Shown here: piece by piece, positions 1 through 64,000 of the stretch
How the letters are laid out: each line of letters opens with the position of its first letter
How positions within the stretch are numbered: the first letter of the stretch is position 1
NCBI RefSeq assembly: GCF_040267685.1
Contig: NZ_CP158367.1
Coordinates: forward strand, 992,001-1,056,000
Reading direction: 5' to 3'
Source: Proteinivorax tanatarense
GTDB taxonomy: Bacteria; Bacillota; Proteinivoracia; Proteinivoracales; Proteinivoracaceae
DNA: 64,000 nt
The notes under the pieces: generated by a model
Seen by the model: the letters and a program-made list of their open reading frames with translations, nothing else
Told to the model about the DNA's origin: nothing
The model's database searches: none
Translations under genes and position numbers: made by a program

Positions 1-1896
1 TCCTTCGGGCTGCTCTATTTCTATGACATTTAATACATCCTCCAAAGTTAGGGGGTCAAAATACAAACGGTCAGAAGTGTTAAAGTCTGTACTAACAGTT
101 TCGGGGTTGTTGTTAATCACAATAGACTCAATTCCCATTTTCTTCAAAGCCCATATAGAATGGACTGTACAATAGTCAAATTCTACTCCCTGTCCTATAC
201 GTATAGGGCCAGAACCTAGTATCAACACTTTTCTTCTGCTAGAGGGACTTACCTTATTTGTTCCCTCATAACTTCCATAAAAATAAGGGGCCAACGCCTT
301 AGCATCTCCTGAACATGTATCCACCATATGATAGGCCGGCAGAATTGATTTTTCTTTTCTATAATTTCGAACGTCCTGCTCACTTACGCCTAACAAAACC
401 GCTATTTGAGCATCTGGAATGTTTATCTGTTTTGCTTTTATAAGTAAATCATCGGACAAAGTAGTAATGCTCTTTTTCTTTAACTGATTTTCAATTTGCA
501 CGATAGATAATATTTTTGATAGAAAGAACATATCCATACCAGTTAACTCATTGATTCTAGCAGGCTTTACTCCTTTAGCTAAAGCGGTAGCTATATAAAA
601 AATTCGATTGTCGTCTTTAAGCGCAATTTGCTCTATGATTTCATCTTCTGATAGCTTTAGAATATCTTCCATAACTAGGCTGTTTCGGGTTAGCTCCAAC
701 GAGCGCACACCCTTCATCAGCGCACCTTCAAAACTTCTATCTAAAGACATAATTTCTCCTGTAGCTTTCATTTGAGTTCCCAAGGTTCGATCGGCTAACC
801 CAAACTTATCAAAAGGCCAGCGAGGTATTTTAATAACCACATAATCCAAGCTAGGCTCCATAGCTGCATGGCCAAAGCCGGTAATAGGGTTTGGTATTTC
901 ATCTAAATGAAGTCCAACAGCTATTTTAGAAGATATTCGAGCGATGGGAAATCCTGTAGCTTTAGAAGCTAAGGCGCTAGAACGGCTAACTCTAGGGTTA
1001 ACCTCAATGACAATATAGTCCATGCTATTAGGATCTAAAGCAAACTGAACATTACACCCACCTTCCACACCAAGGGCGCTGATAATCTTTAGGGAGGAGG
1101 AGCGTAACATTTCATATTCTTCTTTTGTTAAAGTCTGATTAGGAGCAGCAACAATACTGTCGCCAGTATGAATGCCAACAGGGTCTACATTTTCCATATC
1201 ACATATAGCTATGCAAGTATCATTGGCATCACGCATAACTTCAAACTCAATTTCCTTCCAACCAGCCACACTTTTCTCCACCAAAACCTCGTTAACTCGA
1301 CTGCTTTTTAGACCCATACGGGTAATTTCGCAAAGCTCGTCTTTGTTAGATGCAATGCCACCGCCGGTACCACCCATGGTATAAGCTGGGCGGATAATTA
1401 ATGGGTAACCAACAGACTCAGCAAAAGAAACCGCATCATCTACCGACCCCACAACCTCACTTTTGGCAATGGGCTCGCCGATACTATTTAGCAACTGGTT
1501 AAATAGATCTCGATCTTCTGCCTTTTGGATAGCCTCAACTGATGTCCCCAAAAGCCTTACATCCTCAGCTTGCAAAAAACCTTCCTCTGCAAGTTCCACT
1601 GCTAGATTTAGACCTACCTGACCGCCCAAGGTAGGAAGGAGACCATCAGGCTTTTCCTTGCGGATAACCTTTTTAATAAAGTCTGTAGTCAACGGCTCCA
1701 TATAAATATGATCTGCGATACCTGGGTCGGTCATTATTGTTGCTGGGTTGTTATTTACCAAAACCACCTCGATACCTTCTTCCTTTAGAGCAAGGCAAGC
1801 CTGAGTGCCTGCATAGTCAAACTCAGCAGCTTGACCGATAATAATAGGGCCAGACCCTATAACCATAACTTTCTTAAGTGTTTTATTCAGTGGCAT
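1..1896 (-). CDS. carB: Carbamoyl-phosphate synthase large subunit, N-terminal 632 residues (3' end outside window)
   Basis: CarB makes carbamoyl phosphate from bicarbonate, ammonia from the glutaminase subunit and two ATP, for pyrimidine and arginine synthesis. The ATG at 1896 follows GGAGGAATTTTT. The nucleotide-binding motif [17 protein letters not shown] lies near residue 12, and a matching [16 protein letters not shown] near residue 557 shows the internal duplication typical of CarB. The ATP-grasp part of the first synthetase half ([39 protein letters not shown]) is intact. The family is about 1070 residues, so roughly 59% is present and the frame stays open to base 1. It has its own promoter and a PyrR-type attenuator. 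No carA is seen on the 5' side, so this copy heads its own transcript, at least at the 5' end. Confidence 0.97.
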
Positions 1897-1936
1897 AAAA
1901 ATTCCTCCTTTTTTTAACAAGAGGTCAAAAAGGCGT

Positions 1937-1973
1937 ATAAAAAAATCCTTGCCGTTTTATGACAGCAAGGATT
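1937..1973 (-). terminator. Attenuator terminator in the carB leader
   Basis: On the minus strand AATCCTTGC (1973-1965) pairs with GCAAGGATT (1952-1944) and is followed by a run of T, giving an intrinsic terminator about 45 nt before the carB start. Its left arm can instead pair with AAGGAT inside the upstream PyrR-like loop, the usual terminator/antiterminator switch. Confidence 0.85.
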
Positions 1974-2030
1974 GGCCACCACGACGACACAGATATCCTG
2001 TGGTTATGGTGGTGATTTTATGTACAAAAT

Positions 2031-2066
2031 CTATACGCATCCTTACTAGCCTCACGGGACCAGTTT
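2031..2066 (-). promoter_or_regulatory. PyrR-type binding loop (pyrimidine attenuator)
   Basis: The minus-strand RNA contains GGUCCCGUGAGGCUAGUAAGG. This matches the conserved PyrR anti-antiterminator signature (UCC-N-G-N-GAGGCU-N3-AAGG) of Firmicute pyr operons. PyrR with UMP is known to stabilise this hairpin and cause termination downstream. The site lies between the predicted start near 2084 and the terminator at 1937-1973. Confidence 0.85.
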
Positions 2067-2090
2067 AAAAGACCTTTGCAAATTGTTAAT

Positions 2091-2119
2091 AGAATATCAA
2101 AATAAAATAACTTTGTCAA
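2091..2119 (-). promoter_or_regulatory. Sigma-A-type promoter for carB
   Basis: On the minus strand TTGACA (2119-2114), a 17-bp spacer and TATTCT (2096-2091) form a near-consensus promoter. The predicted start near 2084 places the whole PyrR-type leader in the transcript. Confidence 0.75.
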
Positions 2120-2223
2120 TAACGTTTTTCAAAAGAAGTTGATTTTTTATACTGTAAAAATGTTTTTTAAGTTAGTGGGGCAAACTGTTATTGTAAATAA
2201 ATTATTACAGATCAATGTATTTA

Positions 2224-2252
2224 TTGACAGGTGAACTATTATAAATTATTAT
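2224..2252 (+). promoter_or_regulatory. Promoter of the arsenic operon
   Basis: TTGACA (2224-2229), a 17-bp spacer and TATTAT (2247-2252) lie 39 bp before arsR. The AT-rich imperfect dyads over and after the -10 are where an ArsR operator would be expected, but I cannot define its limits. Confidence 0.6.
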
Positions 2253-2290
2253 ATGAGTATAAACGAATATGCGGATAAGGTGGTGGAGAA

Positions 2291-2614
2291 ATGGTAGAGG
2301 TTTTTAAAGCTTTAGGAGATGAAACTAGGCTTAGAATGGCTATGCTTTTTAGCCAAGAAAAGCTTTGTGTATGTGAAATAGAAGAGATACTTGAAATAAG
2401 CCAGTCAAATGCATCCCGTCACTTAAACAGATTAAAAACCGTAGGAATAATTTCATCTGAGAGAAAAGCTCAGTGGGTCTATTACTACATTAGTAATGAT
2501 TTTTTGAGCAAATACAATAGCCTTTGGCAAGAGGTATGTAAACAGCTAAACGAAGGTATATATGCAGAAGATAAAAAGCGCTTAGAAGAAGTTAAAAAAT
2601 CCACCGATTGCTAG
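2291..2614 (+). CDS. arsR: ArsR-family metalloregulator
   Basis: A 107-residue winged-helix repressor. The body VFKALGDETRLRMAMLF, the recognition region ISQSNASRHLNRLKTVG (about residues 36-52) and the beta-wing (SERKAQWVYYYI) are typical of ArsR/SmtB. The pair in KLCVCEIEEIL matches the CVC metal site at the start of the DNA-binding helix in As(III)-sensing ArsR proteins. It starts the operon with acr3 and arsC, and by analogy represses it until arsenite binds. The ATG at 2291 has GGTGG upstream. Further cysteines (WQEVCKQL and the C-terminal TDC) could be extra ligands. Confidence 0.93.
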   Translation: MVEVFKALGDETRLRMAMLFSQEKLCVCEIEEILEISQSNASRHLNRLKTVGIISSERKAQWVYYYISNDFLSKYNSLWQEVCKQLNEGIYAEDKKRLEEVKKSTDC

Positions 2615-2646
2615 GTGGGTTACAAAAAATTTAGGAGGTCTTACTT

Positions 2647-3711
2647 ATGGTAAACGAAAAGCAAACAGGAGGCATGGGTTTTTTCGAAAGAAATCTAACT
2701 ATATGGGTTGCAGCATGTATAGTTATTGGTGTTGCTATTGGATATTATTTACCACAAGTTCCTGAAACTTTAGATAAATTCACATACTATGAAATTTCAC
2801 TGCCTATAGCCATACTAATTTGGATGATGATTTATCCGATGATGTTGAAGATTGACTTTACAAGCATTGTTCAGGCACTAAAAATGCCTAAAGGATTAAC
2901 ATTGACATGTACAGTTAACTGGCTTATAAAGCCTTTTACTATGGCTTTTTTCGCATGGTTGTTTTTTTATGTAATATTTAGAAACCTTATAGAACCAGAA
3001 ATAGCTGAAGCTTATTTTGCAGGAGCAGTTATTTTAGGAGCAGCACCGTGTACTGCTATGGTATTTGTCTGGAGTCATCTAACTAAAGGAAATCCAGCAT
3101 ACACATTAGTTCAAGTTTCCGTCAACAATATTATTTTATTAGTGGCCTTTGCTCCGATTATAGTTCTACTTCTTGGAGTTTCAGATTTGACTGTACCATA
3201 TGGAACAGTCTTTTTATCGGTATTCTTATTTATCGTCATTCCACTAATTGCAGGTTTTATATCCAGAAACTTAATCATTAAACATAAGGGTGAAGAGTAC
3301 TTTGAGAATGTTTTTTTAAAGAAATTTGATGGTATAACTATGATAGGGTTGTTACTTACTCTAATTTTAATTTTCACCTTTCAAGGTGATGTAATTATAA
3401 ACAACCCAATACACATTGTGTTAATTGCTATTCCGTTAATTATACAAACTTTTTTTATCTTTACCATTGCATATGGTTGGGCAAAAGCATGGAAGTTACC
3501 ACACAATGTAGCTTCGCCAGCTGCAATGATTGGAGCTAGTAACTTCTTTGAACTAGCTGTAGCTGTAGCAATTTCTGTTTTTGGACTTCGGTCACCTGCG
3601 GTAACGGCTACTGTAGTTGGAGTTCTAGTGGAAGTTCCGGTCATGCTCGCCTTAGTTAAAATAGCTAACAAAACCCGTCATTGGTTCCCAGCTGAAATCC
3701 AAGAGGGATAA
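2647..3711 (+). CDS. acr3: ACR3-family arsenite efflux permease
   Basis: A 354-residue, about ten-helix membrane protein of the bile/arsenite transporter superfamily. It begins MGFFERNLTIWVAACIVIG after a short cytoplasmic tail, as ACR3 proteins do. The two functionally important ACR3 residues are present: the cysteine in LGAAPCTAMVFVWS (Cys135) and the glutamate in ASNFFELAVAVAI (Glu302). It exports As(III) using the proton gradient. The gene follows arsR by 32 bp behind AGGAGG and precedes arsC, so export is paired with arsenate reduction. Confidence 0.95.
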   Translation: MVNEKQTGGMGFFERNLTIWVAACIVIGVAIGYYLPQVPETLDKFTYYEISLPIAILIWMMIYPMMLKIDFTSIVQALKMPKGLTLTCTVNWLIKPFTMAFFAWLFFYVIFRNLIEPEIAEAYFAGAVILGAAPCTAMVFVWSHLTKGNPAYTLVQVSVNNIILLVAFAPIIVLLLGVSDLTVPYGTVFLSVFLFIVIPLIAGFISRNLIIKHKGEEYFENVFLKKFDGITMIGLLLTLILIFTFQGDVIINNPIHIVLIAIPLIIQTFFIFTIAYGWAKAWKLPHNVASPAAMIGASNFFELAVAVAISVFGLRSPAVTATVVGVLVEVPVMLALVKIANKTRHWFPAEIQEG

Positions 3712-3738
3712 ACCATATTTAATAAGGAGCTGTTAACT

Positions 3739-4140
3739 GTGAAAAAATCAATAGGTTTCATCTGTGTAGGTAATTCATGCAGAAGTCAAATGGCAGAAGG
3801 TTTTGCAAAAAAACTAGGTAAAAATGTCTTTGAAGTCTACAGTGCTGGCACAGAGCCAGCAGTAGAGGTAAACCCTAATGCAGTGGAAGTAATGAAAGAA
3901 GTAGGGGTTGACATAGCAGGTCAAAAACCAAAGCTTCTTAAAGATATACCAAACAAGCTAGACATAATCATCACCATGGGCTGCAACGTACAGTGCCCAT
4001 TCTTGCCACATGATTACAAAGAAGATTGGGGCTTAGAAGACCCTGTAGGAAAGCCGATAGAAGAATTTAGAAAAACAAGAGACACCATAGAAAAGAAAAT
4101 GCAAGACCTAATCCGCAGAGTACAGCAAGGAGAGGTTTAG
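3739..4140 (+). CDS. arsC: Arsenate reductase, thioredoxin-coupled type
   Basis: A 133-residue member of the low-molecular-weight tyrosine-phosphatase fold. The P-loop CVGNSCRS (Cys9 to Ser16) binds the oxyanion. The redox cysteines lie in GCNVQCPFLP (Cys82 and Cys86), followed by the conserved DWGLEDPVG. It reduces As(V) to As(III), which Acr3 then exports. The start is GTG at 3739 with AAGGAG 10 bp upstream. It is the last gene of the arsenic operon; the tandem-repeat block begins within 40 bp and I see no clear terminator. Confidence 0.95.
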   Translation: MKKSIGFICVGNSCRSQMAEGFAKKLGKNVFEVYSAGTEPAVEVNPNAVEVMKEVGVDIAGQKPKLLKDIPNKLDIIITMGCNVQCPFLPHDYKEDWGLEDPVGKPIEEFRKTRDTIEKKMQDLIRRVQQGEV

Positions 4141-4179
4141 AGCTTAAGAGCAGTTTGACAGTTGGTTAGTTGGACAGCG

Positions 4180-5118
4180 GACAGGAAAATTCAAAGGCGA
4201 ATTTACAATTTACAATGGACAATTGACAATTTTAACCCATTTGGACAATTATACATGTTTTTCTCTCAGAGGGTGGTGATCTCTGTGTAGGTGCAAAACC
4301 GTAATTGGCTATAGTAAACGCCTCGCAGAAAATCTCCAACGTCACCCTGAGCCTGCCGAAGGGTCTAGCCCACAAGGGCGCAGGACCCACACAACGAACA
4401 TAAGACACGAAACCATCCCACAAAGAGGGTAGGGGGCGACCTCAGTGTCGCCCCGTCCTACATGGCTAACCAATTTAAATACGTTTTCCTTTAATGTACT
4501 TTTCCTATCCAACAATCCAACCATCTTCTATCTAACTAGGTTTACACGCCGTAGCTTAGCATATAGCTAATATCTAAAATAGAGACATATTTTAGTAGGT
4601 TTTGCTTCAAAGGCAGTAGACAGGGAAATTCAAAGGCGAATTTACAATTTACAATGGACAATTGACAATTTTAACCCATTTGGACAATTATACATGTTTT
4701 TCTCTCAGAGGGTGGTGATCTCTGTGTAGGTGCAAAACCGTAATTGGCTATAGTAAACGCCTCGCAGAAAATCTCCAACGTCACCCTGAGCCTGCCGAAG
4801 GGTCTAGCCCACAAGGGCCCAGGACCCACACAACGAACATAAGACACGAATCCACCCATCAAAGAAGCTAGGGGGCGACCTCAGTGTCGCCCCGTGCTAC
4901 ATGGCTACCCAATTTAAATAAGTTTTCCTTTAATGTGCTTTCCCTATCCAACAATCCAACCATCTTCTATCTAACTAGGTTTACACGCCGTAGCTTAGCA
5001 TATAGCTAATATCTAAAAATAGAGACATATTTTAGTAGGTTTTGCTTCAAATGCAGTAGACAGGGAAATTCAAAGGCGAATTTACAATTTACAATGCACA
5101 ATTGACAATTTTAACCCG
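4180..5118. repeat. Tandem repeat, unit about 440 bp, two full copies plus a partial third
   Basis: The segment starting CAGGGAAATTCAAAGGCGAA recurs with period 439 (4192 to 4631) and 440 (4631 to 5071); the third copy stops after about 60 bp. Each full unit holds an AT-rich stretch built of TTTACAATTTACAATGGACA, a copy of the CACCCTGAGC...GAAGGGTCTAG repeat, a hairpin GGGGCGACCTCAGTGTCGCC and a conserved tail. The copies are about 97% alike by eye. Short open frames in the units are not maintained and I do not call them genes. Confidence 0.9.
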
Positions 5119-5186
5119 GCTGGTAGTGTTCCCTTTGACTAGACATGGGGCGACTACTGTTTCGTCCCAACAATAGATGTCAACGC

Positions 5187-5236
5187 ATTTGACATGTTAA
5201 TCTCTATTAATAGAAGTATCTTATTCAATGTCAAAT
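5187..5236. repeat. Inverted repeat upstream of the membrane-protein gene
   Basis: ATTTGACAT (5187-5195) and ATGTCAAAT (5228-5236) form perfect 9-bp arms. The sequence TTTGACATGTTAAT also occurs near 32749, upstream of the DUF4352 lipoprotein. It could be an operator or a shared promoter element. The rest of 5119-5438 is AT-rich and I see nothing else in it. Confidence 0.45.
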
Positions 5237-5438
5237 ATACAGAGAATTTATTTTTGCTAAGAACTTTGCAGAGTTAGAATACTCAACTAAGCAACAAAGC
5301 TTTGTGCTAGTAGAGTAAGGAATGAATATGGGAAATTAAAATAACTCAACTAAAAAGCAGGATTTTTATTATATATCTTGAAAGTAACTATACTAGAACA
5401 TAAAAAATTACATATATTAGTATAAAGAGGTGAAGCTG

Positions 5439-6038
5439 GTGGGGGATTTTTCCATAAAAGAAGCTTTTAGTGTTGGGTATAGAAAGACTGTAGAAAATAT
5501 AGGGCTTTTAATTTCTGCAGTGCTTATAATTTTTCTTATAGAGTTATCCTTGTATATTTTTTTAAACGAATCGGCTATTTTAATCCAATTTTTAATAGGA
5601 ACAATGCTAACCTTAGGATTTATAAATATATCGCTAAAAATATATAACTCTAATGAAAGTGATGTCAAAATCGCTGAACTGTTTAAAGTTTTTAATTATC
5701 TAGGTGTTTATATAATAGCATCATCTGTATATTTGTTATCTACTTTTATTGGCTTTGTTTTTTTATTTGTTCCTGGTTTTGTTGTATTTGTAAAATTTTT
5801 TTTCTACTCATATTATATAGTAGACGAAGGTGCTGGAATATTAGAGTCATTATCTAAAAGTTGGAAAGCAACTAACGGGTGTGGTTTTAAACTCTTTGCT
5901 TTTATTATAATTTTATTTTTTGTTAATCTTGGGGGGGCGCTGCTTTTAGGTATCGGACTATTTTTTACTATCCCATTGTCAATGATGACAGTAATTCATG
6001 TGTACAATGAAATATCTTATAAAAATATTGTGGAGTAG
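5439..6038 (+). CDS. Integral membrane protein, YciC/DUF975-like
   Basis: About 199 residues with several hydrophobic helices (near residues 20-40, 45-65, 85-125 and 160-185). The central YYIVDEGAGILESLSKSWKA resembles the (D/E)EG-x-G-x-x-ESL-x-x-SW segment between helices of YciC/DUF975-type membrane proteins of unknown role. I chose GTG at 5439 because AGAGGTG sits 6 bp before it; a GTG at 5430 would overlap that site. The gene is isolated: repeats lie before it and a terminator 140 bp after it. No function can be given. Confidence 0.75.
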   Translation: MGDFSIKEAFSVGYRKTVENIGLLISAVLIIFLIELSLYIFLNESAILIQFLIGTMLTLGFINISLKIYNSNESDVKIAELFKVFNYLGVYIIASSVYLLSTFIGFVFLFVPGFVVFVKFFFYSYYIVDEGAGILESLSKSWKATNGCGFKLFAFIIILFFVNLGGALLLGIGLFFTIPLSMMTVIHVYNEISYKNIVE

Positions 6039-6180
6039 GTGAATAAAAAATAATAAATGGTATGCTCTCTTTATGGTGTACCTCCCTACCTTAGCGAGGG
6101 AAATATGTAGCGGCATACTGTGCTCTTAATATTATAAATTCCTTTATGAGCTTCTGATTTACTTATATTGTTAACATTAT

Positions 6181-6230
6181 CGAAAAAAGCAAGCAGTTAA
6201 TTGAAAAAAATTAACTGCTTGCTTTTTTCG
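6181..6230. terminator. Bidirectional terminator
   Basis: CGAAAAAAGCAAGCAGTTAA and its exact complement TTAACTGCTTGCTTTTTTCG flank a short A-rich loop, with T runs in both directions. It insulates the hcp promoter, which begins directly at its right edge. Confidence 0.85.
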
Positions 6231-6271
6231 TGACCTATGTCACGGAAATAATCCATAACTTTCTATATAAT
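6229..6271 (+). promoter_or_regulatory. hcp promoter with FNR/HcpR-type operator
   Basis: The perfect palindrome CGTGACCTATGTCACG (6229-6244) has the GTGAC-N4-GTCAC form bound by CRP/FNR-family regulators, including HcpR, which controls hcp in many anaerobes. A TATAAT (6266-6271) predicts a start near 6278, putting the palindrome centre near -41.5, the class II activator position. There is no recognisable -35 box, as expected for an activator-dependent promoter. Confidence 0.7.
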
Positions 6272-6365
6272 TGGAATTGTAATCAACAAACAGGAGGTAC
6301 ACAAAATGCTATCAAAACTTAAACAGTTTTTTAGTGATAATCAAAATAAAGGAGGAATTCAAAAA

Positions 6366-8021
6366 ATGAGTCAAAAGATGTTTTGTCACCAATGTCAAGA
6401 GGCTGCCAAAGGTACTGGCTGTGATGTAGCTGGCGTTTGTGGTAAGTCAAGCGAAGTTTCAAACCTGCAAGATTTACTAATCCACGTGCTTAAAGGTGTA
6501 GCTGAATACAATCAGCAAGCTAGGAAAGCAGGCCTAAACCGTCCAGAAACAGACAGAATAGTAATGGATTCTCTATTTACTACAATTACAAATGCTAACT
6601 TCGACGATGAGTCAATCTCTAAAAGAATCGAAAAAGTTATCACGGAAAGAGACGCTATCAAAGAAACTCTACAAAAAGAAGGTAAGCTAGAAGACAAAAA
6701 CTACAAAGATTTTGCTACATGGATTGGCAGTAGAAGTGAATTTGCACAAAAAGCTGCTCAACCAGAAGTAGGTATTCTAGCTACAGAAAACGAAGACGTA
6801 AGAAGCTTAAGATCTCTAATTTTATTTGGTCTTAAAGGTATGGCGGCATACGCTGAGCATGCTGACAATCTAGGTCATCGCAGCGAAGAAATTTCTGCAT
6901 TCATAGAAAAAGCACTAGTAGCAATTGAAGATGAAACTCTAAGCGCTGACGATTTAATAGCCCTAACTTTAGAAACCGGTAAATACGGTGTAGACGTAAT
7001 GGCACTACTAGATCAAGCTAACACCTCTAAATATGGTAACCCAGAAATCACAGAGGTTAACATCGGTGTTCGCAATAACCCTGCTATCCTAGTAAGTGGT
7101 CACGACCTTAAAGATTTTGAAGAACTTCTAGAGCAAACAGAAGGTACAGGAGTAGACGTATATACTCACTCCGAGATGCTACCTGCTAACTACTACCCAG
7201 CATTTAAAAAGTATGATCACTTTGTTGGTAACTACGGAAATGCATGGTGGAAGCAAAAGGAAGAATTCAAAAGCTTCAACGGACCAGTGCTATTTACAAC
7301 AAACTGTATAGTACCTCCATCTGCAGACTATGCTGACAGAATCTACACTACAGGTGCTACTGGCTACCCAGGATTTAAGCACTTTGAAGATCGTAAAGAT
7401 GGTAAAACTAAAGACTTCACAGAAATCATCGAGCACGCTAAAAGACTACCAGCTCCAACAGAAATCGAAAACGGTAAAATCGTAGGTGGGTTTGCTCATA
7501 ACCAAGTTATGCAGCTAGCTGACAAAGTTGTAGACGCTGTAAAATCAGGAGCAATCAAGCAATTCTTTGTAATGGCTGGTTGTGATGGAAGAATGAAAAG
7601 CAGAAACTACTACACAGACTTTGCCAAAGAGCTTCCACAAGACACAGTAATCTTAACTGCTGGTTGTGCAAAATACAAATACAACAAGCTAGACCTAGGC
7701 GACATCGGCGGCATTCCAAGAGTACTAGATGCTGGTCAATGTAACGACTCTTACTCACTAGCAGTAATCGCCCTAAAACTTAAAGAAGTATTCGAACTAA
7801 ATGACATCAACGACCTACCAATTTCCTACAACATCGCCTGGTACGAGCAAAAAGCAGTAATCGTACTACTAGCTCTTCTACACCTAGGCGTGAAAAACAT
7901 CAAACTAGGGCCAACACTACCAGCATTTTTATCACCAAATGTAGCAAACGTTCTAGTAGAGAAATTCGGTATCAATCCTATTTCGACTGTTGAAGAAGAT
8001 ATGGAGCAATTCCTAGGCTAA
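6366..8021 (+). CDS. hcp: Hydroxylamine reductase / hybrid-cluster protein, class I
   Basis: From ATG 6366 the protein is 551 residues, the usual Hcp length. The N-terminal cysteine motif [19 protein letters not shown] is C-X2-C-X8-C-X5-C, the 4Fe-4S pattern of class I Hcp from strict anaerobes. Hybrid-cluster ligands are visible in the C-terminal half, including [19 protein letters not shown] and AGCAKYKYN. Hcp reduces hydroxylamine and NO in nitrosative-stress defence. Two starts have good ribosome sites: ATG 6306 (AGGAGG) would add 20 polar residues, while ATG 6366 (AAAGGAGG) gives the family start [11 protein letters not shown] prefer 6366, but the upstream ATG could be used. Confidence 0.96.
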
Positions 8022-8033
8022 GAGAGCTAGGCC

Positions 8034-8150
8034 GCTTATAAGCACCCATCTTCTTCGTTGCAAACAAACGCCCAGACCGGTTACGTATTACTTATACGCG
8101 CCCGCCCTGGGCGTTTTTTTGCGCCTCGAATCTAGGCACTTCTAAGCATC
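8034..8150 (+). repeat. Terminator-tipped dispersed element, copy A
   Basis: Just after the hcp stop, the segment GCTTATAAGCACCCATCTTC is followed by a strong terminator (AAACGCCCAG 8066-8075 with CTGGGCGTTT 8107-8116, then T7). The loop contains TTACTTATACGC, and TTCTAAGCATC comes after. The same modules recur after the glutaredoxin gene (49226-49440) and its decayed copy (50971-51150) with different stem sequences. Confidence 0.7.
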
Positions 8151-8197
8151 CTTGTGGGGTCAAAAAACCCTGTGGGAACAAAAGCTTTAAAGGAATT

Positions 8198-8245
8198 GTC
8201 ACCCTGAGCTTGCCGAAGGGTCTAGCCCACAAGGGCGCAAAGGCC
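8198..8245 (+). repeat. Dispersed CCTGAG...GAAGG repeat
   Basis: GTCACCCTGAGCTTGCCGAA and the following GGGTCTAGCCCACAAGGGCG belong to a repeat also found at 4341-4390, 4780-4830, 20066-20110 (decayed), 49469-49525 and 51171-51225. It resembles the short dyad repeats of TCATTCTGAGC...GAAGAATCT type that are common in intergenic DNA of many bacteria. Confidence 0.8.
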
Positions 8246-8282
8246 CAGGAAACGTACAGAAAAGGACTAAGAATCTAAGCAT

Positions 8283-9613
8283 TCGGTACAGGTTCAAGAC
8301 ATGATTAACACTTTTGGTTCAGGACATGGTTAACACTTCTTGTTATTTTCTTCATTTTGAATAGTGTAAAACTTATAGGTTTGCAAGTCAATTTCACCTA
8401 ATAAAAATCTGTTAAACCAAACATTTAGTCTGTTATGTTCATCTTTTTGACTCAAGCCAACGTGATAGCCATATAACGCATAACTTAATGTTATTTCTAT
8501 GGATTTGATTTTCACTGCACCGTTTGAATTTACCTTCCTTCGCTCAAAACTGACCGGATAAATAATCTCATCCACATTGCCATTATATTTAATTTCAGAT
8601 GGCGTGTACCTATCACTTGGCGTTTGATAGTCTAGTGCCTCATGAGGCCTTACATGATTAAACTCTCTTCTCCATTCTTCAACTATCTTTTGGTTGTGGG
8701 AATAAGTACTGTTATTAATTTTTTGGACCTCAGCTTTTAGATCTCTGTGCATTCTTTCGTGACCGCCATTTTGCTGAGGCTTGGCAACTTCTGTCCTATC
8801 TGGAATAATTCCCAGTGACATCCACCAAGCTGATAACCTAGTTAGTCCTAATAAACTCCCTCTATGCGCAAAAGGTGTGCCGTTATCACTTCTAATGGTT
8901 TTTGGAAGGCCATACTTTTTAAATACCTCTTCAAACACTTCTTTTACAGGTTCTGTGGCTTGTCTTTGCAATAATCGTGTCGCAAGAAGGTATCTACTAT
9001 CGTCGTCTCTGATAGTTAAGGGGTCACATTTTTTGTTATCAGTGGAGTACCACCAACCTTTAAAGTCGACCGACCAAACATCGTTAGGTTTTTCAGGCTG
9101 GATAAGCTGCCTAAGCGCATCTTGGTTAGTATCAGCTCTTTTAACTCTTCTTTTTTTAACTAACCCAGCTTTTTCAAAAATTCTTTTTATGCTACTTTCA
9201 GAAGGTACGCTTTCAAAAGGATAATTTTTTTCGAAAATCTTTTGTATCTTACGGGCTCCCCAGGAGGGGTGAGCATGTTTAATATTTAGTATTTTTATAA
9301 TGCAGTCTTCTGATAACTTTTGGGGGCTCTCCTTGGGCCTTTTACTTAGGTCCCTTAATCCTTGAAGCCCATATTGTTCATACCTGTGTTTCCACTTGTA
9401 ACCTGTATTTCTACTTATGCCATATTCAGCACATAGGTCTGTAAAAGATATTTTTTCGGTTAGTGCACGGTTAACAAACTCTTCTCTTTGATCCACTTTA
9501 CTTTTCTCCTCCCATGGCATTAGGTGAAACCTCCTTATGAATTTTCACCTAACATTTTATATGATTTGTTAACCATGTGTTGGACCATTTTTGTTAACCA
9601 TGTCCTGACCGAA
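8283..9613 (-). mobile_element. IS481-like insertion sequence
   Basis: Each end carries two directly repeated copies of a (G)ACATGRTTAACA motif: 8291-8310 and 8316-8335 on the left, 9567-9586 and 9592-9610 on the right, inverted relative to each other. These look like transposase binding sites inside terminal inverted repeats. The outer bases TTCGGT occur at both ends. The element is about 1.33 kb with a single transposase gene. I could not identify a target duplication. It inserted next to the CCTGAG repeat downstream of hcp. Confidence 0.85.
8330..9520 (-). CDS. IS481-family DDE transposase
   Basis: A 396-residue transposase. The N-terminal helix-turn-helix (FTDLCAEYGISRNTGYKWKH, near residues 24-43) is followed by an HTH_29/32-like second domain and an rve/integrase core. 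The catalytic triad can be placed at DVWSVDFKG (D), IRSDNGTPF (D) and QNGGHERMHRDLK (E). The length and the N-terminal MPWEEKSKVDQREEFV are typical of IS481. The gene is intact and fills the element; its stop codon lies within the left-end repeat. Confidence 0.95.
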   Translation of the reverse strand: MPWEEKSKVDQREEFVNRALTEKISFTDLCAEYGISRNTGYKWKHRYEQYGLQGLRDLSKRPKESPQKLSEDCIIKILNIKHAHPSWGARKIQKIFEKNYPFESVPSESSIKRIFEKAGLVKKRRVKRADTNQDALRQLIQPEKPNDVWSVDFKGWWYSTDNKKCDPLTIRDDDSRYLLATRLLQRQATEPVKEVFEEVFKKYGLPKTIRSDNGTPFAHRGSLLGLTRLSAWWMSLGIIPDRTEVAKPQQNGGHERMHRDLKAEVQKINNSTYSHNQKIVEEWRREFNHVRPHEALDYQTPSDRYTPSEIKYNGNVDEIIYPVSFERRKVNSNGAVKIKSIEITLSYALYGYHVGLSQKDEHNRLNVWFNRFLLGEIDLQTYKFYTIQNEENNKKC

Positions 9614-9645
9614 CAATTTAGCTTTCTATTTTCACTACTCACATC

Positions 9646-9933
9646 TTACTTCCCACCTCTCAAACTACTTAAATCCTTCCACTTAGGGTTTACACTTGCA
9701 ATTAGTTCATTTTTCTTTTGTCGTGTCCAGTTTTTAATTTCTTTTTCCCTTGCTATAGCAGAATTAGCATCGGAAGTAGATTCATAATAAACTAACTTAT
9801 TCACATTGTACTTTTGTGTAAAGCCTTTTGCCAATTTATTTTTATGCTCATAAATACGACGCTCTAAATTGTTAGTGACACCTGTGTACAAGACTCTATT
9901 ATTCCAATTAGTAGCCATGTAAACATAATACAT
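9646..9933 (-). CDS. GIY-YIG superfamily small nuclease-like protein (UPF0213 type)
   Basis: A 95-residue protein beginning MYYVYMATNWNNRVLYTGVT, which fits the GIY-YIG core (YVY...LYTGVTNNLERRIYEH) with the conserved arginine and glutamate further on. Stand-alone members of this family are common in bacterial genomes; their role is unclear, though nuclease activity is plausible. The gene lies immediately beyond the IS481-like right end and is otherwise isolated. Confidence 0.88.
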   Translation of the reverse strand: MYYVYMATNWNNRVLYTGVTNNLERRIYEHKNKLAKGFTQKYNVNKLVYYESTSDANSAIAREKEIKNWTRQKKNELIASVNPKWKDLSSLRGGK

Positions 9934-10793
9934 ACTATCTCCCCTTTTAAATAGTAGCCTAAATAAGCAACTACTTATTCTATAAAATATAAGCCCATAG
10001 ATTCTTCACTACGTTAAGAATGACAGATTTAAGAAAACTACACCGAATTAAGCAGATTCGACAGTACCCACCGCTAAACATATAGTAACATTATTAAGAA
10101 CTATTCTAAAACTATACCCTTAGCCAGCTCACACTTACAAAAATCACTACCGAAAATTTTTTTATTATATTCTATACACGAAAACCAAAAATTGCAAATG
10201 CTTGACATAAACTGGCTCTGCTTTAAGGTTAGATTTATAGGAATGTAGGACAGGGCGACACAGAGGTCGCCTCCTACCCTCTTTGGGGAGAGCGCCGTTT
10301 TTTACTGTCAATATAGATATGTTAATTTCCGCCTCCTGTCTGCTGTTTCTTTCTGTTTGGGTCAGGGTGACACAGAGATCCACCCTTACATTGGGGCGTA
10401 GAGACATTGACTTAATTGTAAATTGGAAATTGTAAATTTATTCCCTACCTATGGCTTACCCCAAATACTGTGTTTTTTCCATCGTTATAGTGATAAGGTT
10501 TTAGAGGATATTCTTGAGATAAATTAATATAAGTAATCGTCTAATGGGTATCATGACGCTATTTTAGATAACAATTTGTTAAGAAATTGTTATCTATCAG
10601 CATGGCAGTTTGGGCAGTCCTTTTTAATTTTTTTATATCCCACGTGACGAAGTTGGCAATTGACCCTGTTGAGAAAAAAAGTTTAAAAATATTTTTAAAT
10701 TTATAAAAAATAATTCAAAAAGTGAAACCTTTTCAAATATTCTACGTCTATATAAGTGAAATGTAATTTTTTAAAATAAATGGAGGTGGGTTA
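9934..10793. other. Intergenic region with decayed hairpin repeats
   Basis: There is no credible gene in these 860 bp. It holds one hairpin of the GGCGAC family (GGGCGACACAGAGGTCGCC, near 10254-10273), a partial relative near 10367, and the AT-rich TTGTAAATTGGAAATTGTAA (10418-10437) related to the 4180-5118 repeats. The last 200 bp are very AT-rich and probably hold the promoter of the transporter operon, but no box is clear. Confidence 0.5.
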
Positions 10794-12095
10794 ATGGGAA
10801 GTTATATAACATTTGAACTAAAGAGAAAGCTTAAAGACCCTAAGACATGGTTTTTAATGCTAATAATTTTTGTTATATCTTTCCAAATGATTGGAGAATA
10901 CAGAGCTGATGATGCAAGGAGACCCTATAGATTTATCAATATGCGCAATGTTCCTGAAATACACCTTGATACCTATAGTCAATTTGACTGGGATATTCCG
11001 GACGCAGCTATTGATTCTTTGCATACATGGATGAAAACATACGATCAAGCTCAAGCAGCATATTTAGCAGAGGATTATAATGAATATACCCGCCTTTACT
11101 CTTTTGCTGAGTTACTTTTAGCCAGATACAGCCCACCATGGGAAGATGATCCTAGATCTGAGTGGTGGGACAAAGAAATTAAAAAAGTATGGGATGACGT
11201 AAGCGGAGGTATATCATATGAAGAAATTGAGTTTTATAATCCAAATAGAAGCTCAGCAAGTTATACCTTTCTAATAAGTGGGCAGTTATATCATCACTTG
11301 CATATAAATGATATTGAACCTATCGGCAGATATCATGTGGACAGCATGACCTTTTTGTACCACTATTTTAGGGAAATTGTACCGATGCTTTTAGCTTTTG
11401 TCATAGTTATTTTAGTATTTGATAGCGTAAACGACCAGTGGAAAAATGGAAACTTAAAACTGATACTTACCCAACCTTTTTCCAGAAAAAAATATCTATT
11501 ATCTAAACTGACTATCAGTATTTTGCATGTGCTTTTTGTTTTGCTGATACCAGCTCTAGTAATCTCTTTATTTTTGGGGTTATCAGATGGATTTGAAAAC
11601 TTCAAATACCCGGTAACTTATTTAGAAGGTGGATTTACCTCTGCCGACCCATTACCAAACTATTTAGAAAGAGATGCTGAGAGAATGGGTAATTACCAAG
11701 CGTTGGGGATAAGTGGATATTCATTAATACGTGGTAACATTAGCGAAAGGCTAACCTTGATGCCGCTGTATCAGTTTTTGCTTTTGGCTCTAGCTTTGCT
11801 AGTGCTGTGCACAGTGTTTTATGTGGCCCTAAATATTTTTATATCCTCTGTAACCAAAAACAAAATAATCGGCTTTAGTGTCGCCGCAGTAATTAGTATC
11901 GCTGGAATAGGTATAAGTCAAAGATGGATAGTCGACGAAAAGCTAAACCTAAGTCCTTTTACCATGAACAACCCAGTAAACATCTTAAACGGAAACTACA
12001 ACACAACTCCACTACTGGCTATCATAGTGCTGGTCACCGCAACAGCCCTGCTTATTTTAGGTAACATATGGTATTTTAAAAAGAAAGATTTATAG
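10794..12095 (+). CDS. ABC-2 type permease, first of a duplicated pair
   Basis: A 433-residue membrane protein. A first helix (residues 18-33) is followed by a roughly 160-residue extracellular segment (rich in DDARRPYR, SEWWDKEIKKVWDD and HHLHINDIEPIGRYH), then about five helices. The cytoplasmic motif GNLKLILTQPFSRKKYLLSK is the usual ABC-2/NatB-type signature after helix two. The RBS is GGAGGTGG. It is about 88% identical by eye to the next gene and is probably cotranscribed with it, an ATPase and a third permease. The substrate is unknown; related systems export peptides or confer bacteriocin resistance. Confidence 0.88.
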   Translation: MGSYITFELKRKLKDPKTWFLMLIIFVISFQMIGEYRADDARRPYRFINMRNVPEIHLDTYSQFDWDIPDAAIDSLHTWMKTYDQAQAAYLAEDYNEYTRLYSFAELLLARYSPPWEDDPRSEWWDKEIKKVWDDVSGGISYEEIEFYNPNRSSASYTFLISGQLYHHLHINDIEPIGRYHVDSMTFLYHYFREIVPMLLAFVIVILVFDSVNDQWKNGNLKLILTQPFSRKKYLLSKLTISILHVLFVLLIPALVISLFLGLSDGFENFKYPVTYLEGGFTSADPLPNYLERDAERMGNYQALGISGYSLIRGNISERLTLMPLYQFLLLALALLVLCTVFYVALNIFISSVTKNKIIGFSVAAVISIAGIGISQRWIVDEKLNLSPFTMNNPVNILNGNYNTTPLLAIIVLVTATALLILGNIWYFKKKDL

Positions 12096-12193
12096 GCGTT
12101 ATTGGACTAAACGTAACTAGAACTTAAATAGTGAAGCTTTTGGATTATACGTATATATAGTAAAGACAAAATTCTCAAATAGGAGGTGAACAA

Positions 12194-13498
12194 ATGAAGA
12201 GTTATATAAAATTTGAACTAAAGAGAAAGCTTAAAGACCCTAAGACATGGTTTTTAATGGCCATAATCTTTATCATATCCTTCCAAATGATTGGAGAATA
12301 CAGAGCTGATGATGCGAGGAGACCTTACCGATATGTTTGTTTCAGAGATTTTCCTGAACTACTTCTTGATAGTTATAGTCAACAAGATACCAATGTACCC
12401 GACGATATACTTATAGATTCTTTGCATATATGGATGGAGACCTATGATCAAGCACAAGCAGCATATGTAGCAGAGAATTATAATGAATACACCCGCCTTT
12501 ATTCTTTTGCTGAGTTACTTATGTCTAGATACAGTCACCCACGGGAAGATGACCCTAGGTCTGAATGGTGGGACCAAGAAATTAAGAAAGTATGGGATGA
12601 GGTAAGTGGCGGTTTAGCATATGAAGAGATTGAGCTTTATAATTCTACTAATAGTTCATCACTTTACGGCTTTTTGATAAATGGACAGTTATACCATCAT
12701 TTGCATATAAATGACATTGAACCTATCGGCAGATATCATATGGACAGCATGACTTTCTTGTATCACTATTTTAGAGAAATTCTGCCGATACTTCTAGTCT
12801 TTGTTGTTGTTATTTTAGTATTTGATAGCATCAACGACCAGTGGAAAAGTGGAAATTTAAAACTGATACTAACCCAACCTTTTTCCAGAAAAAAATATCT
12901 ATTATCTAAACTGACTACCAGTATTTTGCATGTGCTTTTTGTTTTGCTGATACCGGCTCTAGTAATCTCTTTGTTTTTGGGGTTATCAGATGGATTTGAA
13001 AACTTTAAATACCCGGTGACCTATTTAGAAGGTGGATTTACCTCTGCCGACCCATTACCAAACTATTTAGAAAGAGATGCTGAGAGAATGGGTAATTACC
13101 AAGCTTTGGGGATAAGTGGATATTCGATAATACGTGGTGACATTAGCGAAAGGCTAACCTTGATGCCGCTGTATCAGTTTTTGCTTTTGGCCTTAGCTTT
13201 GCTAGTGCTGTGCACAGTGTTTTATGTAGCCCTAAATATACTCATATCCTCTGTCACCAAAAACAAAATAATCGGCTTTAGCGCTGCCGCCGTTATCAGC
13301 ATTATAGGGATCGCGGTAAGCCAAAGGTGGATAGTTGATGAGAAGCTAAACCTAAGTCCTTTTACCATGAATAACCCAGTAAACATCTTAAACGGAAACT
13401 ACAACACAACTCCCCTACTAGCTATCATAGTGCTGGTTACCGCTACAGCCATGCTTATTTTAGGTAACATATGGTATTTTAAAAAGAAAGATTTATAA
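12194..13498 (+). CDS. ABC-2 type permease, second of a duplicated pair
   Basis: A 434-residue paralogue of the preceding permease. Identity is nearly complete in the C-terminal 230 residues, while the extracellular region (residues 45-75 and 150-170) is clearly divergent. This suggests a tandem duplication in which the outer domain is changing faster than the membrane core. The RBS is AGGAGGTG. It shares the operon with the ATPase at 13521, so the two permeases could form a heterodimer or alternate pumps with the third permease at 14422. Confidence 0.88.
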   Translation: MKSYIKFELKRKLKDPKTWFLMAIIFIISFQMIGEYRADDARRPYRYVCFRDFPELLLDSYSQQDTNVPDDILIDSLHIWMETYDQAQAAYVAENYNEYTRLYSFAELLMSRYSHPREDDPRSEWWDQEIKKVWDEVSGGLAYEEIELYNSTNSSSLYGFLINGQLYHHLHINDIEPIGRYHMDSMTFLYHYFREILPILLVFVVVILVFDSINDQWKSGNLKLILTQPFSRKKYLLSKLTTSILHVLFVLLIPALVISLFLGLSDGFENFKYPVTYLEGGFTSADPLPNYLERDAERMGNYQALGISGYSIIRGDISERLTLMPLYQFLLLALALLVLCTVFYVALNILISSVTKNKIIGFSAAAVISIIGIAVSQRWIVDEKLNLSPFTMNNPVNILNGNYNTTPLLAIIVLVTATAMLILGNIWYFKKKDL

Positions 13499-13520
13499 AA
13501 ACATTAAGGTGGTGTTATAA

Positions 13521-14429
13521 ATGAATAAAAACGTTGTGGTAGTTGTGGAAAAGCTAAACAAAAGCTACGGCAAAAGGCATATCCTAAAGGATGTGTCCTT
13601 TGAGGTAAACAAAAATGAAATAGTTGGCTTTATAGGGCCAAACGGTGCAGGAAAATCTACAACCATGAAATGCCTTTGTAACCTGGTAATACCAGAAAGT
13701 GGACATATAGAAATATGTGGCGTTGACGTACAAAAAGAAAAAGAAAAGGCCTTGGCACAACAAGCATCGCTAATTGAAAGCCCCGGTCTTTACCAAGACA
13801 TGACTGGTAGGCAAAATATTCATTTAATAGCAAAAATGAGAAATATATCAAAAACAAGAGTGGAAGAAATTGAAGAATTTACTCAATTAGGGCAAAAGCT
13901 GGACATTAAGGTATCGCAATATTCCATGGGAATGAAGCAAAGATTAGGGTTAGCAATAGCCCTTTTGAGCAAGCCTAAATTTCTCATTTTAGATGAGCCA
14001 ACAAATGGTTTAGACCCAGGTGGCATAATAGGCTTAAGAAACACATTAGAGCAGCTAATAGAAAAAGAAGACATCTCGATACTGTTTTCCTCCCATCAGT
14101 TAGGTGAGGTAGAAAAGCTAGCCGATAGAATTATCTGTATAAACAACGGAAAAATCATAGAAACCCCTAAAGCTATTGAAGAACGGTTTAGCTATATATT
14201 ACAGCTTTCATCTGTGGAAAAAGCCAAGCCCTTTGTAGAATCTGTAGCTGACCCTGAAAAGGTAGAGTATATATCCGACAGCGTAAAAATTGCCTTCAAA
14301 GACCAAGATTCTTTATCAGAGCTGCTATGTAAACTAATAAAAAATGACATTTTGGTGCTAGACATACACAGAGCAGAAATGGATATAGAGTCAGTTTATA
14401 AAGAGGTATATGGTGAAGAAAATGATTAA
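13521..14429 (+). CDS. ABC transporter ATPase, BcrA/NatA-like
   Basis: A 302-residue ATPase with Walker A GPNGAGKST (near residues 40-48), signature YSMGMKQRLGLAIAL, Walker B FLILDEPTNGLDPGG and the H-loop SSHQLGEVEKLADR. The C-terminal extension of about 90 residues is as in BcrA-type ATPases. The GTGG ribosome site is 9 bp before ATG. It energises the permeases at 10794, 12194 and 14422. The family includes bacitracin and lantibiotic resistance and sodium efflux pumps, so resistance or export is an inference. Confidence 0.93.
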   Translation: MNKNVVVVVEKLNKSYGKRHILKDVSFEVNKNEIVGFIGPNGAGKSTTMKCLCNLVIPESGHIEICGVDVQKEKEKALAQQASLIESPGLYQDMTGRQNIHLIAKMRNISKTRVEEIEEFTQLGQKLDIKVSQYSMGMKQRLGLAIALLSKPKFLILDEPTNGLDPGGIIGLRNTLEQLIEKEDISILFSSHQLGEVEKLADRIICINNGKIIETPKAIEERFSYILQLSSVEKAKPFVESVADPEKVEYISDSVKIAFKDQDSLSELLCKLIKNDILVLDIHRAEMDIESVYKEVYGEEND

Positions 14430-15714
14430 ACTAATCCTAAGCGAATGGACAAAATTTAGGGGAAACAACAAGAACAAAATAATAGTTGCAATAATTATAG
14501 CTTACTTGTTAGGGTTAGTAATATACAACGGAAACTTACATGACAGCTATATGTATGATAAAGAAAGAGATATGGGAGATCAAGCACGTGAAGCAACGGG
14601 AAGGCTACAGGTCTTAGACATGTTAGAGGAGATGGGTCTTGAAGGTGTTGATCCTGAAAATCCAGGTTCTGTGGAAATAGAGCAAGATGAATTAGAATCT
14701 ATCGAAGTAGATTCAGAAGAACTTGACTTGTTAGAGATTGATTTAGAAGAAGTAGAGTTCTTAATAACGGAAGCGTCCACATCAACTCAGTTAGAGAGTT
14801 ATTATCGTAGTCCTGGTGTAATGTCATGGCAAAGAGTGTTAGAGATTCAAAACCAAAAATATCATAACTTAATTTTTGCTGCGGAAAATAACTATATGGA
14901 TAATGATGTTTTGAGATATAGAAATCAGCTGCCGGAGCAGCTTAAAGAAAATATAGCGATAAATGAATATATGTTGGAAAATAACATAGAACCTCAACAA
15001 TCACCATATCAGGTGAATGGTTTTCAGTTTTTGCTTTTTATCCTAAGAGGGTACACACCATTGATATTACTAGCATTGATAGCTATTTTAGCGGTGGATA
15101 TCTATTTAGGAGAAATAGAAGAGGGAAGCTACAAAACATACTTTACCCAGCCCTTTTCCCGAGCCAAAATCTATTGGTCAAAGCTAATAAGCATAATGAT
15201 ATTTACAACGGCGATATTAGGAGTTTTAATACTAACATTTTTCATAGTAATAACAGCTATATATGGAATAGGAGACCTAGATTATCCACAGGCGATAGCT
15301 ACATCAGAAATGCTAACATCACTAAGCAGCAACGGAGAAAGATTAGGGCAATATCAAATAGTGTCCACTGGACGATATCTAGCGTTAGGATATTCGTTAT
15401 TTGTGGTAATGCTGATCATGACCATAGCATCAACAAAAGCAATCTCGATTTTTATCAATTCAACTTCCTCAACACTAGGTCTAGTAACAGGGGTGTTTAT
15501 GCTAAACTTTGTGTTCGACTCCACTTTATCAAATGCATCTATCTTTAGATTTATTCAGCCCCTTGCATACTCCAACATAGACCTAGTTATTAGAGGCCAA
15601 GTGAACGCATCCTATGTAGTTGGGATATTACTGGCACTAACGGTAACTATAGTGATGATAATTCTAAGCGCTATAAAACTTATCAAATCTGACTTGTTAG
15701 GGTCTGAAGGGTAG
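14422..15714 (+). CDS. ABC-2 type permease, third permease of the operon
   Basis: About 430 residues with a first helix (IIVAIIIAYLLGLVIYNG), a long outer segment very rich in Glu/Asp (QDELESIEVDSEELDLLEID) and a C-terminal membrane domain. It shares the motif YKTYFTQPFSRAKIYWSK with the two upstream permeases. ATG 14422 overlaps the ATPase stop by 8 bp (ATGATTAA); ATG 14410 is also possible but its AAGAGG is only 3 bp away. Unlike the two duplicated permeases it is clearly divergent. It ends 100 bp before a terminator. Confidence 0.85.
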   Translation: MIKLILSEWTKFRGNNKNKIIVAIIIAYLLGLVIYNGNLHDSYMYDKERDMGDQAREATGRLQVLDMLEEMGLEGVDPENPGSVEIEQDELESIEVDSEELDLLEIDLEEVEFLITEASTSTQLESYYRSPGVMSWQRVLEIQNQKYHNLIFAAENNYMDNDVLRYRNQLPEQLKENIAINEYMLENNIEPQQSPYQVNGFQFLLFILRGYTPLILLALIAILAVDIYLGEIEEGSYKTYFTQPFSRAKIYWSKLISIMIFTTAILGVLILTFFIVITAIYGIGDLDYPQAIATSEMLTSLSSNGERLGQYQIVSTGRYLALGYSLFVVMLIMTIASTKAISIFINSTSSTLGLVTGVFMLNFVFDSTLSNASIFRFIQPLAYSNIDLVIRGQVNASYVVGILLALTVTIVMIILSAIKLIKSDLLGSEG

Positions 15715-15811
15715 AAAAAAGAAAGTCAACCGTCCGGTTCAAATGTTTTGACGTTATCCCTGATCGAAAGATAAGGATTTAGCCCGCAGGAGAATTTTCA
15801 TTAAATAAAAA

Positions 15812-15856
15812 CTTAAAGCCTAAGCTGAAAGGAGCTTGGGCTTTAGGTTATATTTT
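15812..15856 (+). terminator. Terminator of the ABC-2 operon
   Basis: TTAAAGCCTAAGCT and AGCTTGGGCTTTA pair around GAAAGG, followed by TTATATTTTT. It lies about 100 bp after the last permease stop. Confidence 0.75.
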
Positions 15857-17086
15857 TCTACAATCTTGTTTACTTTAAATCAGCAATAGCTTTTAATCTA
15901 TTTCTAAAGATGCTGCTGCTTCTGAAGGAGTTAGCAACATAACTGAAAATATAGGAATAGCTGTAAAATATTTACGCTCTAATATCTCCTCCTAATTTTT
16001 GTAGTTGAGTTGTACATGTTACTTAAAGTCTAAATAGAAGGTTAGAACTGAGTTAACTATTATGTTCTTTTGAATTTAACTCCATTAGTTTGATTGTTAA
16101 TATGGCAATTATACTAACAAAAACAAAATTAAAAGTTGTTGTAACAATATTAAACATAAATACCGAGTTACCAGTAAACAGATGTGCAATTGCTTTTATA
16201 GGGTCATGATTAAAAATCATTATTGAAAAAATGAAAACTATAAGGATAATAAGAAAGCCAATGCTATTTTTCTGCTGTATTTTAGATTCATTATTTCACC
16301 CCCTCTTTCTTTAGACTAAATTTATGTTTGAAAACTTAACAATGCCCTTATATAGCAGGTTAACTGGATTATTCCCACTGATTGAAGCTAAAAAGGTATT
16401 GATTAAATTTTAAAAATCCCTCGCTTTTAGTCTAAGATGGTAATAAATATAAACTCGATTTCAACAAATGAGATAAATCAAAGAATGCAAATAAATTTCT
16501 TTTGCTGCTTTTAAGATAAAGTTTGACTACTTATTAAAGTCTCAGCAACCAACTTTGATTGAATTGCTATAGATACTTTTTAAGATAAAGTCAATCTATA
16601 CCTATGAATTTGATGATAATGATATACAAAAATTTTGTACATGTCAGCCATAATGTACACTTATGTCATTTTAAAAATGTACAATTCAGTATGATGTCTC
16701 TGTAGTACTGCTTTTTGGATTTTATTCTTGATTTTGTAATAATAACCTTTTACGTTAATATCTTAGAATGATAATACGGCCTAAAATATGGAGTTAGCTA
16801 ATGTGGTATCACTAAAAACTTCACCCCAATCACTAATAAGTGATTAACATGTTATTTTTTATGAAGTTATCTGTTTCTTAGGCTCCTTTTATTAAAAGCT
16901 TTAAGATATTTCATATTAGCTACTAAATCTGTGTTATAAACTGAGTAGAATGTTTCCTCTCTTACAAAAATGTAAGATAAATATTCACTTAGTAGTAAGA
17001 TTAACTGACTATAATTATAAGTAAGGTTAAAAAATTGTTTAATAAATAACAAGAAGTTCACTCTTACTGGTAAAGGAGTTTAAGTC
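15857..17086. other. Gene-poor region with decayed coding fragments
   Basis: About 1.2 kb of AT-rich DNA without an intact gene, apart from the broken small ORF at 16053-16295. A plus-strand fragment near 16362-16416 reads RLTGLFPLIEAKKVLIKF then stop, like the C-terminus of a zinc-type dehydrogenase, but nothing precedes it. TGTACA-containing repeats lie at 16635-16680. The last 40 bp hold the AAAGGAG ribosome site of the next gene. The homologous cassette at 22077 has a different upstream sequence. Confidence 0.4.
16053..16295 (-). pseudogene. Small two-helix membrane protein with a broken start
   Basis: An open frame of about 79 codons on the minus strand reads ESKIQQKNSIGFLIILIVFI, then a second hydrophobic helix (NFVFVSIIAILTIKLME), and ends KEHNS. 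A ribosome site (GAGGGGGTG) stands in front, but the frame lacks a start codon. The sequence ATAATGAATCT would become ATGAATGAATCT with one inserted G, giving M-N-E-S-K. I infer a one-base deletion in the start codon, or the use of a rare start. No family recognised. Confidence 0.35.
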
Positions 17087-18064
17087 TTGGCAGAACTGTA
17101 TAAGAAACTACAAAGAAACGGCTTGTTACTTTTTGGTTTTATGTATATTACTTTAAGTTTGGCTGTGTGTATTTTTAGCTTTTATCAACTTAATCAAATA
17201 GAATTGAAGATGCTGACTAACGAGTTGATAGAGTCTGATGCTTATGTATTCACCCTTGATGGAGAATATGATTTAGATTGGAGAGAAGCAGAAATAGCTG
17301 AGCCGTTTACTGTTTTTAAAGGAGAAGGACCTTTTAAAGGCGTTTTTTTCAAAAAAGATAAATATACTCCACCCATAATCGAAGGAAGGTATTTTACTGA
17401 AGATGATTTTTACACTGGTCAAAAGGTAGCGGTTGTTGGGAAATCCGTTGACCAGAGTTTAATAGAAACTATCGAAGAACAAAATTATGAGATTATAGGG
17501 GAAATGGGTGCTTCTTATACCTCCAGAATCGATCACTTGATATTTTTAAATATTGACTCTTTGGACAGCTCTTTTTCAAACCTTTACAAACTTAATGCTA
17601 ATGAACCCCGAAAAAATACAAAGCACATCCTTTTTGGAGACAACCAAATACTTACCAATGAAATTTTACTAGGGGAAGCTGGGACTTTAAACTTTATAGG
17701 GATGGACGACTATAATTATATAATTACCGTTGTATTTTATATGCTTTTTGTTTTCTTTAATATTTTAATAATAGTTGCTCATTTTTCAAAGCAAGTACGT
17801 AACTTCGATATTTTGTGGAAAGTGGGTATTCCTGTAAAAGCTTCTTTTTATAATGAAATGAGAAAGTGTTTTTTAGCAGGAACTGCTGTTTATATGTTTG
17901 TCGGAATGATTAGCATGGTTTTAGCATCAATAGTATGGAAAAACAACAAAGAAATTATGCTCCATTTATCCAATATAGTAACTGGTTACATTGTGATTTT
18001 TACTATTGTAATAGTAACGTCAAGTGTCCTCTATTTTTATACAAAAACTAAAATAGAGAGGTGA
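17087..18064 (+). CDS. ABC cassette permease subunit A, copy 1
   Basis: A 325-residue protein with one N-terminal helix (LLLFGFMYITLSLAVCIFSF, near residues 13-32), an extracytoplasmic MacB/FtsX-like domain of about 170 residues (IIEGRYFTEDDFYTGQKVAV), and three C-terminal helices near 208-230, 265-287 and 296-318. This is an FtsX-type half-permease layout. The start is TTG 17087 with AAAGGAG 8 bp upstream. It overlaps the next gene. Except for four early substitutions the protein equals the copy at 22077. It probably exports or removes a peptide, judged from the bacteriocin-like neighbours. Confidence 0.85.
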   Translation: MAELYKKLQRNGLLLFGFMYITLSLAVCIFSFYQLNQIELKMLTNELIESDAYVFTLDGEYDLDWREAEIAEPFTVFKGEGPFKGVFFKKDKYTPPIIEGRYFTEDDFYTGQKVAVVGKSVDQSLIETIEEQNYEIIGEMGASYTSRIDHLIFLNIDSLDSSFSNLYKLNANEPRKNTKHILFGDNQILTNEILLGEAGTLNFIGMDDYNYIITVVFYMLFVFFNILIIVAHFSKQVRNFDILWKVGIPVKASFYNEMRKCFLAGTAVYMFVGMISMVLASIVWKNNKEIMLHLSNIVTGYIVIFTIVIVTSSVLYFYTKTKIER

Positions 18065-18069
18065 ATAAT

Positions 18070-19356
18070 ATGATAGTTAATGAAGTTAGAGAGAGTTTGA
18101 AAAGAAAAAAAGGGTTTACTTTTTCAATTATATTTGTTGTGTTGGTTTTTGCTTTGATGGCATCCACATTATTTATCACTTATGTATATATGCAAGAAAG
18201 GCATGCCAGTGTTCAGACTTATGGTGATAAAAATGTATATACATTAATGGACACATTAACTGGCAAAGAAGAACGACAATTTTTTAAGGATCCAGAAAGC
18301 GTTTCTAAACTTCAACATATGTACACTTATCTTAATAAACAAATAAATGAAACTTTTATTTCAGCTACTGATCATCCTATTTCCATCGAATTTGGAGACA
18401 TATCAGACACAGATATTTTTTTACAAGGCTATGAATCGGGAAGACCCTCTGAACCAGTTGAAAAAAATGGTACAAAGTATAATAGCGTCAAAGCAGTAAA
18501 GGTTAATCAACAAGCATTAGAAACATTTCCCATAAACAATCTTACCGATGGAAGGCTGTTTGACAAAGCTGATTATGAGAATTTAGATTTTGGTTCAATT
18601 CCTGTTCTTTTAGGAGCAGAGTATGAAGATATTTTTGACATAGGAGACAGAATTGAATCGACTTATCTGTTTTATCCTTTTACTTTAGAGGTTATTGGGT
18701 TTATTGAATCAAACTCCTTTCTTTCTACTAGAATTGAACCAGAGACTTATGTAGACCGATACATAGTATTGCCGGCACAAAAATTTGGTGAACCAGCAAA
18801 TGAAGAACAGTTTAATTTTCTTAGGAGATACTATCTGCACAGTATAAATGGAGCGATTTATAGCAGCGAAGACTTAGCATATATTGATGGGTTAATAAAA
18901 CAGGCAAATGATGTTACCGGATTTAATAATTTAATGATACTAGGTGGGATGGACTCTCAGTTGGGTGCAATATTGGAAACCATGGGAGAGCAGATATCAG
19001 CGCTGCTATTTCTAACAGTAACTTTATTTATCATATGTATCTTAATGTTAGTGGTTTTAATATGGAAAAAAGTCCAAGATAATTACAAAAACATCGCCAT
19101 ACATCTGATTTCTGGGGGGACAATGAATCAAATATTTTCTTATATTGCTGGAGAAATTTTATTTATTGTCAGTGTACCAATGATAATTGTATTATTTACT
19201 GTGACCTTATTTGTTATAGGTATGCAACCAATTGCCATTTTATATGGTGCTTTAATAACTATCATAGCGCTCTTTCTTATGTTATTATCGCTTTTTATTA
19301 TTTACATTAAAGGAAAGCGTTTATCTATCAGCACCATTTTAAAAAGGGGAGACTAA
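18070..19356 (+). CDS. ABC cassette permease subunit B (FtsX-like), copy 1
   Basis: About 428 residues. There is one N-terminal helix (FTFSIIFVVLVFALMASTLFI), a large outer domain with a MacB-like core, then three helices (ALLFLTVTLFIICILMLVVL and two more) ending KRLSISTILKRGD, the usual FtsX C-terminus. ATG 18070 has AGAGGTGA at 7 bp; a GTG at 18061 is an alternative that overlaps the previous stop. It is nearly identical to the copy at 23060. With subunit A and the ATPase it should form a MacB/BceAB-like assembly. Confidence 0.87.
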   Translation: MIVNEVRESLKRKKGFTFSIIFVVLVFALMASTLFITYVYMQERHASVQTYGDKNVYTLMDTLTGKEERQFFKDPESVSKLQHMYTYLNKQINETFISATDHPISIEFGDISDTDIFLQGYESGRPSEPVEKNGTKYNSVKAVKVNQQALETFPINNLTDGRLFDKADYENLDFGSIPVLLGAEYEDIFDIGDRIESTYLFYPFTLEVIGFIESNSFLSTRIEPETYVDRYIVLPAQKFGEPANEEQFNFLRRYYLHSINGAIYSSEDLAYIDGLIKQANDVTGFNNLMILGGMDSQLGAILETMGEQISALLFLTVTLFIICILMLVVLIWKKVQDNYKNIAIHLISGGTMNQIFSYIAGEILFIVSVPMIIVLFTVTLFVIGMQPIAILYGALITIIALFLMLLSLFIIYIKGKRLSISTILKRGD

Positions 19357-19359
19357 TAT

Positions 19360-20034
19360 ATGATTAAACTAGATAATGTTAGCAAATCTTTTTCTAATAA
19401 AGGGCAGAAAATTAAAGTGTTGAGTAATTTTAATTTAAAAATCAAATGCGGTGAGATGATCTCAATAATGGGACGCAGTGGTTCAGGAAAGTCTACATTG
19501 TTAAATATTATTGCTGGTCTTGAGAAGATTGATGAGGGGAAATACATTTTTAACAATGAAAAATTATCTTCTAAAGGTCCTGCAGAACTTGCTGTGTTTA
19601 GAAGAGAAAAGATAGGTTTTATACTACAAAACTATCCATTGATTGACACGAAAAATGTAATCGAGAACGTTGCTTTGCCCTTACAATATGGGAAAGCATC
19701 AAAAAAAGAAGCTCTAAAACAAGCAAAAAAAATGTTAGCAAACCTTGATATTAGTTATCTTGAAAATAAGTCAGTGGATACACTATCTGGTGGTGAAGCA
19801 CAAAGGGTTGGTATAGCGAGAGCACTAATTAAAGACCCTGAAGTGATACTAGCTGATGAACCAACCGGCTCATTGGATGAAGATACCGAGAAAGAAATCC
19901 TTGACTTACTGGTTCACCTAAATAACCAAGGAAAAACAATGGTTATCGTAACCCATGATTCATCAGTGGCAGAAAAATGTAAAAGCAAGTATAAGATTGA
20001 AAACGGGCGTTGTATTAAAGGAGAAGCTAATTAG
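19360..20034 (+). CDS. ABC cassette ATPase (LolD/MacB type), copy 1
   Basis: A 224-residue ATPase of the LolD/MacB/BceA group. It has Walker A GRSGSGKST (near residue 37), Q-loop LQNYPLIDTKNVIENVALPL, signature LSGGEAQRVGIARAL, Walker B VILADEPTGSLDE and H-loop VTHDSSVAEK. It starts 3 bp after permease B with GGGGAG. It differs from the copy at 24350 by two residues (KYIFNNEKL versus QYIFNNENL). Such ATPases drive peptide export or bacteriocin immunity pumps. Confidence 0.94.
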   Translation: MIKLDNVSKSFSNKGQKIKVLSNFNLKIKCGEMISIMGRSGSGKSTLLNIIAGLEKIDEGKYIFNNEKLSSKGPAELAVFRREKIGFILQNYPLIDTKNVIENVALPLQYGKASKKEALKQAKKMLANLDISYLENKSVDTLSGGEAQRVGIARALIKDPEVILADEPTGSLDEDTEKEILDLLVHLNNQGKTMVIVTHDSSVAEKCKSKYKIENGRCIKGEAN

Positions 20035-20183
20035 GAGTATATAGACTTTATAGATGCTACAAGGTTCATCTTTGAGCCAAACGAAAGATCTAGCCACAAG
20101 GGGGCAAAGCCTCCGAAACGACCAGAAACGAACCTATCACTTGACCAACTATGACTTCTACAAAGACTTGAGTTTTGTCTTAA

Positions 20184-21104
20184 TCATTGCCTTATACAAC
20201 CTTGCCTCTCTAAATCATTATAATTAGACAGCATAAGCTTTTTTAATTTATCTTGTCCATAGGCTTCACATAAGCATATTGCTAGTTCCACAGAACTTTT
20301 GTAGCTTTCATCCTTTAAATAGAACTGACAAACTCCTTTGCTATAATACAAAAGGTTTAAGCCAGCATAAAATCTGTTGTTTTTACACCAATCAACTCCA
20401 AGATTTGAATACTTGAGACCATTTATGTAATGGCCTTTTCTAATATATGCACCAGCTAGATTATGACAAATTTTTGGGTATAATTCATCTGTGTCTTTTA
20501 CTGTTTTAATACTAAACTCCAGTATATTTAAGTACTCTTTATTTCTTCCTAAACTGTTTACAATCATGCCAATGTTCATAAGTATCCTAACTTCTGTAGA
20601 GGAATAAACATATGATTGAAAATTATCCAACTGGAACTTAGGTGTAGTCATTTTAATAGCTTTGATTAACATATCTAAAGCTTTAGAAGGTTCATTTTCT
20701 TTTTTATACCTAATAATGCCTTTAGCAAAAAGAAGCTGCTGCTGTATTAATTTTTTGTAGTATTTATTTTTTATCATTGGTAGCATTTTATTAATTTTTT
20801 CAACTTTCAACTCTAACTTTGAAAAGTCGCTGTTATCAAGCGTTCTTTCCAAATCAGTTATCTTCTCTTGTAACAATGAGTGATCTTGATATCTATGCTT
20901 AAAAAAAAGTAGCAACACATCTTTTTTTAACACTGGCGACAGATGCTCTAAAGTTTCAATTTTAGGCACCACTTTTCCCTGCTCTATTCTTCGTAAAGTT
21001 TCAACATTTACTCCTGTAGCTTTGAAAACATCAAGCTGCGTAAGAAATCGCTTTTTCCTTAAAGACCTTAATTTCCCCCCAAAGGTAGTTAGACTATATT
21101 CCAT
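20184..21104 (-). CDS. XRE-family regulator with TPR-like C-terminal domain (Rgg/PlcR/RRNPP type)
   Basis: A 306-residue protein with an N-terminal XRE helix-turn-helix (GGKLRSLRKKRFLTQLDVFK to RRIEQGKVVPKIETL, about residues 9-58) and an all-helical C-terminal part of about 240 residues, shaped like TPR repeats. This is the layout of PlcR, Rgg and MutR, which bind small imported peptides. It is divergent from a 46-residue pre-peptide gene at 21212, and a perfect 16-bp palindrome sits between them. It lies between two copies of an ABC cassette and beside a bacteriocin-like gene. I infer peptide-controlled regulation of this region. Confidence 0.85.
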   Translation of the reverse strand: MEYSLTTFGGKLRSLRKKRFLTQLDVFKATGVNVETLRRIEQGKVVPKIETLEHLSPVLKKDVLLLFFKHRYQDHSLLQEKITDLERTLDNSDFSKLELKVEKINKMLPMIKNKYYKKLIQQQLLFAKGIIRYKKENEPSKALDMLIKAIKMTTPKFQLDNFQSYVYSSTEVRILMNIGMIVNSLGRNKEYLNILEFSIKTVKDTDELYPKICHNLAGAYIRKGHYINGLKYSNLGVDWCKNNRFYAGLNLLYYSKGVCQFYLKDESYKSSVELAICLCEAYGQDKLKKLMLSNYNDLERQGCIRQ

Positions 21105-21136
21105 TTTACCCCCCTCTTTTCCCCTCGTTTTCTGAC

Positions 21137-21152
21137 CCCACTTTAAAGTGGG
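21137..21152. promoter_or_regulatory. Perfect 16-bp palindrome, candidate operator
   Basis: CCCACTTTAAAGTGGG is exactly self-complementary. It lies between the divergent XRE regulator (start 21104) and the pre-peptide gene (start 21212), just upstream of the TATAAT at 21174-21179. It is the natural candidate binding site of the regulator. It differs from the PlcR box (TATGNANNNNTNCATA), so any regulator here has its own specificity. Confidence 0.65.
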
Positions 21153-21179
21153 TTGTGGTTCTAAATTAAATGTTATAAT
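21153..21179 (+). promoter_or_regulatory. Promoter of the pre-peptide gene
   Basis: TATAAT at 21174-21179 is consensus. The -35 region (TTGTGG at 21153 or GGTTGT at 21151) is poor and adjoins the palindrome, which fits activation by a bound regulator. Confidence 0.55.
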
Positions 21180-21211
21180 ATTTAGTTAAATAAAACAAGG
21201 GGGAGAAAGCT

Positions 21212-21352
21212 TTGAAGAAAATGATGCTAACTTTTATAAGTATTATAGTTATTATAATGTTTATAAGCTCAGGTCAACTTTTAACAGCGGGAGGAGATAA
21301 AAAAGATCCTGTGATTGAATGGCATCAATATAACGGCACTAATTCCATATGA
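21212..21352 (+). CDS. Candidate secreted signalling pre-peptide, 46 residues
   Basis: TTG 21212 is preceded by GGGGGAG at 7 bp. The product starts MKKMMLTFISIIVIIMFISS, a basic N-end plus hydrophobic core, and continues GQLLTAGGDKKDPVIEWHQY to the end NGTNSI. Its size and plan match PapR/SHP/Phr-type precursors, which are exported, trimmed and re-imported to bind an RRNPP regulator. It is divergent from such a regulator (20184-21104). The mature peptide would come from the C-terminal half. It could also be a non-signal secreted peptide or a small immunity or leader peptide; there is no homology evidence. Confidence 0.6.
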   Translation: MKKMMLTFISIIVIIMFISSGQLLTAGGDKKDPVIEWHQYNGTNSI

Positions 21353-21486
21353 GCATGTAGAATTTGAACCAAGTTTCCTACTTCAAACACATATAATTTC
21401 CCTGAATTATTATGTGGCGTCTTCCGACAGGGGGGAAGGTATTGGGCAAGTAGGATTATAAAAAATATTAGGAGGGGATTTTCGTT

Positions 21487-21894
21487 ATGAAAAAGTTGAA
21501 AACCGTAGCTTTAGGTCTAGCGATGCTTGGGATTTTAGTGACAAGTAGTACAGCCTTTGCATCTAGTAGTATAGCTGCCTCAGGAGTTATTGGTGGTTGG
21601 GACGAAGAAAAAGGTTCTTTTTCTATTAACAATGGTGAAATCGGTATACTTAGCGGGCCATCTAGTCATCAAGGTTGGAAAGAAGAGCGTAATGGAGATT
21701 GGCGAGCTGTAGCTGTTACTCATTGGGATAGTGAGCATTACTCAAGAGCTCAACTTTACCAAAGAAGACTAATTGGAAGTGATGTTGTTAAAGCTGATAG
21801 TGGTCGCATCTGGTGTGGAGGTTCAGGCAGTTCTGAAGCAAGAACACCTTGGGTAGATCGAGAGTATAGTGCCAGAACTTTCTACGGTAATTAA
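21487..21894 (+). CDS. Secreted small protein, lactococcin 972-like bacteriocin candidate
   Basis: A 135-residue product with a clear signal peptide (MKKLKTVALGLAMLGILVTS, cut near ASS or AFA-SSS at about residue 26). The mature part is Gly/Ser/Trp/Tyr-rich (GVIGGWDEEKG, HWDSEHYSRAQLYQRR, GGSGSSEARTPW, YSARTFYGN). Strong RBS AGGAGGGG. The neighbourhood has a DUF1430-like membrane protein and a lactococcin-972-group-type ATPase at 25124-27971, which accompany Lactococcin_972 family bacteriocins. The size is larger than usual for that family, and the assignment rests on context and composition. It could be another secreted effector. Confidence 0.55.
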   Translation: MKKLKTVALGLAMLGILVTSSTAFASSSIAASGVIGGWDEEKGSFSINNGEIGILSGPSSHQGWKEERNGDWRAVAVTHWDSEHYSRAQLYQRRLIGSDVVKADSGRIWCGGSGSSEARTPWVDREYSARTFYGN

Positions 21895-21905
21895 TTAAAA
21901 CTTAT

Positions 21906-21929
21906 AAGCTGCCATATTTATGGCAGCTT
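21906..21929 (+). terminator. Hairpin after the secreted-protein gene
   Basis: AAGCTGCCAT and ATGGCAGCTT pair perfectly around ATTT. The T run is weak (CAATCTTATAAT), so it may act as a 3' stabiliser or a weak terminator. Confidence 0.6.
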
Positions 21930-22076
21930 CAATCTTATAATAAAAAGCTTAGACTTTGGTAGCAATTGATAAAAAGTTAAAAAGAAACAGTGTGGTACTT
22001 CTGTATAGTAAAGGCAATAATTTGAAAATCTTAATGCATTATATATTTAATTAATATTGGTAAAGGAGTTGAAGTC

Positions 22077-23054
22077 TTGGCAGAACTGTATAAGAAACTA
22101 AAAAGAGATGGCTTGTTACTTTTTGGTTTTATGTATATTACTTTAAGTTTGGCTGTGTGTATTTTTAGCTTTTATCAACTTAATCAAATAGAATTGAAGA
22201 TGCTCACTAACGAGTTGATAGAGTCTGATGCTTATGTATTCACCCTTGATGGCGAATATGATTTAGATTGGAGAGAAGCAGAAATAGCTGAGCCGTTTAC
22301 TGTTTTTAAAGGAGAAGGACCTTTTAAAGGCGTTTTTTTTAAAAAAGATACATATACTCCACCGATAATTGAAGGAAGGTATTTTACTGAAGATGATTTT
22401 TACACTGGTCAAAAGGTAGCGGTTGTTGGGAAATCCGTTGACCAGAGTTTAATAGAAACTATCGAAGAACAAAATTATGAGATTATAGGGGAAATGGGTG
22501 CTTCTTATACCTCCAGAATCGATCACTTGATATTTTTAAATATTGACTCTTTGGACAGCTCTTTTTCAAACCTTTACAAACTTAATGCTAATGAACCCCG
22601 AAAAAATACAAAGCACATCCTTTTTGGAGACAACCAAATACTTACCAATGAAATTTTACTAGGGGAAGCTGGGACTTTAAACTTTATAGGGATGGACGAC
22701 TATAATTATATAATTACCGTTGTATTTTATATGCTTTTTGTTTTCTTTAATATTTTAATAATAGTTGCTCATTTTTCAAAGCAAGTACGTAACTTCGATA
22801 TTTTGTGGAAAGTGGGTATTCCTGTAAAAGCTTCTTTTTATAATGAAATGAGAAAGTGTTTTTTAGCAGGAACTGCTGTTTATATGTTTGTCGGAATGAT
22901 TAGCATGGTTTTAGCATCAATAGTATGGAAAAACAACAAAGAAATTATGCTCCATTTATCCAATATAGTAACTGGTTACATTGTGATTTTTACTATTGTA
23001 ATAGTAACGTCAAGTGTCCTCTATTTTTATACAAAAACTAAAATAGAGAGGTGA
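22077..23054 (+). CDS. ABC cassette permease subunit A, copy 2
   Basis: A 325-residue FtsX-like half-permease equal to the 17087 product except for four substitutions visible near residues 8, 10 and 90 (for example KLKRDG instead of KLQRNG, DTYTPP instead of DKYTPP). TTG start with AAAGGAG, and the same overlap with the next gene. This copy directly follows the bacteriocin-like gene and its hairpin, so it is the copy best placed to be co-expressed with the secreted protein. Confidence 0.85.
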   Translation: MAELYKKLKRDGLLLFGFMYITLSLAVCIFSFYQLNQIELKMLTNELIESDAYVFTLDGEYDLDWREAEIAEPFTVFKGEGPFKGVFFKKDTYTPPIIEGRYFTEDDFYTGQKVAVVGKSVDQSLIETIEEQNYEIIGEMGASYTSRIDHLIFLNIDSLDSSFSNLYKLNANEPRKNTKHILFGDNQILTNEILLGEAGTLNFIGMDDYNYIITVVFYMLFVFFNILIIVAHFSKQVRNFDILWKVGIPVKASFYNEMRKCFLAGTAVYMFVGMISMVLASIVWKNNKEIMLHLSNIVTGYIVIFTIVIVTSSVLYFYTKTKIER

Positions 23055-23059
23055 ATAAT

Positions 23060-24346
23060 ATGATAGTTAATGAAGTTAGAGAGAGTTTGAAAAGAAAAAA
23101 AGGGTTTACTTTTTCAATTATATTTGTTGTGTTGGTTTTTGCTTTGATGGCATCCACATTATTTATCACTTATGTATATATGCAAGAAAGGCATGCCAGT
23201 GTTCAGACTTATGGTGATAAAAATGTATATACATTAATGGACACATTAACTGGCAAAGAAGAACGACAATTTTTTAAGGATCCAGAAAGCGTTTCTAAAC
23301 TTCAACATATGTACACTTATCTTAATAAACAAATAAATGAAACTTTTATTTCAGCTACTGATCATCCTATTTCCATCGAATTTGGAGACATATCAGACAC
23401 AGATATTTTTTTACAAGGCTATGAATCGGGAAGACCCTCTGAACCAGTTGAAAAAAATGGTACAAAGTATAATAGCGTCAAAGCAGTAAAGGTTAATCAA
23501 CAAGCATTAGAAACATTTCCCATAAACAATCTTACCGATGGAAGGCTGTTTGACAAAGCTGATTATGAGAATTTAGATTTTGGTTCAATTCCTGTTCTTT
23601 TAGGAGCAGAGTATGAAGATATTTTTGACATAGGAGACAGAATTGAATCGACTTATCTGTTTTATCCTTTTACTTTAGAGGTTATTGGGTTTATTGAATC
23701 AAACTCCTTTCTTTCTACTAGAATTGAACCAGAGACTTATGTAGACCGATACATAGTATTGCCGGCACAAAAATTTGGTGAACCAGCAAATGAAGAACAG
23801 TTTAATTTTCTTAGGAGATACTATCTGCACAGTATAAATGGAGCGATTTATAGCAGCGAAGACTTAGCATATATTGATGGGTTAATAAAACAGGCAAATG
23901 ATGTTACCGGATTTAATAATTTAATGATACTAGGTGGGATGGACTCTCAGTTGGGTGCAATATTGGAAACCATGGGAGAGCAGATATCAGCGCTGCTATT
24001 TCTAACAGTAACTTTATTTATCATATGTATCTTAATGTTAGTGGTTTTAATATGGAAAAAAGTCCAAGATAATTACAAAAACATCGCCATACATCTGATT
24101 TCTGGGGGGACAATGAATCAAATATTTTCTTATATTGCTGGAGAAATTTTATTTATTGTCAGTGTACCAATGATAATTGTATTATTTACTGTGACCTTAT
24201 TTGTTATAGGTATGCAACCAATTGCCATTTTATATGGTGCTTTAATAACTATCATAGCGCTCTTTCTTATGATATTATCGCTTTTTATTATTTACATTAA
24301 AGGAAAGCGTTTATCTATCAGCACCGTTTTAAAAAGGGGAGATTAG
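23060..24346 (+). CDS. ABC cassette permease subunit B (FtsX-like), copy 2
   Basis: About 428 residues, identical to the 18070 product except near the C-terminus (LFLMILSLF and STVLKRGD instead of LFLMLLSLF and STILKRGD). ATG 23060 with AGAGGTGA is preferred over GTG 23051. Topology is one N-terminal helix, a large outer domain and three C-terminal helices. It pairs with subunit A and the ATPase at 24350. Confidence 0.87.
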   Translation: MIVNEVRESLKRKKGFTFSIIFVVLVFALMASTLFITYVYMQERHASVQTYGDKNVYTLMDTLTGKEERQFFKDPESVSKLQHMYTYLNKQINETFISATDHPISIEFGDISDTDIFLQGYESGRPSEPVEKNGTKYNSVKAVKVNQQALETFPINNLTDGRLFDKADYENLDFGSIPVLLGAEYEDIFDIGDRIESTYLFYPFTLEVIGFIESNSFLSTRIEPETYVDRYIVLPAQKFGEPANEEQFNFLRRYYLHSINGAIYSSEDLAYIDGLIKQANDVTGFNNLMILGGMDSQLGAILETMGEQISALLFLTVTLFIICILMLVVLIWKKVQDNYKNIAIHLISGGTMNQIFSYIAGEILFIVSVPMIIVLFTVTLFVIGMQPIAILYGALITIIALFLMILSLFIIYIKGKRLSISTVLKRGD

Positions 24347-24349
24347 AAT

Positions 24350-25024
24350 ATGATTAAACTAGATAATGTTAGCAAATCTTTTTCTAATAAAGGGCAGAAA
24401 ATTAAAGTGTTGAGTAATTTTAACTTAAAGATCAAATGCGGTGAGATGATTTCAATAATGGGACGCAGTGGTTCAGGAAAGTCTACATTGTTAAATATTA
24501 TTGCTGGTCTTGAGAAGATTGATGAGGGACAATATATTTTTAACAATGAAAATTTATCTTCTAAAGGTCCTGCAGAACTTGCTGTGTTTAGAAGAGAAAA
24601 GATAGGTTTTATACTACAAAACTATCCATTGATTGACACGAAAAATGTAATCGAGAACGTTGCTTTGCCCTTACAATATGGGAAAGCATCAAAAAAAGAA
24701 GCTCTAAAACAAGCAAAAAAAATGTTAGCAAACCTTGATATTAGTTATCTTGAAAATAAGTCAGTGGATACACTATCTGGTGGTGAAGCACAAAGGGTTG
24801 GTATAGCGAGAGCACTAATTAAAGACCCTGAAGTGATACTAGCTGATGAACCAACCGGCTCATTGGATGAAGATACCGAGAAAGAAATCCTTGACTTACT
24901 GGTTCACCTAAATAACCAAGGAAAAACAATGGTTATCGTAACCCATGATTCATCAGTGGCAGAAAAATGTAAAAGCAAGTATAAGATTGAAAACGGGCGT
25001 TGTATTAAAGGAGAAGCTAATTAG
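24350..25024 (+). CDS. ABC cassette ATPase (LolD/MacB type), copy 2
   Basis: A 224-residue ATPase with Walker A GRSGSGKST, signature LSGGEAQRVGIARAL and Walker B VILADEPTGSLDE. It differs from copy 1 at two positions. A strong terminator follows 28 bp after the stop, separating it from the DUF1430-like gene. Confidence 0.94.
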   Translation: MIKLDNVSKSFSNKGQKIKVLSNFNLKIKCGEMISIMGRSGSGKSTLLNIIAGLEKIDEGQYIFNNENLSSKGPAELAVFRREKIGFILQNYPLIDTKNVIENVALPLQYGKASKKEALKQAKKMLANLDISYLENKSVDTLSGGEAQRVGIARALIKDPEVILADEPTGSLDEDTEKEILDLLVHLNNQGKTMVIVTHDSSVAEKCKSKYKIENGRCIKGEAN

Positions 25025-25052
25025 ACTGGGACGTAAAAAACTAGTTAAATTA

Positions 25053-25090
25053 AAAATTACCCTTGTTCTAAAGCAAGGGTAATTTTAATA
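25053..25090 (+). terminator. Terminator of the second ABC cassette
   Basis: AAAATTACCCTTG (25053-25065) pairs with CAAGGGTAATTTT (25074-25086) around an 8-base loop, followed by AATAA. Strong stem but a short T run. Confidence 0.8.
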
Positions 25091-25123
25091 AATACTGTTT
25101 ATAAAAGCAAACGGGGGGAGAAA

Positions 25124-27334
25124 ATGAGGAAGTTTATTGTATGTATTTTAGTTTTAATGTACATTGTTTTATTCATTGCTTCTAGTTTTGTTTATAGTAA
25201 TCAACAATTTCAAAACTATGAAAAAGCTGCCTTATCTTATCAATTTGAATTTGTTATACCCAACGACTCTGTTCACTCGAACCCAAAGAATTTAAAGTAT
25301 TTAATGGAAGCAGCCTCAAAGAACAAAGTAAACTTTGTGAGGACAGTTTCTTATAGAGATGTTTTAAATAACATATCTAAGTATGAAGATTATATTTTTT
25401 TATCTGGAAGTCAGACCATCTATTTTGAAAATCTTGAAAAAATTGATGGACGTTTTTTAACAAGTACAGATATGGGGGAAAAAAGGTTTATTTCCACAAC
25501 TCAGACTAAAAAAGAAGATCAAGTAGGATTAATTAGTAGTTTTGAAGGCAAATATTTCGGGGATAAACATGAATTTTCTGTTTATACAATCGACCAGTTA
25601 CTTGATGGTTATATGTATCCTGGTAATTATAGAGCAGAATGTACTTCAGAACAGCATTTGAATAGCTTTTTGGAAGATTACGCCAATTTAATAAATACAA
25701 ATATAGATGGTGTTGAATATCTGGCCTCAGATTTTAAAAAAGAAGCTGAAGTAGATAACTCATACAGTAACAATATCGAGCTTGAAAGTAATATATACTT
25801 TTCCGTAATGGTCCTGTTTTTTATACTAATGTTTTTTACCCTAACTTACTATATTATTTATAATACTAAAGAGATATCAATATTAAAGCAAAACGGGTAT
25901 GGATTTTTTAAAATTTTTGGGAAGCTATTTGTAAATCTCTATGTTTTAACTTTTATCTTTTCAAACTTGTGTATTTTTCTTTTATCAGTTTGGAATTTTG
26001 GAATAGAGTTAAATTTTTGGATAAAAGTTTTACAAGTTAATTTTACAGTAGCATTAGGATTGTTGATTTTGCTATCAGTAGTTGCGTATATTTTGATACG
26101 ATTTGTAAGGATGACTTATTGTATAAAAGGCAGAAAGCCTATTGGGCTTATTATGGTTTTTAATATTATAATGAAGGTTGTCTCCACTGTTGCAATGCTT
26201 GGAATAACTATGATTCTTATTAGCAATATCTATTTGATTATAATTCAACAAAATGCACTTTCAGGCTGGGAAGATTTATCTAATTATGGTGTTTTTTATC
26301 CAACTATGTTAGTAGGTGAAGATCGGGATGCATATAGAAGAGGTGAGTCTCCACTGGATATGCGTTGCTATGAATTGTATCCTGTACTTAATCAAAAGAC
26401 GAACGCTATATATGTAAACGCGATGTATTACACAAAAGAAAGTCTTAGACTGGACGGGCATAAAGATATTGTAAAAACTATTGTAGTAAATCCTAATTAT
26501 TTAAGTAAGTTTAATATATATGACGAAAATGGAGAAATAATTCAAATAGAGGAAACAGAAGCTAGTACTATTTATTTAGTTCCAGAGCAATACAAAGATA
26601 AAGAAGAGTATAATTATCAAAAGTTCTATGAAAGACAAAAAATGTCTCATGATAGCTTGCATGTTGATTACTATTCTCAAGATCCTAAGTTGGAAAGCTT
26701 GGATATTGAGTTTATATATACAAAATCTAACCAAAATGTTTTTGTGCCAGATATGGAGGTTTTTCCCGCAAATGATAATAAAGTGGTAGATCCAATTATA
26801 AGGGTTATGACTGAAGAAAACTCGTTAGTCCCAGATCGCTTGTTTTATACAAGAGACAGTCACCTATTAATGGAGCTTGATGGCGAAGGAAAATATACTG
26901 AAATCGAGAGCTTACTTCAAGAATATAACTTAAATAATAGTTTTCCTCATATTATAACTCCAAATGAGTTAGTTATGAGAGAAATCAATGGATTAAAAGT
27001 TGCTGTTAGGATTTATATACCTCTACTAATAGGAACTCTTGCATTTTTAGCCATGATATTGTTGCAAAATATATATCTTGTTTTTCAAAAAAATAAGCAT
27101 ATGTTTTTTGTTAAAAAAGTGTTTGGTTATAAGTATTTTAATAGATATAAGAGTATTTTTGGGGTATTTATTATAACAAGCTTAGTAGAGTTTATATTGT
27201 TTTCTTTATTTGCTTTTAGTTACTTTTACCTACTGTTTTTGATGAAAACCGTAGTTGAATTAACTATTATTTATATGCTTGTGTTCTATTATGAAAAAAA
27301 GAATACAGTAGAAATTTTAAAGAGAGGTGCTTAA
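25124..27334 (+). CDS. Bacteriocin-associated integral membrane protein, DUF1430-like
   Basis: A 736-residue permease-like protein. It has an N-terminal helix (FIVCILVLMYIVLFIASSFV), an outer domain of about 190 residues, four helices around 225-390, a second outer domain of about 210 residues (ending near residue 620), and three more helices with the FtsX-like ending NTVEILKRGA. This is an FtsX duplication of the size seen in bacteriocin-associated membrane proteins of the lactococcin 972 group. It overlaps almost directly with its ATPase. RBS GGGGGGAG. It probably exports or gives immunity to a secreted bacteriocin, the nearby candidate being 21487-21894. Confidence 0.75.
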   Translation: MRKFIVCILVLMYIVLFIASSFVYSNQQFQNYEKAALSYQFEFVIPNDSVHSNPKNLKYLMEAASKNKVNFVRTVSYRDVLNNISKYEDYIFLSGSQTIYFENLEKIDGRFLTSTDMGEKRFISTTQTKKEDQVGLISSFEGKYFGDKHEFSVYTIDQLLDGYMYPGNYRAECTSEQHLNSFLEDYANLINTNIDGVEYLASDFKKEAEVDNSYSNNIELESNIYFSVMVLFFILMFFTLTYYIIYNTKEISILKQNGYGFFKIFGKLFVNLYVLTFIFSNLCIFLLSVWNFGIELNFWIKVLQVNFTVALGLLILLSVVAYILIRFVRMTYCIKGRKPIGLIMVFNIIMKVVSTVAMLGITMILISNIYLIIIQQNALSGWEDLSNYGVFYPTMLVGEDRDAYRRGESPLDMRCYELYPVLNQKTNAIYVNAMYYTKESLRLDGHKDIVKTIVVNPNYLSKFNIYDENGEIIQIEETEASTIYLVPEQYKDKEEYNYQKFYERQKMSHDSLHVDYYSQDPKLESLDIEFIYTKSNQNVFVPDMEVFPANDNKVVDPIIRVMTEENSLVPDRLFYTRDSHLLMELDGEGKYTEIESLLQEYNLNNSFPHIITPNELVMREINGLKVAVRIYIPLLIGTLAFLAMILLQNIYLVFQKNKHMFFVKKVFGYKYFNRYKSIFGVFIITSLVEFILFSLFAFSYFYLLFLMKTVVELTIIYMLVFYYEKKNTVEILKRGA

Positions 27335-27335
27335 G

Positions 27336-27971
27336 ATGTCGATTGTGCAGTTGAAAAATATAAGCAAGGGATATGGTGAAAAAGAAATCTTAAAGGATTT
27401 TTCAGTAGATATTAAAAGAGGAGAATTAGTGTGCATTACAGGAGAAAGTGGTGCAGGTAAGTCTACTTTACTATATATTATGGGGCTTTTAGAAAAACCG
27501 GATAAAGGGGTAGTTAACATAGGTCAAAAAGAGGATGTTGAAATTAATACAAAAACATCTAGGGTTTTATTGCGAGATAAAATTGGTTTTTTGTTTCAAA
27601 ACTATGGCTTAATTGATGATAAAACAGTTGATTTTAATTTAAATATAGCTTATATCAATTCTAATAAAACCAGAAAAGAGTGGGAGAAGTGTAAAGCAGA
27701 TGTAATGGAAAAGCTAAAGTTAAATATTTCAATTAACGAAAAAATATACAAGTTATCAGGAGGAGAGCAGCAAAGAGTAGCACTAGCTAGGGTTTTATTA
27801 AAGGATTGTGAATTAATTTTAGCTGACGAACCAACAGGTTCAGTAGATAATAAAAATAGAGAAATTATACTTGAATTATTAATGGATTTAAATAGAAAAG
27901 GTAAAACCATTGTAATTGTGTCCCATGATCCTTATATTGTTAACTTCTGTCCAAAGGTTATACAGCTGTAG
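27336..27971 (+). CDS. Bacteriocin-export ABC ATPase (lactococcin 972 group type)
   Basis: About 211 residues, short for the LolD group. Walker A GESGAGKST, Q-loop LFQNYGLIDDKTVDFNL, signature LSGGEQQRVALARVL, Walker B LILADEPTGSVD and H-loop VSHDPYIVNFC are all intact. ATG 27336 is chosen because AGAGAGGTG lies 6 bp upstream; a GTG at 27327 overlaps that site. The gene follows the DUF1430-like stop by 1 bp, so the two are translationally coupled and form one transporter. Confidence 0.9.
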   Translation: MSIVQLKNISKGYGEKEILKDFSVDIKRGELVCITGESGAGKSTLLYIMGLLEKPDKGVVNIGQKEDVEINTKTSRVLLRDKIGFLFQNYGLIDDKTVDFNLNIAYINSNKTRKEWEKCKADVMEKLKLNISINEKIYKLSGGEQQRVALARVLLKDCELILADEPTGSVDNKNREIILELLMDLNRKGKTIVIVSHDPYIVNFCPKVIQL

Positions 27972-28382
27972 AGAGTTTGGTTATTACTAGATGAAGGGAG
28001 CTATTTATGCTAACCGAGGAGGGGATGAGGAATTTTGATTAAAACGCATGTTATCTACCAGCTACCGTCAACGGCCAAATATGTTGATGCATAATTTTAA
28101 ATTAAAATCTTCAAAAAATATGTTAAAATAGTTATAAAAGGGATAGCATAAACAAAAATGTTATTTTTAAAATTATTCTATTGGATGAAAAACAAAACAT
28201 TGGTTGAAGAATCTGTTTAGAATTAAATAGAATGTAATAAAAAGCAATTTGGATTTTAAGAACTGGACATAAATAGATTTTGCTGCACGTCAGGTATTTT
28301 GTTTTTAAAATATTCCTCTGGCAATCAACTGAGCTTAAAAGATTAAAAAATATAATAATAAAATAGAAGGAGGATTTTAAAT
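27972..28382. other. Intergenic region, nothing clear
   Basis: Contains a GGAGGGG-preceded 19-codon frame from TTG 28035 (reads MIKTHVIYQLPSTAKYVDA) with no other support. The last 30 bp carry the ribosome site (AGAAGGAGG) of the next gene. No terminator hairpin was found after 27971. Confidence 0.3.
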
Positions 28383-29483
28383 TTGAAAATATCAAAAGTA
28401 GATATTTATCCGATAAAACTGCCGCTGATTAAACCTTTTGTTGTAGCTTATGACACTTTTCCAGACATGCCATCTATAATTATAAAAATGGAGACAGACA
28501 ACGGTATTATTGGATATGGTGAAGCAGTGCCTGATGAGCATGTTACGGGAGAAAGTCTTTATTCTACTATAGCCATATTAAAGCATAGTTTAGTACCTAC
28601 TATAATTGGTTTAAACCCATTTGATATAGAGAAAATTCATAATAAAATGGATGCAACAGTAAAGAGCGTTCCAGCTGCTAAAGCGGCAATAGATATAGCT
28701 TGTTATGATTTAATGGGAAAAGCTACAGATCAACCTTTATACAATCTTATAGGTGGAAGGTATTGGGACTATTTAGAGGTTCCTTATGTGCTAAGTATAG
28801 GCGAACCTAAAGAAATGGCATATGAAGCTAAAGAGGCTGTTGAAAAGGGATATACAACTATAAAAATAAAAGTAGGCGATAAAGATTTATGTAAAGACAT
28901 CGAAAGAATATCTTTTATTCGACAGATTGTTGGAAGAAAAATAAAGCTGAGAGTTGATGCTAACCAAGGGTGGGAAACTACAGCTAGGTCTTTAACTGTT
29001 TTAAAGGAAATAGATGATTGTGCCATAGAATGGATTGAACAGCCTCTACTAGCAGACGACATCAAGGGGCATAAAAGAATAAGAAATCAACAGAAGATAC
29101 CAGTAATGATTGACGAAGGAGTACACCGTGAAAAAGAAATGCTGGAGATAATAAATTCCGAAGCCGCAGATTTTATCAACATTAAGTTAATGAAATCTGG
29201 AGGAATATACCCCGCCTTAAGATTAGTTCATCAAGCAAAAATGGCTAATATTAAATGTCAAATTGGCTCCATGGTTGAATCTAGTGTAGGCTCATTGGCA
29301 GGAGCTCATTTATCTATTGCTCAAAGCAATATAATATCAAATGAGTTAGGTGGTCCACTAATGATTAGCAATGACTTGGGAAAGATGAACTACAATAAAA
29401 ATAAACTTTACCTGTCAGAAAAATCAGGGTTGGGCTTGAAAGTAAGTGAACGAACCTTGAAAGAATTGGAGTACACTTTATAA
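28383..29483 (+). CDS. Enolase-superfamily epimerase, dipeptide (L-Ala-D/L-Glu) epimerase-like
   Basis: A 366-residue member of the muconate-lactonising subgroup. Residues of the TIM-barrel active site are visible: the lysine pair in TIKIKVGDKD (near residues 160-169), metal ligands Asp in LRVDANQGW, Glu in EWIEQPL and Asp in VMIDEGVH, and the second-base lysine in INIKLMKSGG. That pattern suits dipeptide epimerases such as YkfB, which recycle murein peptides, though o-succinylbenzoate synthase-like or N-acylamino acid racemase activity cannot be excluded. TTG start with AAGGAGG. Monocistronic, followed by a terminator. Confidence 0.85.
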   Translation: MKISKVDIYPIKLPLIKPFVVAYDTFPDMPSIIIKMETDNGIIGYGEAVPDEHVTGESLYSTIAILKHSLVPTIIGLNPFDIEKIHNKMDATVKSVPAAKAAIDIACYDLMGKATDQPLYNLIGGRYWDYLEVPYVLSIGEPKEMAYEAKEAVEKGYTTIKIKVGDKDLCKDIERISFIRQIVGRKIKLRVDANQGWETTARSLTVLKEIDDCAIEWIEQPLLADDIKGHKRIRNQQKIPVMIDEGVHREKEMLEIINSEAADFINIKLMKSGGIYPALRLVHQAKMANIKCQIGSMVESSVGSLAGAHLSIAQSNIISNELGGPLMISNDLGKMNYNKNKLYLSEKSGLGLKVSERTLKELEYTL

Positions 29484-29493
29484 TATAAACAAA

Positions 29494-29520
29494 AAAACTA
29501 CCCACTGGGTAGTTTTTTTG
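29494..29520 (+). terminator. Terminator after the epimerase gene
   Basis: AAACTACCCA and TGGGTAGTTT pair around a tiny C-rich loop, with T7 after. The A run before it makes it potentially bidirectional. The rest of 29521-29700 shows nothing clear. Confidence 0.85.
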
Positions 29521-29722
29521 TGGGAAGCTCAGATGTAGCTAATCTATACGTTTTCGCAGCTAAACGTAAAGACTATAGATGAATTTAATAAACTGATGGA
29601 TAAGCAAATGCGTTGCTGAGCGGGAAAGGGATATTACTGAAAATTTCCTTCCTACTGGATTATAAAGTGTTTTTTATGCATAAATATGATAAATAAGTGA
29701 TTAAAAATTAGGGGGAAAAAGA

Positions 29723-30001
29723 ATGGATGTAAATAAAAAAATTATTAAAATTATAGGTCAACTGGAAACAATATATGTTGAGCTGTACTCTTCTTTTAAA
29801 GTTGATGATTTTTATGATAAAAAAGAAATTGTTATAGAAAAGAAAAGTGAACTTAAAAGATTAGAACGTATTTTAAAATATTTATATCTTGAAGGTGCAG
29901 TAGTAAATGCTAAAGAATCTGAACAAATTGAAGAGAAAATCTATACACTTAAAAAAGAGGGCAAGGGCAGAGCTAAAAACATACTTCTTAAGATTCAATA
30001 A
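29723..30001 (+). CDS. Small charged helical protein, unknown
   Basis: A 92-residue, Lys/Glu-rich protein predicted to be almost entirely helical (KKEIVIEKKSELKRLERILK, EQIEEKIYTLKKEGKGRAKN), possibly a coiled coil. No signal or membrane segment. A weak AGGGGGAAAAAG ribosome site precedes ATG. I do not recognise a family. The size and composition recall small export-chaperone-like or structural proteins, but there is no neighbour to support this. Confidence 0.65.
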   Translation: MDVNKKIIKIIGQLETIYVELYSSFKVDDFYDKKEIVIEKKSELKRLERILKYLYLEGAVVNAKESEQIEEKIYTLKKEGKGRAKNILLKIQ

Positions 30002-30124
30002 TTAAAAAGCTATGTTACTGTTTTTTAATTATATTTTAACTTTTCTTATATTTTGAAAAATAACATTGATAAAAAAGACCCCCATCTATATAATTAGGAT
30101 AACAACAAAAAAGGGGTGAACTAA

Positions 30125-31927
30125 ATGAGTGAAAAATTATTAAACCGTAGCGAAGTTGATGTTGAACTTACATGGGATATATCCCATATTTTTAAAAATG
30201 AAGATGAGTATCAAAGAGCATTAAATGAAGTAGTGGAAATGGCTAATGAACTACTAAACTATAAAGGGGAGTTAAACAACTCTGATATTATTCTGAAATG
30301 TGTTGAAGAATATGAAAAGCTTTACATAAAAGCTTATCAAGTTGGGACATATGCTTCTTTAGCTGTTTCTGTAGATGAAACAAATCAAGAAAACCAAACT
30401 AGAATGATGAAGTATGAAATGACAGCTTCAGAAGTTTTAAGTTCTGTATCATTTGTAGAAAGTGAACTTAAAGAAGTTGAGTACGAAGTGTTAAATAAAG
30501 CAATTGAAAAAAGTGAAAAGTACAGAATCTTTTTGGAAGAGATTAAAAGAAGTAAACCCCATGCTTTGCATCCTGAAGTCGAAAAAACTTTAGCAGCGTT
30601 ATCACCAGTACTAGGAGCGCCAAGTAGAATATATAACCAAGCAAAACTTGTGGACATGGACTTTGCTCCATTTAAAGTAGGGGAAAAAGAATACCCTTTA
30701 AGTTTTGTATTATTTGAAAACCAATGGGAAATGGAACCAAATACAGATATAAGACGGACAGCTTTTGAAGCATTTTCTCAAAAGCTGGACCAGTACAAGC
30801 ATACAATAGGTAGCGCTTATCAAACGCAGCTTCAAAAGGAAAAGACTCTAGCATCGTTGAGAGGGCATAAATCTATTTTTGATTTTCTTCTTTTTGACCA
30901 AAATGTTGACAAAGAATTATATGATCGACAAATAGATGTGATTATGGAAAAACTAGCACCACATATGAGAAGATACGCCCAACTTATTAAAAAGCTTTAC
31001 AATTTGGATAAAGTTACTTTTGCCGACTTAAAAGTTCCAATTGACCCTGAATATAACCCTAAAGTAACTGTCGAAGAAGCAAAGCAGTATTCAATTGATG
31101 GACTTAAAGTGATGGGAGAGGATTACCTTAATATAGTTAAGAAAGCATTAAATGAGAGATGGGTTGACTTTGCTCAAAATAAAGGAAAATCAACAGGAGG
31201 ATTTTGTGCAAGTCCCTATGGTGTGCATTCTTATATTTTGCTATCATGGACCGGTCAAATGGGTGACCTGTTTACCTTAGTTCATGAACTAGGGCATGCT
31301 GGACACTTCTATATTGGCCAGAAGCATAACAACATGTTTAGCGAAGAACCATCTCTTTACTTTATAGAAGCACCATCTACAATTAATGAGATGCTTCTTA
31401 GCAATCACTTAATAGAGCAAGAAGATGATCCAAGGTTTAAAAGATGGGTGCTATCATCAATGGTTGCCAATACCTACTACCATAACTTTGTAACCCATCT
31501 ATTAGAAGCGGCCTACCAAAGAGAAGTGTATAAAATAATTGATGCTGGTGGAAGTGTGCATGCCGACAAGCTAAGTGAAATAAAAAGGGAAGTGCTAGAA
31601 GAATTTTGGGGAGATGCAGTAGAAATAAATAAAGGGGCAGAGCTTACCTGGATGAGACAACCTCATTATTATATGGGTCTATATCCTTACACTTATAGCG
31701 CAGGTTTAACAGTGGCGACAGATGTAAGTCAGAGGATCTTAAAAGAAGGGAAGACAGCTGTAGAAGATTGGATAGAAGTGTTAAAAGCAGGTGGCACAAA
31801 ATCTCCAGTTGAACTTGCAAAAATGGCCAAAGTTGATATAACAACAGAAGAGCCGCTAAACAGAACTATAGAGTTTATAGGTGGACTTATTGATGAAATT
31901 GAAAAGTTAACCAACGAAATCAAATAA
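30125..31927 (+). CDS. pepF: Oligoendopeptidase F (M3B zinc peptidase)
   Basis: A 600-residue cytoplasmic metallopeptidase. The HELGH zinc motif (about residues 386-390) sits in LVHELGHAGHFYI, and the third ligand lies in FIEAPSTINEMLL (Glu) about 30 residues later. The catalytic-domain ending MRQPHYYMGLYPYTYSAG carries the conserved Tyr/His residues of M3 enzymes. It cleaves short peptides during protein turnover or nutrition. RBS AAAGGGGTG. A strong terminator begins at the stop codon. Confidence 0.96.
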   Translation: MSEKLLNRSEVDVELTWDISHIFKNEDEYQRALNEVVEMANELLNYKGELNNSDIILKCVEEYEKLYIKAYQVGTYASLAVSVDETNQENQTRMMKYEMTASEVLSSVSFVESELKEVEYEVLNKAIEKSEKYRIFLEEIKRSKPHALHPEVEKTLAALSPVLGAPSRIYNQAKLVDMDFAPFKVGEKEYPLSFVLFENQWEMEPNTDIRRTAFEAFSQKLDQYKHTIGSAYQTQLQKEKTLASLRGHKSIFDFLLFDQNVDKELYDRQIDVIMEKLAPHMRRYAQLIKKLYNLDKVTFADLKVPIDPEYNPKVTVEEAKQYSIDGLKVMGEDYLNIVKKALNERWVDFAQNKGKSTGGFCASPYGVHSYILLSWTGQMGDLFTLVHELGHAGHFYIGQKHNNMFSEEPSLYFIEAPSTINEMLLSNHLIEQEDDPRFKRWVLSSMVANTYYHNFVTHLLEAAYQREVYKIIDAGGSVHADKLSEIKREVLEEFWGDAVEINKGAELTWMRQPHYYMGLYPYTYSAGLTVATDVSQRILKEGKTAVEDWIEVLKAGGTKSPVELAKMAKVDITTEEPLNRTIEFIGGLIDEIEKLTNEIK

Positions 31928-31962
31928 AAAAATTGCTGAGCTTTTAGCTCAGCAATTTTTCT
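31927..31962 (+). terminator. Terminator of pepF
   Basis: AAAAATTGCTGAGC pairs perfectly with GCTCAGCAATTTTT around TTTTA, followed by CTTAAT. It begins at the last base of the pepF stop codon. Confidence 0.9.
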
Positions 31963-31984
31963 TAATAATACATATAACCGAAAA

Positions 31985-32245
31985 CCAACACCACCAAAGA
32001 TGTAGCGCCCGGTCTCAATGTCGGCAACCAGAAAAAAGGAAAAACAAAATACCCAAACACCCAACAAAACAAATAATCCTATACCCCGCAGCCAACACCA
32101 TCAATGATGTAGCGATCGGTCTCAGTGCCGGCAACCAGAAAAAATAAAAAAATCAAACATCCAAAGAACAACAGAACAAATAATCCTATACCCCGCAGCC
32201 ACACTATCAATGGTGTAGTGGCCGGTCTCAGTGCCGGCCATCTTT
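31985..32245. repeat. Tandem repeat, unit about 106 bp, three copies, each with a GGTCTCA hairpin
   Basis: The core GGTCTCARTG at 32011, 32118 and 32223 is flanked each time by GATGTAGCG...GGCAACCAGAAAA and AACAAATAATCCTATACCCC. The third copy has the complete palindrome GGCCGGTCTCAGTGCCGGCC; the first two are degraded. The hairpin belongs to the GGNCG...CGNCC family found across the window. These lie between pepF and the next promoter. Confidence 0.85.
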
Positions 32246-32375
32246 TAATAGTTACCCTAATCTATATATCCCACTAAAAATATGGTATTATTTTTGACAA
32301 ATATCATATATTGAATATGTAGGTTGTAATGGATTGCAACAGCTTATATGTGACTAAACTAGGAGGGGGCATAGG

Positions 32376-32720
32376 ATGATATACCATGATAAAAGCGAAG
32401 ATATCTCAGTAATGCAAGTTAGGAAAAAAAGAGAAGATAGGTGGGAAAAACTAATAAAAAGGTATGAGGGAACAAACAAAAGCTGGAACATAGAAGAGAT
32501 ATTAATTATACTAAAAGATTTACAAGACTATCTATGTGTTGACTTTCCAGAAGAAAAAAACATAACTCAACAACAGCTAAGACAGTCATTTAAAAATGTC
32601 TGTCAAGTAGCATTATCTTTAGGAGAAAAACAAAAAAATATAAAAACACCTTTGACCCGTTATGAAACCAACAAACTTTGCTATGCTATTAAAGTTCTAA
32701 AATCTCAAAGGGGAAAATAA
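32376..32720 (+). CDS. Hypothetical protein, 114 residues
   Basis: Basic, soluble protein starting MIYHDKSEDISVMQVRKKRE and containing a helical segment NIEEILIILKDLQDYLCVDF. No motif or family recognised. A strong AGGAGGGGG ribosome site lies 9 bp before ATG, and TTGACA at 32294-32299 may be its -35 box. It stands alone between the tandem repeats and the lipoprotein gene. Confidence 0.6.
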   Translation: MIYHDKSEDISVMQVRKKREDRWEKLIKRYEGTNKSWNIEEILIILKDLQDYLCVDFPEEKNITQQQLRQSFKNVCQVALSLGEKQKNIKTPLTRYETNKLCYAIKVLKSQRGK

Positions 32721-32809
32721 TAGATATGAGTTGTGACATAATGGGACAATTTGACATGTTAATATGTTGGTAGTTTAGTAAAAAAGATAAATAAAAGGAG
32801 AGATTTTCA

Positions 32810-33358
32810 ATGAAAAAGTTTTTTATTTTAATGTTATCTTTTGCGTTACTATTTTTTATAGTAGGTTGCGGAGATAGTCAGCCTGAAAAGGTCACTGATA
32901 CTGAAGCTCAAGTAGAGCAGGAAGATGATGACAAAGAAGAAAGTGAAAAAGCTCAATCAGAAACGTTTGCAATAGGTGATTCCGTTGAAATTGCTGATGT
33001 GGTTTTTACTGTACATTCTGCTCGTTGGGATGATGGAGACGATTTTTTTGGTCCAGAAGATGGTGAAAAATGGCTTGTGCTTGATTGCTCTATAGACAAT
33101 GAAACAGACGAATCAGAGCAGATTTCATCATTATTAATGTTTGAGCTAGTTGATGAAGACAATTATAAAAGGGACTTAGAACTTTTAGCTGATACGAAAG
33201 GAAGTTTAGATGGTGAATTGGGAGCTGGCAGAAGCATGCGTGGAGAGATTGCTTTTAGTGTAGATGAAGGGCAGTCCAAATGGGAATTAATTTTTGCTCC
33301 TAATGTTTTTGGAACAGGCCAAGCTATTTTTGAAATAGATAAGTCTGACGTTCAATAA
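32810..33358 (+). CDS. DUF4352-type lipoprotein
   Basis: A 182-residue lipoprotein. The signal MKKFFILMLSFALLFFIVGC ends in a lipobox (IVGC, Cys20). A Glu/Asp-rich linker follows (residues 22-50), then a beta-sandwich domain with FAIGDSVEIADVVFTVHSAR, WLVLDCSIDN and RGEIAFSVDEG, the pattern of DUF4352 (telokin-like) lipoproteins. Anchored outside the membrane; function unknown. RBS AAAGGAGAG. A TTTGACATGTTAAT motif, also found at 5188, lies about 60 bp upstream. Confidence 0.88.
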   Translation: MKKFFILMLSFALLFFIVGCGDSQPEKVTDTEAQVEQEDDDKEESEKAQSETFAIGDSVEIADVVFTVHSARWDDGDDFFGPEDGEKWLVLDCSIDNETDESEQISSLLMFELVDEDNYKRDLELLADTKGSLDGELGAGRSMRGEIAFSVDEGQSKWELIFAPNVFGTGQAIFEIDKSDVQ

Positions 33359-33371
33359 ATTATAGAAATAT

Positions 33372-33419
33372 AAAAAATGTCCAAGTGTTTAGGAAACCTA
33401 AATACCTGGACATTTTTTA
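33372..33419. terminator. Convergent terminator
   Basis: AAAAAATGTCCA...TGGACATTTTTT with an inner GTTTAGG/CCTAAAT stem. It serves both the lipoprotein gene and the sigma-54 activator that ends at 33417. Confidence 0.85.
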
Positions 33420-35174
33420 TATTTCTATTTTATATTCTTTAATTTTCCTATATAACGTAGCCCTTCCGATACCTAAGACCTTTGCTGCTTGACTGGGCTT
33501 ATAGGTGGTTAAAGCTTTAATGATTTCTTGTTTTTCAAGAGATTTTATAGGTGTTATATCTTTATTATTTGTAATATTTGTAGATGAGTTTAAAAGCCTA
33601 GCCGGTAAATGTTCATGGCTGATGATATGTTCATTACACATATTTACCGCATATTCAATAGTGTTTTCAAGCTCCCTTACATTTCCTGGCCAATTATAAT
33701 TCATGAATATTTCACTTACATTATCATCTATTTGGGTTATGTTTTTTTGTAACCGAAGATTACAATTGATTAGTAAGTGCCTAACTAATGTAAAAATATC
33801 TTTTTTTCGCTCTCTAAGGGGAGGAATGAATATAGGAATCACATTAATTCTATAAAACAAATCATCTCTAAACTCATTTTGTGAGACTTTTCTTTCTAAA
33901 TCTTTATTAGTTGCAGCTATCACTCTTATATCTATGGGAATTAGCGATTTTCCGCCTATCTTTTCTATCATTTTTTCTTGTAGCACTCGCAACAACTTAG
34001 CTTGGAGATGCAATGGCATATCCCCTATTTCATCTAAAAAAACTGTACCTCCATTTGCTAACAGGAATTTACCTGTTTTTCCACCTTTCATTGCTCCTGT
34101 AAAGGCACCCTCTTCATAGCCAAAAAGCTCACTCTCCAATAGTTGTTCAGGGATTGCTGAACAATTTATAGCTATAAAGGGAGCCCCTTTTCGTTCGCTA
34201 TTAAAATGGATAGCTCGGGCAAAAAGTTCTTTGCCAGTTCCACTTTCCCCCTGAATAATTACGCTAGAAGAAGATTGACTAGCTTGCTTTGCCGTATCTT
34301 TTGTTTTGGTAAAAGCATAGCTGTCACCTATTATATCCTCGAAATTTGTGACGATAGTGCCTGTAGCGACATCATTGACAACCCCTAATACATCCGATAA
34401 CTTACTAAAGATAAATACAACACCACATCTTTTTTTGTCTACCGTAATAGTATTAGTATCAAAAATTCCTCTGACGAAATTATTGCAGTGCTGATATATA
34501 AACTCTTTATTTTTGACTTTAAAATTATTTTTTTTGAGTGCCAGAAAAGCATCGTGTCCTATTATATCTTCGATATTTTTAGTTAATATTTCGTGTTGAC
34601 TAATGTTGAAAAGTTGTAATGAACTTTTGTTGTAGCTTAAGATATTACCAGTATGATCTGCTAGAATAATTCCTTTATCAACAGAGTTTAAAACTATCTC
34701 TAGTTTTTGAGCCAATAGTTCAATTTCTTCAAGATTAGTCTGCTCTGTTAACTTGGAGGAGATAAGCTCCGCCATTTTATTTAAAAAGTTCATAAGACTG
34801 CCTTTTTTGTTAACTATTTTTTGCTTTTGTTGTTCATCGAAGGCAATTAAACCAATTACACCAACTATATGCTCATTAACTTTAACAGGGCAACATACTT
34901 CCGCATATTCTTCACAATCCTTAACTGACTCGCATTGCTTACATACTTTGTGCTTACCTGCTTCTTCTATTATAAAACTTTCTTTTGTTTTTAAAGCAAC
35001 ACCAAAAGCAGACTGGGATGATACTTTTTCGCCAGAACGGTTATAGTATCTACCAGTACCAGCTATCCTAACTAAATTGTTGTCTACTACAGTAACGTCT
35101 ACACCCATTACACTTGCAATAGCTTGAGAAATTTTTAAAACGTCAGGAGCAATCTTCATTAACTTCATTAGCAA
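33417..35174 (-). CDS. Sigma-54-dependent activator of cysteine desulfidase (CdsR-like)
   Basis: A 585-residue activator. The N-terminal sensor has a cysteine-rich segment VCKQCESVKDCEEY...VCCPVK (near residues 75-98), suggesting a metal or redox-active ligand site or cysteine sensing. A PAS domain follows (SVDKGIILADHTGNILSYNK), then an AAA+ module with Walker A GESGTGKE (near 308-315), GAFTGA (near 355-360, sigma-54 contact) and the C-terminal Fis-type HTH (SQAAKVLGIGRATLYRKIKE). It is divergent from cysteine desulfidase, which has a -24/-12 promoter. In Clostridioides difficile, CdsR with SigL controls such a gene, so I infer the same role. Confidence 0.88.
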   Translation of the reverse strand: MLMKLMKIAPDVLKISQAIASVMGVDVTVVDNNLVRIAGTGRYYNRSGEKVSSQSAFGVALKTKESFIIEEAGKHKVCKQCESVKDCEEYAEVCCPVKVNEHIVGVIGLIAFDEQQKQKIVNKKGSLMNFLNKMAELISSKLTEQTNLEEIELLAQKLEIVLNSVDKGIILADHTGNILSYNKSSLQLFNISQHEILTKNIEDIIGHDAFLALKKNNFKVKNKEFIYQHCNNFVRGIFDTNTITVDKKRCGVVFIFSKLSDVLGVVNDVATGTIVTNFEDIIGDSYAFTKTKDTAKQASQSSSSVIIQGESGTGKELFARAIHFNSERKGAPFIAINCSAIPEQLLESELFGYEEGAFTGAMKGGKTGKFLLANGGTVFLDEIGDMPLHLQAKLLRVLQEKMIEKIGGKSLIPIDIRVIAATNKDLERKVSQNEFRDDLFYRINVIPIFIPPLRERKKDIFTLVRHLLINCNLRLQKNITQIDDNVSEIFMNYNWPGNVRELENTIEYAVNMCNEHIISHEHLPARLLNSSTNITNNKDITPIKSLEKQEIIKALTTYKPSQAAKVLGIGRATLYRKIKEYKIEI

Positions 35175-35258
35175 ACTCTCCTTATTTAAGAAGTTATGCT
35201 TTTATTATAGCATATTTAAAGCAGAATCACTCTTTAACTTGCGCCGTAGCATAAACAG

Positions 35259-35303
35259 TCTTAAATTGAGACATATTTAACAAAAAATCTCATATTGAGA
35301 CAT
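35259..35303. promoter_or_regulatory. Paired upstream activator sites for the sigma-54 promoter
   Basis: TCTTAAATTGAGACAT (35259-35274) and TCTCATATTGAGACAT (35288-35303) are near-identical direct repeats 29 bp apart. The second contains the inverted repeat TCTCA-TAT-TGAGA. They lie about 95-140 bp upstream of the predicted start near 35400, the usual enhancer distance. They are the likely binding sites of the divergent activator. Confidence 0.75.
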
Positions 35304-35373
35304 TAGAACCATAAAAATAATCACTAGGATTTTAATGGTTTGAATAAACCCTATTATAAAGGGCTTTTTACAG

Positions 35374-35390
35374 TTGGCCTAAAAATTGCT
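35374..35390 (+). promoter_or_regulatory. Sigma-54 (-24/-12) promoter
   Basis: TTGGCCTAAAAATTGCT has GG and GC exactly 12 bp apart, matching the SigL consensus TGGCAC-N5-TTGC in both conserved blocks. Predicted start near 35400, 27 bp before the coding start at 35427. Its position rules out the far-upstream TTG at 35340 as a start. Confidence 0.85.
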
Positions 35391-35426
35391 ATACCTTTAA
35401 GTAACATGTTTTTTGGAGGGGAAACT

Positions 35427-36710
35427 ATGAATTTACAGCAAAATATAATAGATAAACTTAAAAGGGAAGTGGCACCGGTAACTGGATGTACAGAGCCAGT
35501 GGCAGTTGCATTGGCTTGTGCAAAAGCACGAGAGCTTTTAGATAGTAACCTTATAGAAAAAGTTAGTATTAAATTAAGTCCTAATGTTTATAAAAATGGA
35601 TTAGCAGTTGGGGTGCCTCATACTGGGGAAGTGGGACTTAACATAGCCGCAGCTTTAGGATTGGTAGCATGTAAAAGTTCCCACAGCTTAGCGCTGCTAA
35701 ACACAGTGAAAAATAAAGATGTCGTTAGAGCAAAAGAATTTTTGAAAAATAACAATATAAAAATAGCTATCGAAGATATCGATGAAAAAGTATATGTTAA
35801 GGTAGAGTTGTCTTCAAAATGCGCCAGTTCAACAGCTATAATTCAAGGGGCTCATGACAATTTTGTTTATTTAGAGCAGAACGGAAATACTTTAAAAGAG
35901 CGGTTGTCTCAAAATGAGAATAAAATAAGTAAAAAAGATTGTATTTACAATGAAAAAATAAGCAATATTATAACTGCTATTGAAAGTGTACAGCTAAGTG
36001 AGATTCAATTTCTATTAGAAGGGATTTCTATGAATAAAAAAGTAGCTGCATATGGTTTGAAAAATAAATGTGGCATGGGAGTTGGATATACCTTAAACTC
36101 ATACCTTAAAGATGGTATGTTAAGTGATGATGTTATTGCTCATGCTGAAAGGCTAACAGCTGCCGCTTCTGATGCTCGCATGTCTGGTGTTACCCTGCCT
36201 GTTATGACAAGTAATGGAAGTGGAAATAATGGATTAACAGCTATCTTGCCAATTGTGGCCTACCAAGAAAAAATTGATGTTACAGAGGAAAAATTAGCTA
36301 AAGCATTGGCCATAAGCCATATTTTAAATAGCTATGTAAAACATTACATCGGTCGACTGTCACCAATATGCGGCTGTGGGGTAGCAGCAGGTCTTGGAGC
36401 AGGTGCAGCAATAACTTGGTTGATGGATGGGACTATTAAACAGATAGAAGGAACAATACAAAATATTCTTGGAGATATATGTGGTATGATTTGCGATGGG
36501 GCGAAGGTGGGTTGTGCTCTTAAACTATCCACTTCAGCTACAATAGCTGTAAAATCAGCTCTTTTAGCAAGTAAGGATCAAATAATACCAGCAGGTAACG
36601 GAATAGTAGGAAAAACTCCAGAACAAACAATTAGAAATTTGCGGGATTTAGCAAACAAGGGGATGGAAGGCGCTGACGCTACTATTATAGCAGCTATGTT
36701 ACCGAAATAA
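35427..36710 (+). CDS. cyuA: L-cysteine desulfidase (CyuA/CdsB family, UPF0597)
   Basis: A 427-residue serine-dehydratase-alpha-like enzyme. The N-terminal PVTGCTEPVAVALACAKA (Cys21) and C-terminal PICGCGVAAGLGAG and GMICDGAKVGC carry the cysteines that hold the 4Fe-4S cluster in this family. It converts L-cysteine to pyruvate, sulfide and ammonia. ATG 35427 has GGAGGGG at 6 bp and follows the sigma-54 promoter. The divergent regulator at 33417 is its probable activator. It is a likely source of sulfide or energy in amino-acid fermentation. Confidence 0.93.
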   Translation: MNLQQNIIDKLKREVAPVTGCTEPVAVALACAKARELLDSNLIEKVSIKLSPNVYKNGLAVGVPHTGEVGLNIAAALGLVACKSSHSLALLNTVKNKDVVRAKEFLKNNNIKIAIEDIDEKVYVKVELSSKCASSTAIIQGAHDNFVYLEQNGNTLKERLSQNENKISKKDCIYNEKISNIITAIESVQLSEIQFLLEGISMNKKVAAYGLKNKCGMGVGYTLNSYLKDGMLSDDVIAHAERLTAAASDARMSGVTLPVMTSNGSGNNGLTAILPIVAYQEKIDVTEEKLAKALAISHILNSYVKHYIGRLSPICGCGVAAGLGAGAAITWLMDGTIKQIEGTIQNILGDICGMICDGAKVGCALKLSTSATIAVKSALLASKDQIIPAGNGIVGKTPEQTIRNLRDLANKGMEGADATIIAAMLPK

Positions 36711-36730
36711 AGTTTTAACCATTATTGACA

Positions 36731-36769
36731 TAAAAAATCTAAAGTCTTGTTGTGACTTTAGATTTTTTA
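36731..36769 (+). terminator. Terminator of cyuA
   Basis: AAAAAATCTAAAGTC pairs with GACTTTAGATTTTTT around TTGTTGT. Confidence 0.88.
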
Positions 36770-37214
36770 TATTTACTTTTATTTTTCTTTCAACCTTAAA
36801 AAACACAAAAAATAGAAGGACAGACTGGTAAATTTACAGAGGTCATTGGTCGATTTTAACCTCCTAAACAAAAATGTCTCAGTAAGCAACCACCCAAAAC
36901 TCTTCGCCTTTGGTACAGAGCGACATTCTACAATGCAATTGTGGAGTGATTGTTTATATAAAACTGTAATCAGGTTTTATATAGTTTACTTTTCCTTTAG
37001 GAAGAACTTTTAAAATATTTCACTTTATCTATATTGATGAATAACAGTATAGAAATTGTTCTTTAAATACATAAAAGTTGTATTTTTTTATTATTATATT
37101 GGAAAATATAAACTAAACTCCTCTTAAACAAAGACAAAAAACAATTTTAATGTTATAATTCCTAAAAAGGTTAACGGCAAGGGTGGGCAAATAAAGGAAA
37201 GGAGAGGTTTTGTT
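36770..37214. other. Intergenic region with the PRD-regulator promoter
   Basis: Nothing coding is seen. AAGACA (37131-37136), a 17-bp spacer and TATAAT (37154-37159) form a probable promoter. GGAGAGG at 37201-37207 is the ribosome site of the next gene. The segment 36780-37080 is AT-rich without recognisable repeats. Confidence 0.5.
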
Positions 37215-38675
37215 TTGAAAGAACGAGATAAAAGTATACTTAATTTTATTATAGATAATGGCAGCGCTGGCCTTTATGAAATGCTAAAGCTATTTGAGAT
37301 TTCAAGAAGAACATTATATTACAGTATTAGCAACATTAATAGGGATATTCAAAGGGCAGGAGAAATTAAAAGAGTGGAAGGGAAGTTTAAATTTATAGGT
37401 GATTCAACAAAATTAGAGGAGATTTTAAGCAATGAAGATAAAGATTTTTTAGACTATCAGTCAAGGAGAAATTACATACTAAAAAAAATAATACTAGGAG
37501 AAGATCTGACTATAGAAAATGCGGCTAGTTTTATGGCAGTAAGTAAAAACTTGGTTGTTCAAACCCTTACAGACTTGAAAAATGAACTACATCATCAAAA
37601 ACTGAGCTTGGCCTATGAAGGAAGGTACTTAATTCGTGGTGATGAACTAAAGATTAGAGAGCTTTTTATTCACATAATTAGTGCAGAGGATTTTAATGGA
37701 AGATTAGAAAATAACCGCATCAAAGAATTTGACCAAAGACATGATTTGCAGCTTACAGATCCGTCAAAATACCAGCTGCTTCAAGTGTTAAATTTATTAG
37801 AATATCGAATTTCAATTAACTCAGAATTAGAAAAATATAAGTTTGAGGAAGAGGCAAAGGTTAAAAGTTATTACAAAGACATACAAAATTTAACTACCAC
37901 TAATTTGAACTCAAAAGATAGGGCTTTTTTAACTATTTATATTTGCTCTCTATCTAGTCTAAAGCCTCAAGGTGATCCTAGTCAAATAAATAGGCTGGTA
38001 AAAAAGATAACTACACATTTTGAGTTTAGAGCAAATATAAAGATAAAAAACAAAGAGCAATTTGAACAGATATTAGAAAGACACTTTTTGTACTCTTTTA
38101 ACAGAATTAAATATCAAATCCCAGTTTATAACCCGTTGTTGCTAGAAATTAAAAACAAGTATAAAGAAACTTATAACCTAACAGAAGCAATTATAACAGA
38201 TACAAAAGTATTTCCCGAATTAGAAGGAATCAGAGAGGAAGAAATTGCCTACATAAGCACATATTTTGGATATCATCTAAAAAAGCAGCAAAGAGATCAG
38301 CAATCGAAAAAACAAAAGGTTTTGATAGTAGGTAATCAAGGGTCAGCTATTTCTAAAGCATTAGAGTACCAAATAAAAGACAATTTTCCCTTTGTAGATG
38401 TAGTAGCTTCGGTTTCTCCAAAAGAAGTAAGCCATTATGCAGAGCAATGTCATCGTATTATATCTACTATTCCGATGACTAAACATGATAATGTTATAGT
38501 AGTTAATCCAATACTCACAGATGATGACCTTGAATTGCTGATGGAGGAATTATCGAGGTTTGCATTAAACACTAACTTCAATATAGAAACTTTAATGGAT
38601 ATAATTAAGGAAAATGCTACAGTCCACGATGAAGACAAACTAAAAAAGCAAATAATGGAGAAACTCCTAAGCTAA
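37215..38675 (+). CDS. BglG/MtlR-like transcription regulator with degenerate PRD and EIIB modules
   Basis: A 486-residue protein. The N-terminal HTH (YEMLKLFEISRRTLYYSISN) and a second one (IENAASFMAVSKNLVVQTLT) resemble the HTH_11/Mga-type pair of PTS-linked activators. The middle of about 200 residues is a helical PRD-like region. The C-terminal KVLIVGNQGSAISKALEYQI is the fold start of a PTS EIIB-like domain, but the usual phosphorylated cysteine is replaced by Asn/Gly. It therefore probably lacks that control site. TTG start with GGAGAGG at 7 bp. No PTS genes lie next to it. Confidence 0.78.
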   Translation: MKERDKSILNFIIDNGSAGLYEMLKLFEISRRTLYYSISNINRDIQRAGEIKRVEGKFKFIGDSTKLEEILSNEDKDFLDYQSRRNYILKKIILGEDLTIENAASFMAVSKNLVVQTLTDLKNELHHQKLSLAYEGRYLIRGDELKIRELFIHIISAEDFNGRLENNRIKEFDQRHDLQLTDPSKYQLLQVLNLLEYRISINSELEKYKFEEEAKVKSYYKDIQNLTTTNLNSKDRAFLTIYICSLSSLKPQGDPSQINRLVKKITTHFEFRANIKIKNKEQFEQILERHFLYSFNRIKYQIPVYNPLLLEIKNKYKETYNLTEAIITDTKVFPELEGIREEEIAYISTYFGYHLKKQQRDQQSKKQKVLIVGNQGSAISKALEYQIKDNFPFVDVVASVSPKEVSHYAEQCHRIISTIPMTKHDNVIVVNPILTDDDLELLMEELSRFALNTNFNIETLMDIIKENATVHDEDKLKKQIMEKLLS

Positions 38676-38789
38676 GAATTATGCAGCTACAAGAAAATAT
38701 AAGAAAGCCTTAAAACCAAAGCTGATAATATTAAAGCGTAATCATAGACAACAACATAAGTAAAAGTAAAAGAAAAAATACAACTACCT

Positions 38790-39060
38790 CAAAAAAGTAG
38801 TGGCCGACCACAGTGTAGATATACCAATAAGACTTCCAACCCAAAATTAAAAATCATTTAAAGAAACACAAGAAGTAATAGATAAAAACCTTTCCCTCAA
38901 AGAGGTAGTGGCCGAACACCGTGTCGGCCAAGGCAACAAATACCCACTCAAGCAAGACTTCCAACCCAAAATAAAAAATCATTTAAAGAAACACAAGAAG
39001 TAATAGATAAAAACCTTTCCCTCAAAGAGGTAGTGGCCGAACACCGTGTCGGCCAAAGAC
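38790..39060. repeat. Tandem hairpin repeats, three copies
   Basis: The core TGGCCGAMCACMGTGT begins at 38801, 38909 and 39034 (spacings 108 and 125 bp). Copies two and three carry the complete palindrome TGGCCGAACACCGTGTCGGC and the preceding CCTTTCCCTCAAAGAGGTAG. Between copies is a common ACTTCCAACCCAAAAT and AAATCATTTAAAGAAACACA. Same hairpin family as 31985-32245 and 40235-40560. Confidence 0.85.
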
Positions 39061-39118
39061 AACAAATACCCTCAAAAAATAACTTCCTATCCAACCATCC
39101 ACCATCTTCTATCCAACT

Positions 39119-39151
39119 AAAAAAGTCGGCGAAATCGCCGACTTTTTTATT
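39119..39151. terminator. Bidirectional terminator
   Basis: AAAAAAGTCGGCGA and TCGCCGACTTTTTT form a nearly perfect hairpin. It serves the catalase gene, which ends at 39150 on the minus strand. Confidence 0.88.
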
Positions 39152-40058
39152 ACCCCATTTTATTCTTTTGATCTTGATTACTCTTCATATGCCCATCTTG
39201 TTGAACGCTGTTCATCTGTTTATCTTGAGTTTGACCAGAACCTTGTTGTTGGCTATTCTGCTGTTGACTTTGCTGATTTTGTTGCTGGCCCTGTTGCTGT
39301 TGCATTAAATTGCCATGCTGGGTATGCTGACCTTCTTGGAAAATCTGAGAACCTTGTTGAGTCTGCCCTTGCTGTTCCATAGCATGAGCAGGTTCCTGAA
39401 AACTTGGATGTTCAGGATGCCCAGTTTCAAAGTATTTACCTGGAGTTGATAAGTCAAAGTAAAGCCTAGCTTGCTCATCTACACCAAAGTCCATATTAGA
39501 ACCAGTTTCTTGAACCTTCTGGAATGCCTGTCTAAACAGAGCGTTATGAGCTTCTTCACGGTTAAGAAGGAAGTCGATGGTGTTTTTGACATGCTTGTCG
39601 TCAATTTGACGATAAAGCATCTCATAAACAACCTTAGCCCTCTGCTCAGCTGCTATATTAGATAAAAGATCCGCCGGTAAGTCTCCGGTAACATTTACAT
39701 AACCAGCAGTCCAAGGGAAACCAGAAGCGTTGGTTAACTGAGGAGCCAGCCCTGTCATAGTATGAGCTTCAATAGAACCTGCACTTACTTGATTAACATC
39801 GGGTTTGTCGCCGTTTAAAAGGTTGATAGTTTCTGCAACCATTTCCATATGACTTAACTCTTCAGCACCAATATCCAAAAACAAATCCTTAATTTCAGGA
39901 TCTTTAATTCTAAAACTTTGACTGATATACTGCATAGCAGCTTTTAGCTCACCTTGTCCTCCACCAAGCTGCTCAAGCATCATAGCAGCGTAAGTTGGGT
40001 TTGGCTTTTCCACTTTTACTTCAAAATTATTTAACATGTGTTTTTCATGTTTAAACAA
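39150..40058 (-). CDS. Manganese catalase family protein (KatN/CotJC-like) with Gln-rich tail
   Basis: A 302-residue ferritin-fold protein. The di-metal ligands fit GAEELSHMEM and NREEAHNALF (Glu-X2-His pairs) and an upstream Glu in MLEQLGGGQGELKAAMQY. The first about 215 residues form the catalase fold; the C-terminal tail (about residues 225-302) is a low-complexity Gln/Ser/His stretch. It removes hydrogen peroxide and in spore formers may be part of the coat (CotJC type). TTG start at 40058 with AGGAGG 9 bp upstream. The leader region contains short simple repeats. Confidence 0.9.
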   Translation of the reverse strand: MFKHEKHMLNNFEVKVEKPNPTYAAMMLEQLGGGQGELKAAMQYISQSFRIKDPEIKDLFLDIGAEELSHMEMVAETINLLNGDKPDVNQVSAGSIEAHTMTGLAPQLTNASGFPWTAGYVNVTGDLPADLLSNIAAEQRAKVVYEMLYRQIDDKHVKNTIDFLLNREEAHNALFRQAFQKVQETGSNMDFGVDEQARLYFDLSTPGKYFETGHPEHPSFQEPAHAMEQQGQTQQGSQIFQEGQHTQHGNLMQQQQGQQQNQQSQQQNSQQQGSGQTQDKQMNSVQQDGHMKSNQDQKNKMG

Positions 40059-40157
40059 AGAAGAAAACCTCCTTTTAATTTTAAGTTTTCTCCTTAATAT
40101 TGTTTGCAGTTTTAAGCAAAACTAATAAAATTAAAATTTCCTTTTGTTTGAAAAAAA

Positions 40158-40234
40158 TGAAATGAAATGAAATGAAATGAAATGAAATGAAAGCAGAAAG
40201 CAGAAAGCAGAAAGCAGAAAGCAGAAAGCAGAAA
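40158..40234. repeat. Simple sequence repeats: TGAAA x7 then GCAGAAA x6
   Basis: TGAAA occurs seven times in a row (40158-40192), directly followed by GCAGAAA six times (40193-40234). They lie 100-180 bp upstream of the catalase start. Partial GCAGAAAGTAGAAAGTAGAA versions occur at 40339 and 40473, inside the tandem repeats. Such tracts are prone to slippage. Confidence 0.95.
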
Positions 40235-40560
40235 TGTTACCCTCAAAAATAGTAGTGGCCGCGCCTCTGTGCCGGCCAAGGGCAAAGATGGCTTCACCAA
40301 ATACACGCCGTCAGAAATGACAAACCCTCAACGCAAATAAGCAGAAAGTAGAAAGTAGAAAGCAGAAATGTTTCCCTCAAAAATAGTAGTGGCCGCGCCT
40401 CTGTGCCGGCCAAGGGCAAAGATGGCTTCACCAAATACACGCCGTCAGAAATGACAAACCCTCAACGCAAATAAGCAGAAAGTAGAAAGTAGAAAGTAAA
40501 AATGTTTCCCTCAAAAATAGTAGTGGCCGCGCCTCTGTGCCGGCCAAGGCCTAAGATGGC
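40235..40560. repeat. Tandem repeat, unit 134 bp, three copies
   Basis: GGCCGCGCCTCTGTGCCGGC begins at 40257, 40391 and 40525, exactly 134 bp apart. Each unit reads CCCTCAAAAATAGTAGT, the hairpin, CAAGGGCAAAGATGGCTTCA and a CAGAAAGTAGAAAGTAG tail. The first two copies are virtually identical. Confidence 0.92.
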
Positions 40561-41203
40561 TACCGCGACTAATCCAATTTATAACTTTTAAAATCGAATA
40601 TTGATAAAAAATTAAAAACATTATAACATATCCCTAGAAGGTGAAACCGAAGCAGAGTTTTTCCCACATTTACGGGACGCTACCCATCATGTAGCTCATT
40701 TCGCAATGTTTACCATGGCGAAATCAGTCCCATGCCAGATAACGGTTAGCAAATATTGTTGGCAAACAAATTATAAAGGAGTGTTGCAATTGAAATTAGC
40801 TATTTTGGTTCTTATATTAGTAACTACTAACAGGGGGTCAAATAATGAAGCTGAATTCCCTTATACATCGTAGCAGGTAATTCATTGCCTGCGGATATGA
40901 AACTCCCAAATGACACCAACTTCATCTAGCTATCATGGCATATATATAGCCTTAAATCTCCCTATACCGATAGATAATGAAATAACTTATCTCATTTTAT
41001 CAGTAACTACATTAAACCTACGCAAGGTTAAAAAAGTGAATCCATTAGAACAAACATGTTAGCCTAGTTGATACAGGGTAAAACCTATTAAAAAAGTTGC
41101 CGCACGCAGACTTGCACCACTACAACATCAAAAAGCTACACTTATGGCTACCATAACTACCCAACTATTTTTTATTCAAAAATACAAAGGAAGGAGACAA
41201 ACA
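40561..41203. other. Intergenic region with gene remnant and hairpin repeat
   Basis: TTG 40790 with AAAGGAGTG starts a 27-codon frame (KLAILVLILVTTNRGS...) that ends inside a GCAGGTAATTCATTGCCTGC hairpin (40873-40892). It may be a signal-peptide-encoding gene start cut off by the repeat. The rest, including 40900-41140, shows no gene. The ribosome site AAGGAGAC at 41190-41198 belongs to the sirtuin. Confidence 0.4.
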
Positions 41204-41932
41204 ATGAAACTACAAAAACTAAAAAAACTCATAAAAGAAAGTAACAATATCGTCTTCTTTGGGGGGGCTGGTGTTTCCACCGAAAGTGGCATCCCTGATT
41301 TTAGATCGGCTCAAGGCATCCACAATAGTGATTCAGGATTTGGATATTCTCCTGAAGAAATATTAAGCTATTCATTTTTCACAAAACACCCAGATATATT
41401 TTATAAGTTTTACAAAGACAAAATAATCCATAGAGATGCTAAACCAAACCCCGCTCACCAGACTCTAGCTAAACTAGAACAACAAGGTAAACTAAAGGCA
41501 GTAATCACTCAAAATGTAGATGCCCTTCACCAAAAGGCTGGAAGTAAAAATGTTCTAGAGCTCCACGGATCCATATATAGAAATCATTGCTTAAAATGTG
41601 ATAAATACCATAGCTTGGACTATATAATAAAAGCAAGAGCAACTCCTGAGTGCCAAAGCTGTCAAGGTATAATCAAGCCAGATGTTACGTTGTACGAAGA
41701 AAGCCTTAATATGGATATAATAGAAAAAGCTATCACATATATATCCAAAGCAGACATGCTAATAGTAGGGGGAACATCCTTGACAGTTTATCCAGCAGCT
41801 CACTTAATCGAGTATTACCAAGGAAATAAGCTTGTAGTGATAAACAAGCATCACACTCAATATGATTGGAAAGCTTTTTTGTGTATTAACAAAGGGATAG
41901 GAGATGTTTTCAAAAAAGTGCTAGATAGCTAG
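41204..41932 (+). CDS. cobB: Sir2-family NAD-dependent protein deacylase
   Basis: A 242-residue sirtuin. NAD-binding residues FFGGAGVSTESGIPDFRS (18-35), TQNVDALHQKAG (near 106-117) and the catalytic His in LELHGS are all present. A zinc ribbon follows (CLKCDKYH...CQSCQG), with later GTSLTVYPA. It removes acyl groups from lysines using NAD+. ATG 41204 is preferred over the upstream ATG at 41144 because AAGGAGAC is 6 bp before it and family members start here. It may share a transcript with the following beta-helix gene. Confidence 0.94.
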   Translation: MKLQKLKKLIKESNNIVFFGGAGVSTESGIPDFRSAQGIHNSDSGFGYSPEEILSYSFFTKHPDIFYKFYKDKIIHRDAKPNPAHQTLAKLEQQGKLKAVITQNVDALHQKAGSKNVLELHGSIYRNHCLKCDKYHSLDYIIKARATPECQSCQGIIKPDVTLYEESLNMDIIEKAITYISKADMLIVGGTSLTVYPAAHLIEYYQGNKLVVINKHHTQYDWKAFLCINKGIGDVFKKVLDS

Positions 41933-42062
41933 GGTATAAATTTTTACTGTAAGGCCTAGATGGGAAAGCTATACGAATATGCCTAATCATACAGATATGG
42001 AATGTAACCTGGACTTATTTTATTCATACTATAAATTAAGTAATATAGGGGAGTTGAATAAT

Positions 42063-43751
42063 ATGAGTCCTTCAATAAACTTCAGTACAATTCAGCAAGC
42101 AATTGATGCTGCAGATCCTGGTGCTACTCTTGACATTCCTGCTGATACTTATAATGAAAGAATAACAATAGATAAACCTTTAACGTTGCAAGGTCCTCAT
42201 GTTGGTCAAGCGATTATCGATGGTTCTGGGCTTTCTGACGAACCTTTAGTAATAATTTTGGCCAGCGATGTAACCATCAAAAGACTTACTATACAAAATA
42301 GTCCTATACATGGGATACGCGTAGGAAGTGGAGATTTTACTAATATCTCTGGTGTTTTAATTGAGAATAATACAATTAGACTAAATAGTAATGCAGGAAT
42401 CATCACAAACCACTTTGCTTCTATGAAAATAAGAAATAACCAAATAAATAATAACGGAACTGTAACTGGATTTAATCGCACCGGTATCATGTTAAATCCA
42501 CATGGTAAATGTAGTATTGTAAAGAATCAAATTAACAATAATTTTATGGAAGGCATATATAGCCAGGGAAGTGACGAGGGGTTAAGAATAGAAAACAATA
42601 CAATTAAAGAAAATAGACTGGTAGGAATTAACCTTGCTTGGAATCAAAGGAATACCCAGATAGTAAATAACTATATATACCAAAATGGTATCGGGGGGAG
42701 TGAGCAGGGTGGAATTGTGATAATCCAAGCATTAGCAGAAAATATTTCTGGTAATAAACTAATAGAAAATAACACAACGGGTATTTTATGGGGGTGGGTT
42801 CCCACAGAAGGACCTATTCCTAAAGAAATTTTAGTTTTGAACAATATAGTTAAAAACAATCAGGAAGATGGAATTTTTCTATTTACCCAAGGGGCAGGTG
42901 GTTTTACACCTCCAGACTTATTTCCTTTAGAACCTACACTTTTATCTAATATAATATCCGATAATAATAGAGCGGGAGTCTATAATAGCAATGATTTTTT
43001 TGATTCTCCTGGAAACTCAAACCCTACCGTTAATTCCAATGACATTGAAGGTAATAATGAATGGGGTGTTTTTAATGGGACTGAATTAGCCTTAGTCGAT
43101 GCTACAGAAAATTGGTGGGGAGATGGAACAGGACCATTACACCCAGAAGAGAATCCCGGTGGAATGGGCGATAGAGTTAGTGACCGAGTGAATTTTATTC
43201 CCTGGCTAACTTCACCAAGTGCTCCTCCAGAGGTACAAGAATGTATAGTAGAGCAGATTATCTTACAAGATTATAAAATTAGACCTCATAAAGATGAGAA
43301 AACCTTAGTAGTTTTGTCAATCAATATATCTGGGAAAATATTGTTAAGTTATCCGCAGCAAGAAGTTTGGATTAGCTTTAACCAGACTCTTAAGAGAAAG
43401 GTGTTGTTTGATACACCTTACTCGGAGCATTACAAGGGGGCAATTGTTAGCCAAGGCAGGTGTTCTGCTAAAGCTCTGTCTAAAGGAGAACTAGAAGTAT
43501 CAGTTTGCACTTTAATAATTGTAACTTTATTTGCTAAAGTACAATTACTCATTCCTAGTTATGGATATAGCTCTATACCATCAGAATGTATGAAAGTTCC
43601 TGATAAAAGGCCTTTTAACAGCAGAGTAACTCAAGCAAAAGAATTAAAAGGTTCAAAACTTAATTACAAAGATGCTGTTAATGTAAAAAAAGTTTACGGA
43701 ACATGTACTGTAAAGGGAAAACTTAATTTTCCAGTTTATATATCTTTCTAA
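42063..43751 (+). CDS. Right-handed parallel beta-helix protein (NosD/DUF1565-like)
   Basis: About 562 residues without a signal peptide. The N-terminal part (residues 1-350) starts FSTIQQAIDAADPGATLDIP, the classic beginning of a pectin-lyase-type beta-helix, with repeated IENNTI, INNNFMEGIY and NISGNKLIENNTTGILWG turns. The C-terminal 150 residues (VEQIILQDYKIRPHKDEKTL) form a different beta-rich domain that may be a spore-surface or SPOCS-like domain; I am unsure. ATG 42063 has GGGGAG at 8 bp; an upstream ATG 41979 lacks one. Possibly a cell- or spore-surface protein. Its substrate is unknown. Confidence 0.8.
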   Translation: MSPSINFSTIQQAIDAADPGATLDIPADTYNERITIDKPLTLQGPHVGQAIIDGSGLSDEPLVIILASDVTIKRLTIQNSPIHGIRVGSGDFTNISGVLIENNTIRLNSNAGIITNHFASMKIRNNQINNNGTVTGFNRTGIMLNPHGKCSIVKNQINNNFMEGIYSQGSDEGLRIENNTIKENRLVGINLAWNQRNTQIVNNYIYQNGIGGSEQGGIVIIQALAENISGNKLIENNTTGILWGWVPTEGPIPKEILVLNNIVKNNQEDGIFLFTQGAGGFTPPDLFPLEPTLLSNIISDNNRAGVYNSNDFFDSPGNSNPTVNSNDIEGNNEWGVFNGTELALVDATENWWGDGTGPLHPEENPGGMGDRVSDRVNFIPWLTSPSAPPEVQECIVEQIILQDYKIRPHKDEKTLVVLSINISGKILLSYPQQEVWISFNQTLKRKVLFDTPYSEHYKGAIVSQGRCSAKALSKGELEVSVCTLIIVTLFAKVQLLIPSYGYSSIPSECMKVPDKRPFNSRVTQAKELKGSKLNYKDAVNVKKVYGTCTVKGKLNFPVYISF

Positions 43752-43813
43752 AATTAAATGAAATCCCAGCTATAAAAATAGTTGCCGCTTATTCTTATCA
43801 ACCATTAAATAAT

Positions 43814-43864
43814 GCTCCCTTTATAATATACAGTTTTTTTAAAACTGTATATTATAAAGGGAGC
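43814..43864. repeat. Perfect 24-bp inverted repeat
   Basis: GCTCCCTTTATAATATACAG plus TTTT, loop TTT, then the exact complement ending at 43864. It lies between the convergent beta-helix gene and the gene ending at 43891. It could be a terminator for either, or a miniature inverted-repeat remnant. Confidence 0.75.
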
Positions 43865-43890
43865 AAAGTTTTATCACAAAAAGTTTACCT

Positions 43891-44310
43891 TTATTGGATG
43901 TCGTTAATTATAGTTTGTATTTCTTCATAAATTATATTATCATTATTTACTAAATAAGTTGGCGCTCCTGGCAATCTACTAAAGGTTAATTCCCCAACTA
44001 TGATTGGATACTTTTCTTTTTCAGTATGAAAGGTTAAAGTATAATCATCCCTTGGGACATAAGTTCCTTCATGTTTAATTAGATTCATTTCTTCATAGGG
44101 TTGAACAAAATTTTCTATTTCCTCTAAATCATCTATTACAGCTATTTCAGCCCCGCCAGAGTCAGCAATTGTTATTTTTTGGACTTCTTTTCCATTAACC
44201 AACTTCTGTAGCTTTCTTTCATAACTTAAATCTCGTCCTTGATAAAAAGCAAAAACTGTAGCGAATACTAATAAAATAATTAATAAACCTATCCAATGCC
44301 TTTGAGTCAC
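43891..44310 (-). CDS. Membrane-anchored hypothetical protein, 139 residues
   Basis: An N-terminal helix (WIGLLIILLVFATVFAFYQG, near residues 6-25) is followed by a beta-rich extracytoplasmic domain (VQKITIADSGGAEIAVIDDL, YTLTFHTEKEKYPIIVGELT). No lipobox. Strong AGGGAGG ribosome site. I do not recognise a family; small proteins of this layout occur widely in Firmicutes. It sits downstream of the perfect inverted repeat. Confidence 0.75.
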   Translation of the reverse strand: MTQRHWIGLLIILLVFATVFAFYQGRDLSYERKLQKLVNGKEVQKITIADSGGAEIAVIDDLEEIENFVQPYEEMNLIKHEGTYVPRDDYTLTFHTEKEKYPIIVGELTFSRLPGAPTYLVNNDNIIYEEIQTIINDIQ

Positions 44311-44725
44311 ACATATTCCTCCCTATATAATCTTATTTTTTCTTGCATTTACTCTTTTTTCCATAGTTTTTCAATTTTAATTCTTTACTTTTAAAGAAAC
44401 ACCACTAGATAAAAGTCTTCAGAATCAGGTTTTAGTCCTATTTTGGGGTATAGCAAACAAAGCGTCATTATAATTCACTTTATTTCAGCGGTATATACCC
44501 ACTTCATCCATGGTAGCAAACCTCCCATGTCTAACAGGGTCATGCCCTAAATTCCTTCGTTCCGCTTATCCATGTATGGGTGTCTGTATGCTCCTTTGCC
44601 GAGTCATGCTCTAATGGAAGAATTATTGACTACCTGCTGCTTCTTTATTGTTGTAAGGAAATTAACTTCAACTAGGCATTATTTCTAACGGACGCTGTCC
44701 TAATTCAAGGTATGGTACAAAGTAA
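44311..44725. other. Non-coding 3' flank of the interrupted IS110 element
   Basis: Directly downstream (on the minus strand) of the split IS110-family transposase. The sequence 44480-44650 holds several short dyads (for instance CATCCATGGTAG and CCATGTATGG) and reads like the structured non-coding end of such an element. I could not set the outer boundary. Confidence 0.4.
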
Positions 44726-46179
44726 CTAAGCTGCTAGCTGAATGCTAGGTCTTTTTATGTCAGCAATAAGGCGTTGTGCACTATACTCTTCATTTTTCGT
44801 CAGTATGGCAAACAAGACCCTTATCAGTTTACAGCATATTGCTATTATCGATTGTTTTTTCTTCAGTGGATTGTGCACTCTGGTTGTGTAGTAGTGATGA
44901 ATAGAGCCAAATTCTTTATTCTTACCTACTAGTGGCATGGTGGCCTGAAACAATATGGCCCTTAACCGTTTCCTGCCACGCTTACTGATTGTTGTTTGCC
45001 CTTTATGTTTACCTGAGCTACTTTCTTTAAGTGCAAGGCCAGCTAGTTTTTGTATCTGTTTAGGTGAGTCAAAGCGCCTTATATCACCCACTTCCCCTAG
45101 GAAGCTGGATATCGTAACTAGGCCTATCCCTTTAATCTCAAGTATTTTATCAACACCTGGTATTTCTGCACACAACCTTTCTATCATCTCTAATATAATC
45201 TCATATTGCTTAGATTTATTATGATAGTCCTCTAATAACATCTTTAGTTCAAACCTAGCTGCTTCAAGGCCTTGTGTGACGCCTATACTACTTTTAGCTG
45301 CATTATACAAGCTCGTGGCTCTCTTTATCCCAATAGCTCTTATTTTACGTTGGCGCCATAACTGGTTAATACCCTCTGCCCCAAGTTCTACTAAATCTTT
45401 TGGTAAAGGACTAGTTTCTAATATTATTAGACTTGCTACGCCATCAAAAGCTTTAAATACTTTGCTGTATTCTGGAAAACAACACTTTATCCAGCGTTCG
45501 ATCCTATTTTTAATCATACTTAGCTCTTTGGTAATGCGAATTCTATTTACTGTTGCAGTTCGTAGTTCTGCATATACCCCTTCAGGCATATATGGCTCAT
45601 TAAATCTTCCTTCTATCACTAGTTTAGCTATTGTTTTAGGATCCTTAGCATCTGTCTTTGATGGATGGTTATCATCAAGCTCTTTGCTTCTTTTTACATG
45701 AAACGGATTAACTAAAACTAGTTTAATTTTGTTTTTTTTAAGACTTTCACCAAGGCTAAACCAATAATGGCCAGTAGGTTCAGCACCAACTATAATGTCT
45801 GTCTTGTTTGTTCTATCTTTAATCTTTTCTAACCAAGAGTAGAATCTGTAAAATCCTTCTTCACTGTTGTAAAATTTAAATACCTTATCCAGTTCTCGTA
45901 TAATAAGTTTTAGATAGAAAAACTAGTAGCAAATAACTTCTGAGAAAACAGTGAGCGTTTATGCCGCGAAAGCCTGTTTACGTGGGGTAGCACCCTCTGG
46001 TAAAATCTTGATGGCGGAAGCCAAAAAAGTGTTATAATACCAACTTCCGCTTAAAAATGGGAGTCCAGAGGGTGCAGGGGCCCCATGTCAACAGGACCGT
46101 GGAATAAATGCGGGTTGCATAAAAAATTGAAAAAGCTTAATCAACTTGGATATTGAGCCCTATCTCCTAGATAATAGTA

Positions 46180-46395
46180 GTATGGAAGGATCTATCTGGA
46201 TTAAGGCTAAGTCCAACTGCAGCAAGACTGCTAGGATAGACTGTCTCCCAGCTAATAGTTGTACTGCAAACTCACAAGCTGTATCTCTTGCCTGACATAC
46301 CGAAATGTAGCGGCTTCGGAGCAGCTTATGAATGGCAAGTTTCGAATACTTATATGCGAGTCTGTTGCCAGACTGTTAGTAACTAGGGATAGGGT
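46180..46395 (+). ncRNA. Candidate IS110 bridge RNA
   Basis: Upstream of the transposase the sequence folds into two loops. Loop 2: basal stem CTAATAGT (46252-46259) with ACTGTTAG (46372-46379); apical stem CTTGCC (46287-46292) with GGCAAG (46334-46339); between them CACAAGCT (46273-46280) matches the element's right end CACAAGTCT, and TATGCGAG (46353-46360) pairs with its left end CTCGTATA with one G-U. Loop 1: apical GCAG/CTGC near 46218-46231 followed by GGATAG (46234-46239), complementary to the right target CTATCC (47810-47815). That is the target-loop then donor-loop order of IS621-type bridge RNAs. The limits are approximate. Confidence 0.65.
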
Positions 46396-46441
46396 TCAGT
46401 ATCCAAGCCGTTCCAAATAAAAACGAAAGGAGGTCCTATCC

Positions 46442-47668
46442 ATGAATTTATTTGTTGGTATTGATGTTAGTTCTCAAAAGCTTGACACTTGTTTGCTTAA
46501 CAGCGAAGATGAGGTTTTACTTGAAGTTTCTCTACCTAATAGTTTGGTTGGTGCTAAAAAAATCAAAGAATATATTATCCAATTTGATGAGCACATAAAC
46601 TATGACCGTATTATCGTTGGTATGGAGGCCACCTCTATTTACAGCTTTCATCCTGCTACTTTTTTAGCGGAAGACTCTGATTTAAAAGCACTGGAAATAG
46701 AGGTCGCTGTCATAAACCCAAAACAAATCTCTAAGTTTAAAAAGATGTTTGATGAAGATAAGACGGATACAGTAGATGCATACCGTATCGCAGACTTTCT
46801 CCGCTTTGACCGTTTTAACGTTTCCTTGATCAAAGAAGAAAAATATATGGCATTGCAACGGTTGACTCGGTCACGTTACCAGCTAGTTGGACAGCTAGCT
46901 GAGATGAAACAACACTTTATAGAAAACCTCTATTACAAATGTAATACCCTCACCAAAGAAGTTGATACATCTATTTTTGGTGCAACTATGATGGATTTAC
47001 TAACTGACTCTATCACTCTTGATGAAATCGCTGATTTGTCTTTAGAAGATTTAGTGGAAGTTCTTCAACAAAAAGGCAAAGGTCGGTTTAGTGACCCAGA
47101 AAAGCTTGCAAAATCAATTTCTAAAGCTATTAAAGACTCTTACCGCCTTGGTGACATGATGCAGGATTCAGTAGATGTTGTTTTAGCTTCATATGCTATG
47201 ATGATTAAAACCCTGAAAAAACAAATCAAAGAGCTTGATAAAGCAATCGGGCGTTTATTTAAAACAATACCTGAATCTAAGTCTTTACTTAGCATACCTG
47301 GTGTTGGCCCAGTTTATGCCGCCGGTATAATCGCAGAATTAGGTCAAATTGAACGCTTTGAAAATGAAGCAAAGGTAGCAAAGTATGCTGGCTTACATTG
47401 GAAAAGAAAGCAGTCTGGTGATTTTGAATCCGAAAGAACAAATATCACAAAGACAGGCAATCGTTACCTTCGATATTACTTGATTGAAGCTGCCAATTCA
47501 GTGATGCGAAATGAACCTGTCTATAGAGAGTATTATCTTAGAAAGTATGAAGAAGTACCTAAGAATCAACATAAAAGAGCACTCGTCCTTACCGCAAGAA
47601 AATTTGTGCGCATGGTGGATGCGCTGCTACGCAATCACCAATTTTATGCACCAGAAAGGAGTGCATAA
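46442..47668 (+). CDS. IS110-family recombinase (transposase)
   Basis: A 408-residue DEDD recombinase. Catalytic-fold acidic residues are placed at LFVGIDVSSQKLD (Asp), IVGMEATSIY (Glu) and DKTDTVDAYRIADF (Asp pair). A coiled segment follows (IKTLKKQIKELDKAI), then the Transposase_20 domain SLLSIPGVGPVYAAGIIAEL with SERTNITKTGNRYLRYYLIE, where the catalytic serine of the family should be. AAAGGAGGTCC ribosome site. Intact and probably active, given the clean insertion into a related element. It shares only distant similarity with the interrupted copy. Confidence 0.95.
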   Translation: MNLFVGIDVSSQKLDTCLLNSEDEVLLEVSLPNSLVGAKKIKEYIIQFDEHINYDRIIVGMEATSIYSFHPATFLAEDSDLKALEIEVAVINPKQISKFKKMFDEDKTDTVDAYRIADFLRFDRFNVSLIKEEKYMALQRLTRSRYQLVGQLAEMKQHFIENLYYKCNTLTKEVDTSIFGATMMDLLTDSITLDEIADLSLEDLVEVLQQKGKGRFSDPEKLAKSISKAIKDSYRLGDMMQDSVDVVLASYAMMIKTLKKQIKELDKAIGRLFKTIPESKSLLSIPGVGPVYAAGIIAELGQIERFENEAKVAKYAGLHWKRKQSGDFESERTNITKTGNRYLRYYLIEAANSVMRNEPVYREYYLRKYEEVPKNQHKRALVLTARKFVRMVDALLRNHQFYAPERSA

Positions 47669-47924
47669 ATATCGAATAATATTCGATGCGTAATCCTTTG
47701 TTTATAGCCTAAGATACCTTAGGCTTAGTTAAGTGCGCCTTTTTTAGAAGTTTCACTACATATTTTATTAAAAACATTTTGCTAGATAACTTGACTTATT
47801 ACCACAAGTCTATCCCTCTCCAGTCAAAAGCTCTAGCATAGTGTATTTCACTAGCTATATCAATACCTATGACAATTGTTTCTTCTTTTACTTGATTAAT
47901 TTTGTTATTTTGGTTAAAATTCAT

Positions 47925-48475
47925 TAGTAGGACCTCCAATAAAATGATTTTATTACACTGATCAGTGATAATTTCATTTTACTGTGAGGTTTCTTTTTAT
48001 GCAAAGCTTAAATTTAATTAATAACAGGAATGCTCCTTTTATTGTTACCTCAGCTTAGCTAAAAATAAGAGAACTATTTAACAAATAACGAGAAAAGCCT
48101 CTATTAAGCTTACTTTAAGTCTAGCTTATTTAAGCACCATGTCAATATATAAAAACTAGATTATAGTGTGAAGTAATAGCGCTAAAGTAAGTTTGTTTAT
48201 AGCTTTTTGATGATTAAACCTTAAACAATAATTTCTAGTTTTAAAAATCAATTTAAAGTTTATCTAGTAAAAAAAGGAAACTAAAATTTAACCTAGAATT
48301 AAATTATATAGGAAGTTGCAAAACAATTTAAGTTTCGTAACTGCTCACTTCGCAGGAGGGTCAAAGTCATTCAACTAAGCAGTTCGGAATTTTGGAAATA
48401 AAAACCCATTTATTCTAGGTGTTGTAGAGTTTTGTAATCGCCAATAGAATAAAAAAACACAAAAGGGGGTATAAC
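47925..48475. other. 5' flank of the interrupted IS110 and intergenic DNA
   Basis: 47925-48000 is the transposase leader (minus strand) with the palindrome CACTGATCAGTG (47958-47969). The left end of that element should lie within this 550 bp. Around 48339-48393 CTGCTCACTTCGCAGG and AAGCAGTT form a weak hairpin. I see no gene. The GNAT ribosome site AAAAGGGGG is at 48462-48470. Confidence 0.4.
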
Positions 48476-48931
48476 ATGTTTGAATTTAAGGACCTAGATT
48501 ATTTGACAGATGGTGAAATTGATTTAATAATTCAGGAAAAAATACCAGCTAATAAGGAAAGGGAATTTCTGCCTGCATATAAATACAGCATTACTTTACA
48601 TAATTGCAGCGACCCCATAGGTAATATTGATATTCGCATTGGATACAACGAGAATATATATTATGGAGGCAATATAGGCTACGAAATCGATGAAGCTTAT
48701 AGAGGTAATAGCTATGCTGCAAAAGCGTGCAAAATAATAAAAAGGGTAGCTCTTTCTCATGGCATGAATAAGCTGATAATAACATGTAATCCTGACAACT
48801 TCCCATCTAAAAGAACATGCGAAAAAATTGGTCTGAAACTAAAAGAAATAGCAGATTTGCCTAAAGATAACGAGATGTATCAAAGAGGAGAAAAGCAAAA
48901 ATGTATATTTGAGTGGAATTTAAAAGAATAA
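48476..48931 (+). CDS. GNAT-family N-acetyltransferase
   Basis: A 151-residue acetyltransferase. The CoA-binding motif region GGNIGYEIDEAYRGNSYAAKACKIIKR (near residues 62-88) has the core R-G-x-x-x-A, and the motif B region NPDNFPSKRTCEKIGLK follows. The RimJ-like layout suggests modification of a small substrate or a protein N-terminus, but the specificity is unknown. A decayed paralogue lies at 50605-50879. The next gene is a glutaredoxin 50 bp away, in the same order as in the decayed copy. Confidence 0.88.
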   Translation: MFEFKDLDYLTDGEIDLIIQEKIPANKEREFLPAYKYSITLHNCSDPIGNIDIRIGYNENIYYGGNIGYEIDEAYRGNSYAAKACKIIKRVALSHGMNKLIITCNPDNFPSKRTCEKIGLKLKEIADLPKDNEMYQRGEKQKCIFEWNLKE

Positions 48932-48981
48932 AAAAGTAAAATTTGTTTCAAACAAAAATAATTTAATGGAGGTGATACTAA

Positions 48982-49215
48982 ATGAAGGAATTAAAACTGT
49001 TTATAATGAAAACATGCCCTTTTTGCCAAAAAGTAGAAAGGTATATGAAGGAAAACAATATATCTATAGAAGTGGCAGACATAAAGGAAGACCCTAAGAG
49101 CAAAGAAGAGCTCATAGAGCAAGGTGGTAAAGTTCAAGTGCCAATGCTTCTTATCGATGAAAAACCATTATATGAGTCTAATGATATTATTGATTGGCTT
49201 AAAGAGAATAGTTAG
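48982..49215 (+). CDS. Glutaredoxin-like protein (NrdH/Grx type)
   Basis: A 77-residue thioredoxin-fold protein with the redox site CPFC (residues 12-15, in MKTCPFCQKVERYMKE), the cis-proline KVQVPMLLID and a C-terminal helix DIIDWLKENS. It reduces disulfides or mixed disulfides. GGAGGTGA ribosome site. Linked to the GNAT gene; both are duplicated and decayed at 50605-50980. Followed by the terminator-tipped dispersed element. Confidence 0.92.
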   Translation: MKELKLFIMKTCPFCQKVERYMKENNISIEVADIKEDPKSKEELIEQGGKVQVPMLLIDEKPLYESNDIIDWLKENS

Positions 49216-49225
49216 AGGGCAGACT

Positions 49226-49440
49226 GCATATAAGCACCTTCTTCGTTATAATCTAACACCAGAATCTCCTAACGTATTAAAAGTTACGATTCGGGATTCT
49301 GAGTGTCTAAGTTAAGAATTATAGCACTTCTAAGTAGTATGAGCGAATTATAAAAACTGATTAGAAAAAACAAGACTCCCGCGTGTTACTTATACGCTGG
49401 GAGTCTTGAATTTTTGTGCCTAGAATCTGAGTAAATCTAA
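49226..49440 (+). repeat. Terminator-tipped dispersed element, copy B
   Basis: GCATATAAGCACCTTCTTCG begins the element. A first hairpin (CAGAATC/GATTCTG, 49264-49301) and then a terminator (CAAGACTCCC 49371-49380 with GGGAGTCTTG 49399-49408) follow. The loop GCGTGTTACTTATACGC is also paired at its ends. TCTAAGTAGCC closes it. Stem sequences differ from copies A and C while loop and flank sequences are conserved. Confidence 0.7.
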
Positions 49441-49468
49441 GTAGCCTATATATAGGGTATATTTTTTG

Positions 49469-49525
49469 AAGTCATCCTGAGCTTGCCGAAGGATCTAGCC
49501 CACAAGGGCGCAGGACCCACAAAAC
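49469..49525 (+). repeat. Dispersed CCTGAG...GAAGG repeat
   Basis: GTCATCCTGAGCTTGCCGAA and GGATCTAGCCCACAAGGGCG, following the terminator-tipped element just as at 8198 and 51171. Confidence 0.8.
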
Positions 49526-49562
49526 GGTTAGGGAAGATCCTAGCAGCAAATAACAAAAGTAA

Positions 49563-49856
49563 CAGTTACTTTAGAGCTAGATGAGCTATTGAAAGTAAGA
49601 CCGATGTAAACGAAGAAATGCTAAATCAAATAAACAAGGATTCTTATAAAATCTCTATAATAACATATGTAAATAACGTAAATCAGATAATAAAGCAAGA
49701 AGAGAAAATATATTATGAAATGGAATTGCTAGGTGATTCTGTCAAATTAGAAAACAACATGACTATCAAATACTGGGACTAAACAAAGATATAGACATAA
49801 AGCTACCAGATTTTGACGACATCAATACAACAAGGCTAGAAGATGCAATTAATTAA
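49563..49856 (+). pseudogene. Frameshifted gene remnant
   Basis: Three overlapping frames read like one decayed protein: VTVTLELDELLKV, then SKTDVNEEMLNQINKDSYKI with SIITYVNNVNQIIKQEEKIY (ATG 49618 to stop 49782), then LNKDIDIKLPDFDDINTTRL to a stop at 49854. Frameshifts lie near 49590 and 49780. The composition is that of a real soluble protein, but no family is recognised. Confidence 0.4.
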
Positions 49857-49898
49857 GAAGAAAAGTCCTTTCCTATCCAACATGTAAAAAAAAGTAGA

Positions 49899-50559
49899 GG
49901 GGAATTCATTCCCCGGTATAAAATAGGAGGCAAGTCAAATCTCATCACTTTTGCACCAAAACAACGTAGCAGGCAATTTATTGCCTGCGGACATGGAAAC
50001 CCAAATGACTACAACTTCCAACCTCACACCTCCCACTACTCAAACGGTAATTCATTGCCTGCGGGCAGGGAATCCCAGATGACTCAAACTTCCAACACTC
50101 TAATTAACAGATAATAGACAACCTAAATAACACTTTACTTTCCAACAATCCCACTATCTTCTATCCAACTAGATACCATAGGAAGTAAGTGTATCATTTT
50201 AAAATATTTGCTAGGGTAGATTCGAGTTTGCCATTTTACTTATGGGCTAAGATATTCCTCTGCTGTTTCTCCACATGCCCGACACCTTCGGCTTATGAGA
50301 CGACATATCCATGTCTCTGATGTTAATGAGAGATAGCTCAACGCCAAAGGCTTACTCACAGGGAGAAAAGACGCAGATGACTAATACGCCCTGCCAGCAA
50401 AATGGCAAACCCTCAGCAGGTGGAAGCGGGCTTCATTCTTATCCACCTACTATAAGTTGTCTCTTGCCGTGTAGAGGGGAATTAATTCCCCGGAGAAAAT
50501 AGGAGAGGTCAATCTCATTTAATCACCACCAAGAACGTAGCAGGTAATTTATTGCCTGC
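49899..50559. repeat. Cluster of short hairpin repeats
   Basis: GGGGAATTCATTCCCC (49899-49914), GCAGGCAATTTATTGCCTGC (49969-49988), a half copy near 50046-50062, GGGGAATTAATTCCCC (50476-50491) and GCAGGTAATTTATTGCCTGC (50540-50559) occur in 660 bp. Each is followed by similar text (ATGGAAACCCAAATGACT and variants). A copy is at 40873. Between them (50200-50470) is non-repetitive DNA with dyads such as AGGTGG/CCACCT, perhaps an old mobile-element end. No gene is supported. Confidence 0.75.
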
Positions 50560-50604
50560 GTACATGAAAACCAAAATGGTACCGACTTCTAACATCTTTA
50601 CACA

Positions 50605-50980
50605 TACAACATAACCTTACAAAATTCAAATGACCCTATAGGCAATATTGATATCCGCATTGGCTACAACGAAAACATATATTATGGCGGCCATATAGGT
50701 TATGGAATAGATGAAGCCTATAGAGGCACAGCTACGCTTCAAAAGCTTGACAAAATTTTAAAACAGGTAGCCACTTCCCATGGAATGAATAAAATGATAA
50801 TAACATGCAACCCTGGCAACTGGCCCTCAAGAAGAACCTGCGAAAAGGCTGGTCTAAAACTAAAAGAAATAGCAGATCTGCGGAAAAGTCCAAGTGCCAA
50901 TGCTACTAATAGACGGAAAGCCGTTATATGAGTCGGAGGAGATTATTAAGTGGTTTAAAAGTAGGCCAGACAGCTTATAA
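50605..50980 (+). pseudogene. Decayed GNAT-glutaredoxin pair
   Basis: 50605-50879 translates as NDPIGNIDIRIGYNENIYYG...CEKAGLKLKEIADL, a second copy of the GNAT protein from about residue 37 on, with a compensated pair of frameshifts near 50718. At 50885 the sequence jumps to KVQVPMLLIDGKPLYESEEI, the C-terminal part of the glutaredoxin in another frame, ending at the stop 50978-50980. A deletion thus fused the two genes, and the GNAT start is missing. Confidence 0.88.
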
Positions 50981-51150
50981 GCGCCTATCTTCGTTGTTGT
51001 GGGACACTCACCACTTAAGCAGACAGCAGTAATTTGTGAGTGTTCCACGCCCGGATCTAAAACATTTAAAAATCCAAGACTCCCACGCGTTACTTATACG
51101 CTGGCGTTTTGGATTTTTTTGTGTATCGATCTTAAACAATTCTAAGCAGC
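50971..51150 (+). repeat. Terminator-tipped dispersed element, copy C
   Basis: CAGCTTATAAGCGCCTATCT, a hairpin GGGACACTCAC/GTGAGTGTTCC, then AATCCAAGACTCCC with TTGGATTTTTTT closing over CGCGTTACTTATACGC. TTCTAAGCAGC follows. A CCTGAG repeat comes next (51171-51225). Copies B and C lie in paralogous segments, copy A does not. Confidence 0.7.
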
Positions 51151-51170
51151 TAGTGCGGTCTTACTTTTTG

Positions 51171-51225
51171 AAGTCATCCTGAGCTTTGCCGAAGGATCTA
51201 GCCCATAAGGGCGCAGGACCTATGA
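51171..51225 (+). repeat. Dispersed CCTGAG...GAAGG repeat
   Basis: GTCATCCTGAGCTTTGCCGA and the following AGGATCTAGCCCATAAGGGC. The sequence 51226-51600 downstream holds no repeat that I recognise. Confidence 0.8.
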
Positions 51226-51581
51226 AACAATCAGGAAATGGGCCTAACACTCAAACCAACCTTTAATTTCGGTACTGGAGTTTTTCTGTGTTGCGGGTAT
51301 AAGTACTTCTATTCTGGGTATTTGATGCATGTCAAAAATGACTACCATGAATTACACATGGATGAAGTATAAAAACACTCAGCGCATAGGTGAGTAATTT
51401 CTTACAGTTACTGACTTAATTAAGTGTTATGTTAGCCATAGGGAAGAGATTCTCTTAGCAGGACAGTAACTACGTTGCATAGTTGTTTTTAGAAAAACTT
51501 GACACGATAAGTTGCTTTTTTTAATCACTTTTTAATGACTATAGTTTAATAATTGAACCGTTACAAGAAGTTATTTTATGT

Positions 51582-51587
51582 TATAAT
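51582..51587 (+). promoter_or_regulatory. Probable -10 box of the defence operon
   Basis: A consensus TATAAT lies 35 bp before the first gene of the island, with TTACAA 15 bp upstream as a weak -35. The intergenic DNA before it (51226-51560) contains no gene and ends the repeat-rich zone. Confidence 0.5.
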
Positions 51588-51622
51588 TATTTAATAATAC
51601 ATATTTTTAAGGAGGCATATCT

Positions 51623-53350
51623 ATGTGGTGTGTAAACTGCGATAAAGAGGTAGCTACAGATACTTGCCCTGATTGTAATATGAAAACGCAGGATGATATA
51701 CCTGTAGAGGTGTATTTTTGCCCTGAGTGTAATGTTCCAGTTATAAGGGAGCTAAACTCAAAGGTTAAAGAAGTGTGCCCGTTATGTAAAGGAAAAACAA
51801 AATACTTAAGTAAGGATCTTAGGCCAGTCTTTCCACAAGAAAGGCTGCTTTTTGAGTTAATGAAATATAAACCGGGAGACCTAATAAACGATTCTGTATG
51901 GTGTAACAACGCGATGTATTATATAAATGGAAAATCTAAAAGTTTATCTTCTACAGATATGAAGAAATCTGACCCACAAAAACTAAGAGATCTCCTTCAA
52001 AAGCACAAAATAGATAATAGTGTTGAAATATTTAATCAATACAAAAGTAAATTTATACAGGCTAATAAAGAAAGGTTAGAAAAATTAAAAACAGAAGCAT
52101 ATCAATTTATCAATGAAGCTAGAAAAGGCTACACAGACCAACAACTTATAGTATCTTTCTCAGGTGGAAAAGATTCAACAGTAGTTTCTGACTTAGTGAT
52201 TAAAGCTTTAGGAAATCCACAGGTATATCATATATTTGGAAATACAACCCTTGAGTTTCCACTTACCATCGAATATAAAGATAGGTTTCGAAAAGAAAAT
52301 CCAATGACCGTAATGCGCGAGGCTAAAAATAGAGAAAAAGATTTTTATGAAGCTTGTCATGAAATAGGGCCACCAAGTAGAGTTATGAGGTGGTGCTGTA
52401 CTATGTTTAAAACAGGTCCAATTACAAGGACAGTAAACAGCATGGCTAGAAGGAGCAATGTCCTCACCTTTTACGGCATAAGAAAGTCTGAATCTGCTAG
52501 TAGAAGTAAGTATGACAGAATTTATGACAGCCCAAAAATTATGAAGCAAAAGGTCGCTTCTCCAATTTTTAACTGGAAAGATATAGATATATGGTTATAT
52601 TTACTTGGTGAAGATGTTGACTTTAACGATGCCTATAGATTAGGTTTTGACAGGGTGGGATGCTGGTGCTGCCCTAACAATAGCGAACGCTCTCACTTTT
52701 TAGCTAAATTGTATATGCCTGATGAATCTAAAAAATGGAGAGATTTTTTAATTGGCTTTGCGAAGGCGATTGGAAAGCCTGATGCAGAAGAGTATGTAGA
52801 TAGTGGAAACTGGAAAGCTAGGCAGGGTGGTTACGGAGTAGCTGCAGCTAAGGATGTAAAAATTAATAATTCTGCTTGTACTGCTGACGAAAATGCCCAG
52901 ATATATGAGCTGTTTAGACCATTAGAGGAAGAACAGTTTTATAACCTTTTTGTACCATTTGGCAGGGTTTCTAAGGGTTTAGGTAGAAAATTACTTAAAG
53001 AAGTTTTAATTTTGGATAAAAACAATGTGCCGATTATTTCTATACAACCTTACAAAAATAATACATCTGATAACTTAGTAAAGATACAAACGATGAACGT
53101 AAAAAACCATGAAGAACTGCAAAGAAAAATATCTTATCAACTACGAAAATATAATGCCTGTAGAAAGTGTTTAGGCTGTGAATCAGTTTGCAAGTTTAGA
53201 GCTATAACGGTAAATGAATTAGGTTATAAAATAGATGAAAATAAATGTGTAAAATGCGGAATGTGTATAACCGATAAATATTTACGTGGTGGCTGTTTAA
53301 TGTCTAAATACTTATTTTCAGCTAACGAGGGGGAAAAGAATGAAGTTTAG
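51623..53350 (+). CDS. PAPS-reductase/DndC-like sulfurtransferase with zinc ribbons and ferredoxin domain
   Basis: 575 residues. Two N-terminal zinc ribbons (CVNCDKEVATDTCPDC and FCPECNVP...VCPLCKGK) precede a PP-loop ATPase of the PAPS-reductase type with SGGKDST (near residue 181), RWCCTMFKTGPITR and GCWCCPN, the cysteine layout seen in DndC/BrxP-like proteins. The C-terminus is a ferredoxin domain: CRKCLGCESVC and CVKCGMC. In DNA phosphorothioation DndC activates sulfur transfer; BrxP of type-4 BREX has a similar domain. The gene starts the operon and overlaps the DUF4007 gene by 11 bp. An electron- or sulfur-transfer role in DNA modification is inferred. Confidence 0.88.
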   Translation: MWCVNCDKEVATDTCPDCNMKTQDDIPVEVYFCPECNVPVIRELNSKVKEVCPLCKGKTKYLSKDLRPVFPQERLLFELMKYKPGDLINDSVWCNNAMYYINGKSKSLSSTDMKKSDPQKLRDLLQKHKIDNSVEIFNQYKSKFIQANKERLEKLKTEAYQFINEARKGYTDQQLIVSFSGGKDSTVVSDLVIKALGNPQVYHIFGNTTLEFPLTIEYKDRFRKENPMTVMREAKNREKDFYEACHEIGPPSRVMRWCCTMFKTGPITRTVNSMARRSNVLTFYGIRKSESASRSKYDRIYDSPKIMKQKVASPIFNWKDIDIWLYLLGEDVDFNDAYRLGFDRVGCWCCPNNSERSHFLAKLYMPDESKKWRDFLIGFAKAIGKPDAEEYVDSGNWKARQGGYGVAAAKDVKINNSACTADENAQIYELFRPLEEEQFYNLFVPFGRVSKGLGRKLLKEVLILDKNNVPIISIQPYKNNTSDNLVKIQTMNVKNHEELQRKISYQLRKYNACRKCLGCESVCKFRAITVNELGYKIDENKCVKCGMCITDKYLRGGCLMSKYLFSANEGEKNEV

Positions 53351-54245
53351 AGGTCACGAAACATTTCATATAAGGCAAGGTTGGCTATTTAAAGGCCTAA
53401 AGCAAATAGAAAAAAAAGAGGATATTTTTTTAAGCAAGGATCCTAAACCTACAGATGTGTTAGGGATGGGTAATAACATGGTTAAATCCCTAAGATATTG
53501 GTTACAGGCAGTAGGATTAACCCAGGAGAAACAAGTAAAAAGAAAGACTGTACAGAAGCTGACGGATTTAGGGGAAATTATCTGGGATAAAGACAAGTAT
53601 ATTGAGGAATTAGGAACTTATTGGATACTTCATTATGAATTAGTTTCCAATAACCAATTAGCTCCTACTTGGAACTGGTTCTTTAATCATTTTAATATTA
53701 AAGAGTTTAACAAAGAGGATTTTGTTAATAGTTTACAAAGTTATGTTAAATTTGAGACAGAAACAAAGGTTGCTAAAAGCTCGCTAGATTCAGATTTTAG
53801 TTGTCTCGTAAACTTTTATGTGCCAAGGCGGGTTATGCATCCTGATAAAATATCTCCTGAGGATACACTAGATTGCCCCTTTGGCCAACTAGATTTAGTT
53901 GGATTGAAAGACCGCAAGGAAAGGGTTTACATCAAAAAAACCCCTAAAGTCTCAAATATTCCGCCCAAAATTGCTTTAGCTATTTTAGTAAAAAATCTTG
54001 ATGGTAGAAAAGAAGTGAGTATAAATGAAATATTAACCTCCTGTAATAATCTAGGTAAAGTATTTAGTTTAAACATCAATACTCTTAATGCTTTGCTAGA
54101 TGAACTAAAACAGCTAGGTTATATAACTATAAACAGGACCGCAGGGTTAGATGTTGTTAATCTACCAAACGATTATAAGTATCTTACCTTAATAGAACAA
54201 TATTATAATGACTTAAACACAGGATTGAGGGGAGAGCATGCATAA
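53340..54245 (+). CDS. DUF4007 protein
   Basis: 301 residues starting MKFRGHETFHIRQGWLFKGL, a signature start of DUF4007. It contains TDVLGMGNNMVKSLRYWLQA and, near the C-terminus, a winged-helix-like part (INEILTSCNNLGKVFSLNIN, LDELKQLGYITINRTAG). Members occur next to PAPS-reductase-family proteins and large ATPases in phage-defence gene groups. DNA or protein binding is likely; the biochemical role is not known to me. It overlaps both neighbours (11 and 8 bp), so all three are translationally coupled. GAGGGGG ribosome site lies inside the preceding gene. Confidence 0.88.
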   Translation: MKFRGHETFHIRQGWLFKGLKQIEKKEDIFLSKDPKPTDVLGMGNNMVKSLRYWLQAVGLTQEKQVKRKTVQKLTDLGEIIWDKDKYIEELGTYWILHYELVSNNQLAPTWNWFFNHFNIKEFNKEDFVNSLQSYVKFETETKVAKSSLDSDFSCLVNFYVPRRVMHPDKISPEDTLDCPFGQLDLVGLKDRKERVYIKKTPKVSNIPPKIALAILVKNLDGRKEVSINEILTSCNNLGKVFSLNINTLNALLDELKQLGYITINRTAGLDVVNLPNDYKYLTLIEQYYNDLNTGLRGEHA

Positions 54246-57200
54246 AATAGATTTATCAAAGTTTATAAAAGTATCACCTAACTTTCAATATTCTATAAAC
54301 CTAAAATATGACTTTAACAGCAGAGATAAAGTTAAAAGTTATATACCAACTAGTAGCACCTATGAAATTTTTGAAGACTTTCTATTAAGCATGAATAAAG
54401 GAAAATCAAATGGAAGAGCAAAGTTGTTAACCGGGCCATATGGAAAAGGGAAATCACACCTAGTGTTAATGTTACTAGCTTTTTTTTATTATAAAAACAA
54501 AAACGTATACCCAAACTTTTTGGAGAAAATGAAAGAGCACAGTCCTAAGCTTTACAAAGCAGCTTTGGAAGAGATGGCAGATAATAAAAAGATGTTACCG
54601 GTTATTGTATCTGGTAGCAACATAAACATTAAGCAGTCTTTTTTGCAGGCTATAAAAAACTCTCTTGATAATGAAGGTATAGAGGATATTATGCCGGAGA
54701 CTTACTTCAATGCAGCAGTTGCTATGATACGTAAATGGTCAACAGAGTATCCTGAAACGTTAAAGAGGTTTACTGAATTAACTGAAATGGACTCTGAGAA
54801 GTTTATAAAAGGGTTAGAAAATTACAGTCATGAATATTATCAACAGTTTTTAGACGTATACCCTAAAATAACATCTGGTAGTGAGTTTAACCCACTTCAA
54901 GACTTAGATATTGTAGAACTATACGAAGATGTATTGCAGCAAATAAAGCCAATAGGTTATAAAGGGCTATTTATTGTGTATGACGAGTTTAGTAAATACT
55001 TAGAAGGAAGTATTGATAGAAATTCAGCTTCTGAAATAAAGTTTTTACAAGACTTAGCAGAAAAATGCAATAAGGGTGGAAAAGAAGATGAGGTTTTCCA
55101 GTTGCTGCTAATCACCCATAAAAGTATAAGTTCCTATGTAGATAGATTACCAAAAGAAAAAGTAGATGCATGGAAAGCTGTTGCTGAAAGATTTAAGACT
55201 ATAGAAATAAGTCATGCCGATAATCAAACGTATGAATTGATGTCAAATACTATAATAAAAGATCATGAGGTTTTTACTAAATTTAAAGACGACAAAAAGG
55301 AAGAGTTTAAAAGCCTTTATAAAAAATTAAGAGAAGTTAACAACGGAGAAAACTTAGAAGAGCAAAAAACAATAGTGGAAGGATGCTACCCACTCCATCC
55401 ACTTTCCTCGATACTTTTGCCGAGTGTTTCAGAAAAAGTTGCACAAAATGAAAGAACTATTTTCACATTTTTATCTGCTGACGATAAAAATACCCTAGGC
55501 AATTTTTTAAAAAAGGACTTCTGTGGGTTTACAACACTAACGCCAGACTATATTTATGACTACTTTGAACCCCTGTTTAAAAAAGAGAACTATACGTCGG
55601 ATACTTATAAAACTTGGAGAGATGCTAAGAGTTCGTTGACAAAGGTATCAACAGAATTAGAAAGGAAGATTATTAAAACTCTATGTTTAATCTATATAGT
55701 TGGTAATTTCCGCAAAATACCACCTACTAAGAAAGTTATTATTGAGTCATTAAGTCATTATGGTGACGAAAAAGAAGTCATGGATTGTATTGAGAAACTA
55801 ATAAGTAGCAAAAACCTCTACTATGTCAAAAGTAAGGGCTATTTAAAATTTATCGAAGCTACCGATATCGACGTTCAGCAGTTGATAAATGATACTAAAG
55901 AACTTAGAAAAAATACCTATGACAAGTCTAGCCCGTTAAATATTAATCTATTCAATAACTTTATTTTAGCTACTCGATACAATGTAGAGCGTGAAATCAG
56001 AAGGTACTTTAGTATACAGTTTATTGATACTAAGGAGCTGAGCAGTGTAGAAAACTGGGACAAAAAACTAAAAGCTATAGATGGTGACGGGGTTTTATAC
56101 TGTGTAACTGCTAAAGACTCAGCAGATATCGATAAGGCAAAAGACATGATTAACAATATCGAGCACGATAGGATTGTTTTTGTAACTCCCAAAGACAAAT
56201 TAGATATTGATAAAGTTTTAGGAGAATACGATGCTATAAAATATTTGATTGATAAAAATGCTTATGAGGATAAAGACCCACTCTTAAATGCTGAATTAGA
56301 GGTTTACTTAGAAGATACAGTAGACCAATTATTTACCTATTTAAGTTACTATCTTTATCCGGAGCATAACAAAGCCTCCTACTTTTACAAAGGTGAACAG
56401 TTAGAAATAAAAAGAAGAACGACGCTGAACAAACTTGTTTCCGATATTTGTTATGAAGTGTATCATTCAACCCCGGTTATACCAAATGAACTTATAAATG
56501 TAAGTAAGCCATCAAATACAGCTCAAAACTATAGAAGAAAAGTATTAGAAGGTCTTTTACAAAACAGGTTACAACCAAGCTTAGGGCTTATAGGTCATGG
56601 GCTTGATGTTACAATAATGAGAGCAACTTTAATAAACACTAATATACTCAAAGAAAGTAATGGTCAATGCTACGTAAATATTAATGGGGATGACTTAGAC
56701 CCAAATATAAAAAATATTCTTAGTAAGATAAGAGAATTTTTCCTTCTTACTACCAAGGAAGGAAAAACTAAGTTCTCAAAGCTATATGAGGTATTAACCG
56801 AGCCTAAACATGGTATCGGTTTGAGAAGGGGCTTGATCCCAATATTTTTATCTGTAGTTTTACATGAGTTTAAAAATAATATCGTTATAACTCAAAAGGG
56901 AATGGAGCTTGTTTTAGATGGCAAACTAGTTGATAGCATAAACACTAATCCAGAGCTTTATGAGGCATTTCTTGAGGACTTAAGTATAGAAAAAGAAAAT
57001 TATCTTAAAGATCTAGAGGGATTATTTGAAGGGTATGTTCTACCAGAAGAAAAAGAGTATAATAGCTTTGATTATGTCGTTAAAGGAATTCAAAGATGGT
57101 ATTTTGACCTGCCTAAGTTTGCTAAAGAGTATAAACAAGAATATCTAGGTAGTGGAGAATTTAACAAACTGCCTAAAAATATTATTAAGATTCGAAACAA

Positions 57201-57873
57201 GGTTAAACAATTTAATCCAAATGCCAATGAACTGCTATTTACCGACTTTGTTGAAGTAGCAGGTTCTTCAGACTACAAATCTGTTTTTGAAGAAGTGGAA
57301 GAATTTAAAAATAAGCTGGACCGTAGCTTAGAAAACCTACTTCAAATTTTATCTGATGAGACTCAAAGAATTTTTGGTGGGAAGTTACAGCAAGAAAGCC
57401 TACCTTCTGCATTAAAAAATTGGTATGAAGCTTTAGATGACTTTACTAAAAAACATGTAATAAGTAACAGTGCGAACAGTCTCTTAGAAACTAGTAAAGA
57501 TCCCAAAACCAATAACCCAAAGGAAATCATAAAAAAACTTAGCATTATAATAACAGGGTTAAGAATAGAAGACTGGAATGAAAACTCAATAATGCTATTT
57601 TTAGAAAAATTAACAGAACTAAAAAATAATATAGATGAACTAGACAAAGCAAACATTAATCAATCGGACGCGGCACAAACAGAATCATATGTACTAACTT
57701 ATATTGATGAAAATGGCGAGAAAAAAGATAGGATATTAAAGAAAAAAGAGCCATCAAACACTGCAAAAATCTTGCTAAATGAACTGACCACAATATTTGA
57801 AGAGTATGGTGCTGCTGTAGATGAAAATGATAAGAGACAAATCCTAATGGAGATGTTACAGAAAATGTGCTAG
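54238..57873 (+). CDS. BrxC/PglY-like large P-loop ATPase
   Basis: 1211 residues. Walker A is GPYGKGKSH (66-74), Walker B-like GLFIVYDEFSKYLEG (near 241-255) and a sensor-like LLITHKS (near 288). The N-terminal third is AAA-like; the rest is helical with long charged segments (residues 1000-1150). This plan, and the position with a sulfurtransferase, resembles the BrxC/PglY ATPase of BREX. Alternatively it is a DndD-like substitute, but no SMC-like Walker A/hinge/Walker B arrangement is visible. It is the last gene before a terminator (57879-57917). Confidence 0.75.
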   Translation: MHKIDLSKFIKVSPNFQYSINLKYDFNSRDKVKSYIPTSSTYEIFEDFLLSMNKGKSNGRAKLLTGPYGKGKSHLVLMLLAFFYYKNKNVYPNFLEKMKEHSPKLYKAALEEMADNKKMLPVIVSGSNINIKQSFLQAIKNSLDNEGIEDIMPETYFNAAVAMIRKWSTEYPETLKRFTELTEMDSEKFIKGLENYSHEYYQQFLDVYPKITSGSEFNPLQDLDIVELYEDVLQQIKPIGYKGLFIVYDEFSKYLEGSIDRNSASEIKFLQDLAEKCNKGGKEDEVFQLLLITHKSISSYVDRLPKEKVDAWKAVAERFKTIEISHADNQTYELMSNTIIKDHEVFTKFKDDKKEEFKSLYKKLREVNNGENLEEQKTIVEGCYPLHPLSSILLPSVSEKVAQNERTIFTFLSADDKNTLGNFLKKDFCGFTTLTPDYIYDYFEPLFKKENYTSDTYKTWRDAKSSLTKVSTELERKIIKTLCLIYIVGNFRKIPPTKKVIIESLSHYGDEKEVMDCIEKLISSKNLYYVKSKGYLKFIEATDIDVQQLINDTKELRKNTYDKSSPLNINLFNNFILATRYNVEREIRRYFSIQFIDTKELSSVENWDKKLKAIDGDGVLYCVTAKDSADIDKAKDMINNIEHDRIVFVTPKDKLDIDKVLGEYDAIKYLIDKNAYEDKDPLLNAELEVYLEDTVDQLFTYLSYYLYPEHNKASYFYKGEQLEIKRRTTLNKLVSDICYEVYHSTPVIPNELINVSKPSNTAQNYRRKVLEGLLQNRLQPSLGLIGHGLDVTIMRATLINTNILKESNGQCYVNINGDDLDPNIKNILSKIREFFLLTTKEGKTKFSKLYEVLTEPKHGIGLRRGLIPIFLSVVLHEFKNNIVITQKGMELVLDGKLVDSINTNPELYEAFLEDLSIEKENYLKDLEGLFEGYVLPEEKEYNSFDYVVKGIQRWYFDLPKFAKEYKQEYLGSGEFNKLPKNIIKIRNKVKQFNPNANELLFTDFVEVAGSSDYKSVFEEVEEFKNKLDRSLENLLQILSDETQRIFGGKLQQESLPSALKNWYEALDDFTKKHVISNSANSLLETSKDPKTNNPKEIIKKLSIIITGLRIEDWNENSIMLFLEKLTELKNNIDELDKANINQSDAAQTESYVLTYIDENGEKKDRILKKKEPSNTAKILLNELTTIFEEYGAAVDENDKRQILMEMLQKMC

Positions 57874-57878
57874 TAATT

Positions 57879-57917
57879 AAAACCCGTAATTGAAATGACT
57901 TTTATTACGGGTTTTTC
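57879..57917 (+). terminator. Terminator between the ATPase and desulfurase genes
   Basis: AAAACCCGTAAT (57879-57890) pairs with ATTACGGGTTTTT (57903-57915). It ends the first module of the island. The desulfurase needs read-through or a promoter of its own. Confidence 0.85.
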
Positions 57918-57939
57918 TACAATGGAGGTATGTATAAAA

Positions 57940-59091
57940 ATGATATACATGGATAACGCTGCTACAACTTTTCCCAAACCGGAGAAAGTATACGAGCAAA
58001 TGGATAAATTTTATCGTCAATACGGAGTAAATGTAGGGCGTGGTCAACATAATTTAGCCAGCAAGGCTTCTAGGCTTGTACAAGAGACAAGAATTAAGCT
58101 GAAGACCCTATTTAACTGTAAACCAGAACACGAAGTGATTTTTACTCCTTCTGCAACTGAGGCTATAAATATAATTTTACAGGGGCTGACTTATAATTAT
58201 GACGAAACAATATATATAACACACTTTGAGCACAATGGAGTTTTAAGAACCTTAAATCATCTCCAGGAAAAATACAATTTACAAATTGAGTATATACCGA
58301 TTGATAAAGAAAGCCTTTCATATGATTTAGAAGAAATTAAGTATAAGTTCCAAGAAAAAAGACCAAGTAAAGTGATTTTAAACCATGCAAGTAATGTATG
58401 CGGACTTATCACGCCCATAGGAGAAATTACAAAGTTAGCTAAGGCTTATAATGCTGAAATAATCGCCGATTGTGCCCAAACAGCTGGATTGTTAGAAATT
58501 GACCTTGTAGCTGATAAAGTCGATTTTCTAATTTTTGCTGGACACAAAACTTTATATGGTCCTTTAGGGGCTTCAGGCTTTATTATGGAACGGAGTAAAG
58601 CTTTAAGACCGTTAATGTACGGAGGGACAGGAGTAGAATCCGCAAACCCTAAACTTCCTAAAAAATTACCAGATAAGTTTGAAGTGGGGAGCATAAATAT
58701 CCATGCTATATCTGGACTTAATGCAGCACTTAGGTTTATTGAAGAAACTGGCATACAGAACATAAGAAAAAAGGAAAAAAAGCTTACCTTAAAGGCAATA
58801 GAAACATTAAAAAAGCATAGAGAAATAAAACTCTACACTCCGGATGATATAGAAAACCAAGTAGGAATCATCTCTTTTAACATACCAGGGTACTCTGCTG
58901 ATATTATAGGCAACTTTTTAAACGAAAATGAAATTGCAGTAAGAACTGGACTTCAATGTGCACCGCAGGCTCATAAATTCTTAGGAACTGATCCTGCTGG
59001 AACAGTGAGAATAGGGTTAAGTTATTTTAACAACTTAGCTGACATTGAGCAGTTAGATAATGTATTAGAAGAGCTGCTGTTAGAGATTTAA
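57940..59091 (+). CDS. Cysteine desulfurase, DndA/IscS/SufS family
   Basis: About 383 residues. It starts MIYMDNAATTFPKPEKVYEQ, contains PLP-binding residues (EQTAT-like FTPSATEAINIILQG, DCAQTAGLLEIDL and the lysine in FAGHKTLYGPLGASGF) and ends with the active-site cysteine in VRTGLQCAPQAHKFLGTDP. It releases sulfur from L-cysteine as persulfide. In phosphorothioation the DndA/SspA desulfurase supplies DndC. ATG 57940 has GGAGGT at 9 bp, giving the family start, so upstream ATG 57895 is rejected. Located between two defence modules. Confidence 0.95.
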   Translation: MIYMDNAATTFPKPEKVYEQMDKFYRQYGVNVGRGQHNLASKASRLVQETRIKLKTLFNCKPEHEVIFTPSATEAINIILQGLTYNYDETIYITHFEHNGVLRTLNHLQEKYNLQIEYIPIDKESLSYDLEEIKYKFQEKRPSKVILNHASNVCGLITPIGEITKLAKAYNAEIIADCAQTAGLLEIDLVADKVDFLIFAGHKTLYGPLGASGFIMERSKALRPLMYGGTGVESANPKLPKKLPDKFEVGSINIHAISGLNAALRFIEETGIQNIRKKEKKLTLKAIETLKKHREIKLYTPDDIENQVGIISFNIPGYSADIIGNFLNENEIAVRTGLQCAPQAHKFLGTDPAGTVRIGLSYFNNLADIEQLDNVLEELLLEI

Positions 59092-59204
59092 ATTTTTGCG
59101 GTTATACTAATTTTCGGAGAAGGGGTGAGATAGTAAGGTTAGTGATTTATTAATTGGATAATGATTAAAACTTATACAACCAAAACAATAAAGAGGTGAT
59201 TTTG

Positions 59205-60884
59205 ATGGAGAAAAATAGTTTTGTATATTATCTAGATCAGTTTAATGTACTGTCTCCGAACCATTCTAAGATCTATGACGAATACACATCAGGTACAGAA
59301 TTTTCCGAATATAACTTTACTATAAAAACCAAAGTGCAAAACCAATTAATTTCTTATTTTAAGCAAAACCCACAAAATGTGATCTTGACGGGAAATGCAG
59401 GGGATGGAAAAACTAGGTTATGTCGAGTAGTATATGATGAACTAAGTAACAAAAAATTAAATGATTGGCCAGAAAAAGGCATTATAGATATTGACTTCAA
59501 GTTTGGTACACTTAGAGTAGTAAAGGATCTTTCTGAATTAAAAGATGATGTGATTTTGCATCAACTAAAAGAGTTGCAGAAATCTATGCTTGATAAAAAG
59601 AGGAAGTTATATTTTTTAATTGCAGCAAATGAAGGGAAATTAACAAAATTTATATCAAAATATGATGAGTTAGAAAGTCTCAGAGAGGAAATTATGTTAA
59701 GGTTTGAATCTCATTATAATAATAATGAACAACTGAATTTGATTAACCTTTTAGATATTACCTCATCAGTCTATGTTAAGGAAATTTTAAATAATTGGAA
59801 TAGAGAGGAAAATTGGGAATCTTGCCGTCAGTGTACAAAAATTGAAAGTTGCATTATTTTCTTGAATCATAAGAGGTTGTCTGTTGATCTAATTAAAGAT
59901 AGAATTTTAGAACAATATCGCATACTAGATTATCTAGATATTCATATTACTATGCGGGAATTGTTAATCCACATGAGTTTTACAATAACAGGCGGCCTGT
60001 TATGTAATGATATCCATGAAGCACAGTATAAAGAATTAGCTGAACAATCTAAGAAGGTATACTATGAAAACTTCTATGGAGAAAATGTGAAAGCTAATGC
60101 ATTTGTAGATATGAAGGCGGTTAAAGCGTTACGAACTATTGATGTTGGGGTCTCCTCCCAGTCAGAGGTTGATGATTTTATAGTTAATGGTGATATCAGT
60201 GGGGATGAAAAACTTGAAAAATACCATAAAAAACTTTTTGATGAAGACCTAGATATGTCTTATGGCTATTTTACAAGGAAATTAAAACGATATAGAGACC
60301 ATAATGGTGTTGCCGATAATGATTTTATAGATGATTGGGTACAGAGGCTGCGGAGGAAATTTTATTTTGAGGCTATAGATGAAATTGAGATAAATCGAAG
60401 ATTGCTATTGCCTTTTCAACACTTAGGTCAATATGAGAATTTGTTCAATAATCCAAGGGAAAAAGTTACTGTACGACCCAAATTAATTAACGGTCTAAAT
60501 CGTTCTTTTACAAATAGACTTGTTAAACCATCACAGAGTTTGTTTGCTACAAGTCAGAATTTAATGATTTACGATGAATTTAGAGGAAGAACATTAGAAA
60601 TTAAAGACCAAGAGGGCAGGGAAGATATTGACTTTATCCCTTCGAAATTTAAGTTAGAGATCAGTCCGGAAGTAAAATTACAAATGAATTTGTATATATT
60701 TGAATATTTAATGAGGGTTAATAGTGGGGGAACTCATAATGTTCTTAGTGAAGAAGCTCATATTCTAATTGATACATTTAAAAATGATTTGCTAAGAATA
60801 AGTGAACCTGAGGAATATGTATTGAACATTTTAAGACTAGATAGAGAAACAGGTCTTTATGTAGATGACCAAATAGAATTATAA
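59205..60884 (+). CDS. dptF: DptF-like P-loop protein of phosphorothioation-dependent restriction
   Basis: About 559 residues. Walker A GNAGDGKT (63-70) is in the spacing seen in DptF-type proteins. The cysteine motif CRQCTKIESC (near 205-214) follows and then MRELLIHMSFTITGGLLC, as in DptF and related defence ATPases. DptF, DptG and DptH together cleave or block DNA lacking phosphorothioate. ATG 59205 has AAGAGG at 8 bp (a GTG 59196 overlaps that site). It is followed by an unrecognised protein and a large third gene, the same order as dptFGH. The symbol is tentative; homology was judged by eye only. Confidence 0.6.
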   Translation: MEKNSFVYYLDQFNVLSPNHSKIYDEYTSGTEFSEYNFTIKTKVQNQLISYFKQNPQNVILTGNAGDGKTRLCRVVYDELSNKKLNDWPEKGIIDIDFKFGTLRVVKDLSELKDDVILHQLKELQKSMLDKKRKLYFLIAANEGKLTKFISKYDELESLREEIMLRFESHYNNNEQLNLINLLDITSSVYVKEILNNWNREENWESCRQCTKIESCIIFLNHKRLSVDLIKDRILEQYRILDYLDIHITMRELLIHMSFTITGGLLCNDIHEAQYKELAEQSKKVYYENFYGENVKANAFVDMKAVKALRTIDVGVSSQSEVDDFIVNGDISGDEKLEKYHKKLFDEDLDMSYGYFTRKLKRYRDHNGVADNDFIDDWVQRLRRKFYFEAIDEIEINRRLLLPFQHLGQYENLFNNPREKVTVRPKLINGLNRSFTNRLVKPSQSLFATSQNLMIYDEFRGRTLEIKDQEGREDIDFIPSKFKLEISPEVKLQMNLYIFEYLMRVNSGGTHNVLSEEAHILIDTFKNDLLRISEPEEYVLNILRLDRETGLYVDDQIEL

Positions 60885-60905
60885 AAAAACGAGGGGGGAC
60901 TATAA

Positions 60906-62480
60906 TTGAGTCGACCAAGGGGAAACACAAGTTTTTCGTCACAGTTGTCAGAAAGTATTTGGGGACATCGTTTTATGGACGGACAAAGAGGTCCTGAATA
61001 TATTTTAGAATTTTTAAACGTTATGTCAGGAACAGGGTATCAACTAGGTGCCGAAAGATATGAAAGAAAAAAAATGACAAGTTTTCGTAGATTTATTTTT
61101 GAAGGTTCTAAAGAAGGACGAAATAATGAAATTGTTCATTTAGAAGAAGAAGAACGAAAAAAGCTTTATGAAGGTATAGCAGAGAAAGAAAAAATCAACG
61201 TTATTAAAGAATTTTTTAGGAATCTAGAAGTTTCAATATATGATGGTAGAGGAAGGCCATCAAATAGATCGTGGTATGCAAAGACCTTATATCCACTTCA
61301 TGAATCTCTTTTATTTTTCGAGGTGAGAAAAAAGGGGAAGACTGTTTCATTTGAACGTAATTTTTTTGCTAGAGGTGGAGAATTGTATTATCTCATGATT
61401 TCTATGGGAGTTGAAAATAACCCGCAATTGAAAGAATCTATAGAGAGTAGGTTACAAGAGCTACTTTCTAAAAATAAACCTATAGAATCAGTAGTTAAGT
61501 CAATAACGAAATCTACTAACTACGAGACACAAAGCTCTGAAGAAAAGAAAGCGCCCCTAGTTGCTAGCGAAAAGAACGAATTGCACCCCTATTTACCTAA
61601 CGATGTTAATGTTGACTTATTCGAAAGGTTTGCAGTTGAGTTTAATAATTTGATACATCTAAATATTGAAATGTATGAAATGTTTAATTTGATGATTAGC
61701 CTTGTTACCTTCCAAATAATGCGTTACCTCCTTGAAAGAGTAAATTCAGATGAAAAATCACAGGTATTTGTGGATGTAATGGATGGACAAGTTCAGCAAA
61801 TAATGAAGCTGTCATCCGAGTCATTTGCGAAGAATGAGTTGTTAATTAAAAGGAAATATGAGAAGGTTTTCCAAGAAATTTTTAATGATAGAATACAAAA
61901 CAAAAATTTTGTGGAAGAAAATTTGGAGGATTGGAAAAAAGAAGATGGACATGCGTTTTTTAAAATGATTGGTTTAGGAAGCCTTCATAAAAAAACAAAA
62001 CAAAGGGCAACAAGGGTTTTACAAAGCTGTAAAAATTATGAAGATGTAACGACTAAACTTTATAATGTCGTAAAAGATATAATTGATGATCAGCTTAAAA
62101 AACATCAGTTGCCGATTGTTCGTGGGCTGGTGAGAGATGGTGGGTTAGGTGGTTTTAGAGCTGGCACTAAATATCGCTATTTCATGACTGATAGCTTTTT
62201 GAAAATCCTTGTTTTTAGTAATGTAAACTCTAAACAACCTATGGAATTTAGCGACTTTATCGAGCAATTGTATAAAAAATATGGAATAATCATTGGGGAA
62301 GTGCAAGCTAAAAAATCTGGTTTGTACGAAGAGTCAAAACTTAATATTAGATACTTCCAAAGAAATGAGCAGTCACTACGCGATAAACTCCGTCAAAATG
62401 GCTTATTAGTTGAATACTCAGATGCTACTGCTATGATCAAGAATCCATATGAAAATGTTGATAATGGGGTGAATGCATGA
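60906..62480 (+). CDS. Unrecognised protein in the DptG position
   Basis: 524 residues starting SRPRGNTSFSSQLSESIWGH. Basic N-terminal half with QRGPEYILEFLNVMSGTGYQ, a helical C-terminal half, and a winged-helix-like end (SKLNIRYFQRNEQSLRDKLR). No P-loop or cysteine cluster. The position after a DptF-like gene and before a large partner suggests DptG, but I cannot recognise DptG from the sequence. TTG start with GAGGGGGG; it overlaps the next gene by 4 bp (ATGA). Confidence 0.75.
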   Translation: MSRPRGNTSFSSQLSESIWGHRFMDGQRGPEYILEFLNVMSGTGYQLGAERYERKKMTSFRRFIFEGSKEGRNNEIVHLEEEERKKLYEGIAEKEKINVIKEFFRNLEVSIYDGRGRPSNRSWYAKTLYPLHESLLFFEVRKKGKTVSFERNFFARGGELYYLMISMGVENNPQLKESIESRLQELLSKNKPIESVVKSITKSTNYETQSSEEKKAPLVASEKNELHPYLPNDVNVDLFERFAVEFNNLIHLNIEMYEMFNLMISLVTFQIMRYLLERVNSDEKSQVFVDVMDGQVQQIMKLSSESFAKNELLIKRKYEKVFQEIFNDRIQNKNFVEENLEDWKKEDGHAFFKMIGLGSLHKKTKQRATRVLQSCKNYEDVTTKLYNVVKDIIDDQLKKHQLPIVRGLVRDGGLGGFRAGTKYRYFMTDSFLKILVFSNVNSKQPMEFSDFIEQLYKKYGIIIGEVQAKKSGLYEESKLNIRYFQRNEQSLRDKLRQNGLLVEYSDATAMIKNPYENVDNGVNA

Positions 62481-64000
62481 AAACGAGAGATAAAATCTTA
62501 AGCAAATGGATTACTAAGGTACTATTTAAATATTTTAATGTGCAATCTAAAGAAGGGACACCAAAAATTTTTATTAAAATTAGTGGTTTGTTAGATAGAG
62601 AGTTAATGTACTTCTTAGATGCCTTTAAGCAGCAGGAAGACAAGTTGGCTAGTTTTTATAATCCTGTAGTTAGGTTGATTAAACCTATGGATGGATATGA
62701 AGATTTTAGCTTAAAGGAGCATGAGACTAGTATATGGTTAAGAAATAATACTCAGGCAAATGAAGCGCTAATTATTCTAGTAAATGAAACGACTCCAGAA
62801 GCACAGAGCTTAGAAAATCTTTTCTCAATTGATGAAGCTTTTTTACTATCTCACAAAGGCTTAAAAGAGTTATACGAAGTGTTGTCGGAAGAGTACAGGC
62901 TAGTTTCTGAAGAAATAGATGATTTGAAAAAATTTTATAATATTTTTAGTAAAGTCTCAGAACCACAACTACGGACTTTAATTGAGTTTATAGCTTTTTT
63001 AATTGAGAGTGAAGAAAATTCAATTGTAAAGAGTATTCAGAAGGGATTGCCGATTTTAGATCTATTTGTTGATGACCATTTAATGATTGAAGACTCAAAT
63101 GTTAAACGGTTGCGTAGGAATTTTGCGTTAGCTAACCTAATAAGTAAGAATAGCAATATAGAAAAGCTAAAGGATAAAATGTATACTTTTTTAGACAATG
63201 AAGAGAGAAATAAGTTTCCACATGATATTTGGAAAGAAACAAGTCCTGAAAATTTTAGGGAAATGGCGTTAAATTTTATTAATAAAGAAGATAAAAGGTT
63301 GCTGAAATTTAATTTTGAGGTTATTGAAGAAGTTTTTAATTTTAGGGAAAAAACAAAGCTTAAAGATAGAATAAAGGATGTTTTAGAGTACAATAACCGT
63401 TCGACCGATGAGAAAAGTAAAATAGATACTGGAATTGAGACAGTTGAAGAGAATGAAGCAGCCGATGATATTCAAGAATTTTATGAAGAGTTTGAGAATG
63501 ATTTTGAAAAAGATAAGAATTTAAAAAGGATTATAATACGTCGAATAGAGAAATTAAGACATCCATCTGAATATGATGACATATATGAAGCGCTATTATA
63601 CGAGGCTTATGGTCTACTTAGTGAGTGTTTAGACGAGCAGGAACTTAAAGATGTATACTATGAACTGTCTACAGCTGAAAGTAGGTTACCAAGCGAAGCA
63701 ATACAGTTTTTAGATATATATGTGCAAAACATACAAAATCAGGTGCCTTTAGTTCGCTATAAAAGTAAAGAAATAGAAGAGGATAATAGTATAAAATTTA
63801 AGGAGATTACGTTTGAATTACGAATATTTAATCAAAACTCTAAAATAAAGGCTAAATCTTTCAAAATCGTTAATTTATCTAATAGTACCTTCTCTATTTT
63901 TGTTAATAGTATTAAAAACGCAGAATTACCTAAAATAATCCAATATAAAAACGAAACTATTTCTAAAAGAAATATTGCAGACGATATAGGGGAAAACATT
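62477..64000 (+). CDS. Large protein in the DptH position, N-terminal 508 residues (runs off the window)
   Basis: ATG 62477 overlaps the previous stop (GCATGA) and the frame stays open to the last base, so at least 508 residues are encoded. The visible part reads MKTRDKILSKWITKVLFKYF and is mainly helical and charged, with a coiled-coil-prone acidic stretch (DDIQEFYEEFENDFEKDKNL). It ends within a beta-rich segment. No Walker motif is seen yet. In dptFGH the third gene encodes a large helicase/HerA-like ATPase whose P-loop would lie further on. It is not in the window, so this is inference from order. Confidence 0.8.
   Translation, partial: MKTRDKILSKWITKVLFKYFNVQSKEGTPKIFIKISGLLDRELMYFLDAFKQQEDKLASFYNPVVRLIKPMDGYEDFSLKEHETSIWLRNNTQANEALIILVNETTPEAQSLENLFSIDEAFLLSHKGLKELYEVLSEEYRLVSEEIDDLKKFYNIFSKVSEPQLRTLIEFIAFLIESEENSIVKSIQKGLPILDLFVDDHLMIEDSNVKRLRRNFALANLISKNSNIEKLKDKMYTFLDNEERNKFPHDIWKETSPENFREMALNFINKEDKRLLKFNFEVIEEVFNFREKTKLKDRIKDVLEYNNRSTDEKSKIDTGIETVEENEAADDIQEFYEEFENDFEKDKNLKRIIIRRIEKLRHPSEYDDIYEALLYEAYGLLSECLDEQELKDVYYELSTAESRLPSEAIQFLDIYVQNIQNQVPLVRYKSKEIEEDNSIKFKEITFELRIFNQNSKIKAKSFKIVNLSNSTFSIFVNSIKNAELPKIIQYKNETISKRNIADDIGENI

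What the first reader, a model, noticed from the sequence alone, without database searches (positions are those of the whole stretch)
45895..47811. IS110-family element with a bridge-RNA-like fold whose loops match its own ends
Left non-coding DNA folds with basal stem CTAATAGT/ACTGTTAG and apical stem CTTGCC/GGCAAG. The loop segments CACAAGCT and TATGCGAG correspond to the element's right end (CACAAGTCT) and left end (CTCGTATA). In the preceding loop GGATAG is complementary to the target's CTATCC. Two-loop RNAs that pair with donor and target DNA are the known basis of IS621-type recombination; this copy gives an empty site for a direct test.
Basis: partly seen in the sequence, partly recalled or inferred. 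Interest (0 to 1): 0.8.

Follow-up and report, generated by a model that had tools for sequence, protein, structure and literature searches.

The report
IS110 transposon with its guide RNA
This is a jumping gene of a known RNA-guided kind; its close relatives use a guide RNA that recognises ribosome-binding sites and insert just in front of genes, whereas this copy sits inside another transposon's gene and its guide matches only half of its own site.

Summary
Confirmed: window 45895-47811 is a complete IS110 element with an intact transposase (46442-47668). Its left end carries a bridge RNA (46148-46404) with a covarying fold (24 of 42 consensus pairs changed on both sides). The donor loop mirrors the right end: in 22 of 25 relatives, with 12 different right-end hexamers, it contains the element's own hexamer exactly (0 of 2000 shuffles reach this). 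Joined flanks restore an in-frame second IS110 gene and align gap-free to an intact copy.

Half wrong: only the right target guide fits this copy's target (4 of 5; 3.6% of background CT sites do as well); the left guide fits 0 of 7.

Beyond the finding: in the clade (41-84% protein identity to the window) the left guide reads like the 16S anti-Shine-Dalgarno sequence, and copies sit directly upstream of Shine-Dalgarno motifs: an open start codon lies 10-13 nt away in 34 of 43 copies and 15 of 21 later-sampled ones, against 5.5% of background sites. IS900 is a precedent for this target; a link to a bridge-RNA guide was not found in the papers searched.

The parts
45895..47811 (+). complete IS110-family element, CT core at both ends (45895-45896 and 47810-47811)
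   Evidence: ends set by comparison with copies in other genomes; joined flanks restore an ORF and align gap-free to an intact copy
46442..47668 (+). IS110 transposase/recombinase, 408 aa; D8, E62, D109, D112 and S325 align with IS621 D11, E60, D102, D105, S241
   Evidence: Pfam, NCBIfam NF033542, alignment to IS621 in the PDB, residues checked, catalytic residues as named in PMC11208158
46148..46404 (+). bridge RNA, closed by a long covarying basal stem
   Evidence: consensus fold of 15 sequences, 24 of 42 pairs with changes on both sides; single-sequence fold z -4.4
46209..46218 (+). left target guide position (AAGTCCAACT here; CCTCCT-like in most relatives)
   Evidence: alignment position next to the GCAG..CTGC hairpin; 0 of 7 matches to this copy's left flank
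46219..46231 (+). small hairpin inside the target loop
   Evidence: pairs 112-115/122-125 of the consensus fold
46232..46239 (+). right target guide (TAGGATAG); complementary to CTATCC at the right flank
   Evidence: 4 of 5 matches beyond the core
46252..46259 (+). 5' arm of the stem under the donor loop
46372..46379 (+). 3' arm of the stem under the donor loop
46273..46280 (+). left donor guide CACAAGCT, same as the element's right end
   Evidence: tracks the right-end hexamer in 22 of 25 elements
46353..46360 (+). right donor guide TATGCGAG, complementary to the left end CTCGTATA with one G-T
46287..46292 (+). 5' arm of the donor-loop upper stem
46334..46339 (+). 3' arm of the donor-loop upper stem
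47791..47796 (+). TTGACT, -35 box of a promoter that forms only when right and left ends join in a circle
   Evidence: 17-nt spacing to TATAAT of the left end; same layout in all 10 elements printed
45899..45904 (+). TATAAT, -10 box of the junction promoter
45955..46112 (+). 158-nt imperfect palindrome lodged between the left tip and the bridge RNA; absent from the G003 copy; related palindromes occur outside IS110 in other genomes
   Evidence: fold z -6.8
44726..45894 (-). C-terminal part of the interrupted second IS110-type transposase gene
47810..47924 (-). N-terminal part of the same interrupted gene
   Evidence: joined reading frame; 93% identical intact copy in G002

Best explanation
An IS110 element that moves by bridge-RNA-guided recombination. 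The element excises as a circle; joining its ends builds a promoter (TTGACT, 17 nt, TATAAT) that transcribes the left end. The RNA has a donor loop that pairs with the element's own joined ends and a target loop with a left and a right guide that pick the insertion site, exchanged at a CT core. In the clade as a whole the left guide carries CCUCCU or a variant, like the 16S anti-Shine-Dalgarno sequence, so copies land immediately upstream of Shine-Dalgarno motifs, with the gene reading away from the element. The window copy is an exception: its left guide has diverged, and it lies inside the coding sequence of another IS110 gene, matching only its right guide. Shown here: element, ends, empty site, RNA fold, donor-guide and target-guide agreement across relatives. 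Inferred: transcription, circle formation, recombination, and how the window copy came to its odd site (guide change after insertion, or an off-target insertion).
For: Transposase with both IS110 domains and the IS621 catalytic residues. Covarying RNA fold, donor stems kept. Donor guide tracks right end, 22 of 25 exact, shuffled mean 2.5. Left guide vs left flank, 41 copies of 21 lineages (window and L106 left out): 212 of 287 matching positions against 172 in shuffles (0 of 5000 reach it); right guide 108 of 205 vs 86 (2 of 5000); 5 or more of 7 left matches in 76% of these copies vs 1.4% of background CT sites. Start codon with open frame 10-13 nt from the core in 34 of 43 and, in genomes searched later, 15 of 21; background 5.5%. 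Of 7 plasmid records opened, 6 have an annotated gene on that side, and in 5 of these 6 the annotated start codon is 9-12 nt from the core.
Against: For the window copy itself the left guide matches 0 of 7 and the right-guide match could be chance (3.6% of background). L106 also fails (1 of 7). 9 of 43 and 6 of 21 copies lack a start codon with open frame at 10-13 nt, and one annotated plasmid record does not fit (L193). No transcript evidence. Guides and some ends were read by eye from alignments in which flanks were visible; copies of one genome are not independent.
Confidence: 0.88

Rival explanations
1. Survival bias: copies land broadly, and only insertions that spare coding sequence (upstream of genes) persist; the resemblance of guide to Shine-Dalgarno is incidental.
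For: Insertions into genes are often harmful (general knowledge). The window copy and L106 show that other sites can be hit.
Against: Selection against gene damage would not fix the distance to the start codon at 10-13 nt, nor the orientation, nor make each lineage's guide fit its own variant better than another lineage's. Single examples: guide ATGCCCTCCT with flank ATGCCCTCCT (L188), guide TCACCACCT with flank TCACCGCCT (L187).
Confidence: 0.07
2. The window copy was placed by exactly its present guides, with a bulged left pairing (TCCA of guide and flank).
For: Right guide fits 4 of 5; TCCA occurs in both left guide and left flank, two bases out of register.
Against: In register 0 of 7; a shared 4-mer within a few offsets is expected by chance roughly one time in ten (my estimate, no call). 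The other copies agree in register.
Confidence: 0.2
3. The window copy's left guide mutated after insertion, or the insertion was off-target, so the present RNA would not re-target this site.
For: Left guide 0 of 7 against the site; sister copies in G002 and G003 carry Shine-Dalgarno-type guides; intact relatives show that the site itself has hardly changed.
Against: The right guide does fit. A single copy cannot show the order of events.
Confidence: 0.6
4. The folded DNA is only transposon palindromes and attenuators, not a guide RNA.
For: The left end does hold an unrelated palindrome (45955-46112), and Rfam finds nothing.
Against: The palindrome lies outside the bridge RNA and is missing from the G003 copy; the agreement of donor loop with right end across 12 hexamers has no other simple reading.
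Confidence: 0.03

Closest known systems
IS621 and the IS110 bridge-RNA systems (PMC11208160: passages and section 7 read; PMC11208158: passages read)
   Same: Recombinase domains and catalytic residues, CT core, bridge RNA in a long left end, left and right guides in two loops, promoter formed at the circle junction
   Different: Protein only distantly related (E 2e-9 to IS621); different guides and targets; a palindrome between left tip and RNA
IS900 of Mycobacterium avium subsp. paratuberculosis (PMC8141618, passages read; Doran 1997 known only by title in its reference list)
   Same: IS110 family; published target motif CATGNNNNNNTCTCCTT is a start codon and Shine-Dalgarno in the same order as here
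   Different: Actinobacterial; the passages read tie the target to no guide RNA; its sequence was not compared here
seekRNA elements ISEc11/ISEc21 (PMC11187229; passages and section 13 read)
   Same: RNA from the noncoding region guides a DEDD transposase; naturally different guides for different targets
   Different: Other targets; the IS1111 members keep the RNA downstream of the gene

Membership tests
IS110 family (IS110 group) | DEDD (RuvC-like) domain plus Transposase_20 domain | tested here: met
   PF01548 and PF02371 above cut-off; NF033542 265.5 bits against cut-off 140
IS110 family (IS110 group) | catalytic D, E, D, D and serine | tested here: met
   D8, E62, D109, D112, S325
IS110 family (IS110 group) | long noncoding left end upstream of the gene, short right end | tested here: met
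   547 bp before and 143 bp after the CDS
IS110 family (IS110 group) | insertion at a CT core without further target duplication | tested here: met
   gap-free empty site
bridge RNA | conserved fold with target loop and donor loop | tested here: met
bridge RNA | donor guides match the element's own ends | tested here: met
   this copy 6 of 6 for the left donor guide
bridge RNA | target guides match this copy's target | tested here: inconclusive
   right guide 4 of 5, left guide 0 of 7
bridge RNA | target guides covary with target across copies | tested here: met
   0 and 2 of 5000 shuffles
bridge RNA | promoter at the right-left junction | tested here: met
   sequence only: TTGACT, 17 nt, TATAAT
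bridge RNA | RNA is transcribed and binds the recombinase | not testable with these tools
   needs RNA-seq or pull-down

The most novel reading that the evidence does not exclude
A widespread IS110 clade, in the window's phylum, in named Bacillota and common on enterococcal plasmids, whose bridge RNA reads ribosome-binding sites: its left target guide imitates the anti-Shine-Dalgarno end of 16S rRNA, giving a target next to most genes while sparing their coding sequence; the window copy is a natural escape from that specificity.
Probability: 0.75. Interest if true: 0.65.

Novelty: new member of a known kind. Interest (0 to 1): 0.5.

Why it matters
The element adds a well-documented, single-copy IS110 system with a confirmed empty site. 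More broadly, one clade-wide rule (guide equals anti-Shine-Dalgarno, site equals ribosome-binding site) would explain both where many of these elements sit and the older observation that IS900 sits at translation-initiation signals, and it gives a ready set of natural guide-target pairs, with partial mismatches, to test how strict bridge-RNA targeting is.

Tried and rejected
Rfam search of the window at gathering scores gave one match, far from the element; the left end at E up to 10 gave none. Own genome searched for a second copy: none; the other three IS110 proteins are 23-27% identical. Own genome searched for a site fitting the window's guides (AGTCCAACTATCCT, up to 3 mismatches): 229 matches against 239 for the control pattern, best 2 mismatches, so no clearly better site. 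Near search of plasmids with the whole element: none. Idea that the left-end palindrome comes from the start of a REP-associated transposase gene (arm TTTATGCCGCGAAAGCC; MPRKP in L175; family recognised by eye): one such case among the 30 loci translated, rejected as probable coincidence. Idea that the palindrome is a necessary part of the element: rejected, as the G003 copy lacks it. A covariance model of the bridge RNA was not built.

Rows left out: of 46 oriented elements, L068 (no upstream sequence), L067 (left flank at contig end) and L072 (left tip not found) are not among the 43 copies; window and L106 were left out of the shuffle test but counted among the 43. Later-sampled set: 26 loci examined, 4 without a recognisable left tip, one duplicate (L137) removed, 21 counted; for L144 the rule picked a tip other than the one seen, and it was counted as a failure. 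Guides were read by eye after the flanks of some copies had been seen, and the stem arms of relatives were also picked by eye; the donor-guide test was done by rule.

Full report
Observation. The quoted strings are all present at the stated coordinates. The element runs from 45895 to 47811 with a CT core at each end. Its single long gene (46442-47668, 408 aa) has both IS110 Pfam domains, passes the NCBIfam model for IS110 RNA-guided transposases, and aligns with IS621 in the PDB (E 2e-9); D8, E62, D109, D112 and S325 fall on the catalytic D11, E60, D102, D105 and S241 of IS621 (residue roles from passages of PMC11208158). It is the only copy in its 3.09-Mb genome.

Empty site. Joining base 45894 to base 47810 gives one open frame through a second IS110-type transposase (...DWRGIELDKVFKF...; my first join was one base short and is superseded). 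An intact copy 93% identical at the protein level exists in G002, and the joined flanks align to it without a gap at the junction (92% over 394 columns). So the insertion site is certain and lies in coding sequence.

Bridge RNA. Close copies exist in G002 (two) and G003 (one) at 80-81% DNA identity, and more distant ones elsewhere. An alignment of 15 left ends folds into one long basal stem, 46148-46404 in the window, with 24 of 42 predicted pairs (basal stem and others) showing changes on both sides in at least one sequence.

Donor guides. The six bases before the last base of the right end differ among elements (12 kinds in 25 elements). In 22 of 25 the same six bases stand in the donor loop, at +33 to +36 after the right target guide; the other three match 5 of 6. 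Shuffling right ends among elements gives 2.5 exact matches on average, and 0 of 2000 shuffles reach 22. The search within the loop was done by rule. The joined right and left ends also form TTGACT/A, a 17-nt spacer and a TATAAT-like box in all 10 elements printed, the arrangement reported for IS621 (passage of PMC11208158).

Target guides. In the clade the left guide usually ends in CCTCCT or a variant, and so does the left flank. Of 43 copies with both ends, two (window and L106) fit 0 and 1 of 7; the other 41, from 21 lineages, agree at 212 of 287 left positions and 108 of 205 right positions with lineage guides, against 172 and 86 when guides are shuffled among lineages (0 and 2 of 5000 shuffles reach the observed value). 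Five or more of seven left matches are found in 76% of these copies and in 1.4% of 3568 background CT positions. The guides were read by eye, which may favour agreement. For the window copy the right guide fits 4 of 5, which 3.6% of background CT sites also reach, and the left guide 0 of 7.

What the targets are. Read on the other strand, the left flank is a Shine-Dalgarno motif followed by a start codon. A start codon 10-13 nt from the core with an open frame was found in 34 of 43 copies, and 40 of 43 have at least 5 of 6 bases of AGGAGG there; the background of CT positions in the same flanks gives 5.5% and 6.5%. With a wider spacing of 6-16 nt the count is also 34 of 43, against 12.4%. In genomes of the class of G356 searched afterwards (348 genomes; the copies of G356 itself not counted again), 15 of 21 pass the frame test, 17 of 21 have ATG at 10-13 nt and 18 of 21 have the motif. 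On plasmids, 418 of 72,556 records hold a relative at E up to 1e-60, 388 of them Enterococcus. I opened 7 of these; of the 6 with an annotated gene on that side, 5 have the annotated start codon 9-12 nt from the core; in the sixth (L193) the annotated start lies inside the element.

Reading. The left guide copies the sense of the 16S rRNA end (CCUCCU, recalled) that pairs with the same sites in mRNA, so the bridge RNA would pair with Shine-Dalgarno DNA as the ribosome pairs with Shine-Dalgarno RNA. The gene downstream keeps its ribosome-binding site; what happens to its transcription was not examined. The window copy departs from this: guide GTCCAACT, site in coding sequence. Whether its guide changed after insertion or the insertion was off-target cannot be decided from one copy. 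A site of the usual kind (CAT TAGTAGGA CCTCC) lies roughly 120 bp to the right, at the start of the interrupted gene, and was not used.

Known work. Bridge RNAs and their guides are known for the whole family (PMC11208160: passages and section 7; PMC11187229: passages and section 13). A Shine-Dalgarno and start-codon target is known for IS900: motif CATGNNNNNNTCTCCTT, few insertions in genes (PMC8141618, passages; the title of Doran 1997 in its reference list says that IS900 targets translation initiation signals). I found no paper that links such targets to a bridge-RNA guide. The searches were IS110 with Shine-Dalgarno, IS110 with bridge RNA and ribosome binding site, an IS110 family, target site and Shine-Dalgarno sequence search, bridge RNA with Shine-Dalgarno, IS110 with ribosome-binding site and target sequence, and IS110 with anti-Shine-Dalgarno. 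Mostly listings were read; the library lacks most subscription journals and preprints, and target logos in figures and supplements of the papers named were not seen.

Palindrome in the left end. Between the left tip and the bridge RNA lies a 158-nt palindrome (45955-46112; fold z -6.8). It is present in both G002 copies and missing from the G003 copy. Related palindromes lie outside IS110 elements: next to genes that I recognise by eye as IS3-type transposases in G002 and G026, and at other places in other genomes. An arm pattern with up to 2 mismatches hits 45 of 398 genomes; G002 has 10 hits, but many single hits elsewhere lack the second arm. Other clade members carry different palindromes at the same place (L005, L069-L074). 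It looks like a passenger; a role in expression is not excluded.

Verdict. A real IS110 element with a real bridge RNA; ordinary in kind, above average in documentation. The more interesting result is the clade-wide ribosome-binding-site targeting.

Noticed in passing
window 45955-46112; relatives L014, L015, L023, L025, L035, L156, L166, L171: 158-nt imperfect palindrome inside the left end, with related copies next to IS3-like transposases and in other places in several genomes of the phylum; outer arms conserved, interior variable, promoter-like TTGACA and TAGGCT/TACAAT boxes inside some copies.
   Followed up: partly
L005, L069-L074, upstream of the bridge RNA: Other members of this IS110 clade carry different large palindromes at the same place between left tip and bridge RNA.
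   Followed up: no
plasmids collection, e.g. L187-L189, L193: Relatives of this transposase (about 60% identity or less) are very common on Enterococcus plasmids: 388 of the 418 matching records.
   Followed up: partly
L106: Second copy of the clade at a site without a Shine-Dalgarno fit (1 of 7), and with CA instead of CT at the right core; possibly rearranged.
   Followed up: no
window 4180-5117, 31985-32238, 38829-39071, 40205-40561: Tandem arrays with units of 439, 107, 125 and 134 nt; at least the units at 38829 and 40205 share a GC-rich palindrome-like stretch (GTGGCCG..GGCC).
   Followed up: no
window 1937-2075, minus strand: PyrR-binding-site RNA motif (Rfam RF00515, 59.6 bits).
   Followed up: no

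What the first reader, a model, noticed from the sequence alone, without database searches (positions are those of the whole stretch)
51623..64000. Hybrid sulfur-based defence island: BREX-4-like front, phosphorothioation-like back
The sequence shows PAPS-reductase/zinc-ribbon/ferredoxin protein, DUF4007 and a 1211-residue BrxC/PglY-like ATPase in tight overlap, then a cysteine desulfurase, then a DptF-like P-loop gene and two partners. DndC-type enzymes and DndA desulfurases are known from phosphorothioation, BrxP/BrxC from type-4 BREX, DptFGH from restriction of unmodified DNA. The combination, with no dndB, dndD, dndE, brxL or pglZ visible in 12.4 kb, suggests a minimal or novel modification-plus-restriction system in which a BrxC-like ATPase replaces DndD. 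Parts may lie beyond 64000.
Basis: partly seen in the sequence, partly recalled or inferred. Interest (0 to 1): 0.85.

Follow-up and report, generated by a model that had tools for sequence, protein, structure and literature searches.

The report
SspABCD-SspFGH phosphorothioate defence operon
This is a complete copy of an already described bacterial immune system that marks the cell's own DNA with sulfur and attacks unmarked DNA; its one less common feature, a larger iron-sulfur version of the sulfur-transfer enzyme, is also already known from related systems.

Summary
Profile searches place all seven genes in one described system, SspABCD-SspFGH (mBio 2021, PMC8092258): sspD-sspB-sspC-sspA-sspF-sspG-sspH. 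I read past the window end: sspH is 1704 aa, ends at window-equivalent 67591, and carries a C-terminal FtsK/SpoIIIE motor. The genome has no PglZ, DndD or DUF262/SspE, so SspFGH is the only restriction partner found.

The one departure from the textbook system is SspD. It is the long BrxP-type form: zinc ribbon, PAPS-reductase domain, C-terminal 2x[4Fe-4S] ferredoxin. This form is already reported for BREX-4 and for a subset of Ssp systems (NAR 2026, PMC12839542).

A survey of relatives adds one point. Close copies of the sspD-B-C-A cassette are mostly followed by PbeA/PbeC/PbeD-type genes (24 of 40 surveyed), some also carry a DUF262 gene, and only this locus and one other adjoin SspFGH. In a tree the window's SspD nests among Pbe-linked cassettes, which suggests that a common sulfur-writing cassette swapped its attack module.

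Verdict: new member of a known kind, low to moderate interest.

The parts
51560..51587 (+). promoter-like site (GTTACA-16-TATAAT, extended -10), 36 nt upstream of sspD; AAGGAGG ribosome site before the ATG
   Evidence: consensus scan only (L002:3560-3587); the region as a whole holds no more promoter-like sites than shuffles
51623..53350 (+). sspD, BrxP-type, 575 aa: N-terminal zinc ribbon (C33/36/52/55), PP-loop SGGKDS 180-185 PAPS-reductase domain with C258-C259/C347/C350, C-terminal 2x[4Fe-4S] ferredoxin (C513-C558)
   Evidence: BrxP 1.2e-80 and SspD 2.3e-13; PAPS_reduct 1.7e-32; cysteine conservation; model pLDDT 77 with APS/PAPS reductases as nearest solved folds
53340..54245 (+). sspB (DUF4007), 301 aa, DNA-recognition/nickase component
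   Evidence: PADLOC SspB 2.9e-65; DUF4007 1.1e-84; solved SspB chain 6juf 1.8e-22
54238..57873 (+). sspC, 1211 aa, BrxC/PglY-like AAA+ ATPase; Walker A GPYGKGKS (66), Walker B LFIVYDE (244)
   Evidence: PADLOC SspC 2.9e-130, BrxC 9.5e-47; motifs
57879..57917 (+). terminator-like hairpin with a T run between sspC and sspA (possible attenuator)
   Evidence: -15.8 kcal/mol, z -3.56, no shuffle as stable; hairpins of different sequence at the same place in L007 and L009
57940..59091 (+). sspA, cysteine desulfurase (longest ORF from 57895); PLP lysine AGHKT, catalytic Cys in RTGLQCA
   Evidence: PADLOC SspA 8.4e-46; TIGR01977 3e-131, over its cut-off; motifs and starts
59205..60884 (+). sspF, P-loop NTPase (longest ORF from 59196); Walker A GNAGDGKT; conserved C210/C213/C219
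   Evidence: PADLOC SspF 1.6e-208
60906..62480 (+). sspG, 524 aa (TTG start), no recognised nuclease motif
   Evidence: PADLOC SspG 1.2e-109; alignment of six homologues
62477..64000 (+). sspH, 1704 aa in full (continues to window-equivalent 67591, L002:14477-19591); C-terminal FtsK/SpoIIIE motor, Walker A GTTGSGKS (1484), Walker B LVIVFDE (1581)
   Evidence: SspH 1.7e-111; FtsK_SpoIIIE 4.5e-42

Best explanation
The operon is an SspABCD-SspFGH phosphorothioate (PT) restriction-modification system with a BrxP-type SspD. Proposed working: SspA takes sulfur from cysteine and passes it to SspD, a PP-loop PAPS-reductase-like sulfurtransferase that probably carries an APS-reductase-type cluster plus a fused ferredoxin. 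SspB (DUF4007) selects and nicks the site, the SspC ATPase acts with it on DNA, and sulfur is placed on one strand of the host motif. SspFGH (P-loop SspF, SspG, FtsK-type motor SspH) damages DNA lacking this mark and so blocks phage replication. The seven gene assignments are shown here; the biochemical steps are inferred from the named systems; the motif and the strand specificity in this organism are unknown.
For: Model hits for all seven genes, Pfam support, a solved SspB relative, intact catalytic motifs, operon overlaps and ribosome sites. In the published system sspBCD with iscS and sspFGH protect E. coli against phages, and sspFGH alone is toxic to PT-lacking cells (PMC8092258). The same D-B-C-A gene order recurs in relatives. 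No other PT restriction partner was found in the genome.
Against: SspD scores far better as BrxP than as canonical SspD. PT chemistry, motif and phage protection are untested. SspF is only about 25% identical to the nearest plasmid-borne relatives.
Confidence: 0.93

Rival explanations
1. Type-4 BREX or a BREX-4 derivative, with BrxP and BrxC as the core.
For: SspD matches the BrxP model at 1.2e-80 and SspC matches BrxC at 9.5e-47.
Against: No PglZ in the genome and no BrxL in the operon. SspC prefers SspC models over BrxC (434 vs 157 bits). True BREX-4 loci fetched as controls carry a fused BrxP-DUF4007 (686-1147 bits), BrxC, PglZ and BrxL and form a separate branch in the tree.
Confidence: 0.03
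2. One reading: a novel minimal system in which a BrxC-like ATPase replaces DndD and DptFGH restricts.
For: Gene functions correspond loosely to DndA, DndC and DptFGH.
Against: Each gene has a dedicated Ssp model hit, and the seven-gene combination is a described and tested system (PMC8092258).
Confidence: 0.03
3. Decayed or silent island: a writer cassette next to a non-functional restriction module.
For: Transposases and a decayed duplication lie on the upstream side, an IS3-type transposase just downstream; a terminator-like hairpin lies between sspC and sspA.
Against: All seven frames are open, with intact catalytic motifs and tight overlaps.
Confidence: 0.06

Closest known systems
SspABCD-SspFGH (Vibrio anguillarum FF-93, PMC8092258); also the sspFGH/sspDCBA cluster on Agrobacterium plasmid pAtK224b
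   Same: Same seven functions; SspF with Walker A; SspH with FtsK/SpoIIIE C-terminus; FGH next to the writer genes.
   Different: SspD is 575 aa with zinc ribbon and ferredoxin instead of about 280 aa; sspA lies within the operon; single strand and order D-B-C-A-F-G-H.
Type-4 BREX (brxPCZL)
   Same: BrxP-type PAPS reductase with ferredoxin-like cysteines, DUF4007, BrxC-family ATPase (PMC12839542).
   Different: DUF4007 is a separate gene, no PglZ or BrxL, SspC- rather than BrxC-type ATPase, SspFGH present.
DndABCDE-DndFGH
   Same: Cysteine desulfurase, PAPS-reductase-like enzyme, P-loop plus FtsK/HerA-type restriction trio.
   Different: No DndD in the genome, no DndB or DndE in the operon, and the FGH genes match Ssp rather than Dnd models.
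DndCDEA-PbeABCD (PMC6459918)
   Same: Close relatives of this writer cassette are followed by PbeA/PbeC/PbeD-type genes.
   Different: The window itself carries SspFGH, not Pbe.

Membership tests
SspABCD-SspFGH | SspB (DUF4007) gene | tested here: met
   SspB 2.9e-65; 6juf 1.8e-22
SspABCD-SspFGH | SspC ATPase (ORC/Cdc6-type AAA+) | tested here: met
   SspC 2.9e-130; Walker A and B present
SspABCD-SspFGH | SspD ATP-pyrophosphatase/PAPS-reductase-like | tested here: met
   PAPS_reduct 1.7e-32, SspD 2.3e-13, PP-loop invariant; BrxP-type variant, a subset already noted in Ssp systems
SspABCD-SspFGH | SspA or IscS cysteine desulfurase | tested here: met
   SspA 8.4e-46, catalytic Cys present
SspABCD-SspFGH | SspF (Walker A), SspG, SspH (FtsK/SpoIIIE C-terminus) | tested here: met
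   1.6e-208, 1.2e-109, 1.7e-111; FtsK_SpoIIIE 4.5e-42
SspABCD-SspFGH | single-stranded PT (5'-CpsCA-3' in the type system) and FGH restriction of PT-free DNA | not testable with these tools
   needs LC-MS/MS, PT mapping and phage assays
Type-4 BREX | PglZ | tested here: not met
   no PF08665 match in the genome
Type-4 BREX | BrxL next to BrxC | tested here: not met
   no BrxL hit among the seven operon proteins; rest of the genome not searched for BrxL
Type-4 BREX | PAPS-reductase/ferredoxin BrxP | tested here: met
   BrxP 1.2e-80, profile 21-518 of 779 only, not fused to DUF4007
DndABCDE-FGH | DndD ABC ATPase | tested here: not met
   TIGR03185: only a 20-bit match far below the cut-off, at genome position 3317
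SspABCD-SspE | SspE (DUF262) | tested here: not met
   no PF03235 match in the genome

The most novel reading that the evidence does not exclude
The BrxP-type sspD-B-C-A cassette is an effector-neutral PT writer that has repeatedly exchanged its attack module (Pbe genes, DUF262 genes, SspFGH). In the window's lineage an SspFGH set replaced Pbe genes, so one writer chemistry would serve readers with opposite logic: Pbe inactive without PT, SspFGH unleashed without PT.
Probability: 0.5. Interest if true: 0.45.

Novelty: new member of a known kind. Interest (0 to 1): 0.22.

Why it matters
The locus is a clean seven-gene example of SspABCD-SspFGH in Bacillota with a BrxP-type SspD. That ties Ssp and BREX-4 writers together, as the 2026 BREX survey proposed. 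The modest extra is the survey result: closely related writer cassettes sit beside Pbe, DUF262 or SspFGH modules, which would allow a test of whether one PT mark can serve different readers. A Pbe-Ssp pairing was not described in the papers I could search, but most subscription journals and preprints were out of reach.

Tried and rejected
BREX-4 membership: rejected, no PglZ in the genome, no BrxL in the operon, no BrxP-DUF4007 fusion. Dnd/Dpt membership: rejected. SspG structure prediction from two sequences: pLDDT 39.5, unusable, not searched; no solved relative by sequence. SspF in viral contigs with the single sequence: no relative; with an SspG alignment one distant contig, L120, holding the end of an F-like gene, SspG, SspH, a DUF262 protein and SspD-like genes. 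SspD in viral contigs: none. Herbivorax L013 (D-B-C) and L119 (A-F-G-H) were tested for contig overlap; none found, so they are not counted as one locus. Rfam: only a PyrR site far away.

Full report
What is there. The window lies at 992001-1056000 of a 3.09 Mb single-contig genome. Seven genes on the + strand run from 51623 past the window end. D/B overlap by 11 bases, B/C by 8 and G/H by 4. Reading on in the genome shows that the last ORF is 1704 aa and ends at genome 1059591, window-equivalent 67591. An IS3-type transposase follows.

What the genes are. PADLOC models give SspB 2.9e-65, SspC 2.9e-130, SspA 8.4e-46, SspF 1.6e-208, SspG 1.2e-109 and SspH 1.7e-111. The first gene matches BrxP 1.2e-80, SspD 2.3e-13 and DndC 1.6e-12. 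Pfam confirms PAPS reductase, DUF4007, class-V aminotransferase and FtsK/SpoIIIE. The DUF4007 protein matches the solved SspB (6juf) at 1.8e-22. Walker motifs are intact in SspC, SspF and SspH, and the desulfurase has its lysine and cysteine. This is the SspABCD-SspFGH system described in V. anguillarum (PMC8092258), where sspBCD with iscS places PT at 5'-CpsCA-3' and SspFGH damages PT-lacking DNA.

The SspD variant. The 575-aa SspD has a zinc ribbon, the PP-loop, a CC...CxxC set that I read as an APS-reductase-type cluster site (my inference), and a C-terminal double [4Fe-4S] ferredoxin. In 42 homologues the ribbon cysteines 33/36/52/55, the SGGKDS loop, C258, C259, C347, C350 and C513/516/519 are invariant, and C523/542/545/548/558 occur in 41. 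A model with pLDDT 77 finds APS/PAPS reductases as nearest solved folds. The 2026 BREX survey (PMC12839542) already states that BREX-4 BrxP, BrxC and DUF4007 are homologues of SspD, SspC and SspB, and that the ferredoxin-bearing arrangement occurs in a subset of SspD proteins. The variant is therefore not new. For contrast, the SspD on Agrobacterium plasmid pAtK224b is encoded by an 840-base gene beside an sspFGH set.

Not BREX-4, not Dnd. In 398 Bacillota genomes the BrxP model finds two classes: 14 genomes with near full-length matches (686-1147 bits, BREX-4 type) and a class scoring about 250-336 bits that includes the window (one further genome, G285, has a broken copy). A control locus of the first class is BrxP-BrxC-PglZ-BrxL. 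The window genome has no PglZ, no DndD and no DUF262 protein of the SspE kind. The same-genus genome G004 and three same-family genomes lack the sspD and sspF matches, which fits horizontal gain.

Relatives and effector swap. Twenty-four named loci carry SspD at 49-64% identity, and most keep the order D-B-C-A. None has SspFGH in reach; an SspF match occurs elsewhere in one of these 24 genomes (Herbivorax, G406). Instead PbeA (4.1e-251) and PbeC (8.4e-101) follow in many, and DUF262 genes in some. Adding 17 loci from the Bacillota sample, I labelled 24 of 40 cassettes as Pbe-linked by hand from tblastn hits; near-duplicate loci and short contigs are included in that count. SspFGH adjoins this cassette type in the window and in G137, where it lies on the other side together with a second DUF4007 and SspC-like pair. 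In a 49-row tree the BREX-4 proteins form one branch (support 86) and the window's SspD nests with L005/L006/L007/L009 (support 98), at least three of them Pbe-linked; the two SspFGH-linked cassettes need two separate changes. Support is SH-aLRT from a quick search, and the outgroup branches are long, so rooting is unsure. Swapping of attack modules is a reasonable inference from this, not a demonstration.

Expression. A promoter-like site precedes sspD (such sites are no commoner than in shuffles). A terminator-like hairpin lies between sspC and sspA (-15.8 kcal/mol, z -3.56), and hairpins of different sequence stand at the same place in L007 and L009 but not in most other relatives. It could keep the attack genes below the writer genes; this is inference.

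Limits. PT chemistry, motif and phage protection were not testable. SspG's fold could not be predicted. The literature search covered open-licence PMC papers only, and no paper found there describes Ssp-Pbe pairing.

Noticed in passing
window 48476-51240: A GNAT acetyltransferase gene (48476-48931) and a glutaredoxin-like ORF (48982-49215) are followed about 2 kb on by a decayed copy of about 80% identity (50599-50959) with shared flanking repeats: a degenerate tandem duplication beside the island.
   Followed up: partly
window 44726-47668; L003:421-1230: Two IS110-type transposase ORFs upstream and an IS3-type transposase downstream of the island.
   Followed up: no
L006, L007, L015, L059, L063, L065, L068, L069, L071 and others: BrxP-type sspD-B-C-A cassettes followed by PbeA, PbeC and a PbeD-type small gene: an Ssp-Pbe pairing not described in the papers searched.
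   Followed up: partly
L070/L118, L075, L077, L119: SspFGH sets followed by a second DUF4007 gene and a second SspC-like gene; in three of the genomes SspF is fused or extended (833-1524 aa, kinase-like domains in L118).
   Followed up: no
window 60906-62480 and sspH: SspG matches the MADS protein MAD7 model (1.3e-6) and SspH the mad8 model (9.8e-24), hinting that methylation-based MADS and PT-based SspFGH share parts.
   Followed up: no
window 57879-57917: Terminator-like hairpin between sspC and sspA, with counterparts of different sequence in L007 and L009.
   Followed up: partly
L120: A contig from the viral collection carries the end of an F-like gene, SspG, SspH and a DUF262 protein opposite SspD-like and ATPase genes, so the system may travel on mobile elements.
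   Followed up: no
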